Source of the DNA: Spinellus fusiger
Lineage: Eukaryota > Mucoromycota > Mucoromycetes > Mucorales > Phycomycetaceae
Direction: 5' to 3'
Assembly (NCBI GenBank): GCA_025094145.1
Contig: JALLLS010000094.1
Coordinates: forward strand, 1-64,000
Length of the DNA stretch: 64,000 nt
Of this stretch, positions 1 to 64,000 are shown piece by piece. Numbering within the stretch: the stretch's first letter is position 1; every line of letters begins with the position of its first letter. Under the pieces are notes generated by a model that saw nothing but the letters and a program-made list of their open reading frames with translations, did no database searches and was not told where the DNA came from. A program made the translations under genes and the position numbers.

Positions 1-307
1 TTACAGGGACGGAAAAGGAGATTATGATAAAACAGAAAAACAATTGAAAGAATGGGTATTACTGTCCGTTTCAATACTTAGAGCGAGCTTAGCCTCTACA
101 CTATGATTCAGAAGATAACAATGAAATTCGATGTTTATTATAAGTTTCTATCCTATGATTTATATACACAATGTCTTCAAAAAAATGCGAGTCCTTTGAG
201 ACTATATATTCTATACTGAACTTCTTAGTCACTCATTGATCACCAAGCCAGCTAATCGGCAGTCTCGCCTATCACCACAACTCCAAATAGTTTGGTTTAT
301 ACAGTGC
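1..307. other. AT-rich flank, no gene seen
   Basis: No open frame of useful length and no recognisable motif. The stretch ends at the foldback element that begins at 308. Confidence 0.5.
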
Positions 308-472
308 GGCTGGTAAATATTGTCCGTTTTGAAAAAACAATTGGCGGTTTGTAAAATATTATTTTCTCTCTTAAAAAATATGTTACAAACCGCCAATTAC
401 TTTATAGCAAACCACTAATTGTTTTCGAGTTACCGCCATTTGTTTTTTCAAAACGGACAATATTTACCAGCC
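308..472. mobile_element. Foldback / MITE-like element, 165 bp
   Basis: The segment begins GGCTGGTAAATATTGTCC and ends with its reverse complement. The terminal inverted repeats are 33 bp perfect (308-340 against 440-472) and extend, with one mismatch, to about 41 bp. A second, nested inverted repeat lies inside: the motif around TTGGCGGTTTGTAA near 341-354 is repeated inverted near 380-397. The whole piece can therefore fold as one long hairpin. It has no coding capacity. I could not find a clear target-site duplication, so the superfamily is unassigned. It could be a MITE or a solo foldback element. Confidence 0.75.
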
Positions 473-3400
473 TCAATATAGTTTATTTTGCTTGATGTTG
501 TCTCTACAAATGTTATCTGAATATGTTCCAATTCTTTTTCTATGATAGATTTCATATATAAACTTTTATCTAATGAGAATATGTTTGAGTAGTCTATATT
601 TATGTTTTGCTGATGAGGTCTATAATTCAACCCCTCTTTTTTTTCTTTTTTCTTTTTTTTTGGCTGGCTGGCTTTACTTACGAGAAAAAGTTAGGTCGCG
701 TTTATAGGGGTTCATAGACTAGACGCCAGAAATATTTTGACAGTGCTTTATAATGGCTAAAAAATCCCTTATTTCTTTTTCTAATATCGGGAAAACATCT
801 TTGTAATAAATTTCAAGTATTTCGGCCTGTATATAATTTAACATAGAAATATAACAGTTATACTATATTTTCACTACACCATGAATATCAAGGATGTGCC
901 ATACGTCATAGTTCTATCATAGAATAGGTTGGCTCTAAATAGTTACTAACTTTATATTTAATAATGTCTAGTATTGATTCACCAAAACCATTAGTTTTTC
1001 ATGCTGATTCTCATGCGTATTTCTTAACTAAAAAAGGTATACAAAATCCGAATTATTCGAATTTTTAACAAAGCACTCAGCTGCTTTGTAAGTATTCACT
1101 AGGTCAAAAAATCTCACGTTTTACTTAAGAAAAATAGGCATTCATCCCCAGATAGACACTTATAACTATAAGAAGAATGACTCATATGCTTTGATAAAAA
1201 AAAACAATCTATGATCACCAGGCAATAGAAGGAGTTGTTTGTATTATAATCAATAAATGTTGTAAACCTACTTTGTACCAAACACACTGTATTGATATGG
1301 CAAGAGTTGTAAATTTGCCTAAAATATTATATATTTCTCTTGGTATGTAATGTGAAGAAATGCTTCAGTTTAATCATAATTTAATCATTTGAACAGGGAT
1401 ATTATATTCTTGCCAGTATTGAACTTAGTGAATTTAAAACAAGAAATGTAATACATGCTCTCTGAGCCGTGCTTTATTTTTTCTCTTTAAGGATATTCTC
1501 GTACTACACTCTTTATCTCTCATATTTCTAGCTAAGCCTAATGATTCAATCTTTTTAGAGTTTATAGGGAGAGTACCTTGATTAATATCGTGCTTAAATT
1601 AGTATTAGAAGAAGCGTTACTACCATGAGTGGGTCTGTATCACATTTGTCTTTGTTTCGCTAACTTCAATATTATGTCAGATACAGCCCAATCCTTGTTG
1701 ATTCCACCCCGATATTCAATTCAATACTATTTTTCACTGAAAGGATTGAATTTATTATTTGTATACTTAATGATAATTGAGTCAGTGGCCTATAATAATA
1801 TCTTTCAAAGGTGCCACTATTAAAGCTATAGTTTTCATACCTTTTCACTAATCCAATAAAGTGTCCTTGTTAAACAGCTATAGTATTCGATATGAAAAGC
1901 ACTAATAGGTCACCAGGAGTGCCAGAATCAGGGTCGTGTCATATTTTACTAGATCTTTTTTTTTTTTTGGTATTCTGCCTGCACACCAGCAACTCCAAAG
2001 GTACTATCCTTGATCCGTATGTTCTATATTTGATATCTCTTATAGCCTTATATTAAGAAAACTATATTATTTTTTATAGGTATGAACACAAGTATCTAAA
2101 GCTATCACGATAAACCTATATACAATTATCAATTAAAAAAACTTATAGAATTTCAAGAACCTCTGAGTATGATGGAGCATCATTTTTTTATATAAATTAT
2201 TTCTTTCAGTGTATGAACACTTTCTATCTTGAAGTGTTCGTTCTACAATAATTGGTTTTTTTCGGTTCATGAATTGTGAAGAGAATTGACAGAAAGCTAT
2301 GGTTTTGGGATGGTGAGAGCTGTGATAGTTGGCCCAACCAAAAGAATATCTGCTTGCCAGATGAAAGAGCATTTGTTGATATTCTTGTGTTGTATTGTAT
2401 ATCCTGTTTGAAACTATTTTGCCTACCCAATACTCTCTGCATGACATTAAGCTTACCCTGCTTAGCTCTTGGTGTTACTTCTTATTGGTAAAAACATGTC
2501 TCAACTTCATTCATTTATTATATCCCGTGTATTCTTTTCCTCCTACCCACTCGATTGACTTCACAGTCCCTTCAAAAATATGTGCACTGCTTTATATGTG
2601 AAGTAGGAGTTTATAAATATTTTGTCAAGCGTTAAAAAATAAATTTCGGTACTAACTACGGGATTATACTTTTTTTTTGGATAGTGATTGTTCTATTATA
2701 CATACTGTCAAGGGCTTTGTGACTTATGTATCAATTACTTGGCAATCTAAGTCTGACATCTTTATTGCCTTTGGTCTTTATGAAATGGGATTCTTTCCGA
2801 ATTATATTTTTTATCCATGAAGTGCTACTGATAGAATCCACTATAAGGTATTCATCTTTTTCCAATTATTTAATGTGTTATTTGTTCCCCTGGAGAATAC
2901 TATTCCTAGGAAATGTTTAATAATATGTTCTATTCATGGACTTCCTGGCTTGTTCAATGGTTTTATTTTTATTTATTTATTTATTTATGGAAATTTTCTC
3001 TGTTTGATTCATTATAGTCATTTCTTCTCTCATGGAGAGATTTTAATTGCTAAAATACTTCTGTGGTAGATTTTGCTTATACTTTAAGATTCTTTTCTTA
3101 CTCATATATGAAATGTACACCTTGGTACGTGTCGATATTGTACTTCTTGAGTTCAGGAACCAATACCTTGTTAATTGTTTTGACTGGAGTCTATTATATA
3201 CGTTCCTATTAGTGAATGTTTCTTTTACAATTTTTTTTTAAATTCTTCCAGTAATTCATGGAACGGGCTACAGTGCAGGATTGTGAAAAAAATCTCCGGG
3301 CAAGTCTGTCAACTTAAATTTTCTTTCTCTAGTTTGTAGTTTCTCATCATTTTTTTTCGGATAACTTTCTCAACTTGGTATAATAAGGGACAGTTTAAGA

Positions 3401-4229
3401 TCTTAAGAGGTTTTTAGATCACAGTATGAGGTAGCTACAGACACAGATTCCTTTCAATAGAGCGTAAGATGAGGATGTGCAAATAGAGACAGAGTTCAGT
3501 GCTGATTGAGCAATAGAGATGTTCTTATGGAGAGAAATCCAACCAAGTAGAGTGTAGTGTTCTTAATGGATAGAAACAACCCAGGAGGCCAGAGTGATGT
3601 AAACGGAAAAAAAGTGTCCAAGCCAACACCATCAGACTTGTATGCTATTTAGAGAGCTGTTGCTTTTACACTTAGTACACCGTTAATGTTTGAAAAATTC
3701 CATGGGTTTACTCAATAGAAAATGATGTTGTTGATATATATAATACTCTTAAGGAGTTGTGCTTATTTGCCCTAACACTCATGTTTCTTGTATCTAAGAG
3801 TTTTCGTTTCTCTTATACGCCCTGCCTCGTAGGAGCTTAGAGGTGGGAGGGCGTTTATTGTAATGGTCTCTAGTGAGACCCTTTCTCTCTCTCTCTCTCA
3901 TATTTATTATTAGAAACACTAGACATAGTAGTTCACAAATGCACGGCTTAGAAAGAGATGAAAGATGTAGTACGAAATGATTTTCATAGAGAGAGAAATA
4001 AAGCACGACACAGAGATCGTGTATTACATTGAAGGTCGGAGTAAAGCCAACAAGGATTGTGTTAGATCCAACATAAAGTGATGATGATGCAAAAACAATG
4101 ACCCTTTTGAAATGCATATTTCCTTTTTTATCTATACTTGATCCTGATAGTGTCATTATATTATGGATTTATCATAGATATAGATGTGGGATATTCAAGA
4201 AAAAAAATCTGTTTATAATACAAAAGGTG
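473..4229. other. Gene-poor AT-rich region
   Basis: Only short shadow ORFs (up to 120 aa, low complexity or hydrophobic AT-driven frames) occur here and none resembles a known family. The stretch from about 3240 to 4160 is slightly richer in GC and contains a CT microsatellite near 3882-3899. It could be decayed transposon sequence, but no domain was recognised. I see no promoter, RNA gene or other signal that I can defend. Confidence 0.4.
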
Positions 4230-4234
4230 GTTTA

Positions 4235-4700
4235 TTGTAAGGCGGATTAGTAATCACTACCAGCCTTTAGCATAAATGATAGCCTAGCATTTCTACACCA
4301 TACTGACAATGAGATTGTTTGCCACTTTAGATATGTTACCCCATTCCAACATTAAGATCATCTAGAACTTTCGATTAGTAAAATACAACTTCCTGTCTTT
4401 TATAATAAACTACTTGACGTGGGGCCACAGATGCTCGATTGAATTGAGATTGGAACCTTGCATGAGCTAGTAAAGATCAATCATTATACCCTATGCTACC
4501 TTCTGATTGAGTTATTTTGCTCTGATAGGATCAAATACTGTCTTTTTTTCATGTGGTAAATAACTCCAGGGCTTAGGAGTGAGCTATTTGAGTCTATTCT
4601 ACTCTTCACTATGATTTATCTCCCAACATCATTCCCACTAAAAAATAAAACAGCTCTATAAAATCACTCTACCCCCTCCATCAAGATCATTCTAGTTGGA
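4235..4700 (-). pseudogene. Tc1/mariner-type transposase relic (C-terminal half)
   Basis: Read on the minus strand, 4470-4405 gives a frame with SNLNSIEHLWPHVK. This matches the DDE-domain signature SPDLNPIEHLW...K of Tc1-like transposases, with some residues altered. Further along the same strand (about 4340-4235) are degenerate matches to the family's C-terminus: an EWGNIS-like stretch and an AKGW-like stretch in place of EWxxIP ... AKGG. Several in-frame stops are present and the upstream part to about 4700 is only faintly recognisable. The fragment is dead, and the ends of the element and its terminal repeats could not be placed. Confidence 0.6.
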
Positions 4701-5024
4701 GTATTTAGAGTATTACATTAGAAAGGTATTGTTATAGGGAGAATCTAATGGTACGTGTTATTTCTTGGTACAAAGATAGTTTGGAACTTAAAAAGAGAGA
4801 TTACTTTTACCCCTTCACTTTACAGTTAAGCTATTGTCGAATGTGAAAATAGATCCTCATAAATGTGTGTTCACTGTATTACATATATCACATGGTATGC
4901 AGTGTCCAGCCCTCATTCATGTTCTTAACTCTAAATTAGCAGGGACAATGACTTTGCATAAATATTATAAATTACAGCCCATTGAATTTCTTACCTTTTT
5001 ACTATTCTTATTTTAACATTCAAA
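4701..5024. other. Upstream region of the DJ-1-like gene
   Basis: AT-rich intergenic sequence between the Tc1 relic and the DJ-1 start codon. It presumably contains the promoter, but no distinct TATA or other element stands out. Confidence 0.35.
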
Positions 5025-5861
5025 ATGAGCAACAAGAAAGTCATCGTATTCATTGCCAATGGATCTGAAGAGATAGAATTTGCTTCAATAGGTAAGTCAC
5101 TGTGTTAATTTAATAGCCCACCTACACCTCTATAGTGGACATTCTTCGTAGAGGCAGGATCAATGTGACAGTAGTAGGCGTACAAGTTGGCGAAGGCCAA
5201 CCTGCTGTGTGTGGAATGGGTGTTTCTATCTTGCCTGATGTTCATATTGAATCAGAGACCTTCAGAAACACACTGGTATGAACTCAAGAGCATGAGTGGA
5301 TTTGACATTGATGAGCTGTATTTTCTAGGCTGACTATGATGCCGCCATTGTTCCTGGTGGAGTGGGCGGAGTGGATATACTCAAGGAGAATGCCCATGTC
5401 AAGCATATCATCAAGTCCTTCTATGATGCTCAGAAGCTTGTTGCCTTTATCTGTGCTGGTAATTATAATTATACCTGTTGAATGGAGATGAATAACAAAG
5501 ATAATGCAAAAATCAGGTCCCCTTGTAGCCCAGTCCTCTGGTATTCCTGCTCATCATAAAATTACTTCGTTTCCTATCTTCAAGAAGGAGCTCTCAGCTA
5601 GTAAGTCAATGTACACCTTCTTTCTCTGATATCTTTTTTTTTAAAATAGTTTACAACTACTCTGATAATTCTGTTGTTGTTGACGAGAATGTAATTACCG
5701 GTCGTGGGCCTGGTGCTTCTTCTGAATTTGGATTGGCCCTTGTCAGTTACTTGGCTGGTAAAGAGGTAGGCTGAATAGCAGTACTTCTGTATGTCTTCAT
5801 ATGTCTAACCATAGACTATTAGATTTCTGATGAATTGAAGACCACCTTTTTACTCCAGTAG
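5025..5861 (+). CDS. DJ-1/PfpI family protein (PARK7-like), 6 exons
   Basis: Spliced model: 5025-5091, 5136-5275, 5329-5458, 5517-5600, 5650-5765, 5823-5861, all with GT-AG introns. The exons sum to 576 nt, giving 191 aa, close to human DJ-1 (189 aa). The N-terminus MSNKKVIVFIANGSEEIEF matches the family's first strand and the conserved glutamate. The nucleophile elbow VAFICAG places the expected reactive cysteine at about residue 111, and AAIVPGGVGG and GRGPGAS are further family motifs. Family members act as redox-sensitive chaperones, deglycases or glyoxalase III enzymes; which activity this protein has cannot be decided here. The last coding exon is only 39 nt (ISDELKTTFLLQ) and its acceptor ATTAG was chosen because it restores the DJ-1-like C-terminus. 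Confidence 0.93.
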
Positions 5862-6272
5862 TCTATCTCTAAATAATCCATGCGTATCTATTTTTATGAT
5901 GAAACCAATAAACTCTTTTATAAATGTTATATTGTGATGAGATCAATCAATAGCTTATAAGTGCTATCTACTCTAAATAGACTCTGTGTCTATTTTATTA
6001 TGTGTATTGTATGTCTTATTGAACCAGTAGATATATTATAGACCATGCGATCTATAATAGACTAACAAATTTATTATCCCGTCTATAATGAAACAGTAAT
6101 AATAGTAATAAAAAGAAAGGCTGCTTGAGTGGCATTACCAGGGATGATGGCATTGCCTTTGACAGTTGCTAAATTGGAAATATTAAACTTAAATGTCCGA
6201 TGGCGTCCGTCAACTCAAAGGACCATTCCAGCACATCATGGGTTCTTTCCTTTTCATCCCTCGTGAGTCGTC
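5862..6272. other. Intergenic region between DJ-1 and RPL5
   Basis: The 3' end of the DJ-1 gene is followed by AT-rich sequence with repeated TAGACTATAGAT-like words (about 5930-6070). From about 6190 it becomes more GC-rich, which should be the RPL5 promoter and 5' UTR. No further gene is seen. Confidence 0.4.
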
Positions 6273-7304
6273 ATGGTATGTATGCGATCAACAGAAACAG
6301 AAGAGAAGAGGATGGAGTGTAAAGATAGATGAATACACTAGTAAATCAGAGAATCAGTAGATGGATGGATGCGTGGATGGATGCATGGATGGATGACTCA
6401 GTAACTGACTGTATTTGGACATTAGCCTTTCATTAAGCAGCAGAAGAACAAGGCCTACTTCAAGCGCTTCCAGGTCAAGTACCGCAGAAGAAGAGAGGGA
6501 AAGACCGATTACTATGCTCGCAAGAGACTCGTAGTCCAGGCTAAGAACAAGTACAACTCTCCCAAGTACAGATTGGTCGTTCGCTTCACCAACAAGGACA
6601 TCGTCTGCCAGATTGTCTACGCTAAGTTGCAGGGTGACTTTGTTCTCGCTGCCGCTTACTCCCATGAATTGCCCCGTTACGGCATCAAGGGTGGTCTTAC
6701 CAACTGGGCTGCTGCCTACGCCACTGGTTTGTTGTTGGCCCGTCGTGTCTTGGCCAAGCTCGGTTTGGCTGACAAGTACGAGGGTGTCACTGAGTCTGAC
6801 GGTACTGTCTCCATGGTGGAGCCTATTGAAGATGGACCCCGTCCCTTCAAGGCCTTTTTGGATGTCGGTCTTGCCCGTACCTCCACTGGTGCTCGTGTCT
6901 TTGGTGCCATGAAGGGTGCCTCTGACGGTGGTATCTTTGTCCCCCACAGCGGCAACCGTTTCCCTGGTTTCGATATCGAATCCAAGTCCAACGATGATGA
7001 GTTGTTGCGCAACTACATCTACGGTGTACACGTTGCTGAGTACATGGAGTACCTTGAGGAGGAAGATGAGGAGCGTTACAAGAAGCAGTTCTCCACCTTC
7101 TTGAAGGCTGGTATCACTTCCGACAAGGTTGAAGACATGTACACTGAGGCCCACGAGGCTATCCGTGCTGACCCCGTCTACAAGCCCACCGAGAAGAAGC
7201 GCAACAAGGTCCATGCTCTTCCCCAGCGTCTCAGCAAGAAGCAGCGCGATGCCAAGGTCCAGTCCAAGAAGGACGCTTTCGAGAAGAAGCGTGCTCAGGA
7301 GTAA
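6273..7304 (+). CDS. RPL5: 60S ribosomal protein L5 (uL18)
   Basis: uL18 binds 5S rRNA in the large ribosomal subunit. The first coding exon is only the ATG (6273-6275), followed at once by a GT intron (6276-6425) that contains a GATG-rich repeat. The second exon, 6426-7304, encodes the rest, 293 aa in total against 297 in animals and yeast. Diagnostic stretches are [27 protein letters not shown], the frame with [12 protein letters not shown], and the lysine-rich C-terminus. After the short intron acceptor the sequence [15 protein letters not shown] joins directly to the start methionine and reproduces the family N-terminus, so the ATG-only exon is well supported. Codon use is strongly biased toward C-ending codons (GTC, TCC, AAG, GGT), as expected of a highly expressed gene and unlike the surrounding AT-rich DNA. 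Confidence 0.97.
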
Positions 7305-8094
7305 ACCCTTTTGCCCCACAAAATTATCATCATGGATTTTTTGTAATAAATATTCAAATATTATTCTCTACTCTCTTATGCTAATGTGTCAGTAGCTTAA
7401 TAAAAGTGTTGAACTGTGGAATAGTAAAATAAAAAGTCTAACAACTCAGTGCAGAATGGATGGAGTTTATGCTAAATGAACAAGGGAGAAAAGCGAGTCT
7501 TCTGGGTGAATAATGCCAGTCACAAAAGACGAGAGTTATATAAAGTCAATTGAGGTGAGTTGATGTGCCAATATCAACAGATCTCTTTATTAGGTCATAT
7601 ACTATTCTTATGTAAATGTAGACAGAAATGGCTCTGATTGTATATCCCATAAGTTTCCTTTTCTTTTTTCTTTGAAGAGCTAAATTCTTAAAGTAAGTGT
7701 ATTTATAATTCTCCCAGCCTTGAGTCTATTTCAACGTAAAGTTACTGATAAAGGTAGAATTGAATTTCATTGGCTCTCATAGTATAGTATAGTATAGTAT
7801 AGAATAGTATAGAATAGAATAGAGTATAAAATGTATCCTATTTCTATATTTCCCTAATAAGGTAATTCTCTCTGCACCAGAAAGACCAAAATAATATAAG
7901 AGGCTTGTACTGAAGAGTGCCAGGCACCCTCGTTTTGGCGGCTTAGCACCAGTGCTTTCTCGGTACAGCCAGGATACTTCTACGGTTGATACCTTTGAAT
8001 GACAATAGGCCGCCTATAAACATCACCTGCAGTTGTACTTCTTCACTGGTCATTCCACCCTCCCCTCTCTACTCTGTTTTATTGAAAGGTCTCC
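7305..8094. other. Intergenic region with pentanucleotide microsatellite
   Basis: Downstream of RPL5. It contains an (AGTAT/AGAAT)n tract at about 7781-7826 and, near its right end, the dispersed motif described at 7942. No gene is recognised. Confidence 0.5.
7942..7965. repeat. Dispersed motif shared with the large inverted repeat
   Basis: The string TTAGCACCAGTGCTTTCTCG here is almost the same as TTAGCACCCAGTGCTTTTC near 17288 in the left arm, which is mirrored near 23050-23070 in the right arm. The core AGCACCAGTGCT is itself nearly palindromic. In the arms the motif sits about 150 bp from a Tc1 transposase C-terminus, so a transposon end is the likely source. This is an inference from only two independent sites. 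Confidence 0.35.
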
Positions 8095-8358
8095 ATGTTT
8101 CACTCCAGTCGAATGCATCCACTGAACCATCTTCAACGGCAACGTATCACTTCCAATTTATTTATCGCTGTTGCTATGGGTGCTGTTATTTCAGTTGCAG
8201 CACCAACGCTCTTTCCTTGTCCAGCGTTTGATCCAAACGACAGTGCCACTAGACTTGAAGCAAAACGAAAAACAAAAACTCAGGATCGTAACGCGCCTAT
8301 TGTTATCAAACCACGACGCCAGCCTATTGCTTCTTCGGAAAATAAAGACGCTGCCTAG
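8095..8358 (+). CDS. Small predicted single-pass membrane protein, unknown
   Basis: An 87-aa frame from ATG 8095, or 81 aa from ATG 8113. The second start gives a protein that begins MHPLNHLQRQRITSNLF, continues into one hydrophobic segment (about residues 16-33, IAVAMGAVISVAAPTLF), then a PCPAF motif and a basic, lysine/arginine-rich tail. Amino-acid composition and the absence of low complexity make it look like a real protein, unlike nearby AT-driven frames. Short one-helix proteins of this layout are common among mitochondrial assembly factors, but I do not recognise a family and claim no function. A start at 8113 seems slightly better because the helix then lies closer to the N-terminus. 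Confidence 0.5.
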   Translation: MFHSSRMHPLNHLQRQRITSNLFIAVAMGAVISVAAPTLFPCPAFDPNDSATRLEAKRKTKTQDRNAPIVIKPRRQPIASSENKDAA

Positions 8359-10225
8359 TGACTACAGACAAAGAGATACCAATAGTGTGTCATTTGCACG
8401 AACTATAGCCTATACTCTGTCTCAAAATAAGTGTGTTGGCTCACTCTAAAGATAGAGAAGCTCCTGTTTTACAAGTGCACAGTTACTGGAGTGAGGAGGG
8501 GAATCTTGTACTAGAGTCACTGACCGATAAGTAGAAGTAGACTATTCTAGGCTATACTATCAACAGACTGTGTGTTAGCAGTGGGTGGATAGATACAGAT
8601 AGAAGGTGTCCCATACATACAGAGTTCATCATGGATATGGACAGAGCAGACTATAATATTATGGGATGAAATGTGAGCAAGAAACAGCCAGGGTGAAAAG
8701 GTGGATAAGAATTGTAATGCTAGTAGATCAAACAATAGTATGAGACTCTGGATAGTCTTTTATATCACAGACACCAACTTCAAATGAATACCAAGTATAC
8801 CATCAAAGAGACGTGTATTGTTATAAGTCATTCTTCGATATATATATAGCCCCACTATAAGCATACGTTAGTTGTATAGTTAATAAGCCATCCATACTAT
8901 ACTACGTAAAATCAATAGAAGCACCATGAACTACTGAAGTTTCTCATAAGTAGCTAAAGAAATAAGAGATAATTCCAGTAGTAGTGGTGTCAGGAATATA
9001 GACTTTGAAAGTACATGGACATCCTGAACATATATTGTCCTATATTATCTCTTCACTCATATATAAACAACAGAACTAGCCATTGTCTAAAGAAGAAGTA
9101 GGTTAGACATCTCTATTAATAAGATAAAGAAGGATATCTAAATACTTTGTTAACATCCTTATTACTAGGGGGTTTTAATGCTTCTGATTTTATTATTATT
9201 ATTATTTTTGTGGTTTAAACATTATCCAATAAAAATGTTTAATTATGATAGGCTATTGAGTACCCTCATTATACAGGCAACTATTTTAGCAATGATCGCA
9301 TTCTTAAGAGATTTGATAAGCTTCTCTCTGTTACTTATTTTGGGGCATTTTTGTATAGGAAATAGGGATTAAAATAGAGTGAACTACGTGAGTAAATGAA
9401 AGATCCTACTTATATGACTTATTCTTATACAAGACACTTTCTATTTATTTATATGATTGTCCATGTAAACCTCAAAAAGTTAATTATGATAATCAGAAAA
9501 ATAATCAGAGGCATTGAAGCTCCCTACTGCATTCTAGGCACTGGTTAGTTTATTATCTAACATAAACATTGAAAAACAGCGTGTTACAGTATTTCAACCC
9601 TAAGCTGATATTTTAGTAAATGAATAAATACTTACGATCACGGTCGTTTAGTTTTGCACTGGTTGTATCTTATACCTTCTACATACAAAATCACCAGTCT
9701 TCAGAATCACACCATTATTGTTTATGAGTCCTTAATAAAAGCCAATTTCTCACATTAAGAGAAGGTCACTGTACATGTAACTCACACTGTATATCACAAA
9801 CATAGTACTTTATTAACAACAAAAGACCTTTTATAAAAGGCCTACTGCTTCTACTTTTGATGAGTTTATATCACAACTCATTAAATAAAGACATGGGATA
9901 ACTCTTCTCATCACCCTCAATAGATGTACTTATGAATCTGTTGTAGTGTTGGTGAGCCTAATACTATACAGTTAGACATTCCAATTGATCTTTATCACTG
10001 TTGCTATGGTATCAATGCTACTCATATTTTTCTTGTGATATTCTACTAAGGCATTTTCCTATCAAGGATTCAACAGCTTATGCACAGAAGAGTAAAGTAT
10101 ATCCAATATGTAGGATACTTCACTTATGGTAGTAATTGTTCCTACCAGCTCCTGCAAAAGATCAAATGGGCCTCTAAACTGTTGTTATCTCAATCATCTA
10201 AAATGCTTTTATGAAGCCATCCACG
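8359..10225. other. Gene-poor AT-rich region
   Basis: Nothing recognisable. A hydrophobic 64-aa frame at 9178-9372 is AT-driven and unsupported. The region ends where the large inverted repeat starts; weak similarity between the two flanks continues outward to about 10208. Confidence 0.4.
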
Positions 10226-10501
10226 GTATTTTATCAAGAAAACAGTATAGAGAAATCCATATATGTTCATTGTTAAAAAGAAACCAGTATGAGAAACCTA
10301 GAGCGGTTACATCCTATCTATGGCTTTACAATGCTGTTACAGACAAATATAGATTGATAATAATTTTATTTTAATAATTTTAATAGTTCAATAGTTCAAT
10401 AGTATAATCCAATAGACAACATACTAGTGATGGTTCAAATAGAGATAACTAACTTAATAGCTAAGAAAAGTTATAGGTTGATTTGACCAGACTGAGATCA
10501 C

Positions 10502-12230
10502 TTAGTTTCTGGATATAAGTAATTGCTTCATAATGATAATGAAGATAATGAAGAGAGAGAGAATAAGAACATGAGTAGCTTCAGAAGGCCCAACTAGAAA
10601 TCCCAAGAGTGTCCCAAGATAAGATATGATACTGTTGTTTTCTTCGTGGTTTTCAAATAGCATGCTTATAATAGGCAAGAAAAAGGCTGTTGTTTTTTTT
10701 TGTTTTTTTTTGAGTATAATCTCTGACACCAAACATAATGGATCCAATGCCTACTTACATGGTATGGATACGAGGTACACAACGAGCAAATGTAGAATGG
10801 GTCTGATTGTGTGACTGAATAGTCTTGTTAAATCCATAAAGCGATACTGCCTTGTCACCAATCCGTGGTTCTGCTGTTCTTTTGACTTCAGTAATATAAC
10901 CCTTGTACTTATCCATCCTATTGTTGATATGAATAGCCAAGGTAAAGAATTAACTAGAACATGAGTGATTAGACAGATCAATCCTAAGCAGACAGAGATA
11001 GACTTACTCATCCTCAAGGCTATATTCGAGAAGCCGTCTTGTGCTCTCAATTCGATTCTTGTGTGATTCTAGTGAAATATCACCATTAGCAGCATAGTGA
11101 AGCTGTTATTTGACTGCGGTAGATTAACTTTCTGTTGATTGAAGCTATCAATAAAAACGAATGGCTATGATGTGAGAGAGCTATTGATCCAATCATTAGA
11201 TGACTTTGTTATTGATCCTATCCCTTTGTACTTACTTGAATCATAGAGCGTTGTGTTATGCAGTGCTTTCCATTATGTCTGCATGTTGTAGTCAAGAGTT
11301 GCTCATAAGATTGTTGTACGTTTGATTCTGACTACTCATAAGCCTTTTCAGTGCATCCAATGTGTGTTGTTCAGCATATGGTAATTCAAAAGACATAGTA
11401 GTCGGCCTAATGTCATCCATGCATTGGTTGATATTGACAATCATATGGCTATGTCTATTCAATAGTAGGATACCATGATACAATAGAATTGTTTCCTACC
11501 CTCAGACCAGTGTTCACACTTGGAAGTGGTGTTGTGTTTGTGGATGCTTCAGTAAACGTTCTTGTTGTCACTGAGGATACTGTGGCATCATAACCAAAAC
11601 ACCTTTTCAAGGGATCCAGAGTAATGAGATACTTGTTTGTTGATGGATCTTGATTGTGGCACCAGAGATAGTAGATAGAGTACTAATAGGTTTTGATATA
11701 GTTTTAGATCATCCATCCATTTGACTTGAATCATCTTTAGACGATGGAAGGAAACTTGATATTTGGTTATTTGCTTGGGATATTAATATTCCAAACAAGG
11801 ATTTGAAAGTAAACAATGTTATATCTGTTGTTGTTGTTGTTATTGTTGTTGTTGTTGTTACAGACTTGACTATGGGCTTGTCCGTACTGGATGCTTCCTT
11901 TGTAGGAGTAGGAGTAGGAGTAGGAATGCTAGATCCAGAATCATATCCAGTCAATAGTTCACCAACAGATACAATATTTAGCTCAGATAATGATCAGCTA
12001 AAATCCTTAGATATCTTGAAAACAATCGCAATAATATTTGTTGTACCAAGACTGTACTTGGATTTTGAAAGCGTTTTCTTAGACGGTATATTAGATAATG
12101 TAGAATAAGACTTGAATCCATAGTTTGACTCACCAGAGGCTCGATTAAACGTCATGTATATTATTGACTTGAGTCCATTGAGTGGATGGCCCGACAAAAG
12201 AGGAATTGAGATCAGTAGATACTTCATCGA
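10502..12230 (-). pseudogene. Eroded coding-like exons of unknown gene (left-arm copy)
   Basis: This is the same sequence as 28129-29854 on the plus strand, where the reasoning is given. Read on the minus strand it has a string of open segments ending in a hydrophobic tail (10747-10502). No family is recognised. Confidence 0.3.
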
Positions 12231-13036
12231 TAGAAGCTTCAGGCTAGTTACCCAACATAACAGTTTTCACCAGAGCATGAGTGTATATTCTGACCAGCAG
12301 AATATTCCAGAGAGAGAGAGAGAGAGAATGTTGTTGTCTTGATTTTCACCAGAGAGGGCTGTTTACTTTTTGTTTAACTGCATAGACAGTGCTATACTTT
12401 AGATCCCTTTGTCTCATCTCTACCACAGACTGTAAGGGACCAATGGAAACAGGTAGGAAAAGAGTACTAGGTGTTGTGCGTATGAGACGAGATATAGTAG
12501 ATAGTATATGCTGATAACAGATATCAGAATGCGGATTTTATTATGACAATTGGATAAGTATTTATATGAATGTTTCTATGGTACTATCCAATTACTAAGT
12601 GACATATGCTATACGAATAATAAAGGAGTGTATGATCAGTGACATAGAAGTGATGCAAAATAAAGGAGTGATGCTGATGGCGGGGAAAATGGTGTAAAAT
12701 AAGAAGTGTTCAGATTAGGTCATCACACAGACTTACCTTTCTGGATATATAATCAAAGATTATTAAGAATATCACGGCTTTTTTTTTACTTGAGATATAG
12801 TTGTTTAGGTATGGTAATGTCGACGGCTTGTTCTTCTTTCCTTGTGAGTGTGCTAGTACATACAAAATATATTTTCTTTTGAGTAGCAGGTTTGAGATGG
12901 CAATATTTGCATTTGAAGTTTTTATCGTGATGAGACAAGTGAATAATCCGAAAGATGAAGGCAAAGGCACATATTAAACCCGATAGTAAGTAAGACTGAA
13001 TACCATTCTCTTTGTGTGAGTCCTTACCTTAATTCT

Positions 13037-13072
13037 TGTGTCTGTGTCTGTGTCTGTGTCTGTGTCTGTGTT
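13037..13072. repeat. TGTGTC microsatellite (mirrored at about 27286-27321)
   Basis: Six to seven tandem copies of a TGTGTC unit, present in both arms with the same copy number by eye. Equal length at such a mutable tract supports very recent origin or homogenisation of the arms. Confidence 0.8.
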
Positions 13073-14543
13073 TATTTTTAATGATTGTAATGGGTTATAA
13101 ATGAACGTAATGGGTTATAAATGAGCGGATGAAAGAGAGAGAGAGAATCATAAAAAAAAAGAAGGGAAGACGCGACCTGGCTGTCATTATATTCAATTCT
13201 GTATTGTGGTAGTCACGGTACACTCTGGTGTTAAAGCTCATATTTTATCACATGCAAGAAGACCTGAGTCTTTCGCGTCTTGACTTCTTTTTATTCTGTC
13301 TATCACTTAGTTTATTATGTATTCTCTGTTTTATCACTGACATATAGTTAAAGAGAATGAAACACTAATTTTGATCTATTTCTTATTGATTTCTTCACTT
13401 TATTGCCACTTTTATGCACCCATTTATATCAAAGACCGACCTTTGTTTTGCATTGACACAGCCAGACTCTCAGCGAGAGAACAAAAAGAAAAATTTTTTT
13501 GCTCAGTGGATGATGTATTTCTGTTGATCTATTCTTAATGGGGCATTTACTCATTACTACATGTACTGGCCTTTGGTAATGTTTAGGTTGTACATCCCAT
13601 ATGTGTTATGCTATGTTCAGGAACTCATCGCTTATAGGCTGCTTTTGTACTTTGGATTTTAAATAAGCAGGATGATGCGACAGCACTAACAAACTATTGG
13701 TGGTTTATTCACACTCACCAATAAGCCTACTACTATCTCCTGGTGTGTGTAGTAGTCTCCAGGCCAATCAAAGAGCGGAAGAAATATTTTTACCTGACAA
13801 TCATATTTAAAGTCATAGAAGGCCGGGAGACATTCCGTATAGTAGCCACTGGATTCAGAACGCGTTCTTACCTTTGCTTCTACTGATATTGTTTAACATT
13901 GTGCTGTTAGGTAATAATTACTGTGTATTCTAATGATACATACAAGATAAACGTCTATTCTCTTGAAGAATAGATGGAACTACCTGAAATAATAATAGAC
14001 ATAGCTTTAATATACTTTAAAAATAAACGTATATAATGACATATATCCTCATATTTATTTACATTTCTTTTATGTATTGCAAAATAATAATACAATATAC
14101 AGAATACCATCTCTAGACACTAGTTTAATGTGTATCTGTTATTTTCCTCACAAACAAGAGCATTTGCAAAGTACTTTTTTGTATTTTATATCCAGCATAC
14201 AACCTTACATGCATCACTAGTCTGATAAACAAGAGTTCTCTCTATTTAAATACTATGTTTATGATATATAGATAAAACTGAATATATTATAGGAAAATAT
14301 CAGTAGTAATCTGGCTGGTGTATGAAGTGTCTTTCAAATATAGTATTTCTTTCAGAATACATATCATTTGCATGGTGAATAGTACAGCAATGAGCAAGTA
14401 AAATCATCAGCTGGCTTTTTATTATTTTTATTTCCAACTTGCCATTGCGCCAGATAGATGTGGGATTTATTTACTAGCAGTGCAAATATATCAGTGCAAT
14501 TGTGAGCGGTATTGACTTTGAACTGCCGAAATAATGTTAATTT

Positions 14544-14789
14544 TTATATGCCTATTAACGTATTTCTTGGTGTATTATTAGACATCTTGGGCCATAATAT
14601 CTTATTTTTTTTTATATATAGACTCACTTTTATTTTAAAAGAGGTCTCAAGAACAGTAGAATCAAGTGAGTTTGTTTTGTCATTATTCAAGACATATTTT
14701 GGTGATAGTTCTATTGTGCCTGGTGTGGCACCATTGACTTGTACATAGGCATGTTCCTTAAACATTGAATGGACTGTAGTCACAGACAT
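14544..14789 (-). other. 81-aa open frame, unknown (left-arm copy)
   Basis: Same sequence as 25569-25814. The first 54 codons have non-repetitive composition (MSVTTVHSMFKEHAYVQVNG...), then AAAATAAAAGTGAGT offers a splice donor, after which the frame becomes lysine-rich and AT-driven. It might be the first exon of a small gene, but no downstream exon was found. Confidence 0.2.
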
Positions 14790-16437
14790 TTACTTGTAAT
14801 TTTAATAGTTGTGATGCTCTCGGATTGAGAATTAAAAGGAGATGATAGTATAGAAGAGTAAGTATTTTAGACTTTGAGTTTGTTGAAAATGTTGAAGAAT
14901 TGAGTCAATGCATTTCAAGAGGCACTGATATTGTAATCTCAATTAGTACAGCTTACAAAAGTATACGATTAGCTATAAAAACTATAGCATATATATTTGA
15001 TAAATGTAGCTCTTTATTACCAAACACACATCTTGTTCTTAGTATTATGAAAATTATTATGAAATAATCCCACTTGAAAAACTATTATAAAAAGGTGTAA
15101 TACACTATATTCAATAAGAGCTAGCATTATTGTTTGCCATTCAGATAGGAATTGTAGAAGAAATCGCATCATCTCTATTAGTAAATGATGATATAAAAAA
15201 TAGGACTCACTTATTGTCCTATGTTTGCTCTACTTCTTTATTATGCTTTAGGTTCTCTGTTTATTAATGTCGATATAAATTCCTCTGTTCCTATTCATGC
15301 GTCAACTGTCTTTAATCACAAGTTAAACTCTAATCTAAGTGCTGTATCTCACAATAACTAACTATATCCCTCCATTCATTTCTTATCTGTGAAGCCTATG
15401 TCAACAGAATTCTTATTCAGAGAACAACAAAAAAGAACTCAAACAATCAAGGCAAATTTCGGGAGAATGGCAGAGGGCAGTGTAGAGATGCTACTTTCAT
15501 GCTTTTCGTACAGCCTGACTATAGGCCTCATCTAGCATGTTGATATTGTTTGAAATGAGGCATGCACAGAAATGCAATGCTTTATATAATCAAGATCGAT
15601 TCTGATCCTGTCATAGTTTTTGAAGTAGATCCAATCTCCAATAATTATGGGGGTATTATCACTGCTAGAATAAGAGCAAAAGCATTACTTCGTGATTGAT
15701 GTCTATGGTCCCACAATTAATTACGGGCTACTTTGATAACAAATACTTTTGCGTATTTTCTTTATAAAAACAACACATACTCATTTCCTTCTCTGCTAAT
15801 CATGCAGATACTATATCACTTGGACGCATAAAGTTGTAGCACCAAAGAAGTGAGCTGTACTGGTTAAAAAGGGAAGAAGGAAGATTGTTCTCAGCTTGAT
15901 TATGAGGGCGAGACAAAGCGTGAAAAATAGGGGGTGTCACGTGTGTGATAGACTCTCTAACTGTGCTTATACCCGATGGGTTTTGTCTGATGCCTTTGCT
16001 ACTTTATTCCCACCACCTTATCCATGATTACTTTATAGATTGTATTGGTTCTAATCCTAGTGTAGTATATTTTACTATAGAAAATGTATGTAAGCTAGGC
16101 ACATATTGAACAATCGATCCAAACTCGATCTTTTTACTATTGATTCTTTTGCTGAACGTTGGACCAGTCACGTGTATGACTCATTATCCATGAGCTTACC
16201 GTGTGTCCTATAGAGTATAAAGAACATACCTACCCTAAACTTGGTATATACTGCTGCTATTATATTACTGTTTTGTGTTGTGCTTAGTCTGAAGAGTATT
16301 GACTCTTGTTCTGGTAGCTTTTCTCTTGAAAGTGTAGGCTATAAAGCCATAAATAGGCATATATTATAAGGAACACCACAAGTTGAACAAACCTTCCAAA
16401 AAGGCGGCTGAAATACGTCCAGCGCAGATAAAAAATT

Positions 16438-16598
16438 GGGGAGAACACTGGGGCCTTGAGGCCCTGGGATTACACTTGTACCAATCCAAAAATCATCATT
16501 ATTACGCGGTGTGATCTTCTGCGGTAGAATCTGATCCTAAACAGACAATTCTATATAAGGTACTACACAGATTGAGGCGCTGGTACAGGTGCCTCCCC
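16438..16598. mobile_element. GC-rich 161-bp island, possible short non-autonomous element (mirrored at 23760-23920)
   Basis: A compact GC-rich block in very AT-rich surroundings. It starts GGGGAGAACACTGGGGCCTT and ends GGTACAGGTGCCTCCCC. The two ends share an inverted GGGGAG and loosely related continuation, which resembles degraded terminal repeats. It also contains a local palindrome, GGGGCCTTGAGGCCC. No coding potential and no target duplication seen. The classification is tentative. Confidence 0.3.
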
Positions 16599-17009
16599 AC
16601 CCTATTTTTTTATTCTAATAAATATTAAAGTAAAATAGAGTCCTTTACAAGAAGAATAAAAATAAAAAGTAAAATAGAGTGTGTCCTATTGATTATGGGT
16701 GATCGTTGATTGATTTTTGACTCTTACGCGTACACTCTACACAAATATCCTTTTATGGCAGAGTCATTCTCTATATAGAATATCTCTTCCACCTTTCCCA
16801 TAAGCCTGGTTTTTATCATTAATATGAGCAACGCACATTACACTGTAAAGAGACTTCTTTCTTTGATCTGATGGTGATGATACCAAGACAATGATACATG
16901 GACCGTATTATATACAAGAGACCTTGACCAGTCATACAAAAGCGTGTGTTTTATTTTCATTCATAAGAAAGCACTGTCCATCTCACTCAAGTGTACTATG
17001 GAAAAGGTA

Positions 17010-17135
17010 TTAGTATCTGGTACCACCACCCTTTGATTCCATGACAACCGTACATCTCCTAGACATGCTCTCAATAAGGCTGTTGATCTTTTCTAAGGGT
17101 GTCTTTTGCCATTCAAGCAACAGAGCAACCTCCAG
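17010..17135 (-). pseudogene. Tc1-type transposase C-terminal fragment (left arm)
   Basis: Mirror of 23223-23348. It encodes the family's final 41 residues and the natural stop codon; see the right-arm entry for motifs. The remainder of the transposase is missing from the arm. Confidence 0.75.
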
Positions 17136-17519
17136 ATCCCTGAGAGTACTTTAGATAGCCATTCTCTTGCGAGTTGTGACTATAGAATCATTAGTGGTCA
17201 TGCTCTGGTGGAGCTCCTTTAGTGTCTGAAAAGAATCTTGATCCACTTCTCAAGACACTTTTCTCTTATCTCTCTCAGTAATGAGGGGTTAGCACCCAGT
17301 GCTTTTCTCGGACTTGAAATTTCCTGTGTCTCTGTGTCTCTGTGTCCCTTGGAATTCGAAATACAGTAGTAAAGTTTACATTAAATCAATTGGCATATAG
17401 GGTGTGAAAAGGTAGTAGAATTAGAAAAGATACACAATACATATATATTTGTAGCATCTTTGTTTTTAAAAATAAATCGATGTATTACACTACAGGGTTA
17501 TCTTTTAAAGACAATACAG

Positions 17520-17760
17520 AGTCTTATTCTTTAAACACCAAGCAAATCCACAAAGGTATTTACGAGTCACCAAAGATCAGGCTTCAATAGCACGACTGGG
17601 TGGAGTTTCTTCCTCCATGAGAGTAACTCAGTGCACATTTCTCTTCACAATAGCCAACATTGCTCTATTGGATTCATCTCAAGGGAATATGGCGACATAA
17701 TACACACTTTTTCAAGTTCAATGGATCTTATCTCAGCAGTTACTAGTTCTATTTAACAAC
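17520..17760 (-). pseudogene. Second Tc1/IS630-family transposase relic (spacer)
   Basis: On the minus strand, 17700-17655 gives SPYSLEMNPIEQCWLL, a close match to the DDE_3 signature PPYSPxLNPIEQCWS. Just upstream is IELEKVCIM, which fits the strand preceding it. Downstream, in a shifted frame, MEEETPPSRAIEA fits the family's post-DDE helix (LxEEETLxxRIxEAC). Stops and a frameshift show that it is dead. Its signature differs from that of the transposase tail inside the arms, and a probable transposon end lies between them, so it is probably a different element. Confidence 0.7.
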
Positions 17761-19144
17761 AGCAAAAGATTATTAGTCTTTCTTTGATGTCACTTTGACT
17801 CACCTTTTTATCTATTCTCTTTCTTATCATACTCTAGTCAGGTTATGCTTTAGACTGATCCTTGTCACTCTACAATAATCAAGACTGGATTAGGTTATCT
17901 GGTACCCTATCTAGTGCATGCTGAATCAAATACCAAGCGTACCAATATCATAGATAGCCATGAAATACACAGTGCAAAAATATCCACCTTGGATGTCTAA
18001 GAACAACAACAACAACAACAACAACAAAAGAGATAAGATATCTCTTGTTCTGCCACTTCTCTTGTCTTTTTCTTTACCTGTTCGAGTAAGAACCACCAAA
18101 TGATAAGTTTATCAGACCTGCTTTCATGTATGATGGTGTTAAAATGACCCCAGTACATAAAATAGATGAAGGTAAATGGCTTGTGATCGGGCTCCCCCGC
18201 ACTGATAAGACACGCAAGGTTATCCCCGGCCCGCAAGATTACACACTTCCATCTGCTGAGATAAGCGGCTTGTGGTCGAGCCCCATCACATTAAGCAATT
18301 GGTTCACAAGACTACAGGCCCCTAGCTGTTGAACCTAGATGACTTATAGTAACACTCCCCAGTGCAATAATGAGACGAGGCCCGCAAGATTACGCCCTTC
18401 AAACATATGTTTAGGAGTCAAATTAACATTGCAACAACACAATGGATAGCAAGATGACCAGACACACCCTTGAGCAGCCATGAAGTATAGCGTGTAAGCA
18501 TGTCCACTTTGAATGTCTAAGAAGAACAAAAGACTAAAACAAAAACAAAAACAAAAACAAAGGGAGACAGTATTCTCAACATTTTCACGTTTATACCTTA
18601 ACAAGAGGAGGCATCTGGTTAGTCTTCAGTTTATGAGTCCAACGCGTTGTTCATTACACCATGCAGGCAAGATAGAAAAAAAAAAAGATAGAAAAGAAGG
18701 ATAAAAAGGAGGGTACAACCCACTCAAATAAACATGACGCACACATATTCTAATTGGCTGAAGTATGGCTTGTGTCACACTGCTATTCAAACAGCACCCC
18801 TTTCTTGTACTCACGCACTACTTTCCACAAAGGCAAATGACTATAGAGTATTGTTGGTGCTTTACTAGTCTACAACAAAATATGTTATGGACACAGTTTA
18901 ATCGGCATTCTTGAAATGGTAGAATCTGATTTGGTTCATTTTAAAAGCTGCACTGGCTTTTATTAAAGAAGCATGCTGCTCCTATCCCTGAGTGTATCAA
19001 AGTAAAACATTTCTGTAGTGTCTTGATTCTAGTCACTGATGATGTTGGTGATTCACTTGAAGAAAACTTGTCAGCTTAAATTGTCACATACAAAACACTT
19101 CTGATGGTACTGTTGTAATCTTTAAGGAACAACTGTGTTTGGAC

Positions 19145-19260
19145 AGGCAGAGAGTACTAGATTTTGTGCGTCTTGGATGGAAGATAGTGTAGAGTATTGT
19201 CTGGTGACAGAGATCAGAGTGCATATTCTATCATGACACTTGGAAGGGTATCAATACTGA
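19145..19260 (+). repeat. Diverged third copy of an arm segment
   Basis: Sequence from ACAGGCAGAGAGTACTAG to about 19260 aligns by eye with 12455-12570 of the left arm (ACAGGTAGGAAAAGAGTACT...). Shared words include TTGTGCGT, CAGAGATCAGA against CAGATATCAGA, and ATGACA. It is clearly older than the arm duplication. It shows that the arms contain a repeated family rather than unique DNA. Confidence 0.55.
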
Positions 19261-21681
19261 TGTCTCCAAGTGAATAATGACATGGATATACAACCTTTCA
19301 TAAAAACATGATTGATCTTATTAATACACTAGAATATCAATTAAACTCACTATTCTTTAAATCAAAATAATCAATCATAATCTTGAGCAATTATCAATAA
19401 AAGGTATAGCACAGTCTTTCTATATTATTATTAAAACAAGACTTACATGTCAAAGATAGAAACAAGTCCTCACTACTGGATTTTATAAAGATCAATAGTA
19501 GATATACCAGATATAGAGCTGATATTAAGATTGTATCTTTGGCCTAAAGTTTATGAATATGATTTGTAGGTTTCATTTGAAAATAATAGTATTAGAAGAA
19601 ATACCAATATAATAGTAAGATTGACAGTGTTTATTTAATATTAGTGTTGTAGTATTTACTAATCTTACAAGTTATCTATAGTAATATGTTCTATTATTGG
19701 ATCTGATCAATTATCATAACAGAGTACTAGTATCATTAGATAAAGATGAGTATCTTCTAATGATTTTCCAGTTGACGGGAAAATAGTCATTCCACTAATG
19801 CTGTGATTATTATAATAGCTCTTAGACATAACAATGTGAGATCATTGTATGAATATAGTGATAGTTTCTCACAATAGCAAATAATAAACACAATATTGAT
19901 ACTGTTAAATATAAGTAGGGATAATTAGAGTCAAAAAAAGATGCTTTTATTAAAACAGACTTGATGAGTCTATTGATACAAAATAGACAAGTGATTGTGT
20001 ATGAAGAATCACCTATCACTACTTTCGCAGACCTGTTAATTACGACTGGCTTAGTGGAATTTAATACGCAGAATCTTAACTATACAATAAGTTGTAGAAA
20101 GAGATGAATTAATAACTAATCAGTGATTAATCACATTGTCAATGTATTTACAACACATTTAGTGATTGCACATCTAGTTTATACAGTAGCAGCAATAGAA
20201 ACTGTATTGTATTTTTATTATATTTAGTTATATATATATGTCATTCTGGGAATATCAGTGTGTGTGTGCGTTTGTGTGTAATAATAATAAAGGGTTCTGT
20301 CTACTATTGGGTTAAAAGGAGATTCCAATCATACAGTCAGAGAAATATCCACAGCCATTCATAGTATACTATAAGAGTTGCTACTATCAGCAGCACTACA
20401 CATTTAGTATCTTCTCTTTCTTATTGCTGTGGTTTACTCATTCTTTCATTAAACTAGTTGTTGTTTATATATGAATACTCATCCATACAATGCCATATGA
20501 ATGAAATATAACAGCGACTTAGACAGAGTGTATGTGACAGCAACACAGAATCGGCAAAAGAACCATCCTGTATGAATGTAAGTCTACAGTCAGTCTGCCT
20601 AATTTATCCTCTCACACATACAGCTAACCGTGTAGAGGCAGTCTTAAGAACAGTAAATAGTTATAATTCTACAGTTTGGCTTTAATAATAATAATAATAA
20701 AAATAGGCACATGCACAGCTGTTGATAGTTTCTACTATAAAGATATATACCAACTCATTTGCATCTTAGATATCAACCGCACTCATTATCCTGCTGACTT
20801 GAACAGCTCAACCATAGAACACAAATCTATAGCTTAGTTTTGATATTGTTATCTATGTTTGATCTAACAATTATTTCCTAATGTTCAGATAGTGTTTTAT
20901 CTGAATATTTACACTACACAACCATCCCTCAACAAACATATTTAATAATATCCATTCAATTGTTAAATACAACACCAAAGTCAACCAACATTCTATCCAC
21001 AAAGTAATCAGTGGGGATAGTATGCTTATACAAAAGAGAGTAATGCCAACACATCTCATAGTCAGTGAAATGAGTCTTTACTAGTGCACTATCATTCTTC
21101 TGTTATGTATCAAGAGTAGAGCTTATTAAGAGAACAAGACATCAGAATATGTCAGTGTGTGTGTGATTATAGAATGATTATTTCATGTTGTTTCTAGCAT
21201 TTGCATGACACATGATCTACATAAAGACCAATGTCATGATAATACTCTACCGACAGATGTTTGTGTTCTAGATAAGTACCAGATAAACCAACAAAAGAAG
21301 ACACAGAATGTATATCCAGTAGAAAGGATTCCTCACTAACAGTGTAAAGAATTCAATACAAGAGAACATGTGTATCATAAACAGACTACTAATGACAGTC
21401 TAAAAGAAACAACTTGAGGGATGTAAAAATAGTGAGATGTCAATGATATGATGAAGAGTTGACAGTGACATCTCAATCGTAAGCAAAACAAAAGTATCGG
21501 CTACACACATCAGTGGTTGCACTTATTCCAATGCAACTGTCACCAGAACAGATCCATACCAGTAGCATGAGATAACATCTTGGCAAGTGGTTATACCTAT
21601 ATCAATTAAAAGATGTCATGGAGTGTATCATCTGCTCCAGGATGACTACCAAAAAAGTGTCTTGAGTACTCACTGTAGTAG

Positions 21682-22026
21682 TTATCCAGTAGCAAATACA
21701 CAACACTCTTCTTGGATAACCAACAGATTCTGATCCACCAAAGTCATTTCTACTGGATCTGATGTCTGTAAGTACTGATATATATATAAGAACTGGATTG
21801 ACTCTTCTTTAACTATGACTGTAGAGTGAAGAGCCAAAAGACAAGTAAATAGAGACTGAAGCATGGCCAGTCCAAGCAATGTGAATATGATGGATACTGC
21901 TTGACGATAGGAACAGAGTGAGTTTACTAGAAGGACACCGTCGACATTGAAAGATAACAGAGAAGAGTGTGTTGTTTGTGGCCTAAATCCACTATTGTCT
22001 GTGGATAACCAGCAGCGATTGCACAC
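21682..22026 (-). other. 114-aa hydrophobic open frame, unknown
   Basis: A frame with a clear hydrophobic stretch (VSIIFTLLGLAMLQSLFTCL) and several cysteines, followed upstream by overlapping open frames to about 22240. The composition is less AT-driven than its surroundings. It may be a decayed membrane-protein exon. No family is recognised and no coherent spliced model could be built. Confidence 0.2.
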
Positions 22027-23222
22027 ACAGGAGTTACTGATAAAAGTCTATGGCAAGACTCGAGTGGTGGGTGCTGAGTTGCCATGAGGACTGGTGGTAG
22101 AGAGTCTATCTTTTCTCTGAGGGTGTCTGTGGTGTGTATTAAGAAAAGCCGTAAAGTAGAATAGCATAGTGTATATCCCAGTGCAACGAGCAATAAGCAG
22201 CGATAGACTCAAACAATTGAGACTGTGCTTCTAGATGACTCATGACGTTGAAGATGACGCTTCTCAAAGAACAACTTCTTTTCCAAACAAAAATAACTCT
22301 AGAGTTTATTGTTTAGTGAGTGGATGAGGGATGACGTTGTTGTTGAACTCCAGTGTGTTGTGTTGACTAAAGACAGTACAGTACAGTTCAAAATATTTAT
22401 TTTATTTTTTATTGTGGGTGCGAGATGCTATTCAAGCTTTGGGCCTAATAGCCCCCTTATGAGATTGTTTGAATGATGAATAGACATATAAACACTCTAA
22501 ATACTCAAGTGAAAAAATTAAATGCAGAGAATGGAAACAGAAGGATAAGAGAGTAGAAAGCCTTGAATGAAGAGAAATGAGTAGAAAGAATGGCAAAGAA
22601 TGGTTAAGAATACACATCCAAAAAGGCCATAAAGTCAGCAAGGAAAACAGAACACCAAACATATAACCATCATCCTGTGGCGATTATGAATTCAATAAGC
22701 AAGCTGCCAGCTGATGATCCTACCACAAAGTCTCAATTAAACGTGCCTCGATCAATGGCTTGCAGCAGTATTAACAGACTGGGCCAAGGATATATCCATT
22801 GAACAGAAAGACTTGGCCGTGCACGGTAGAAGATTTAGACAATAGTCAATGAGGTGAACGTCTTTTAGTGTAATACATCGATTTATTTTTAAAAACAAAG
22901 ATGCTACAAATATATATGTATTGTGTATCTTTTCTAATTCTACTACCTTTTCACACCCTATATGCCAATTGATTTAATGTAAACTTTACTACTGTATTTC
23001 GAATTCCAAGGGACACAGAGACACAGAGACACAGGAAATTTCAAGTCCGAGAAAAGCACTGGGTGCTAACCCCTCATTACTGAGAGAGATAAGAGAAAAG
23101 TGTCTTGAGAAGTGGATCAAGATTCTTTTCAGACACTAAAGGAGCTCCACCAGAGCATGACCACTAATGATTCTATAGTCACAACTCGCAAGAGAATGGC
23201 TATCTAAAGTACTCTCAGGGAT

Positions 23223-23348
23223 CTGGAGGTTGCTCTGTTGCTTGAATGGCAAAAGACACCCTTAGAAAAGATCAACAGCCTTATTGAGAGCATGTCTAGG
23301 AGATGTACGGTTGTCATGGAATCAAAGGGTGGTGGTACCAGATACTAA
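23223..23348 (+). pseudogene. Tc1-type transposase C-terminal fragment (right arm)
   Basis: The frame reads LEVALLLEWQKTPLEKINSL, then IESMSRRCTVVMESKGGGTR, Y and a stop. This is the classical end of Tc1-family transposases (EWxxIPQExIxxLIxSMPRRxxAVIxAKGGxTxY), with the P of MPRR replaced by S. Forty-one codons are uninterrupted, but sequence upstream (from about 23100) is disrupted by stops. About 150 bp upstream lies the motif GCACTGGGTGCTAAC, a candidate transposon terminus. The fragment lacks the catalytic DDE residues and cannot be active. Confidence 0.78.
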
Positions 23349-25568
23349 TACCTTTTCCATAGTACACTTGAGTGAGATGGACAGTGCTTTCTTATGAATG
23401 AAAATAAAACACACGCTTTTGTATGACTGGTCAAGGTCTCTTGTATATAATACGGTCCATGTATCATTGTCTTGGTATCATCACCATCAGATCAAAGAAA
23501 GAAGTCTCTTTACAGTGTAATGTGCGTTGCTCATATTAATGATAAAAACCAGGCTTATGGGAAAGGTGGAAGAGATATTCTATATAGAGAATGACTCTGC
23601 CATAAAAGGATATTTGTGTAGAGTGTACGCGTAAGAGTCAAAAATCAATCAACGATCACCCATAATCAATAGGACACACTCTATTTTACTTTTTATTTTT
23701 ATTCTTCTTGTAAAGGACTCTATTTTACTTTAATATTTATTAGAATAAAAAAATAGGGTGGGGAGGCACCTGTACCAGCGCCTCAATCTGTGTAGTACCT
23801 TATATAGAATTGTCTGTTTAGGATCAGATTCTACCGCAGAAGATCACACCGCGTAATAATGATGATTTTTGGATTGGTACAAGTGTAATCCCAGGGCCTC
23901 AAGGCCCCAGTGTTCTCCCCAATTTTTTATCTGCGCTGGACGTATTTCAGCCGCCTTTTTGGAAGGTTTGTTCAACTTGTGGTGTTCCTTATAATATATG
24001 CCTATTTATGGCTTTATAGCCTACACTTTCAAGAGAAAAGCTACCAGAACAAGAGTCAATACTCTTCAGACTAAGCACAACACAAAACAGTAATATAATA
24101 GCAGCAGTATATACCAAGTTTAGGGTAGGTATGTTCTTTATACTCTATAGGACACACGGTAAGCTCATGGATAATGAGTCATACACGTGACTGGTCCAAC
24201 GTTCAGCAAAAGAATCAATAGTAAAAAGATCGAGTTTGGATCGATTGTTCAATATGTGCCTAGCTTACATACATTTTCTATAGTAAAATATACTACACTA
24301 GGATTAGAACCAATACAATCTATAAAGTAATCATGGATAAGGTGGTGGGAATAAAGTAGCAAAGGCATCAGACAAAACCCATCGGGTATAAGCACAGTTA
24401 GAGAGTCTATCACACACGTGACACCCCCTATTTTTCACGCTTTGTCTCGCCCTCATAATCAAGCTGAGAACAATCTTCCTTCTTCCCTTTTTAACCAGTA
24501 CAGCTCACTTCTTTGGTGCTACAACTTTATGCGTCCAAGTGATATAGTATCTGCATGATTAGCAGAGAAGGAAATGAGTATGTGTTGTTTTTATAAAGAA
24601 AATACGCAAAAGTATTTGTTATCAAAGTAGCCCGTAATTAATTGTGGGACCATAGACATCAATCACGAAGTAATGCTTTTGCTCTTATTCTAGCAGTGAT
24701 AATACCCCCATAATTATTGGAGATTGGATCTACTTCAAAAACTATGACAGGATCAGAATCGATCTTGATTATATAAAGCATTGCATTTCTGTGCATGCCT
24801 CATTTCAAACAATATCAACATGCTAGATGAGGCCTATAGTCAGGCTGTACGAAAAGCATGAAAGTAGCATCTCTACACTGCCCTCTGCCATTCTCCCGAA
24901 ATTTGCCTTGATTGTTTGAGTTCTTTTTTGTTGTTCTCTGAATAAGAATTCTGTTGACATAGGCTTCACAGATAAGAAATGAATGGAGGGATATAGTTAG
25001 TTATTGTGAGATACAGCACTTAGATTAGAGTTTAACTTGTGATTAAAGACAGTTGACGCATGAATAGGAACAGAGGAATTTATATCGACATTAATAAACA
25101 GAGAACCTAAAGCATAATAAAGAAGTAGAGCAAACATAGGACAATAAGTGAGTCCTATTTTTTATATCATCATTTACTAATAGAGATGATGCGATTTCTT
25201 CTACAATTCCTATCTGAATGGCAAACAATAATGCTAGCTCTTATTGAATATAGTGTATTACACCTTTTTATAATAGTTTTTCAAGTGGGATTATTTCATA
25301 ATAATTTTCATAATACTAAGAACAAGATGTGTGTTTGGTAATAAAGAGCTACATTTATCAAATATATATGCTATAGTTTTTATAGCTAATCGTATACTTT
25401 TGTAAGCTGTACTAATTGAGATTACAATATCAGTGCCTCTTGAAATGCATTGACTCAATTCTTCAACATTTTCAACAAACTCAAAGTCTAAAATACTTAC
25501 TCTTCTATACTATCATCTCCTTTTAATTCTCAATCCGAGAGCATCACAACTATTAAAATTACAAGTAA

Positions 25569-25814
25569 ATGTCTGTGACTACAGTCCATTCAATGTTTAA
25601 GGAACATGCCTATGTACAAGTCAATGGTGCCACACCAGGCACAATAGAACTATCACCAAAATATGTCTTGAATAATGACAAAACAAACTCACTTGATTCT
25701 ACTGTTCTTGAGACCTCTTTTAAAATAAAAGTGAGTCTATATATAAAAAAAAATAAGATATTATGGCCCAAGATGTCTAATAATACACCAAGAAATACGT
25801 TAATAGGCATATAA
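25569..25814 (+). other. 81-aa open frame, unknown (right-arm copy)
   Basis: Identical to the left-arm frame at 14544-14789. A GTGAGT donor follows codon 54. No family is recognised and no continuing exon was identified. Confidence 0.2.
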
Positions 25815-28128
25815 AAATTAACATTATTTCGGCAGTTCAAAGTCAATACCGCTCACAATTGCACTGATATATTTGCACTGCTAGTAAATAAATCCCACAT
25901 CTATCTGGCGCAATGGCAAGTTGGAAATAAAAATAATAAAAAGCCAGCTGATGATTTTACTTGCTCATTGCTGTACTATTCACCATGCAAATGATATGTA
26001 TTCTGAAAGAAATACTATATTTGAAAGACACTTCATACACCAGCCAGATTACTACTGATATTTTCCTATAATATATTCAGTTTTATCTATATATCATAAA
26101 CATAGTATTTAAATAGAGAGAACTCTTGTTTATCAGACTAGTGATGCATGTAAGGTTGTATGCTGGATATAAAATACAAAAAAGTACTTTGCAAATGCTC
26201 TTGTTTGTGAGGAAAATAACAGATACACATTAAACTAGTGTCTAGAGATGGTATTCTGTATATTGTATTATTATTTTGCAATACATAAAAGAAATGTAAA
26301 TAAATATGAGGATATATGTCATTATATACGTTTATTTTTAAAGTATATTAAAGCTATGTCTATTATTATTTCAGGTAGTTCCATCTATTCTTCAAGAGAA
26401 TAGACGTTTATCTTGTATGTATCATTAGAATACACAGTAATTATTACCTAACAGCACAATGTTAAACAATATCAGTAGAAGCAAAGGTAAGAACGCGTTC
26501 TGAATCCAGTGGCTACTATACGGAATGTCTCCCGGCCTTCTATGACTTTAAATATGATTGTCAGGTAAAAATATTTCTTCCGCTCTTTGATTGGCCTGGA
26601 GACTACTACACACACCAGGAGATAGTAGTAGGCTTATTGGTGAGTGTGAATAAACCACCAATAGTTTGTTAGTGCTGTCGCATCATCCTGCTTATTTAAA
26701 ATCCAAAGTACAAAAGCAGCCTATAAGCGATGAGTTCCTGAACATAGCATAACACATATGGGATGTACAACCTAAACATTACCAAAGGCCAGTACATGTA
26801 GTAATGAGTAAATGCCCCATTAAGAATAGATCAACAGAAATACATCATCCACTGAGCAAAAAAATTTTTCTTTTTGTTCTCTCGCTGAGAGTCTGGCTGT
26901 GTCAATGCAAAACAAAGGTCGGTCTTTGATATAAATGGGTGCATAAAAGTGGCAATAAAGTGAAGAAATCAATAAGAAATAGATCAAAATTAGTGTTTCA
27001 TTCTCTTTAACTATATGTCAGTGATAAAACAGAGAATACATAATAAACTAAGTGATAGACAGAATAAAAAGAAGTCAAGACGCGAAAGACTCAGGTCTTC
27101 TTGCATGTGATAAAATATGAGCTTTAACACCAGAGTGTACCGTGACTACCACAATACAGAATTGAATATAATGACAGCCAGGTCGCGTCTTCCCTTCTTT
27201 TTTTTTATGATTCTCTCTCTCTCTTTCATCCGCTCATTTATAACCCATTACGTTCATTTATAACCCATTACAATCATTAAAAATAAACACAGACACAGAC
27301 ACAGACACAGACACAGACACAAGAATTAAGGTAAGGACTCACACAAAGAGAATGGTATTCAGTCTTACTTACTATCGGGTTTAATATGTGCCTTTGCCTT
27401 CATCTTTCGGATTATTCACTTGTCTCATCACGATAAAAACTTCAAATGCAAATATTGCCATCTCAAACCTGCTACTCAAAAGAAAATATATTTTGTATGT
27501 ACTAGCACACTCACAAGGAAAGAAGAACAAGCCGTCGACATTACCATACCTAAACAACTATATCTCAAGTAAAAAAAAAGCCGTGATATTCTTAATAATC
27601 TTTGATTATATATCCAGAAAGGTAAGTCTGTGTGATGACCTAATCTGAACACTTCTTATTTTACACCATTTTCCCCGCCATCAGCATCACTCCTTTATTT
27701 TGCATCACTTCTATGTCACTGATCATACACTCCTTTATTATTCGTATAGCATATGTCACTTAGTAATTGGATAGTACCATAGAAACATTCATATAAATAC
27801 TTATCCAATTGTCATAATAAAATCCGCATTCTGATATCTGTTATCAGCATATACTATCTACTATATCTCGTCTCATACGCACAACACCTAGTACTCTTTT
27901 CCTACCTGTTTCCATTGGTCCCTTACAGTCTGTGGTAGAGATGAGACAAAGGGATCTAAAGTATAGCACTGTCTATGCAGTTAAACAAAAAGTAAACAGC
28001 CCTCTCTGGTGAAAATCAAGACAACAACATTCTCTCTCTCTCTCTCTGGAATATTCTGCTGGTCAGAATATACACTCATGCTCTGGTGAAAACTGTTATG
28101 TTGGGTAACTAGCCTGAAGCTTCTATCG

Positions 28129-29854
28129 ATGAAGTATCTACTGATCTCAATTCCTCTTTTGTCGGGCCATCCACTCAATGGACTCAAGTCAATAATATAC
28201 ATGACGTTTAATCGAGCCTCTGGTGAGTCAAACTATGGATTCAAGTCTTATTCTACATTATCTAATATACCGTCTAAGAAAACGCTTTCAAAATCCAAGT
28301 ACAGTCTTGGTACAACAAATATTATTGCGATTGTTTTCAAGATATCTAAGGATTTTAGCTGATCATTATCTGAGCTAAATATTGTATCTGTTGGTGAACT
28401 ATTGACTGGATATGATTCTGGATCTAGCATTCCTACTCCTACTCCTACTCCTACAAAGGAAGCATCCAGTACGGACAAGCCCATAGTCAAGTCTGTAACA
28501 ACAACAACAACAATAACAACAACAACAACAGATATAACATTGTTTACTTTCAAATCCTTGTTTGGAATATTAATATCCCAAGCAAATAACCAAATATCAA
28601 GTTTCCTTCCATCGTCTAAAGATGATTCAAGTCAAATGGATGGATGATCTAAAACTATATCAAAACCTATTAGTACTCTATCTACTATCTCTGGTGCCAC
28701 AATCAAGATCCATCAACAAACAAGTATCTCATTACTCTGGATCCCTTGAAAAGGTGTTTTGGTTATGATGCCACAGTATCCTCAGTGACAACAAGAACGT
28801 TTACTGAAGCATCCACAAACACAACACCACTTCCAAGTGTGAACACTGGTCTGAGGGTAGGAAACAATTCTATTGTATCATGGTATCCTACTATTGAATA
28901 GACATAGCCATATGATTGTCAATATCAACCAATGCATGGATGACATTAGGCCGACTACTATGTCTTTTGAATTACCATATGCTGAACAACACACATTGGA
29001 TGCACTGAAAAGGCTTATGAGTAGTCAGAATCAAACGTACAACAATCTTATGAGCAACTCTTGACTACAACATGCAGACATAATGGAAAGCACTGCATAA
29101 CACAACGCTCTATGATTCAAGTAAGTACAAAGGGATAGGATCAATAACAAAGTCATCTAATGATTGGATCAATAGCTCTCTCACATCATAGCCATTCGTT
29201 TTTATTGATAGCTTCAATCAACAGAAAGTTAATCTACCGCAGTCAAATAACAGCTTCACTATGCTGCTAATGGTGATATTTCACTAGAATCACACAAGAA
29301 TCGAATTGAGAGCACAAGACGGCTTCTCGAATATAGCCTTGAGGATGAGTAAGTCTATCTCTGTCTGCTTAGGATTGATCTGTCTAATCACTCATGTTCT
29401 AGTTAATTCTTTACCTTGGCTATTCATATCAACAATAGGATGGATAAGTACAAGGGTTATATTACTGAAGTCAAAAGAACAGCAGAACCACGGATTGGTG
29501 ACAAGGCAGTATCGCTTTATGGATTTAACAAGACTATTCAGTCACACAATCAGACCCATTCTACATTTGCTCGTTGTGTACCTCGTATCCATACCATGTA
29601 AGTAGGCATTGGATCCATTATGTTTGGTGTCAGAGATTATACTCAAAAAAAAACAAAAAAAAACAACAGCCTTTTTCTTGCCTATTATAAGCATGCTATT
29701 TGAAAACCACGAAGAAAACAACAGTATCATATCTTATCTTGGGACACTCTTGGGATTTCTAGTTGGGCCTTCTGAAGCTACTCATGTTCTTATTCTCTCT
29801 CTCTTCATTATCTTCATTATCATTATGAAGCAATTACTTATATCCAGAAACTAA
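28129..29854 (+). pseudogene. Eroded coding-like exons of unknown gene (right-arm copy)
   Basis: Several consecutive open segments look like exons. One (about 28402-28647) has a TPTPTPTKEASS run and threonine repeats. One (about 28700-28857) has KYLITLDPLKRCFGYDATVS. One (about 28884-29064) has NQCMDDIRPTTMSFELPYAE. One begins after TAACAG near 29255 and continues through LLEYSLEDE into MDKYKGYITEVKRTAEPRIG up to about 29599. A last one (29609-29854) ends with a strongly hydrophobic helix. Plausible GT-AG boundaries exist between some of them, but at least two junctions do not keep frame, so the gene is either broken or mis-modelled. The layout (Thr-rich middle, coiled segment, C-terminal membrane anchor) is suggestive of a surface or membrane protein. 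I do not recognise it. Confidence 0.3.
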
Positions 29855-30130
29855 GTGATCTCAGTCTGGTCAAATCAACCTATAACTTTTCTTAGCTATT
29901 AAGTTAGTTATCTCTATTTGAACCATCACTAGTATGTTGTCTATTGGATTATACTATTGAACTATTGAACTATTAAAATTATTAAAATAAAATTATTATC
30001 AATCTATATTTGTCTGTAACAGCATTGTAAAGCCATAGATAGGATGTAACCGCTCTAGGTTTCTCATACTGGTTTCTTTTTAACAATGAACATATATGGA
30101 TTTCTCTATACTGTTTTCTTGATAAAATAC

Positions 30131-33100
30131 AGTGGATGGTTTCATAAAGGACACTCTAGACCATAGAAGAACTTATACTCTTATGAAAAGCCATAGTAAT
30201 TACATAAAATATGGATGAACAAGTATTAGGATTGTAAACACAAGTGGATGGGATAGATAGTTATATTTGAATCAACAAGAATATTTCTATTTCTAATTAA
30301 TGTTGTTGATGATTATTATTGTCAGTTATGTATACTATGGATGATCTTCATATAATAAAAGGGCGTTGATGCTTTAACATAGAGATGATTCAGCCATCTC
30401 AATATATGAAAATAAAGCAAATATCTATACATAATATACTATCAACTAAAGATGATTTTCTCTCGACGACTAGTATAACGGCTGTATGAATTAGTTTTTT
30501 TAAGGATAATCAAGATAATACAGTGGCTTGGTTGTTCATTTAATAAAATGGTACAAAAAAGTCTTTAACTATTAAGAACTCTAAAAGATTTTCCTATCTC
30601 ATTGAATTATGAGCTCCATACATCGAAGTGTTTTTTTATTATTATTAAGTAAAAAGAATTTAATGTGATTATATGACTTATCTAGTATTAAGCTAGTCCA
30701 TAAGACGACTAAAGAATATTGATTTAACGTTTAACTAGTTGCTTATGGCACTGCTCTTAGAATACTTCTTGATAAGACCATTATTCTATCGTCTCATTGA
30801 CAAGGATGATGAGATTAATTAATGTATAATAGAGTTATTAAGTCTATTTAAAATAGATAGAATGATAATAATATAAATAAGTATGAAAAAGAAAAGTACA
30901 AGTAGAAATAAAAAATATCACATTGAAAGTTGATGTATTTTCCTAATCATCTCACGAAATAATTGAATATCAAATTAGCTATGAAACCACTCTAATTCAT
31001 ATAGCCATAGTCATACAAACATAAAGCATTTTTCTTAAATTTAATAAGGTTGATAAAATTCCTCATGTTATCTCACTTTCAGTCAAAGAATTAGTGTTGG
31101 GGCTCTAATATCTTTTTATGCCTTTATGGCTATAAAGAAAAACAACCAAGGAACATCGTTTAATAATTGGCTTATATAAGAATAATAGATCTATTCAATT
31201 GAAAAAAGAAAAGGTTATTATCAAATTATTAGAATTATAAAAGTACCTTTGTCTTCCATGCTATTCTAATTCCTATGTGCAAATAACTTTCTTCATCTAT
31301 TATTTATGGTCTTTTCGTATAATCGTTCTTATTGATTAAATAGTACTATCAGATAAACTTTTCCTTCAATTAATTATCGCTTTTTATGGAAGGTCAGGCT
31401 ACTTTAGCAGTCATTCAGTCTGTCATCAAAAACACAAAGATCTAATATGATTATTCTCTTAGATTCACCAGACTCTATTTAGCTTTATAAACATATTGCA
31501 AACGCTGTGACACTTCTTCTGGAATATTGATTGGTAGTGGTACAACGACATTCCAACACAGCATTCATTGAGGTATCTTTATAATAATAAGTAGGTAACA
31601 TTGTGTAGTCGCAGAGTTGAATGAAAAGAGGTCTTGGAGCCACTGGGTGTAGATTATATTTCATAGATAATTTATTGTAATAATGATAATAAGAAGAATT
31701 CCTTTCAATGAAGTGGTGAATCGTGTCCACTTTATGTAAATGTATAGGGTGACTCAAGAAATTACCATTTTACTTTATAATATTTGTTGTACGTGACTGA
31801 ATGGGGTGCTCCAGCGCATTCTTGGAGTGACTATGCTAAGGAAGATAACTTTTATTTTGTTGCCTAATTTCCCTTTTTATACTTGCATGCCTTATTCTTC
31901 TATAACTAGAAGTTCATATTTTTTAGGCTTAACAATTAAATTTCTCATTAATTAATAATAAGTTTATTTATTATTAATTAATGAGCTTTATGTCTTTTTT
32001 CAGATATGGAAAATCATAAACTTCATATTAAAGAAGAAAGAAAGAGAGAAATAGGATTGATACAGCCCATATACCAATGACTGAGAGTAAGTTTATGCTA
32101 CTGAAAATAGATGAACAAAGATGAAAATTAGTCTAATTGATAAAAAAAACTTTTAACACAACATATTTCATGACTCAAACATAAATCCTTTTTAATGCTT
32201 CTAAAAGACTTTTAATTGGATTTTCTGTATCTTTCTCTTTGGCCAAAAGAATAACAGTCTTTTTTTTTTCTTTTTTTTCTTTTTTTACGTACAAATCTTT
32301 TAATCAAGAGATGTAATCTTTAGTTACATTCACTAGGAAGAATGTCTCTTATTTGAATTATAGCATTCTCCTTGAAACTTCTATTGTAACCTCTACCGTG
32401 TTTTATTATTTTCTAATTGCATTCACTGACTAAATCATGATTCTGCATCGACTTTAATCAGAAATCTATTAGTCATTCTAATGGCCATGTGTTATCAGTA
32501 ATAGTTCCACTTTTAAGTTCATCTCATCCAATTTACACCTTAATTATAATAATGACCGATTATCCTAATTGCTATTCTATTTTATTATCGATTTCCCATT
32601 TCTGTTCTTTTTATTCATGGTCTAATAAACAGTACTAAGATCAGTCTATTTTTCAATATAAAGATCCCTTGTTTTTTTTTCCAAAGTCAAAATAAAAGTG
32701 ATTTCCAATTGTTAAAAAATAATATAAATATAAAATGACTCGCTGTAAACGAATGAGTCTCATAGGGTGGCTAATATGCCCAATGCGCGAATAGCAAATC
32801 ACACCTAAAATAAAAAATACTTTGAACTGTAAACGAATGAGTTTTAAAATAGGTGTAGCTATTTTCTCAGTAAGAAACAACAGCGGTAGATACTTGTAAT
32901 ATGCTAAAGGTAAGGCGTCCTTTCAGTTCTATTCACTACTACTGTTATAGGTTCATTTTACAGTGATCTTAAATTAATATAACAAATTAGTGAATGAGTA
33001 ATTTATACAATAGAGTTGTTTCATATGAACATGAAAGATTTACCCACAATAATGAGATAAAGTTTATCTAGAATCAATTGCAAATAGATTTGTTACATTG

Positions 33101-34125
33101 AAGGGAAGAAAGGGCCCATAGAGTTCAGTTTTCTCGGGCATTCTCCCATAGATATCTATTCGTACTGTACTTAATATAACACTATAAAATAGAATTAGAA
33201 GTATAGGATACTGTGTGTACCTTGTATACAATAGATATACACCAATATTATTCCAATAGACAGGAGCATGAAAAAGAGTCAATTAAATTGGACGCAATAT
33301 GTGCTCCCATGAAGGCTAACTCATCATTGGAATCAACTTCTCTCTTCTATATACATCTACACACCATTGAAGAGTCTATAAGATAAGCATAGTTAGTTAT
33401 AAAAAGAAGTTGAAGAAACTAAAGAAAACATTTGGGTAATTTGAGGATAAAGTGGGGTATATCTTGTTGCACACCAAAATGGAGATACAAAAAGAAAAAA
33501 GAAAAAAAGAAAAACTACGAGTAGTAATAGGGGACTGCCAATCATTTGGAGATTGAGTTAGATATGGCATGATAACTTCATCATTCTTTAAACCTTTTTA
33601 TTTTTATTTATATTTATCATCGAATCTATGCAGACAGAGCAATGTACAACGCATCTGACTTTCTTTTCTTACCATAGTATGATGACATACATACACTCTT
33701 ACTAGCGGGTAGGTTTTCCAATGCTCCAATGAACATCCCTATTCAATTCAGTAGTCAAAAGCAGAACATGTCCATACCTTACCCTGTTATGTACTGTCCA
33801 TGGATGCTGGTATTATTATTTATCCAATGCAGCAGACTAGATAATAAAATACTACCTTTTCATATTTATATATCACAAATAGGGTATCCAATCTTCCATC
33901 ACCAACCTTATGGCAAAAGAAAAAAAGAAAAAGAAAAGCATGGTAAAGGTGTTACACCGAGGGAAATAGGATGAGATTATAAAGTATGGAGTAAATTGTA
34001 TTTTCGTGCCAAGGGTAAAGTAACTCAAGACATCCTTATAATAGATAGGGTCCCTGTCTCTATTTTCCAAAAACAGATGAATGTGAAATTGAACACGGAT
34101 GACTGGGCAGTGTTCTGGTAGGCTA
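30131..34125. other. Gene-poor AT-rich region right of the inverted repeat
   Basis: No gene recognised. Short AT-driven frames only. It includes the perfect hairpin at 31944-31985 and a small direct duplication, CTGTAAACGAATGAG, near 32739 and 32826. Confidence 0.4.
31944..31985. repeat. Perfect 18-bp-stem hairpin
   Basis: CTCATTAATTAATAATAA (31944-31961), a 6-nt loop GTTTAT, then its exact reverse complement (31968-31985). Entirely AT-rich, so chance or slippage-driven origin is possible. No run of T follows that would make it a terminator, and no gene ends next to it. Confidence 0.7.
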
Positions 34126-34272
34126 TTATTTATCATTATTATTATTACTGATGTTATTATTATTATTACTGATATTATTACTATGACTACTGTTACTATG
34201 GCTATGACTATGGCTATGGCTATGGCTATTACTGATATTATTATTATTATTACTATGACTATATATATGACT
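34126..34272. repeat. Compound trinucleotide/hexanucleotide microsatellite
   Basis: Alternating ATT, ACTG, TATGAC and GGCTATGACTAT units. It opens long frames of simple repeats on both strands that are not genes. Confidence 0.85.
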
Positions 34273-34803
34273 ATTATAGACATCCGTACTACGAAACCCT
34301 ATCAAAGGTGATGGTGAGAAAATTAAAACCATAATAGACTCGGACATGCATAAGCAGAAAATGCAGTAGGACCAGTGTAAAAGCAATTCCACACTCGGTA
34401 AAAGCAATAAGCAATAAGAAATAAGAAATAAAGAATGACAACAGTGAAAGACATCTATGCAGTAACACGTTGTAGGAGGGTCACACACACCCAACAGGAC
34501 AGGAAATCATGGAGTAGAGCTGATCGGCCTTAGCAACACCGTGTTACACGAATATTCTTTCTGGGGAGACAGATGCCCATTCACTCTCTAACGATTTTCA
34601 CTTTCCATTTCCTGCCTTGTCATTTATTCGCCGAGATAACCCAATCTTAAACCAAATGGCCCAGTAAGTAATAATAATAATAATAATAGTAATAGTAATA
34701 ATAATAAATAATCAAATCGTGGTGTGTCCTGTGTATTCTAATATCTGGGAATCTAGCTTTTATAGGTATTTTCACACGAATGCCGGAAACATAAACTGAC
34801 ACT

Positions 34804-34823
34804 TATAAATTTGATATAAAAAC
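34804..34823 (+). promoter_or_regulatory. Candidate TATA elements of the beta-glucosidase gene
   Basis: Two TATA-like words, TATAAAT near 34804 and GATATAAAAAC at 34813-34823, lie about 70-90 bp upstream of the start codon at 34894. In fungi this spacing is compatible with a TATA box upstream of a short 5' UTR. The background is AT-rich, so certainty is low. Confidence 0.3.
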
Positions 34824-34893
34824 AGGGACTCCATTGGAATCCTCAATTATCTCTATTGTTCAGTCTTGAACAACCCTATTTCATTCATTTATT

Positions 34894-37437
34894 ATGGTTC
34901 GACTATTATCTCTATCTGCATCGTCACTACTTCTTCTCGCCATCTGCTCCTCCCCCACACAGGTGCGGGGTGATGTACAGGTGCTGTCCTGGGATGAAGC
35001 CTATGTAAAGGCAAAGGCACTTGTTGGTAAAATGACACTCCAACAAAAAGTAAACATTGCCACTGGTGTTGGATGGGCCAATGGACCTTGTGTTGGAAAC
35101 ACCTATGCTATTACCAACCCTGAATTCCCTCAGCTCTGTTTGCAAGATGCTCCTGTGGGTGTACGTGGAGCCAGCGATATTACTGCAGGTGTGGCTGGTA
35201 TCAATGTAGCTGCCTCCTTTGACAAGACTGCCATGAGAAATCGTGGTGTCTACTTGGGCAAGGAATTCCGTGGTAAAGGTGCTCATGTCCAATTGGGTCC
35301 TGGAATGAACATGATTCGAAATCCCAGAAGTGGTCGTGGATGGGAAGGGTTTGGTGAAGACCCCTATCTTGCTGGTATTGCTGCTGGAGAAACCATCCAG
35401 GGTGTTCAGAGCCAGGGTGTTATTGCTACTGCAAAGCACTATATTGCTAATGACCAGGAAACCAATAGAGGATGGGTAAATACCAAAAAAGAAAAAGAAA
35501 AGAAAAAAACTGTCTTTATCTTGACTATTTTCATTCATTCGTTACTCATATCTGTCTGTCTGTATTTATTTATTAGGGAACATCTGATGTCGACCAAAGA
35601 ACTTTGCATGAAGTATACCTGTGGCCTTTTGCTCGCAGTGTTGAAGCAGGTGTCGGTTCTATTATGTGCGGCTACAACATGGTCAACGCTACCTTTGCCT
35701 GTGAAAACGACTACACCATCAACAAAGTATTGAAGCAGGAACTTGGATTCAGAGGATTTGTCCAGAGTGACTGGTCTGCTACCCACTCTACTGTCAACAG
35801 TGTCAACGGCGGTCTTGATATGACCATGCCAGGCGACATTACCTTTGGTTCAAAAGACTCTTACTTTGGTGCCAATCTGACCAAGGCTGTGGGTGCTGGC
35901 ACTGTCAAGGCTGCTCGTGTCAATGATGTAGCCCTTCGTATTACTGCTGCCTGGTACAAGATGCGCCAAGACACCAACTTCCCCAAGACCTCGATCAACT
36001 TTTTCAACAGAGCCTTGGCTGGCAAAGTAGATGTACAAGCCGACCATAATGTCCAGGTCCGTCAGTTGGGTGCTGCTTCTACTGTCTTGCTCCGTAACAG
36101 TGAGAACATTCTTCCTATCAAGTCATCCATCAAGACAATTGCCATCATTGGTAGTGATGCTGGTGCTGATCCCAAGTAGGTTATTCTCTACATCCAATAC
36201 TAAGGAGTAGTACTTACCTATTCTTGATTCAGTGGTGTCAACAGCTGTGGTGATCGTGGATGCAGCCGTGGTACGCTTGCCCAGGGATGGGGATCCGGTA
36301 CTTGTGATTTCCCATACTTGATCACAGTAAGTATTACCTGGAGAATACAATAACAGCTCACTAATTCTGTTTATTTTATTTTTATACTCATCTGTCATAA
36401 AGCCCCTGGATGCTATCAAGAAGCGTGCAGGAAAGAATGTCAAGTTGGTCTCTACTTTGGATGACTGGAACTTGAATACTGCTGCTTCTACTGCCAAGAA
36501 TGCTGACATTGCCTTTGTCTTCTCAAATGCTGACTCTGGAGAAGAATATCTCAATGTGGATGGCAATGCCGGTGACAGAAAGAACATGACTCTCTGGCAC
36601 AATGGTGACAATCTGGTAGGCAATCCACACTTGAAAAAGAAAGAAAGAAAAATAGCTTATAGAGAATGCATGTAGATCAAAGCTGTTGCCGATGCCAACA
36701 AGAACACGGTTGTCATCATTCACTCTGTTGGTGCTGTCCTTATGCCTTGGATCAACCATCCTAACATCAAGGCCATTGTCTGGCCTGGATTGCCCGGCCA
36801 GGAATCTGGAAACTCCTTGGCAGACATATTGTTTGGTGATGTCAACCCTTCAGGTCGTCTCCCTTACACCATTGGCAAGAAAGAGGCTGATTACTCTGCC
36901 ACCATTTCAACTGAATGGCACGTAAGTATTCTACAAACCTACGCTTAGAGCATGCCCTTGTGACTACAAAGATATCTCACACTGCATCTATAGGTTCCTT
37001 ACACTGACAAGCTCTTGATTGGATATCGCTGGTTCGATGCCAAGAAAATTGCTCCTAACTTTGAGTTTGGCTTTGGTCTCTCCTACACTACCTTCAAATA
37101 CACCAACCTCAAGATCAATTCTGTTGACAAAGGCCAATCCGATGTCAAGGCCAGTATCAGTGTCACCAACAGCGGCACTGTGGATGGTGCTGAAGTTGTG
37201 CAAGCTTACATTGGATTCCCTGCTTCTGCTGGTGAACCCCCTAAGATGCTCCGTGGCTTTGAGAAGGTCTTCCTTAAGAAGACGGGCTCCACCACTGTTC
37301 AATTCGAATTTACTAAGCGCGAACTTAGTATCTGGGATACTAAGAAGGATGCCTGGGTCACTCCCAGTGGACAGTTCACCTTGTACGTGGGAGCCAGTAG
37401 CCGTGACATCCGTGGCACTGCAACCTTCAACTTGTAA
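34894..37437 (+). CDS. Secreted beta-glucosidase, glycoside hydrolase family 3
   Basis: Six exons: 34894-35475, 35577-36175, 36233-36326, 36403-36615, 36676-36921, 36994-37437. Their sum of 2178 nt encodes 725 aa, typical of fungal GH3 enzymes. The N-terminus ([20 protein letters not shown]) is a clear signal peptide, so the enzyme is probably secreted. The GH3 N-domain is seen in [13 protein letters not shown] and AKHYIAND. The catalytic nucleophile motif GFVQSDW puts the aspartate at about residue 259. The second domain has [13 protein letters not shown] and NPSGRLPYT. The last exon carries the FnIII-like C-terminal domain (VVQAYIGFP...). It hydrolyses terminal beta-D-glucosyl residues, for example of cellobiose or beta-glucan oligomers. 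Introns are 57-101 bp. Confidence 0.96.
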
Positions 37438-37807
37438 AGAGAAGGGATTCTAGAATGCAATCTGAGATGGTCGTTGCATTCCTCTGATCAATGGACTACT
37501 CAATGCTTGTAATAAACTGTATAACCCACATGTAACTTGTTGGGAAAGAAGCCTTTATTATTGTAGGCCCTGATACCTTTATTTGACTCTTCAAAAGCAG
37601 GAAGTATAGACTGGGGTGTGGGGATTCTATGCTATTCAATAGGCAGGCCTCTTGATAGAAAAGTGAAAAGTCTTTCTGTTTCTAGTATAAATGTCTATAT
37701 TTCTTGGGAGTTGCCTCATTCTACTCTAATTCTATCTCTTCCAACAGACTTGGAGCCAATCCCTAGCTCCTTTGCATTCTTTTTTTTTCTTTTTTCTTTT
37801 TGGGGGT
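37438..37807. other. Convergent 3' intergenic region
   Basis: The 3' ends of the GH3 gene (+) and the HAD gene (-) face each other across 370 bp. AATAAA-like words occur on the plus strand (AATAAAC near 37510). Nothing else seen. Confidence 0.4.
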
Positions 37808-39563
37808 TTATTTTTTCAAAGACTCTTCCTGCTCAATAGCCCATTCTACTGCCTCTTCCACATGAGCACACACTGCGTCGGCAGGGTACATGGGAGAATT
37901 CTCGGGTCCATTGAATACGCCTGTACGTACTAGAATACTAGTCCATCCATACGCATTAGCACCCTTGATATCAGCAGCAGGATTGTCGCCCACAGCATAC
38001 ACACGGGGTTTTGCCGTGTTATTAGAATGACCAGATATCAATTGTTGCAAAACATGTTCTGCATAGGCATAGGTAGCGCCATGGGGTTTACCAAAAGAGG
38101 TAGAGCGTAATGTTTGTCCTGTCAATGTCTCATACAGACTCTCCAGTGCTACTTTGAAAGATCCTTGGGCCATACGAGATACAGGGAAATCAGTGCTCCA
38201 AATCTAACACATTCTATGAGTCATAATGTCGTATGTATGTATGTATGTATGTATGTATGTTTGTGTCGACATGTTTTGTTGTTGACTTACAATATCATTC
38301 TAATGATAAGGAGTGAGTAAGTATTTGTTGGTGGTTCTGTAGTAAAAAAGAAAGAGAAAAAGAAAAAGAAAAAGAAAAATCCATAGCTATAGACTTACAT
38401 TAGAGAAATAGATGGGCAGCTGCTGTGTAGTAAAGTCAGTCTTTTCTGTACCAAACACGCCCTTCTGAGCACAGAGAGCATCCAGCATGATTTGAAGATC
38501 ACGGCCCCCTATGATTCCCCCCCTCATAGAATAAGTAACCTGCACGGTCTATTTCTATTGACTTACAATCAATAGCATCATGGAGCATCATAACGGCATC
38601 AATGGGAGTCTTGGCAAGATCATGCTACTTTTAGGATAAGGAAAAAAGAAAAGAAAAAGAAGAAGAAAAGAGTAAGAGACTCCTCCTTCTAATACCTTGG
38701 GATGTAGCCATTCAGAAGCAGGACGAGAAAAGGGCCACACAGAAGGATTCCACTGCTGAACATCGTCTGGTGTGACTACATTAGCAAATCCATACCTATC
38801 GTATAGGTTAGATATGCATGTATTTCTAGTAAGCACACTCTGTTACTAGTGTCTTCTTTGTATGATTACCCTTTGGCGATATCATGACAAGAGCGTCCTT
38901 TTCCACCCACCACCAACACTTGTTTGTCTTTGTATTTCTCAGCCAAAAGTCGCATGGGAGAATGCGACAAAATCACTTGTTCAGGGCGGATCTAGAGTGT
39001 TAAAAGACACCATTCCACTGTTATGATGGATGTTGGGATAGATCCTATTCCCTTGTCTAGTACCACTCTACTACACTGCACTACCTCAACATCCAACATT
39101 TGGCTGATCTGCTGTGCCTTTTGGGCTTCAGTCACTCCACCGCCATTGGTAAGCAGTACAAAAGGAACATGTCTTTGGACAGATAGAGTTCTTGAGCCAC
39201 TTGCTGTTGTATTTGATGGAATTACCTTTTACTGCTGTTATCACCGTTCAACAGACGCAGTGCCCTTTTTTAGATAGCAGGTTGAGACGTGTTTCTTTCT
39301 CTTTCTCTTTTTTTATATTATTATTATTATTCTAGTTACCGTTTTGCCTGAGGGAGGGTGTTTTTACCCTAGAACATGGAAAGAAATAAGTCGTATGTTA
39401 TGTTATTCTATTGTCTTGTTCTAGGAGAAAAGGTCACCTTGATAAGAACACCGTCAATATCAAAGGCAAAGGCATAGTTGGGTACTGTAATACGCGTCCC
39501 ATAAGAACATACGCGTGTCCGTGGTGCGTTTCCAAGTAGTCTCTGTTGAAGGAGTCGAGACAT
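37808..39563 (-). CDS. HAD-superfamily (IIA) hydrolase, CECR5/HDHD5-like, probably mitochondrial
   Basis: Ten exons (minus): 39563-39438, 39368-39340, 39264-39226, 39172-39085, 38991-38870, 38795-38696, 38624-38567, 38508-38399, 38299-38291, 38203-37808. The sum of 1077 nt gives 358 aa. Motif I FAFDIDGVLIKG has both aspartates (about 35 and 37). Motif II is VPFVLLTNGGGVTE, motif III TSFGKPHG, and motif IV VYAVGDNPAADIKGA. Exon 9 is a 9-nt micro-exon encoding Asn-Asp-Ile, needed to make the conserved SNNDIIWSTDFP; reading through it would hit a stop. The first 30 residues are rich in Arg, Leu and Ser without acid residues, like a mitochondrial presequence; yeast and human relatives are mitochondrial. 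The substrate is unknown. Upstream frames begin with TTG, so the ATG at 39563 is used. Confidence 0.92.
38230..38261. repeat. GTAT tetranucleotide microsatellite in a HAD-gene intron
   Basis: Seven to eight GTAT units within the intron between the 9-nt exon and the last exon of the HAD gene. Confidence 0.85.
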
Positions 39564-39756
39564 GAGAGGGTTGGGAATGTCAAAAGTCAATGAATGAGAA
39601 GAGGGTGTCCTTGAGAAGAATGACGTCAAAACAAGGCTTCATTTTATGCCAAGGTACACTGAGGGTGCTATTGTGAGTCCCCGCTTTTAGTCTTTTTCTT
39701 CTTTCTTTTTATATTGATGTAAAGTGTATTTGGCAGTACTTTAGATAGCGTTCTCT

Positions 39757-39868
39757 CACTGTATTTCTCTATATCTCACTGTATCTCTCTACATCTCACT
39801 GTATTTCTCTCTACATCTCACTGTATTTCTCTCTACATCTCACTGTATTTCTCTCTACATTTCTCTCT
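39757..39868. repeat. 22-bp minisatellite
   Basis: About five tandem copies of a unit close to CACTGTATTTCTCTCTACAT plus CT, the first copies diverged. It lies between the 5' end of the HAD gene and the 3' end of ELF1. Confidence 0.85.
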
Positions 39869-39956
39869 CGCGCGCTGCTTAACCATACATCCACAAATGT
39901 ATTGAACTAGTCTATGTACAAAAGATCATAGGTGTAATAAGAATGCCCGTTTCTAT

Positions 39957-40688
39957 CTAATAATCGTCCTCTTCATCTTCATCAAAGGGATCCAACTGAT
40001 CATTCGAATAGGCTGCTGTAGAGGGTCGTGCACTCTCCTCTGCACTTTCTCTGCTTCTGTCAGACACTCTTACATTGCGTTTGCTCTTGTTCACATCTTC
40101 ACAGGCATCAATCCATGCTGAATATACGTCCACAGGCTCATCCAACACTAGAGAAGAATGAACAGCCTGTTCCTTGCAAGAAAGAGGGACATTAGGAGAC
40201 TTACCATTGATAGGACATTGCCAGGTAATATCACAGATCTTACAAGACAAATGACCCACTTTGTTTGTATGATCTCTAAGATACACATATACAACGACAG
40301 ATAAGAAAGAAGAACAAGCAAACCAACCCACAGACAGTTCCTTAAGCATACTCCACTCTTTCTTTGTCTTCCCTTTATATATATATGTGTGTGTGCTATA
40401 CCAACTTACAGTTTGACATCTACACTTTTCTCATGATTACAGAACAGGCAGTTGAATTGGACGTCCAGTTTATCCTTGAGCTTTTTCGCTACCTTTCTTT
40501 TTGCTTTACGTTTTCCCTATAAAAGAAGATAGATACATAAAAGATAGATAGAGATGGATAGACTCTCTGTCTGTCTGTCTGTCTGTCCTTTTGTTTTGTT
40601 TCTTTTCCTTTTGTTTTTGTCTTTGAACTGCACTCAAGACAAAAACAACCAAAAACAAACAAAAAACAGCCCTACTTCCACATACCAT
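39957..40688 (-). CDS. ELF1: Transcription elongation factor ELF1 (ELOF1) homologue
   Basis: Four exons (minus): 40688-40686, 40516-40410, 40275-40205, 40147-39957; 372 nt, 123 aa. The first coding exon is exactly the ATG. The N-terminus [19 protein letters not shown] is the family's basic tail. The zinc ribbon has two CxxC pairs, FNCLFC (Cys24, Cys27) and SCKIC (Cys48, Cys51). [14 protein letters not shown] is the diagnostic C-terminal signature. After it comes an acidic tail ending [11 protein letters not shown], longer than in the 83-aa human protein but like yeast Elf1. The protein associates with RNA polymerase II during elongation in the nucleus. Confidence 0.95.
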
Positions 40689-41340
40689 TTCTAGGTGTTA
40701 TTGAGTGTTGACTTGTTTTCTTGTTCAAGACACTTTTTATTAAGTATCTCTACGCAGTCACACGTCGCACTGAGAGGTCTGACTGAGAAAGACAGAATAG
40801 ATTACAAGGTCACTTTGCAGGAAATGAAAGAACAGACAAACAAATAAAACAAAAAGAGAAAAAAGACATCTAAACGAGCTACACACGACTATAGAATAGA
40901 AATAAAGAAAGACAGAAACACTATAGATCTACACTGGACTGTGCTATTTTCTTCTGTAGGGAGAGAAAAGAGGGGTTTTAAGAAAGGAAAACCTGGCCAA
41001 GGTGGGTCTTCCTGCCTGGCCTGTTTCTTCCTTGGGGAGGCGACAGTATCAAGGGAAGAGTGGTTTTTAATGTAGAATAGACAGTGAAAATGAAGAATGA
41101 AAGAAGAACAAGGAGATATAGATAAGAACAGTACAACAAGGCCGCTGTGCTGTGTTGTTCTTGTGGGATTGTATTCAGTGGCTGCTGATACTGCTGTAGA
41201 AAGACAATGAGTGTGTCTTTATGGGTGTTTTCTTTCTTCTTCTTTATAGATAAAGAACAACAACAGCAAAATACGCCTTTCTCACTCTCTTTTATATACA
41301 TACATTTAAGAGAGAGAAAATCATCATCATCAGCTCTCTC
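40689..41340. other. Upstream region of ELF1 up to Fanzor element A
   Basis: Promoter-side DNA of ELF1. A 107-aa minus-strand frame (40978-41301) is low-complexity and has no family resemblance, so it is not called as a gene. Confidence 0.4.
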
Positions 41341-41342
41341 TA

Positions 41343-43976
41343 CACACCAGGAGATTTTTCTGGCCTTTAAGCGATGATATCTTGCCTTTTATGGAAATAT
41401 GTTTAAAACGAAAGGTTTGTGGATATCAGAAATAATATTTCCTTTTGTGGATACCTCAATATCAAATTGTATTATCAGTAAAATATATTGTTTATGAATA
41501 AAATTGTTTATTATAATAATGTAGCTAATACTATAGTATGACTATAGCTACTACCCAAGTGCATTCCCTCATAGCAATAGAATCCACACCCTAAAATCTT
41601 TGTGCTTTATTCTTGGGAGATAGATAACTATGCTCAGGAGTATACCCTAGACAGTATAGAAGGAAGAAGACCACCTGAGACTGACTTGAGAAGAGTCTTC
41701 ACTTGCCTAATAACAATACAATGAGTGTCTTGTACATTAGAATAAGCCATAGCCCAGATGATGACACTGCTTACCTTTTTATCTCAAGAATAGCCTCTGG
41801 TAGTTTCTATCACTTCCTTCTATTGTCTCTCTTTGTTAATAATGGCACATTACCTTGCTCAGTTATGCTCATATTGAAGAGTACTCGATTGTTATACTGT
41901 GGGCTTATGGATAACACTATGTTAAACATCAAATGCAGTGATTGAGTTGCAATGTCAGGTTTACTTCTTCCTTTTATCCAACTTTATAGTGTTTAATTAC
42001 ACAGTCCATAGTCAATGTCAAGACAGATAGACAGTGAGAAGGTTCTTTTCAAACACATTAACCAACCAAAGAAATAATATGATTTCATTGTTCATATTTC
42101 CCTTTATATCCCAAAAGTATTCTGTTGCTATGAGACAAGAGACACACAGGACCTCTTAAGGCTGGTTACTCATACGGAAATTGATAAAAAAGAGAAGGGT
42201 ATGGAGTGACAGAAGGCAAACTAATGGTTGTAATAATATTAGTACCCTATGGGAATACAGAAAGAAAACAAGTCGAGAACAAGAAACAGCCAGTTGCTCA
42301 AGTCCTTAAAGCCTATCTTGTTTATACTCTAGGAAGCTGTTTGGATTCAAGTCTATTTTATTAAGAATGTAGATAATTACACTTTTTATATTAGTTTGGC
42401 ATTTCTTTCTTTGACTATGAATTTTACTATGAATTTTGCTATTTTGCTATTCTCAATTAATAGCTATGGCTTTCATAGAACATCCAAGCAGACTGGGAGG
42501 GGTAACTGTCCTATCCTACAGTGTGTATAATCTTGGTCCCGTATTTCAAGGCCATACAACTCAATAAAGTGATTTCATTGTAAATAAAGTTTATCTCTTC
42601 CCTTGAAACATACATAGGACAAGAGGAGGAAATCTATCTCTGAATTTACAGAGGTGTTATTATCGTATAGCTTTGATCCTTATAGCTTAAAAATATATAA
42701 AAGTAGCCTCAAGATCTATACTATGTAACTTTGTAAAATATATCCTTTATTCTGTAATAAAGGGCACTGTAGTTATCAACAGGGCCATTAGAGAGATAAA
42801 TGTATAGATGTTTGAGTCTCTAGCAGTGAAGACAAAATAGAGTATTAGTACAAAGGCTGGTCTAGGGAAATCAAAGAGGGTACATGAACAGGGACACAAC
42901 ACACGATTTGATCACAACGGGTAACTAGGCAACTGTTCTTTAAGGAATTCTTTTCTTTTTAAAATGTTGTTGTAGTCTGCATTACTTTGGTAGTTCTGAT
43001 TAAGCAAATGAATTGTGAAATTTAGTTTTGTTCTCTTCTGTTCGGATACTAATACATGTCAAACACACTGTCTGTTGTTCTTCATAACTTCTACCCTCTT
43101 TAACTTGTTTGTCTTTGTCTGGCATATAAACCAACAGTTGTGATCTGGTAAGTATTTGTGTATGTTTATTATGTCTTACATGTTAGTCAGTTTCTATTGT
43201 ATATTTTTTTACTATAGTAAACCCAGTGAATCCATTACAAAGGCAAGAAGGTGCCAGTGCAAGGGTAATACGACATACATAGAGAGTACATTAATACATC
43301 TCGAACTAATTATTCTTACTACTATTTTATTATTGAAAAGGGGTATTGGCACCTAAAATGATTGGGGTACGCTCCTACCAAGCTGCCAGCCATTGCCTAT
43401 GGCACAGGAATGAAAGGAAAGGATGCTGTCAAGTTCAAAGGCCATCGTGTTGGTTTGACAAGAATATTATATCAATCATTGAAAAAGAGACAAAAGAGTG
43501 GTGATCTTCTTCTGGTTGATGTCGATGAGTTCTTTACATCGAGGGTAAGCATGATTGACCTCTCACTCAATATAAAATGCTCTTTTAACAGTTACTCTGT
43601 TTTGTTTTCTTTTTTATTCTCAAGATCTGCCATACTTGCAACACAAATATCCTCACTGAGGTATTAGTGAATTTCAACACTATCCACGCTTGCCAAAGTT
43701 GCGGAATTGTTTAGAACAGAGATGTGAATGCATCAAAGGGTATCTATACAGTCACATAAGAATAGATATTCTTATTCGTATTCATATTATATATCGCCAC
43801 ATTGAAAGTGGTTTCCTATGGGATTCAGATATTTACAGGTAAATCTACATAATAATCTTTATTTAAAAAACTGACATGAATACATAATTTATTTTTGCTT
43901 TTCAACTCGACGTGTCATTTCTTAAACAATTGTAGTTTGACTATTTCCTTTTATATCCTAAAGACCTCCTGGTGTG
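41343..43976 (+). mobile_element. Fanzor-bearing transposable element, copy A (2.6 kb)
   Basis: The left end CACACCAGGAGATTTTTC and the right end (inverted: CACACCAGGAGGTCTTTAGG) form short terminal inverted repeats of about 11-18 bp. Both are flanked by TA (41341-41342 and 43977-43978), as for TA-targeting transposons. The interior up to about 42830 holds no readable gene. From about 42830 to the right end it is homologous to element B, and 43220-43759 contains a decayed Fanzor C-terminus. No transposase was recognised, so it is probably mobilised in trans or is long dead. It lies between the ELF1 start and the snurportin start, its right end about 195 bp from the latter. Confidence 0.72.
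43220..43759 (+). pseudogene. Fanzor (TnpB-like RNA-guided nuclease) C-terminal relic, copy A
   Basis: The plus-strand reading gives AYGTGMKGKDAVKFKGHRVG, then a DEFFTSR segment ending at 43544, a GT-AG intron 43545-43624, and ICHTCNT...CQSCGIV, followed by NRDVNASK. These are the Fanzor/TnpB order: DEF(R)TS motif, CxxC...CxxC zinc ribbon, and the RuvC-III aspartate in NRDVNA. Decay: the tryptophan before NRD is a TAG stop (43712-43714; TGG in copy B), R of FRTS is F, and the frame closes soon after at 43759. The N-terminal half is not recognisable. Family members cut DNA guided by an omega-RNA; this copy cannot make an active enzyme. Confidence 0.75.
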
Positions 43977-44171
43977 TAACGACTGCTGTTCTACACACAC
44001 TTCATTCCTGTCTCTTCTAATTTACAAGTCACAGAAGCAGTACAGTAGAAAGGAGCAAAGGAACAAAGAAAAAGAGTCACAGTCCCTAACCTACATGGCA
44101 CTGGCTCAGTTTCCACCTCTCCCTTTTCTTTCTTCCTCGTATTTCTTTGTCTTGACAGATTGGCTTGTATC

Positions 44172-44492
44172 ATGAGTGGTTTCTCTGGCTTTGTGTTTAA
44201 AGACCCCCACGCACCCAACCCACCTGCACCCATAAAGAAGGAGAAAGAGGACGCCATGGACTCATTATCAGAGCAGTTCCAACAGGCAGTCAGTACAGAC
44301 GATACACGAGAGAGTCATGAGTTCTTTGAGAGTCGACTTGAGACCTATCAAAAGCAGAGGACTCCACTATGTCACCGTAGTGTCGCTGAAACACAAGGCA
44401 TACGACGACAAAAGGCCCTTATGTTGCAGAAAAAGGCAAGAAAGAAAAGAATAAGAAAAGAATAAGTGAGTGTGTTTGTGTGTATGTTTTTT

Positions 44493-44542
<50 letters not shown>

Positions 44543-45674
44543 GTAGGTCAGAAATGAGAGAGTATCACAGTCAAGACTCAAGGCATTGGTGGGAATAAAA
44601 GATCCCGAAGAAGATGAGGAAGAAGAAGAGGAAGAAGAAGAACAAGTGCCTATCAACACTCACAAGAGAATGCGTGATTCGGATGATGAGCCCAAAGAAA
44701 ACAAAATCATGTGTATGGAGTATATGCCTAAAAACAAAAAGAAGAAGAAAGGATATAAGAAACCTGAACATTTCACGTAGGTCTTTTTTGCTGACTGTAG
44801 TGGGGACTTACTCTAGAGACAAAAAAAAAGAGATCTTGTCATGTATGCAGAAACAATGGAAGAGATTCCTAGTGATTTTACTATGCAATGGGTGTTTATT
44901 ATCTCTCCTGTTGGAAAGAGATGTCTTGTGACTACAGCCAAGGGTAAGTTAGTAGGGTGTGGTGAGTGGTATTGTTCCTCATCTAACGAGGGGTGGTATC
45001 TGTACAGGAGAGACGATTGTCCGTACAAGAAGTGGTAAGCAGCAGTGTTATTGTCTTTTTTTTGTTTTTAACCTGGTCCTAGGTCGTATTCTCACTCGAC
45101 TCCAGTCCAACTTACCCAGTGGCTCTCGGGACTCCAGATCCTCACCCACATCAGATTACTGTATTATGGACTGTATTTATGATGCTGATCGACACACTTA
45201 CCATGTCCTTGATATTCTCTGTTGGAAGGGCTATTCTATTGTAGACTGTGATACTGATTTTAGGTGAGAAAAGGTAGTGATGACTTGTGGCATTAACAAT
45301 AAAGACACTTTTGGCTACGCTCCATGCTGGATCCAAGTGAATTGGAAAGAACGACGACAAGAAACAGTGTTTATAAGTTCAAGGCACTCCAACCACTGTC
45401 TATGAGTGAATTGAGCCAGGTGGTCGATGGCCCTAATGCATATCTGAAGCAGGTATTAGATGAAGAGTACAAGGCAGATGGTCTATTGTTCTATCACAAG
45501 GAAACCCATTATACGCCTGGATCGACACCTCTTGTGTGTTGGGCTCCCTTGGATCGCATTGAGACACTGTTTGCCAAGGACAGTGCATTTGTAGACAGTT
45601 GCATCCATGCATCTATGAACGGTCCTGTGGTGGATGGTGCATTTGTAAATGGTGGTAGTATTGACTATGATTAG
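44172..45674 (+). CDS. Snurportin-1 (m3G-cap-binding nuclear import adaptor)
   Basis: Exons: 44172-44435, 44547-44776, 44819-44943, 45008-45034, 45083-45263, 45305-45674; 1197 nt, 398 aa. Snurportin carries capped U snRNPs into the nucleus by bridging the trimethylguanosine cap to importin beta. The N-terminal part, with basic IRRQKALMLQKK, corresponds to the importin-beta-binding region. Next comes an acidic low-complexity stretch of about 15 Glu/Asp. The cap-binding domain is clear: EIPSDFTMQWVFIISPVGKR, SDYCIMDCIYD, and further on GLLFYHKETHYTPGSTPLVC. The first intron appears to be GC-AG (donor AAG|GCAAGA at 44436); using the only nearby GT instead would require an in-frame TAA. The exon 2/3 acceptor is uncertain by 12 nt. 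An upstream frame beginning with TTG at 44160 was not used. Confidence 0.9.
44487..44540. repeat. TG dinucleotide microsatellite in snurportin intron 1
   Basis: A long (TG)n tract, with one TTTTTTTG interruption at its left, inside the proposed GC-AG intron. Confidence 0.9.
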
Positions 45675-45844
45675 AGGGTAGTATTGACTATGGTTAGAGG
45701 GTAGTATTGATGACAGTAAAGTGTATAGAAACAACATGCGATTCTTTTATTTATTTATTTATTTATTAATACTGCTGTTTGTCATTGAACAACAAACAGA
45801 ACTTATTGATCAATGTGGATGGACTCTGTCTGTATTAACACAGC
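45675..45844. other. Convergent 3' intergenic region
   Basis: 170 bp separates the stops of snurportin (+) and the cyclophilin (-). It contains a short duplication of GAGGGTAGTATTGA and a TTTA microsatellite (45747-45768). Confidence 0.6.
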
Positions 45845-46818
45845 TTAAAGTTCAACATGCTCAGCATTCTCAACAGGAAGAGCACCAGAATCAGCAATAA
45901 CAACATCTACCTTGGGCTTATCACGAGCACTGTTCATCTTCTATGAGTAAAGTTCTTTCTTTTTCTTTCTCTCTTATAGAGCTATGGAACTTACCCAGTG
46001 GGTGTGTTTTCAATCTTGGTGATGATGTCCATGCCTTCAATGACCTTGCCAAACACAACATGTCTACCATCCAACCAGTTGGTTTTGACAGTAGTAATGA
46101 AGAACTGAGATCCATTGGTATCCTTGCCAGCATTTGCCATGGAAAGAACGCCCTATAAATAACACTGTCAATTCATCATCTTATTTTTTTCTTTCTTTTT
46201 TTCTTTTTTCTTTTTTGTATCTATAAAAGAAAGTACTTACAGGTCCAGTGTGTCTCAACTTGAAGTTCTCATCAGCAAACTTCTCAGCTATTGTTTATTT
46301 TCTCGATAATGAGTCTCTCTTTCTCCATCATAGAATTCTCCTGTCTACCAGGGCCCCAGTCACTTACACTCAAAGATAGACTTTCCACCAGTACCATCAC
46401 CACGAGTAAAATCACCACCTTGGATCATAAAGGCCTTGATGACGCGGTGGAAACTAGAGCCCTTGTAACCAAAACCCTTTTCACCAGTAGCCAATGTCTT
46501 GAAGTTCTCTACTGTCTTGGGAACAGTCTATTCTCCCCTCTCTTTTATAAGTACATTTTCTCTCTCTCTCTCTTGATACGGATAGATAGATAGATAGACA
46601 TGCACTTACTCCACCATACAATCCAATCACAACACGACCCAAAGACTCATCTCCTTGCTTAATATCAAAGAAGACTATAACAAAGTAAGAGAAAAGGAGT
46701 CGCGTGTTTAGTTACCCTTGTCTGTCACCAAAGGACCCTTGGAGGCAGAGACAAATGCGGCTGTTGAGAGAACAGCAAGAAGAGCAACAAAAAGAACTCG
46801 AATATTAAAGTGGGCCAT
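45845..46818 (-). CDS. ER-resident cyclophilin (peptidyl-prolyl cis-trans isomerase, CypB-like)
   Basis: Six exons (minus): 46818-46716, 46674-46610, 46527-46368, 46287-46241, 46152-45995, 45929-45845; 618 nt, 205 aa. [20 protein letters not shown] is a signal peptide. The cyclophilin fold is complete: [37 protein letters not shown] (catalytic Arg and the FMxxQ motif), [20 protein letters not shown] and [12 protein letters not shown]. The C-terminus HVEL fits an HDEL/KDEL-like retrieval signal, so the protein is placed in the ER lumen, where it assists folding of secretory proteins and would be cyclosporin-sensitive (Trp in WLDGRH). The last acceptor (AACAG at 45930) was chosen because only it keeps the frame. 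Confidence 0.95.
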
Positions 46819-47614
46819 AATAAGAGACTTTGAAGAGTCTCTTCGTTAGAATTCACACTTTATATCTCTTCACTGAGTTTGAACTTTAATGGCCGTCTGA
46901 AATTGAAAGTCATTGAGTGTAGAAAGAAAGAGAAAAAAAAACCCTACCCCTACCCCTCTCTCTCTCTTTCTCTCTTTCAATGCATTGTAGAGATGAATTA
47001 AGAAAAAGAATGGACTCTTTTCGTTGGTTTATAAAAGAGAAGAATTGAGTGATTAACCAATAAGAAAGAATAAATAGAAAAGTTATAATAATAATAATAA
47101 TAATAAAGTGTCAATGGACTTGAGAATAGGAATCAAAGGATAAAATGGCTTAATAAAAACTATTGCACCAATAGAAGCATGGCAACAGTTGAGTATTCTC
47201 ATAGTCTGCCATCGGACTTGGTGCAATAGTAGATCATCTATCTTTATTCTTTTGTTTGTATTGATAACAGTGTGTGTGTGTGTGTGTAATCGGGAAAGGT
47301 TTTTTATCCATTGCCATGGTAACAAGTGGATGTCCTTGTGTAGCACTCTATGGGGTGGATGAGGAGTTGTCATGGAGACATAGAGATAAAAACTCACTGC
47401 ACATTTGTGATATAACTATTTTTAAAAGTCAGAGCACTAATAGGTGTTCTAGTGTCTTCAGCCCAGGCATCATCTTTAGCAGGGATAAGATTCTTATTCT
47501 CTACTGCTATGTATCTTGGAAAAGTGTATTTATTTTATAACAGAAGAAAAGAAATAGAGAAATAGAGAAATAGAGAAATAGAAGAATGGCACTTTACAAT
47601 GCCAATGACAAGGC
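46819..47614. other. Intergenic region between cyclophilin and EDE1-like genes
   Basis: Promoter of the cyclophilin on the left, 3' end of the EDE1-like gene on the right. Includes polypyrimidine/CT tracts (46950-46980), an AAT microsatellite (about 47085-47106) and a short TG tract (47270-47288). No gene seen. Confidence 0.45.
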
Positions 47615-50600
47615 TTAAAATTGATCCAGTAAGAAGTTGGTAGCCTTTTGAAGATCATTATCATATTGACGTAACGCATCTTTTGCTTGGTCCACTGTAA
47701 ATCCCATGCCTGTCAATACATTAATAGAGTCACTCTCTTTTGCTGGTAGAGTGGAGTCAGAAGAGGCTATAGTGACATGTTCATGCTTTTCATCAGATGA
47801 AAAAGAAGAGGCTTCCTCCTTGGGAGAGATGGCATCAGACAGAGGAGAACGACTAGCCCCCACATATCCCAGAGACGTGTGTGTTGTAGTGGTAGCAGAA
47901 GCAGAAGCAGAAATAGCTAGTTCATTGGTGTTGGCTGTTGTATCAGACACATTAGGAAGGCTATTCTCATTGACAGGTAGAGCCTCCAGAGTATCTACAC
48001 CTCCATGGTACTGAGATGTCTCTGAAATGGTAGTGTTGGAGTTCATACTCTCCCTAGACTTTCCTAAGAATATGGAGTTGTCTGCAGTTTTCATAGCACT
48101 GGATTCGGTAGCAGTAGTCAGTACACTTGCTGGATCATTTGTCACTACAGAAGACATAAAGTCAAACTCATCTACGGAGTCAGAGTGGGAAGGGGCTTCT
48201 CCCATACTTGCAGAGGCAAAGGAAGAAGCAATAGAAGCATTGTCTACTACTTCAAAATCATGTTCTGTGGTGGACGGGCTGGGACCTATTTTGTTCAGTG
48301 GAGAGTGGAGAGTCGTCTGTGAGGTAGTCTGTGGTGTGGAGGGCGGGAGGAGGGTTGGGTAGCCATACTCTTCTAGAGATATGTCCCTGTAGGCTTCTTT
48401 GTACTCTTGTTCAGAAGAAGCAGGTAGCTTTGTTACTAGACTTGTTTCTTTGGCTTCCTCAAAGGAAGTCTCTGGAGGTGGCTGTACATTAGACATAGAG
48501 GGATGGCTATGATTCTCCACCAGGGTGTTGATTTGAAATGTAGACAGCGAATCTATATCTTGTGTTTGAATCTCGTTCTCTTTTGTAGGCTGTTCAGAAA
48601 GACGGTGGGCGTCTTTGGTAGAGACATCTTCTTTCTCTGTCTCTACTGAAGGCTCTGACACCTCTGCCTGTTTATTATGTTGGTGTATCTCTACATCTGT
48701 ACTTGGATCTTCTTCGTTTGGATCCTTCCCTACCGATTCACTCTCTGGATCAGTGATAGGTGCCGTGATAGGTGTATGAGCTGATACACTATCTTCCTGT
48801 TCAAGAGGAGAAGCGTCTGATGATTCACTCGACATTGCTGTTTCCGTGGAAGCCTCCTGTTCTTGTGTATGAGAAATATCCATTGTATTCTCCTTTACAA
48901 TATCAATAGAATCTTGCTTCAAGGGCTCTCTATTTACACTCTCCAGAAGAATACTCTTGTGCTCATTTACACTCTCTTCATAGGTTGGTAATACATGAAT
49001 GGCTTGTTGTTTATCCAATGTACTATTCTCTGACTTCTTTAAAGTGTCTTCCAATTCCAATCCTTCTGCAGCCATGAGTGTTGTGTCTTGGGAAGATCGA
49101 GTATTTATTCTCTCTACTTTCTGTGCTCCATTCTCTGTTGATTCAGATACATTAAGATCTCTGCTATCTTGTGTTATGGCAGACAAAGTGTCTGTAGTGG
49201 CCTTGAAGGAGACATCTTCTTGCTGTTCTTTACTATCTTTCTCCAATAGAACAAAAGGTGTAGATGCCACTAGGGCGGTCGTTACTGATGCGATAGAGGT
49301 TGATGCTACATCAGGTTCAGACAGACTCTGGGTTGCAGAGAAAGAAGATCCATCTGATGCCAAGAATATGTCATTTACTATTGAACCAGGAGAACCTTTC
49401 TTCTTCATGACTACAGCAGGAGGAGCTGGTGGTTTTTTCTTTGATCCTTGTGCTTTGGGTGAAGTGTCCAATGCACTTTGAGTACGATGGAGGCGGCTTT
49501 TAGGAGGAGGAGGTGGTGGTGGTGACAATGCCTTTTGAGGTGAGGCCATGGCTATACATCCAAGTATATATAGATATATAAAAAGGAGGAGTCAGTGGTA
49601 TTTATAGAGTCTCTTTACCTTTCTTCTCTTGAAGACGTGTGGGCTCCTGTACAAATGCCGACTGTGCTTTAAGGGCCTCATGTGTTTCTGTGACTGTAGC
49701 CAAGTGTTTCTGGGCTGCCCTTGTCTTGCCGTCTTGCTGGTCTTGGGCCTGTAAGATGCGTTGGATTTCTGCCTTGAGTCTTGAACAGTCTTTTTCCAAA
49801 GTATCGATACGTCTTAATGCTGTCTTTTCCTGTTCTTGTGCCTCTATTAATGCTTCTTCTGCTTGCGTCTTTTGGTACTGGAGGTGTTCAAATGCTGTCT
49901 TTGTGGATTGTTCTCTTTTCAGAAGCTCGGTTGTGCGCGTCCTTGTCTCTTCCAACAATGTTTCCACTGCCACTGGAGATGTCTTTTGACTGAATCTACT
50001 GTCTGATGCTGGTGATAATGGCGATCCTTTTGTTTTTCTACCTACATAGAGAGAGAGAGAGAGAGAGGTATATCAGTCACTGTGGTTGTCTTTATAAGAA
50101 GATACTCTTACTTCTTTCCAATGCGTCAATGGAGGCCGTCAGTGATTCTGGTAGTAAAGATGGAACAGCACAGCCACCCTCACACACTTTTGCAATATGA
50201 GCAGCAATAATGAATTCTTTGAATGACAAGTAGCCTTTGTTCTGAGTGTCTGCTAAATCCCATATCAAGGCAAGCTGTGTATCTGACAGACTGGAATTCT
50301 TAAAGTAGTGAGCCACTTCATTCCCTAGAGAGTGGAATGAGATGATGTAATAAGAGTGTTATTCTATCATTATTACCACTCAAGTATCCATTATACTGTG
50401 TATCCATAGCATCAAAAAGTGATTTATAATAGAGCTCTTCTTCAGCATCTATGCTCCATGTTACAGATGCTCCTACAGATGCTCCCACAGATGCCTGTTG
50501 AATCGATGGCTTTGGAATAGGAGGAGCACGCTCTCTTCTCTTGGGGGGAGGAGGCTTGTTTTGGGCCAATGCAGCAATAGTAAAAGGAATAGCGTCTGGC

Positions 50601-51379
50601 AATTGCTGCAATCCTTCCATACAGCGTTCAATGTAGTGCATTGCAAGGATGAATTCAGTTTTGGTCATCTCATTCGATCTATTCTTATGCACCAATTGCC
50701 TAAGGAGGACGTTAGACGCTAGCCTATGACTCTCACTACAATGGTAGCTACCCTATGGCCTCAATTGTCTCTTCTGGTAGCTTAGAACGCATAAACACTG
50801 GCCTAACTTTATCCATTGAGATGGTCTTTCTTTCTGGCTCAAGAGCTGAAAAGATATGCAGGTATTTACTGCGTTCTTCGAGTGTCATGCTATCCTGAAC
50901 CAAAGGCAAGTGAGATGTAGGACGCAGCATAGGCAGTGGTATATCTGTAGGATGTGGAAGATATGGAGGAGGAGGAAGAGGAGGACTATATCAGAGATTC
51001 TTCTTATGGTTGAATAACAACTAACTTGATGAAAGCACCTCTAAAGAAGGAGACAGGCCCTTTTGTGCACAGGCAATAAGTTTAAGAGCAATACTAAATC
51101 CTCGTCTATCTAATCCACCGAGATTCTTTTCATCTGCAATATCCCATATCTATTCAAAACCCTGTTGATAAGCTGTCTTTTACTCTAGTAGAGTGTACTA
51201 TGGTAGGCTAGTCTTGCCTGTGCAAGTGTCTCGGGAGGCAGATTAGACTGGGCAAAAAGAGACGCTGCCTGCTGTCCTGTCACTGTCACTGTATCGGTGC
51301 TTGTGACATGGAATAGTTCGGCGGCCTCTTCAATATCTTTGGAGCTTAGTCCTGGGTGGAAGGCAGTAGAGTGACTCAT
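47615..51379 (-). CDS. EDE1: EH-domain endocytic scaffold, Ede1/Eps15-type
   Basis: A multi-exon gene starting at ATG 51379 (MSHSTAFHPGLSSKDIEEAA). Three EH domains come first: one in exons around 51379-51000 (LPPETLAQ | IWDIADEKNLGG), the second around 50930-50600 (LPEETIEAIGQLVHKNRSNE), the third around 50450-50100 (LIWDLADTQNKGYLSFKEF). They are followed by a coiled-coil exon (about 49990-49605), a long Ser/Thr/Glu-rich region and a C-terminal UBA domain (TGMGFTVDQAKDALRQY). The final exon is 47615 to about 49551. This is the domain order of yeast Ede1, which recruits adaptors at early endocytic sites through NPF motifs and ubiquitin; total length is roughly 1100 aa. Intron 1 appears to be GC-AG (CAG|GCAAGA, 51217). 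The junction near 51000 is uncertain. Confidence 0.88.
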
Positions 51380-52274
51380 GAGAAATACGAAGGAAACCCA
51401 CTGTCCACTCACGGGTGCCACCAATAGCCCGCAATGCTGGTATTTAAATAATAATAATAATAATAATAGGATCTGCGTCATGGCATTCTTACCTTGAATA
51501 GTACCAATATAAAGTATAGGCTTGTGTGGAATCCTGTCATGGTAACCAGTGGACATGAGTTCTGTATAATAACAGTGTCTGTGTAGTCTGCTATCTTCAA
51601 CTTTCAGTCGCTTCTGCTTGTTGTATTGCTGCTTATTTGCACGTGTACCTATGTGAGGGCACAGGCACCTTCTCTGATTGACCGTAATAAGACTGGGTAA
51701 ATAGACAAGTGTGGACAATGTATTCTGATGCTGTTTAGTCTTCTGGGGCTACTGTGGAAGGCGTCTCGTGTAGGAGAAAGACTGAGTCCTTATGTTTCTC
51801 TTGCCTGTATTATTATGGGAGTGACCATTATGATTTCATAATGTAGTAGATACCACACAGTAAAGAGTGGATAACGATGTTGTTGATGTTAATGTTGTTG
51901 GTGTTGGCGTGAGTGTTGTTGATATTATGTATAAAAGTGTATAAAAGTATAGACAAGAGAGAATAGAGACAGTAGAAGCATTTCTTTGATAGTAATAGGT
52001 ATATTTCTCTGTTTCTTATCCAAGAGTAGATAACTATTGATATACACATCTTCCTCTGCCAAGATCCCTTTACTGTACCTCTTCTCTTATAGATATATAA
52101 ATATACAATCTCACTCACTCACTCACTCACTCACTCACTCACTAATATAGCTCGGAATATACAATACTTCTATTCATCAGTAGTAAGTAGCCATGGTAGG
52201 ACACTTCATAGTCTAGCAGTAATAATGCAATAAAGTAGTTTAGGATTCAATAAAAGGTAGATGACTTCTTCTTC
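51380..52274. other. Intergenic region with ACTC microsatellite
   Basis: Upstream of the EDE1-like gene and downstream of the carrier gene. An (ACTC)n tract of 8 units lies at about 52110-52143. ORFs here are shadows or low complexity; no gene seen. Confidence 0.5.
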
Positions 52275-54380
52275 TTATGCCTTGGGTGGGCATGGTGTGC
52301 CTGGAATATAAGGACACTGTGGATACACTCCAAATCGATAGTCCAGATCCAACAGTAACTTGAGTCCATTTCTTACACGCAATGCACTTGTACTCTCCTC
52401 TGTCCATTGTCCAGCAGGCTGAGCATGTGTACTGCCAGGAAGAGGAATCCATTGGTGAAGAAGCTCATACACCGTCAGAGTCACACCAAACTGGGGAGAA
52501 GATCGGAGGATACGTGCAGGTCCGCCCTTGAAGAAGGCCTTGAATCCTTCTTCTGCCCATATCTTACGTGCAGCATCTGTAATTCCAGAGTAGGATGTCT
52601 GTCCCTTGCGTGCTTCCACCTGGAGACGTGTCTTGATGACATCAGCAGGGGTGGTGAAGTAAGCAGCAGGCATACCAGCAATAGCACCAGAAACAAGAAG
52701 CTCGCCAATCGTCAGCTTGTGTTCAGGGCCTTCGTGGAAAATGTCTTTTTTGAGGTGGGCATAGGCTGGGAAATAGATGGCTGAGAAAGGAACATCCCGC
52801 AATAAACAAGCACTGACGCCCTTGTACAGTCCCACGATACCGAGTTGCTTTACAATCCAAATGGCAGAACGACGGGGCATATCAAGATTCTTTGCTTGTT
52901 CACCTTGGATTTGTAGACGAATCTTGACAATCTCAAGAGGATTCGTAAATACAACCTGGGAGGCACCAGCAACACCACCACCGACCATTTCTTGCCACAG
53001 TTGGATTTCACCCGTGTCTTTATTCGAGAATTTGCTTCTTACAAAGTCATTCATGGTAAGTTTAATGGCTTTTTCAGGGGCAACACCCTATGCAATAACA
53101 ATGCACAATGATCAGTGCACAACTGTTAGTGTGTGTAGATAGATGCGTAGTAAATCCTGTGATTTTCTTGTCCTGCTTACCACTAACTGGGGTCCTAATC
53201 CACGGTAAAGACCAGTAAATCCTTCATTCTTGATGACCTTTCGGAAACAGTCCAGACTATTCTTGTACAAAAGTTCTCCTACTACTTTGGAGCGCTGGTT
53301 TTGCATGCGCGTCTTGACCAGATCAATAGGATAGACAGCAGTGGCTCCCACAGCACCAGCAATCGATCCCAAGGCAAAAGCATACCCATTCTCCACCAAT
53401 CCCCACAGGAACCCACTCTTCTTCTTGTCATTGGCTGTCTGTCCATCGAGGGCCTGAGGAATGGTCTTGGCCACTTGCCAGCGAGGATCAAATATCTTTG
53501 AGAAATCGTCAAAGGTCAATCTACCCGAGGCATTGTCCACACCGGCAAAATGGAAGATAATGTCTGCTTCCATAGGAGTAAATGTAGTGTAGCGACTGGT
53601 ATGGGCTGCCTTGTTCAAGAAGTCTGACTTTGTGATGCTCTTTTCTGAGCTATCATCAATCGCACGCTTCACAATCAGCTCCACCATATCAATGTTACGA
53701 ATGACATTATGAAACGCCACCACATTAGCAAAACTGACATTGGTGCCTGCATACAAGTTACAGAGAGTGGGCAAATGGTCAATCACATGATCCGATAGCT
53801 TGTGTTTGGCAATGTCATGGATAATCTTTTTAAAGTCTTCAGGTGTAATATAGCCAGTCTGCTTCATGTCGTAGTGCTTGAATTCCTGTCGAAGTCTCTC
53901 CCCTTGGAGTCCCTTGAGCAGTTGTGTGAATTCCTCATATACCAGCTCATGGTGTCCTTCCTTATTCCCCACATACAGCTTGAGCCAGTCACAGTCAAAG
54001 TCAAAGGGAATCGTGTCGTCGGGAAGATGGGTAGATAACACGGATTTGAACTGGTCAAAGGTGATTTTGCCAGTGCCATTCACGTCAAACACGCGAAAAG
54101 CCACTTCATACTCTGCATCTGGCTTGCTGAGAAGGTTCTGCAGGACTACAAAGTCGTTGAAGGAGATGGCACCACGCTTGGAGGCGTCGGCAATTTTGTA
54201 GAGCAGCCCAAACTGCTCTTTTTGGATCTTCTTAAAGTCTTCTCCTGGACAGACAGCAGCAAGAAAGTCATCTAGGGACATATACCGACCTCCTTCCTTC
54301 TCAATAGAAGCGTGCTGATGGAACATCTTTCTGTAGTACTCAGTCATACTAAGACCGGCAGATTCGTCCGAGAGAGTCAT
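52275..54380 (-). CDS. AGC1: Mitochondrial aspartate/glutamate carrier with EF-hand domain (Aralar/citrin type)
   Basis: Two exons (minus): 54380-53181 and 53087-52275; 2013 nt, 670 aa, against 678 for human Aralar1. The N-terminal half has EF-hand-like repeats (for example [17 protein letters not shown]) and the linker seen in calcium-regulated carriers. The C-terminal half has three solute-carrier repeats with their signatures: [10 protein letters not shown] (about residue 351), [10 protein letters not shown] (about 450) and [10 protein letters not shown] (about 547). The family exchanges matrix aspartate for cytosolic glutamate plus a proton in the malate-aspartate shuttle, across the inner mitochondrial membrane. 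A GTG-initiated upstream extension was not accepted. The presence of loop residues DxNGTG suggests that calcium sensing is retained, unlike in budding yeast Agc1. Confidence 0.94.
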
Positions 54381-55007
54381 AACAGAGAAGAACAAGGGGG
54401 AAGACTGGAAGGAAGGAAGAAGAAGAGCGGTCGCCACCCCTCAGGAAGAAGAGAGATCACTATATATAGACAACAACTAAATAAAGATGAAGTAGAGTCC
54501 GATCTACACTCAGATCTCGTCTCTTCTTGATTTGCTGTTTCCATGTGGGGTGCATCCAAGAGCAGTGGACAAAAAGGCGTTTATTTTAAACTCGATAGAA
54601 AAAAATAAACATGTGGAGAAGTCACGTGAAAAGAGGTTCATTTCTTATCTTGTTTACTCTTTCTTGTTTTTATTTTCTCTGTTATCTACACTCTCTAGTA
54701 GAGAATCTTATAAGGAAGGATCAGTACAAATGACATGACTCACCCGTCCACAAATAAAACCCCGCTATCCTCAGGGCTATGTTGCTATGGTGATGCCTAT
54801 AAAAGAAAGAATTAAGAAGTCATACAAAGCCATACAAAGCCATACGAAGGAACTGCTCTTCTAGTCCTGTTTTTTTTATTAAAAAAAATAGATAGATAAA
54901 TATATAAATATAAATAAATATAAATATAAATATAAATATAAATATAAATATAAATATAAATATAAAAGAAAAAGAAAAAGATACACAGATAAAGTTCATT
55001 TATTGTA
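54381..55007. other. Intergenic region with AAATAT repeat
   Basis: Promoter side of the carrier gene, then the 3' side of TAF8. It contains three CATACAAAGC/CATACGAAGG-like copies (54815-54850) and a tandem AAATAT hexanucleotide array at about 54897-54965. No gene seen. Confidence 0.55.
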
Positions 55008-56042
55008 CTATTGGACAGGCCCTATACTGGTACGAGGATCCTTCGATGCCTCCATCCCATCGGAATAGCGCTTTAATGGCAGTGTAGGAGGAGCTTCTCT
55101 TGAGTAATTTGTTCTAAAATCCGAGAACCCCGACTGTTTTGCTCTTGTTCTTCTCTGTAATGAATTTTCATAATTCACCAATGGCATCATAGCAGTGGCA
55201 TTGGATGCAGCTGTTTTACTGCCTTGGTGATGTCCATGTTGTTCAGCCGACATGAATCGCTTCAGATTTTCCTCGACTGTGCGTGATTGTTGGGAATTAA
55301 GAGCACGCACCTTTTGAGGATCATCGGGACGTTGTATATAGACCTAATGAGAACATAGACAAGACAGTGAATACAAAGAGATAGATAAATAGATAAACAG
55401 ATGGAAAAGGCATTTACAGGCGTCTGTCGAAAAGAATGTTTACTGGGGAAGCGTGGTAGATTAGGGGGCACATAGAAAGGCAAGTCATGACCAGACGTGT
55501 TTTTCTTATCAGTCATAAAATCATCCTCATCCTCATCCTCAGAAGGAAGAAAGTGAAGGGTATGGTCGACGCTCTGTGATAAGGATCTTTCTGTGCGTAG
55601 GATACGTTTGGCAGGTCTCACTAACTATCAGTAAAGGAGCAACTTGAGAGTGTGTACCTAGTGTATTGTCTGTCTTTGTTTTCTCCAAATACACTTCTAA
55701 TTGGTGCATCGTCAGACCCGAATGTTTGAAGGATTCCTCAATGTCATGGTAATTAGGTTTTATTCGATTGCCGAGTTCTGCATAGGTGTGGGATGTATGG
55801 AACAACCTTTCAAGATCTACCTATCAGGGACTGAATCTGACCAAAACAAAGGACTTACATGTGCCCATGAGGTCAGAGAGTGTGTCGAGTGCAGACCTTT
55901 GTATAGAGTGGAAGCCAGCCTCTTTTGCTAGTAGAGACACTAACTTATTATTAGCACTACTGACGAATTCTGCTTCTGTTAAGTCTATGGATTGTGTGTT
56001 TCTAGATTCATTCTCTAGGCTGTGGGTGTTTGTAGCGTTCAT
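55008..56042 (-). CDS. TAF8: TFIID subunit TAF8 homologue
   Basis: Four exons (minus): 56042-55859, 55816-55658, 55620-55418, 55343-55008; 882 nt, 293 aa. The N-terminal histone-fold domain covers about residues 15-90 (AEFVSSANNKLVSLLAKEAG ... LDTLSDLMGTYLERLFH). The TAF8-specific C-terminal motif is clear in LPFYVPPNLPRFPSKHSFRQ, followed by TPVY. The rest is basic and Ser-rich. TAF8 pairs with TAF10 and is part of TFIID, acting in RNA polymerase II pre-initiation complexes. The exon 1/2 acceptor GTAG at 55817 was selected because it alone preserves the frame. The upstream TTG frame start was not used. Fanzor element B begins about 105 bp upstream of the start codon, so it lies in the promoter region. 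Confidence 0.9.
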
Positions 56043-56146
56043 GAGAGACAATGCGTCAACAGTGTTAAGGATTTCAGTGTTACTGTAGAGTCACATGACA
56101 TTGGCTTGTAATGTACCAAGGGTTATTGGTGATGGATTGCGAATTA

Positions 56147-57524
56147 CACACCAGGAGATCTTTAGGATATAAAAGGAAATAGTCAAACTACAATTGTTTA
56201 AAAATAACACATTGATTTGAAAAGGAGCAAAAATAAGTTAAGATGTATTCATGTTATTTTTTAAACAAATAATTTTGTAGATTTACCTGTAAATATCTGA
56301 ATCCAGAAGGAAACCACTTTCGATGTGATGATGTATAATATGATATAATATGAATATCTATTCTTTTCTACAAAATAGAGCTATTTGGAGGCGACCATTG
56401 AAAGCCTCTTCTGCAATTGTATAGATATTCTTTGATGCATTCACATCTCTGTTCCAAACAATTCCGCAACTTTGGCAAGTGTGGATACTGTTGAAATTTA
56501 CTAATACTTCGGTGAGGTTATGTGTCCTACAAGTGTGGCAGATCTTGAAAAGAAAAAGAAAAGAAAAGAAAGTAACTGTTAGAAGAGCCTTTCATATTGG
56601 TTGAGAGGTCAATCATGTTTACCTTTGATGTTCGGAACTCATCGACATCAACTAGAAGATCTCCATCTTTTGGTCTCTTTTTTCAATGATTGATATAGAA
56701 TTCTTGGCAAACCAACACAATGACCTTTAAACTTGACAGCATCTTTTCCTTTCATTCCTGTGCCATAAGCAACGACTGGCAGTTTGGTAGGACCATACTC
56801 CAATCCTTTTAGGTGCCAATACCCCTTTACAATAATAAAATAATAGTAAAAATATTTACTTCGAGATGTATCAACGTAATCTAGGTGTGTCGTATTACTC
56901 TTGCACTGGCACCTTCTTCCTGCCTTTGCCTTTTTAACGGATTCACTGGGTTTATTAAAATAAAAGAATATACAATAGAAACTGACCAATATGTAAGACA
57001 TAATAAACATACACAAACACTCACCATATCATAACTGTTGGTTTATATGCCAGATAAAGGCAAACAAGTTAAAGAGAATAGAAGTTATGAAGAACAACAG
57101 ACAGTGCAATTAGCAGGTATTAATATTCGAGCAGAAGAGAACAAATCGAATTTTCACAAGTCACTTGCTTAATCAGAACTACCAAAGTAATGCAGACTAC
57201 AACAACATTTTAGAAAGAAAAGAATTCCTTAAAGAACAGTTGCCTAGTTACCAGTTGTGATCAAATCGTGTGTTGTGTCCCTGTTCATGTATCCTCTTTG
57301 ATTTCCCTAGACCAGCCTTTGTACTAATACTCTATTTCTTTGTCCCTGATAGAGACCAAACTACTACAGATCCATCTCTCTAGTGGTATTGTTGATAACC
57401 TTAGTACTCTTTATTACAGATACTTGCAAACCTTTGATTTTTAAATACAGTTCCATAAAAGGCAAAAATGGACGTAAAAGGAAGGAGATATCCCCGCCTA
57501 AAAGCCAGAAAAAATCCTGGCGTG
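56147..57524 (-). mobile_element. Fanzor-bearing transposable element, copy B (1.4 kb)
   Basis: The ends are CACACCAGGAGATCTTTAGG (56147, plus strand) and, at the other side, TCCTGGCGTG (57515-57524). Both are flanked by TA (56145-56146 and 57525-57526). It is homologous, in opposite orientation, to element A. The 3' part (56147 to about 57345) matches A 42830-43976 throughout, while only about 180 bp remain at the 5' end, where AAAGCCAGAAAAAATCCTGG corresponds to A's left terminus. B therefore looks like an internally deleted derivative, or A carries extra DNA. It is inserted between TAF8 and the SWI3-like gene. Confidence 0.72.
56358..57016 (-). pseudogene. Fanzor C-terminal relic, copy B (better preserved)
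   Basis: Minus-strand exon 1 (ending 56623) encodes YGPTKLPVVAYGTGMKGKDA, then after a single-base frameshift in a run of A the segment DGDLLVDVDEFRTSK. After the intron (56622-56544), exon 56543-56358 encodes ICHTC, then CQSCGIVWNRDVNASKNIYT, then AEEAFNGRL and a stop. DEFRTSK, the CxxC...CxxC zinc ribbon and WNRDVNA with the RuvC-III aspartate are all intact here. The frameshift and the missing N-terminal half make it non-functional. It is a Fanzor rather than a bacterial TnpB by its eukaryotic intron and context. Confidence 0.78.
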
Positions 57525-57526
57525 TA

Positions 57527-57657
57527 AGGTCTGTCATTTACACTGTAATTTACACTATCATTTACACTATCATTTATATTTCAACCCGCTCTGCTTATAA
57601 TACTATTGCAATGGAATTTATTCACTACAAAGAGAAGAAATATAAATGATAATCAAA
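57527..57657. other. Short gap between element B and SWI3-like gene
   Basis: A small tandem duplication, TTTACACTATCA (57551-57575), is present. It would hold the 3' UTR of the SWI3-like gene. Confidence 0.5.
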
Positions 57658-59440
57658 TTACAAGGATAAAATAGATGGCTGTTCATGGGAATCATCACTC
57701 GTCTCCTGCCTGGAGTGAGAGAAACTCTTCTCAGTCAGTCCATGCAAATCAGTCAGTCTATAATGCTCTTTTATCAGATGTGTGTTCATAAACTGTTGTA
57801 GCTGTGCTTGTGTCAATCCGGAATCCACAGCTGCCTCCACACCTCCCTTCTTTTCTATCTCATGCTGCAACAAGGCCGAGGTTCTCTTCACCGCAAGACG
57901 CTGAACAAAAATATCATGTCTTTGCTGCACCACTTGTTCCAATTCACACTCTAATACAGCCTCCAGTTCTTCAAAATGTGTCATTTTCAGTTCCAACTTC
58001 TTAATTTGTGTGTCCACCACAGCATGAACAAGACGACGTATTTCACGCTCCTCCATCTTGGCTAATGAATCTGCCTTGGCGGCGGCAGACCCCAATGCCA
58101 CAGCAGCTGCCTTTTCTATGGATGTTTTTGCTTTTTTAGTTTCCTTGCCTTTGTCCGATAATGTACGCTTAGAGGGGGTGATGATGTGCTCCTGGCACTC
58201 GATGGCTGCTTCAGCGGCTGCCGTCGCCACCTGAGGATCGACAGCAGAAGCAAGAAAGGCAAGAATAGACATGACTGGATTGTCTGCCTGTGAAAAGGGT
58301 GTTCTTTGGTGTTCAATGGTAGTGGAAGAAGGAAGAGAAGATCGGTAGGGCTCTTCAATGGGCATCTGTAGAAAGTGCATAATGCACTGTTCTCGTGTAC
58401 GAGTAATAACATGTTCAGCAATAGCACTCCAGTCATCATCAAACATCTCTATGGCCTCCAACAGCAGCAGTGTTTCTTGATCAGTCCAGGGTGTGTCGTG
58501 AGGATGTTGGAAGGCAGACAGCTGTGTTTTGATAAAATCAATGCTAATAAGACTGGTAGGGAAGCGGCCGTCTTTGTAGCAGAGAGGACATAAATCCATG
58601 TTCTTTGCTCGAAGACAGTGGTACCTTTCTCTTGTACACTCCACTCCACATGTAGTGCAATAAAATGGCTTGCTCTTTTCTTCATTGACAGTATCAAATA
58701 ACTGCTGTCTTAGTTTGACGTTCATTCCAATATCATCCACAGCATCTGTCTCTGATTTAGTTACTGTGGGTTTAATACTGGGACGGAAGGGTTGGAGTCC
58801 TCGTGGTGTGTCTGCTGTGACTCTAAAGTGGCCTGTGAAGGGAGGTCCTACTGCAGAAGGCCATGTAACAGGCTCACACTACTTAGTGTTAATGGAGAAA
58901 GGCCCTCTCATCTATAGGTTAAGAACCCACCTCATGGTTGATCAGTCCCCACTGTTCTAGAAAGGCATGCACTCTCATAATAGCACACACATCGCCTGCC
59001 AAGTTGCGTCGGCAGGCTGTCACTGTCAAGTATTCTTTTGAGTTCAGGCGGTAAGTGTTCACCATAAAATCACGGTAGTCATGGTAAATAGTGGTTGTTT
59101 TTGATTTGTTTCTTCCTGTAAAGAACTCTGGTAATGAGACACGCTCAACATTATGAATAGTCTCCATGTTGAACCATGCTGCATAGACAGGGACTTTGGT
59201 AGGTTGTGTCTGATCCAACAGATATTTCCGTGCTTCCTCTTCCATCTTAGTGCGTGCTTCTGCTGCTGCTGCTTCAGACTGAGCATCCATGCCTTGTTTA
59301 TCAACTATCTTTTCATCGAGGGGTGAGTTGGGAATGAATTCTTTGGCTTGTTTCATATCAGTGTCTTGTGATTCTATCAGCATGGGTGTAGTATCCATGG
59401 TGCTTATGGGTTTGTCGCGTTTTTCACTAGAGTCACTCAT
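57658..59440 (-). CDS. SWI3/RSC8-type chromatin-remodelling subunit (SWIRM, ZZ, SANT)
   Basis: Two exons (minus): 59440-58931 and 58878-57658; 1731 nt, 576 aa. The domains in order are: SWIRM, about 83-168 ([20 protein letters not shown] ... [20 protein letters not shown]); the family linker [20 protein letters not shown]; a ZZ-type zinc finger at about 242-280 with CTTC, CPLC pairs; SANT at about 299-347 ([20 protein letters not shown]); and an Ala/Glu-rich C-terminal coiled coil. These subunits scaffold SWI/SNF and RSC remodellers. The length is near yeast Rsc8 (557 aa) and well below Swi3, so an RSC8-like role, or one subunit shared by both complexes, is more likely. The start is the ATG at 59440. 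Confidence 0.93.
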
Positions 59441-60414
59441 AGTCAATGGAGGGTGCTGATCTAACAGAAAGTAGGGAAGAACCTCGTCCGTTCGTTATTT
59501 ACACCACAGATGACGTAAAGAAAAGCTATGGCCACCCTTCTTCAAACAAGTCACATGATAAAGAAAGAGGTAGATCCTTTTTTTCTTTTTCTTTTTCTTT
59601 TTTTTCAGTTGCAAAAGCCTTGATGGGTTTACTGATGCTATTCAAAGGATCTCCTATTGGTTGGGCTGATAAAATCTGTTGAATTCATTTGTACTCGGTA
59701 ATTATGTCAATAGAAGATGCTTTTTATCTATGGACCTGTGCTCTAATAAGTGCAGGCACTGTGTAGCTTATCATTGCACAGAGAAGAAAAAAGAAGAAAT
59801 AAAAGATGTAGAGTTTTGTCTCCTCTCGCCATGGTTCTACGCTCTAAGAGTAGCAATTGTAATTGTAATTAAGGTATATCTTACTCTATAAAGACATCAA
59901 TAGCATACGGAAATTACACCAAGACTCAACTTGTTTAAAGCCTAAAACAGAACAGAACATTAAATAAAACATATGTATTTTCTTTGTATAGTCTTTGTAC
60001 CTGAATTTTGCTGGGTGTCTTGCTCTTTGGAGTTCCTTCAAATTATCAACATAGTTTTGATTTTGATTTTCAGGTGGATTAGAGTTTAAGGGAAAAGCAG
60101 TTGGAATTTAAGAGGACATTAAAATGCACTCGTGGTTTTGTATGCATTTTTATTGATTCACACAAGTGAATAAGTAGTAAGGCTATAAAGTGAAATGGGT
60201 TGCATCTAAGAAATAGTAGTAAAGATAATGGTAATATAGAAAGAGATTCTTTATCAAACATAATACAAGTGCATTTTATACTATTGAAAAGACTGGATAG
60301 ACTAGTTTTCATGACCCAATGTCTTGGTAGTGATCTGGTAATTTCTTATTATTTTATTATTTCTTGTTTCTTATTTTCTATTGATTCTTCCTTTTATTAT
60401 GATTATTGTTGCTG
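59441..60414. other. Upstream region of the SWI3-like gene, no gene seen
   Basis: A 78-aa plus-strand frame begins 6 bases from the SWI3-like start codon and contains a polypyrimidine tract. It cannot be separated from the promoter and is not called. From 59700 on the sequence is AT-rich without signals. Confidence 0.4.
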
Positions 60415-60620
60415 TTGTTGCTGTTACTGTTATTATTGTTATTATTGTTATTATTGTTATTATTGTTATTATTGTTATTATTGTTATTATTGTTATTATT
60501 GTTATTATTGTTATTATTGTTATTATTGTTATTATTGTTATTATTGTTATTATTGTTATTATTGTTATTATTGTTATTATTGTTATTATTATTGTTACTG
60601 TTATTATTGTTACTGTTGAC
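60415..60620. repeat. 9-bp tandem repeat TTATTATTG
   Basis: About 18-19 nearly perfect copies of TTATTATTG, with imperfect GTTGCTGTTACTG units at both edges. It is open in most frames and generates poly-Leu, Ile-Val and Tyr-Cys frames that are not genes. Confidence 0.95.
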
Positions 60621-62220
60621 TTATTCAACTGTCTACTGTTTTCTTATAGAAATTCATGATATAAGCAGGAAGAAAGAGAAAAAGGGGGACTATAATAAAG
60701 AAAGACAACACAGCGACGACATTTGTTCAACCCAAAATGCAAACGATTTCCTTAGAATTCAACCCATTGCAATACAGACTGGTGATGATATAGCATCCAT
60801 GTTGTAGCATGTATTACACATACACACATATATATTTATATTTATACATTAATATATATTTATACACAAGAGAGGGAAATAGTGACAGAGAGTAGAGTGA
60901 GCAAGTGCATCTTAAAATAAACTATCCTGTGTGAGGCCTCTTCATGTGTCTAAAATGATAGTCACAGATATAAATTCATAGGAAATTAAGGGCCATGGAT
61001 TGAATTCCCCTTGCTGGTAGCTCTCATAAGGAGGCTGTTCTGTTTCTTCTGCTGCTACTTATAAATATTTGTGACTGACTACTAATAGGAGTATTTGTTA
61101 TCAAGACAGATAAATGCAAGTAGTGAACGTGTAACCAAGAAGAAAGAGAGCAAATGAGTTCAATCTGTCAACCCATCGAACAAATAAGGGAGGGATAGGT
61201 TGCAGTGCCGCTGAGAATAGAACCTGTAGACCATCAGAAAGGTGCATACCAGGAAGTATGAAAGGGCAGTGACTTTCTAAAAATAAAAATACAGCCTATT
61301 GCTATGGATCAGTAGAAATGGCAAATAAAACAGCTTAAAAAAGAGGATTTATAAAATAAATAAATAAAAAAGGGGGAAATAATAAAGAATAAAAAGAACA
61401 TAGCAACACCCAGCCTTGTTATTAATGTTATTATGAAGATGGCTTAGTGAAGCACTCCACATCACCAGGGACACTTTGCACTTCTGATGTGCCTTGGGTG
61501 GCACAAAAGTCTCAGTTGTTATGTGCTCCGGTCTATCTATAAATACAAATGCACTTTTCTAACCATCAGCCCAGAAAGAAAAAGAAGAGTAACAGACATC
61601 ATTCAATTGAGCTAAAGTCATAGAAACAGTATTTGCTCATCTTTTTAATAGAATAAAAAAGTAAAAACTCATAAAAAGAGAAAGGAAAAAGCGTAAAGCA
61701 ATGTCGATCCTTGTTCTTCCTATACTTCCTACTCTGTTTTATTCTTCTTGGCCAATCGGATCAGGGCACAGGTCCCCTTTTTATTCTTTCATCTTATTGT
61801 GTCCAGTCAGTGTGATTGAGTCAATAGACAGACAACATCAGCATAACACTATTCATATATGTATGTGTTTATCTGTGTATTTATATGTAGTGATGTATAT
61901 ATATGTACCCTTGTACCCTTGTATCTCTGTACCTCTGTACCTCTGTACTTTTATAAATTTATACCTATCTATGTATCTATAGTCTCTGAAAAGTATATGT
62001 GCTCCAAGACTCCACTGACTTACCTACTATAGATAACGCCTTATTTCTTTTGTATATAAAAATATCAATTTTATACTCTATTTTCCTGCTCTTTCTGTTT
62101 TTCTTACTCTTTTTTTCTTTACTGATTTTTCTTGGCGCGTTATCTGCAACTATTGTTAGCATCTTACAGATATATAAAACATAAAGTCTTCATCCTATTT
62201 GTCTCTATTGATTGCCTGCT
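60621..62220. other. Gene-poor region
   Basis: No gene recognised. A low-complexity tract of CTTGTACC / CTCTGTAC units lies at about 61910-61945. A 93-aa frame at 61701-61982 runs through it and is not supported. Confidence 0.4.
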
Positions 62221-62460
62221 ATGTTCCAGTTTCTCGTTGATTGGAAGCGCAAACATCATACCTTGCACCGTAATGCCTCTGCCAATCACTCCATTTACCC
62301 TCAGAGCAAAATGATTCGAAATCCCTCCATCAGTTCTACTACATCCTCACCCTCCAATTGCAGCATTGATTGGCACTCTGATAAACGAACTTGGTCTTTT
62401 AAAGAGGATTATGTATCATTTCCTAGTCTTGAACCAGAATCTGTTCCTTGTTCCTCTTGA
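62221..62460 (+). CDS. Small Ser-rich protein, unknown (candidate)
   Basis: A 79-aa frame from ATG 62221: MFQFLVDWKRKHHTLHRN..., then a serine/threonine/proline-rich middle and SIDWHSDKRTWSFKEDYVSF near the end. Composition and codon use are less AT-driven than surrounding frames and the protein is free of simple repeats. It could be a small gene or the last exon of a longer one; no upstream exon was identified. No family recognised. Confidence 0.4.
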   Translation: MFQFLVDWKRKHHTLHRNASANHSIYPQSKMIRNPSISSTTSSPSNCSIDWHSDKRTWSFKEDYVSFPSLEPESVPCSS

Positions 62461-64000
62461 TTTGTCTACATTTTTCATCTTTTTGTATATATAATTTCCC
62501 TCATATAGTTCTACCATTTTCTTTCCTATCTTTATAATTACATCTCTCCCACCCATTTATATACTTACTCACACTGGCCTGTTTACTTTTCTATGCTCTT
62601 GTATATGTCTCACTTCCATACTCTCTATTTATTATGCTTATGTATTCTTTTTGTCTTTTTTTCTCTTAAATAAATAAATAGAGAGAGTGACTGGCTAGCA
62701 TTAGTTTATTGACTTTTGTCGAAATGTTGCAACAATAAATTGAACATAACACTCATTTAAAAAAACGGTATTAAACTTGCACAGCCAAGCCATCTCAAGA
62801 GTCTAGTCACTGGGGATGGACTCATGTAGGCTGTGTTTCAATCCTCTTTGTTCCATTGACCTTTGCAGGTTATAAACACAAGATTTCCATATTGAATAAG
62901 GAAGAATGAGTCCATATTGTCTAACATGGCACATTGAGTAGTATTGCCATAGTCATTCAGTCAGTCATTCAGTCAGTCATTTAGTCATTCAGTCAGTCAG
63001 TCAGCTAAGTTAGTCTATTTGACTCTAATAAAATATTTAATTTTTTCCCCTCATTTTCTTTTTTCGCTTCTATTTTCTAGAGATTTTTTTCTTTCTTTTT
63101 TCTTCTGTAACATCTCATGATATGTACATGGAATCAGACTTGAAAGAGAGGCAAATCCACCTGTTTTATTGGACACCCTCATCAGGCTTAATTATTTCTA
63201 CTATCATCATGACAACAGTCATTTACAGTAATAAAAAGGTGTGTGGTGGTTGGGTCTGGAGATAGGGCAAAGAAACCTAATAAAAATGATTTGCCTAATA
63301 TTTTTGCTTGAATTATCCTCAACAAACAAACAGATAAACAGATAAACAAATAAATAAATAGCATATAGAATACTATGTAAAATAGTCAAACTAAGAATTG
63401 AAACTATCCACAATAACAACAAAAAAAAAAGACAAAAGTAGCGGTTACGCACGGAGCAAAAGAAATATAGTGTAAGTGTGCAACATGCCTCGTTTCTATT
63501 GAAATAAGAGCAAAAGACTAAGTCACAAAGAGCAGAAAAAAAGAAAAAAAGAAAAAAAGAAACAGTGAGTAGTGTGGGTGTAGAACATGGAGAAAGGGGA
63601 AAAAAGGGAAAAAATAAACAGAAGCAAAAGTAGAGGCAGAATCTCGATACAACCAAGTGACTTTTCTGTGTACAGGTTCATCTTTATATCTATAGATAGA
63701 TAGATAGATATATCTATTAGAAACAATGGCTTACAACTACTTTACAAAGAAACTCCATAGGCTAATTACTTATTATGGTAAAACATAACACTAAAATTTC
63801 TACGTGTGTACTTTGGAAGACAAAAGCCAAAATTCCACGCATCTCCAGGCATTGTTGACTCGATCTATTCTCTTATTCTCTTGTCTGTGAGTCTATTTGT
63901 ATACACTGTAAGGTTCACAGCACTGGTATTCTTGGGGCACTTTTATTTTTCCTGGTCTTTTATCTCTTTCTCGCTCTCCGGTGCTTTTGTGAGAGAATAT
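62461..64000. other. Gene-poor region at the right edge
   Basis: Contains a CAGT/CATT tetranucleotide tract near 62955-63003, a GATA tract near 63695-63710 and A-rich runs. Frames on the minus strand (63219-63726) are Phe/Leu-rich products of poly-A/AAG tracts and are not called as genes. Confidence 0.45.

Follow-up and report, generated by a model that had tools for sequence, protein, structure and literature searches.

The 64,000-nucleotide window analysed here, that is the whole stretch of Spinellus fusiger DNA under study, holds two related elements, A and B. They are members of a family comprising hundreds of short elements that carry only the tail of a broken gene for Fanzor, an RNA-guided DNA nuclease. 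The main new point of our analysis is a one-sided insertion motif, C-TA, found beside the left end of these elements: their landing sites may still record a short DNA motif recognised by the lost enzyme. Overall, we consider it probable (about 0.72) that this is a non-autonomous, TA-targeting family with terminal inverted repeats (TIRs), descended from a Fanzor-bearing ancestor and moved in trans, with a CTA footprint that may reflect the target motif (TAM) of the Fanzor.

The original prediction described two TIR elements with a shared terminus and TA on both sides, and this was confirmed at base resolution for both. Element A lies on the forward strand at 41341..43978, bounding TAs included (41341-41342 and 43977-43978), with 2634 bp between the TAs. 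It starts with CACACCAGGAG at 41343 and ends with ...CTCCTGGTGTG at 43976; its left end is of the LE type (CACACCAGGAGATTTTTCTGGCC..., 41343..41369, forward strand, outer flank CTCTA) and its right end of the RE2 type (43939..43976, reverse strand, reading inward as CACACCAGGAGGTCTTTAGGATATAAAAGG...). Element B has the opposite orientation and occupies 56145..57526 of the reverse strand together with its TAs (56145-56146 and 57525-57526), with ends at 56147 and 57524 and 1378 bp between the TAs. One end of B has two mismatches (ATCCTGGCGTG), and its left end (57494..57524, reverse strand) has the outer flank CCTTA, with T rather than the usual C before the TA. Compared to copies of 3.2-3.4 kb, A has an internal deletion, and B consists of about 110 bp of LE fused to the final ~1.25 kb of the long form.

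A search of the 38-Mb genome with the 13-mer of the ends gave 1016 exact matches (507 and 509), far beyond chance, against a single match (1 and 0) for the reversed pattern. The 3' part of A was found at 39 other places with 86-98% identity and at one partial place with 76%, with 40 of 589 candidates scored. When loci were excised around the first 30 end matches of contig C1, 29 of 30 matched A. A and B belong to one related family, as had been proposed. For the C-terminal TNB/zinc-ribbon profile PF07282, 150 of 457 genome candidates were scored and 147 passed the cut-off, two of them only jointly with in-frame neighbours. Among the matches listed on contigs C1, C2, C8 and C9, 10 of 11 lay no more than 2.0 kb from an exact end, while 13% of random positions on C1 fall within 2.1 kb of an end. 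In all, 85 loci were fetched, and for 19 loci of the family the reading frames were listed. The family has a MITE-like character, with many copies, common ends, size classes and no transposase in the copies read, and no description of it was found in the literature searched. A TIR span of 4.05 kb on contig C4 was rejected as a long element, being two separate small elements that flank another gene. In the copies inspected by eye, all but L037 and L076, the RE2 block runs upstream at least as far as position 3060 of the long copy; it measures at least about 360 bp, including the last exon, and its junctions differ (3014, 3024, 3060). One element of 164 bp has only short right-end pieces, so the Fanzor tail seems dispensable for movement.

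The Fanzor identity of the tail rests on the last two exons of A and B, which contain the motifs DEF[FR]TS, CxxC...CxxC and NRDVNA. In A, an exon at 43344..43544 (forward strand, YWHLK...DEFFTSR, then GTAAGC) is recognised from its sequence and by PF07282 jointly with the next exon; the last exon (43625..43759, forward strand), recognised from its sequence, PF07282 and the Fanzor pattern, encodes the zinc ribbon and NRD and ends in TAA. Two stops interrupt them, TGA at 43359-43361 and TAG at 43712-43714. The corresponding exons of B, supported by their sequence and by PF07282, lie on the reverse strand at 56623..56821 (DEFRTSK, then GTAAAC), where an extra A in a run of A breaks the frame, and at 56358..56543 (CxxC...CxxC and W-NRDVNA), which is open up to its stop. 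With the two exons joined and breaks in frame entered as X, PF07282 scored A at 47.7 bits and B at 52.2 bits (cut-off 26.3); the last exon of B alone reached 34 bits in the genome search. Both elements also match the C-terminal part of the Fanzor pattern, ExxxxxxCxxCx(12,18)CxxCx(4,8)D, the stop in A being taken as any residue. Shuffling one such segment 200,000 times never produced a match. The published pattern, in the account consulted, includes an alternative glutamate, Ealt, placed six residues ahead of the zinc finger (PMC10711439), and this glutamate is present in A and B. A Fanzor C-terminus in both elements therefore stands; the earlier description of Fanzor as cargo was overstated, since the remnant is a relic of about 110 residues.

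The TAG of A had been read as damage private to that copy, and the differing damage in A and B as a sign of an intact copy. Neither holds: of 58 readable rows among 61, in which L051 and L052 are the same element, 30 have TAG at this position, 27 TGG and one TAT. The main stop is inherited and marks a subfamily that spread by amplification, so that dead Fanzors were multiplied. The run of six A behind the frameshift of B recurs in 12 of 47 readable copies, with the homopolymer varying from 3 to 7 A. Private exon variants were synonymous in 18 of 81 cases, close to the neutral expectation of 26.5%, showing that private changes decay neutrally. Among variants shared by at least four copies, 35 of 85 were synonymous (p=0.002), which suggests, with weaker support, that source copies were probably once under coding constraint; variants in two or three copies (13/57 synonymous) bear no sign of it. 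Could the C-terminal fragment be a selected mini-protein in its own right? The synonymous excess among widely shared variants would fit, as would the 7 of 50 copies in which both exons are open. Such a protein is nonetheless very improbable and we disfavour it, given the neutral private changes and the stop before the catalytic Asp in about half of the readable copies. Moreover, with stops taken as any residue, the Ealt/Fanzor pattern is matched by 22 of the 50 readable copies (of 61) and missed by 28, mainly through loss of a zinc-finger Cys or the Glu.

The expectation that the genome probably also holds an intact relative of full length is so far unsupported. All 41 matches of a genome search with the longer TnpB profile NF038280 were confined to profile positions 337-401 of 431, and the N-terminal TnpB profile PF01385 gave no match. 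Inspection of the 19 family loci with listed frames revealed no N-terminal Fanzor half and no RuvC-I with DPG; the fetched loci with high PF07282 scores were of the same truncated kind, and frames read by eye in long TIR-to-TIR spans gave no full-length Fanzor. In the long copies no consistent codon-phase signal was seen by eye beyond the Fanzor exons, and a protein-database search with the padded C-terminus returned 48 candidates, none at E<=0.01. The profile negatives do not amount to proof of absence, since Fanzor1 N-termini diverge, exons were searched separately and the frame reading covered 19 loci. A full-length copy with short exons and an N-terminal region unlike the profiles used could have been missed. 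The probable past constraint on source copies speaks for one, and the coverage (85 fetched loci, 19 family loci with listed frames, 150 of 457 PF07282 candidates) leaves room for it, but with the NF038280 matches C-terminal only, PF01385 silent and the high-scoring loci truncated, we regard it as unlikely.

The proposed TA target is upheld by the 23 elements of RE2 type read at both ends, all flanked by TA on both sides (8 of the 23 were picked via a pattern containing TA at one end), and by one nested insertion. Removing one TA from the latter yields a gapless paralogous junction, although the diverged paralogs there no longer have TA. As predicted, the copies read contain no recognisable transposase of their own. 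DDE_3 genes are abundant in the genome, but the three Tc1/mariner (DDE_3) families read, which have open transposase frames, have ends unlike those of the A/B family. A DDE_3 gene adjoining a family end at locus L070 was rejected as the cognate transposase, since it sits in another repeat. A right-end pattern derived from L070 has a single match in the genome.

The bases outside these TAs are not equivalent. C precedes the TA in 72 of 98 left-end flanks and in 42 of 97 flanks on the RE2 side, against a background of 18.8% (two of 100 listed left flanks and three of 100 listed right flanks were dropped as duplicates). The difference is sharper among RE2 elements for which both ends were read: 21/23 at LE versus 5/23 at RE, with 16:0 discordant pairs (p=3e-5). 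A looser left-end pattern (C in 64/99) was dropped because it included RE1-type right ends, and an earlier end classing (22/23 LE with C) was replaced by the final one. This left-sided C looks like a Fanzor TAM; those reported, in the account consulted, are CATA, TTAAN, CCG and TAG (PMC10432273). A transposase that binds asymmetrically could also prefer C-TA on one side, with no role for the Fanzor in where copies survive. We give this explanation slightly less than even odds. Target preference by itself can enrich flanks, C is over-represented on the right-end side too, so the preference may be partly two-sided and the transposase's, and four RE1-type elements without Fanzor tail, read at both ends, have C three times on the left and twice on the right. 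However, the bias is nearly one-sided in the paired RE2 elements. A Tc1/mariner family of this genome, taken as control, shows avoidance of C, which stands in 3 of its 100 listed flanks (left and right ends counted together, duplicates included), although other transposases may differ.

Retention of the right end raises another possibility, namely that non-autonomous copies were kept as sources of omega-RNA, the 3' end of the Fanzor serving as guide-RNA scaffold for an intact Fanzor acting in trans with hundreds of guides. Truncated elements without a nuclease would then have kept their right-end RNA gene, and the trans-acting Fanzor would have cut hundreds of empty CTA-adjacent sites, fixing insertions 3' of CTA and leaving the TAM in the flanks. 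The RE2 blocks that keep about 360 bp including the last exon (L037 and L076 excepted) and the TAM-like left-sided C-TA are consistent with this, as is a hairpin overlapping the last exon and stop, which is stabler than mononucleotide shuffles. Yet changes in this hairpin are almost exclusively one-sided, with an unfavourable covariation term in the alignment (+1.4), the 200 nt next to the right end are no more stably folded than their shuffled versions, and the genome searches with NF038280 and PF01385 did not recover an intact Fanzor. Rfam gave no match within 41000-58000. We find such retention doubtful, in both its steps.

Our preferred reading remains an ancestral element with a spliced Fanzor gene, of which internal deletions would have spared only the last exons and the right end. 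The deleted derivatives, dead reading frame included, would have been amplified in trans by a putative Tc1/mariner-type transposase. The C-TA beside the left end may be a trace of the TAM of the lost Fanzor: the enzyme could have favoured copies lying 3' of CTA if it cut empty sites by means of an RNA whose guide part lies beyond the right end. Several observations above sit uneasily with this account: the families read include no transposase with matching ends, C is also enriched on the right-end side (though not in the pairs), window copy B has T before its left-end TA, the right-end 200 nt are no better folded than shuffles, the hairpin changes are nearly all one-sided with an unfavourable covariation term, the 164-bp element apparently moved without the Fanzor tail, and variants in two or three copies show no constraint. 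The family provides a statistical test of Fanzor influence on the sites where copies survive: it has hundreds of insertions, its own right ends serve as an internal control, and a Tc1/mariner family from the same genome serves as a second one. It also predicts a TAM, CTA, that can be checked by an ordinary cleavage assay.

MITE-like derivatives of Tc1/mariner elements are short non-autonomous copies with TIRs and TA, present in hundreds of copies and several size classes; the A/B family differs in that it keeps the tail of a gene for an RNA-guided nuclease and has a one-sided insertion motif. According to Bao and Jurka (2013, PMC3627910), SPu-1, a Fanzor1 element of Spizellomyces punctatus, encodes a complete Fanzor of 633 residues in one frame; its TIRs measure 33 bp, and 17 of its copies are full-length. 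It resembles our family in its TIRs, its putative TA duplication and in having Fanzor as the sole protein described there, with no transposase; unlike SPu-1, A, B and the loci read have only last exons of a Fanzor, a shared end of 11-13 bp and hundreds of copies. The Mariner-linked Fanzor1 elements PUl-4 and PGv-1 also have TA duplications and carry Fanzor with or without a transposase, and in the same account their TIRs are those of confirmed Mariner elements, or they code for a Mariner transposase (PMC3627910), while for the A/B family no transposase with matching ends was found. The Fanzor1 Helitrons CRe-1/2/3 have different ends and target sites, but their described copies show the same tendency as ours, with many internal or 5'-side deletions and a retained 3' end (PMC3627910).

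Elements A (window 41343-43976, forward strand) and B (56147-57524, reverse strand), which have terminal inverted repeats, lie exactly where the original prediction had placed them, with TA flanking both on each side, and the feature is real and was well described. B, inverted with respect to A, joins the initial ~110 bp of the family's long form to its last ~1.25 kb. The relic gene has two exons, YWHLK...DEF[FR]TS[RK] and then ICHTC...CQSCGIV[W]NRDVNA, with a GT...AG intron between them. Profile search of this C-terminus bore out the proposed Fanzor affinity: PF07282 (Cas12f1-like TNB) scored 47.7 bits in A, 52.2 bits in B and 37.4 bits in a copy on contig C117, and NCBIfam and PDB gave weak matches of TnpB or Cas12 type (PDB best E 0.005). 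The published Fanzor pattern places a Glu six residues ahead of the zinc finger (PMC10711439). This C-terminal part of the pattern is found in A, in B and in 22 of the 50 readable copies (of 61), compared with 0/200,000 shuffles, and the DPG half falls in the part missing from the relic. Because A, B and these copies carry the Glu and zinc finger, the relic is Fanzor-type rather than ordinary TnpB. Among the PF07282 matches listed on four contigs (C1, C2, C8, C9), 10/11 have an exact family end no more than 2.0 kb away, the exception being 18.5 kb from one; 13% of random C1 positions fall within 2.1 kb of an end.

The window spans positions 1-64000 of contig C192 in a genome assembly (38.08 Mb, 197 contigs) whose genes suggest an early-diverging fungus. 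Searching this assembly with the element terminus revealed a large family: the end 13-mer TACACACCAGGAG has 507 forward and 509 reverse occurrences, against a single one for the reversed control. The 3' part of A matches 39 further places at 86-98% identity, plus one partial at 76% (40 of 589 candidates scored), its 5' part matches at least 108 pieces (40 of 1672 scored), and 29 of 30 loci excised around the first 30 occurrences of the end, all of them on contig C1, match A. Since longer copies of 3.2-3.4 kb exist (L061, L063, L064, L065), A is an internal-deletion derivative. Elements with both a left end and the Fanzor-tailed right end (RE2) range from 876 to 3417 bp, and copies differ pairwise by a median of 10% in their last 0.9 kb. 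Most deviations from the majority base in this stretch are C:G to T:A, peaking at CpG (0.127; 0.068-0.083 outside CpG), with A:T to G:C at 0.028-0.040. A second right end, RE1 (CACACCAGGAGATTTTTGGGATATATAAGG...), terminates elements without the Fanzor tail (L048, L042, L035, L049/L050; L070 3300-3583). The long form holds a stretch similar to RE1 near 1300-1580, which gives it the look of two fused elements. The smallest member seen is a 164-bp miniature of inverted right-end pieces with TA on both sides (L076 144-311). Ends may also be doubled, with two elements ~10 bp apart in L023 2440-3400 and outer ends ~100 bp beyond inner ones in L061 1-120 and at C1:1360288-1361732.

The expected intact, full-length relative was not seen. 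Frames of 19 family loci (L061-L069, L076-L085) inspected by eye revealed no N-terminal Fanzor part, the remaining fetched loci being compared with the long copy L064 by BLAST only; all 41 genome matches to NF038280 were confined to profile positions 337-401 of 431, and PF01385 had zero genome matches. The TAG preceding NRD, previously read as damage in A, is present, but is not peculiar to it: among 58 readable rows of 61 (L051 and L052 being one element) this codon is TAG in 30, TGG in 27 and TAT in 1, so that a dead Fanzor subfamily was amplified and A inherited its TAG. The frameshifting extra A of B likewise exists but is not unique: it lies in a run varying from 3 to 7 A, with 6 A in 12/47 readable copies. 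Private exon variants (18 synonymous, 61 missense, 2 nonsense; 26.5% synonymous expected) look neutral, as do those in 2-3 copies (13, 41 and 3). Variants in at least 4 copies (35, 48 and 2) show a synonymous excess (p=0.002, counting variants as independent, which in related copies they are not). The source lineage was probably once under constraint; the present copies are not.

A candidate guide RNA was sought at the right end. The last 200 nt fold no better than shuffled sequence. The stretch covering the last exon and its stop folds better than its mononucleotide shuffles, a control that flatters a structure (windows to z -4.5; ten copies z -1.7 to -7.1). In this hairpin 2004/2047 cells pair across 57 aligned copies; changes are almost all one-sided, apart from two neighbouring pairs at each of which one copy has changed on both sides. 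At +1.4, the covariation term is unfavourable. Rfam gave no match within window 41000-58000. The last ~360 bp are kept in nearly all deletion classes seen, which fits an RNA gene and also simple shared history.

Matches to the Tc1/mariner-type profile DDE_3 are abundant (at least 205, from 150 of 1544 candidates scored). Three such families (L071, L072, L073), 42-48% alike, encode transposases in open frames of 440, 492 and 450 aa and have TA and ends of their own; L071 has many 440-aa frames among the genome matches listed. Only one DDE gene turned up next to an end of the family, and it was rejected as the cognate transposase, as it sits in another repeat. Because the three families examined all have other ends and the neighbouring gene belongs elsewhere, we infer, rather than see, the transposase that moves the family.

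The window also holds a 7,285-bp inverted repeat (10208-17492 and 22866-30148, 99.945% identity), each arm bearing one lone end-like 13-mer (CACACACCAGGAG; 13749 and 26609) without TA. Since several PF07282 and DDE_3 matches elsewhere also occur as mirrored pairs, this genome may contain many large palindromes or assembly hairpins. A long low-complexity tract, with frames of poly-Leu or poly-Val/Ile, occupies 60403-60807.

The predicted insertion at TA held. TA stands on both sides in 23/23 RE2 elements with both ends read, 8 of which were picked via a 13-mer containing TA, which fixes it at one end only. When flanks were joined for 31 elements, two gave junction-spanning matches. In the better, L069, nested inside an older family member, 7 of 16 spanning rows were inspected (65-68% identity), and all seven run through the junction without a gap after deletion of one TA; at that place TA is no longer present in the paralogs. 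This junction supports what would be a 2-bp duplication, and not more.

The insertion motif is the part of the family worth following. The target-adjacent motif (TAM) recognised by a Fanzor adjoins the left end of the element. Here, C precedes the TA in 72 of 98 distinct left flanks, with T before that position in 56 (100 listed; exact pattern 225 times in the genome); the flank patterns demanded non-G at the far flank end, which leaves the counted position unaffected. In paired elements C stands at the left in 21/23 and at the right in 5/23 (discordant 16:0, p=3e-5), and, over all ends analysed, in 31/38 left, 20/60 RE2 and 4/12 RE1. A control Tc1/mariner family of this genome with an open transposase frame gave C 3, A 62 and G 28 per 100 flanks listed (100 of 110, two ends pooled). 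We give some weight to the left-sided C-TA being owed in part to transposase preference: RE2 flanks have C in 42 of 97 distinct cases (100 listed; 118 in the genome), above the 18.8% background before TA in the window, and B has T, not C, before its TA. That the C-TA at the left end is the footprint of a Fanzor TAM has, in our estimate, about even odds. Reported TAMs are CATA for SpuFz1 and TTAAN, CCG and TAG for others (PMC10432273). SPu-1, a Fanzor1 element of the same species as SpuFz1, has putative TA duplications on its flanks (PMC3627910); SpuFz1 is presumably the protein of SPu-1. To this known class of TA-flanked Fanzor elements the present family adds a new member, non-autonomous and heavily amplified.
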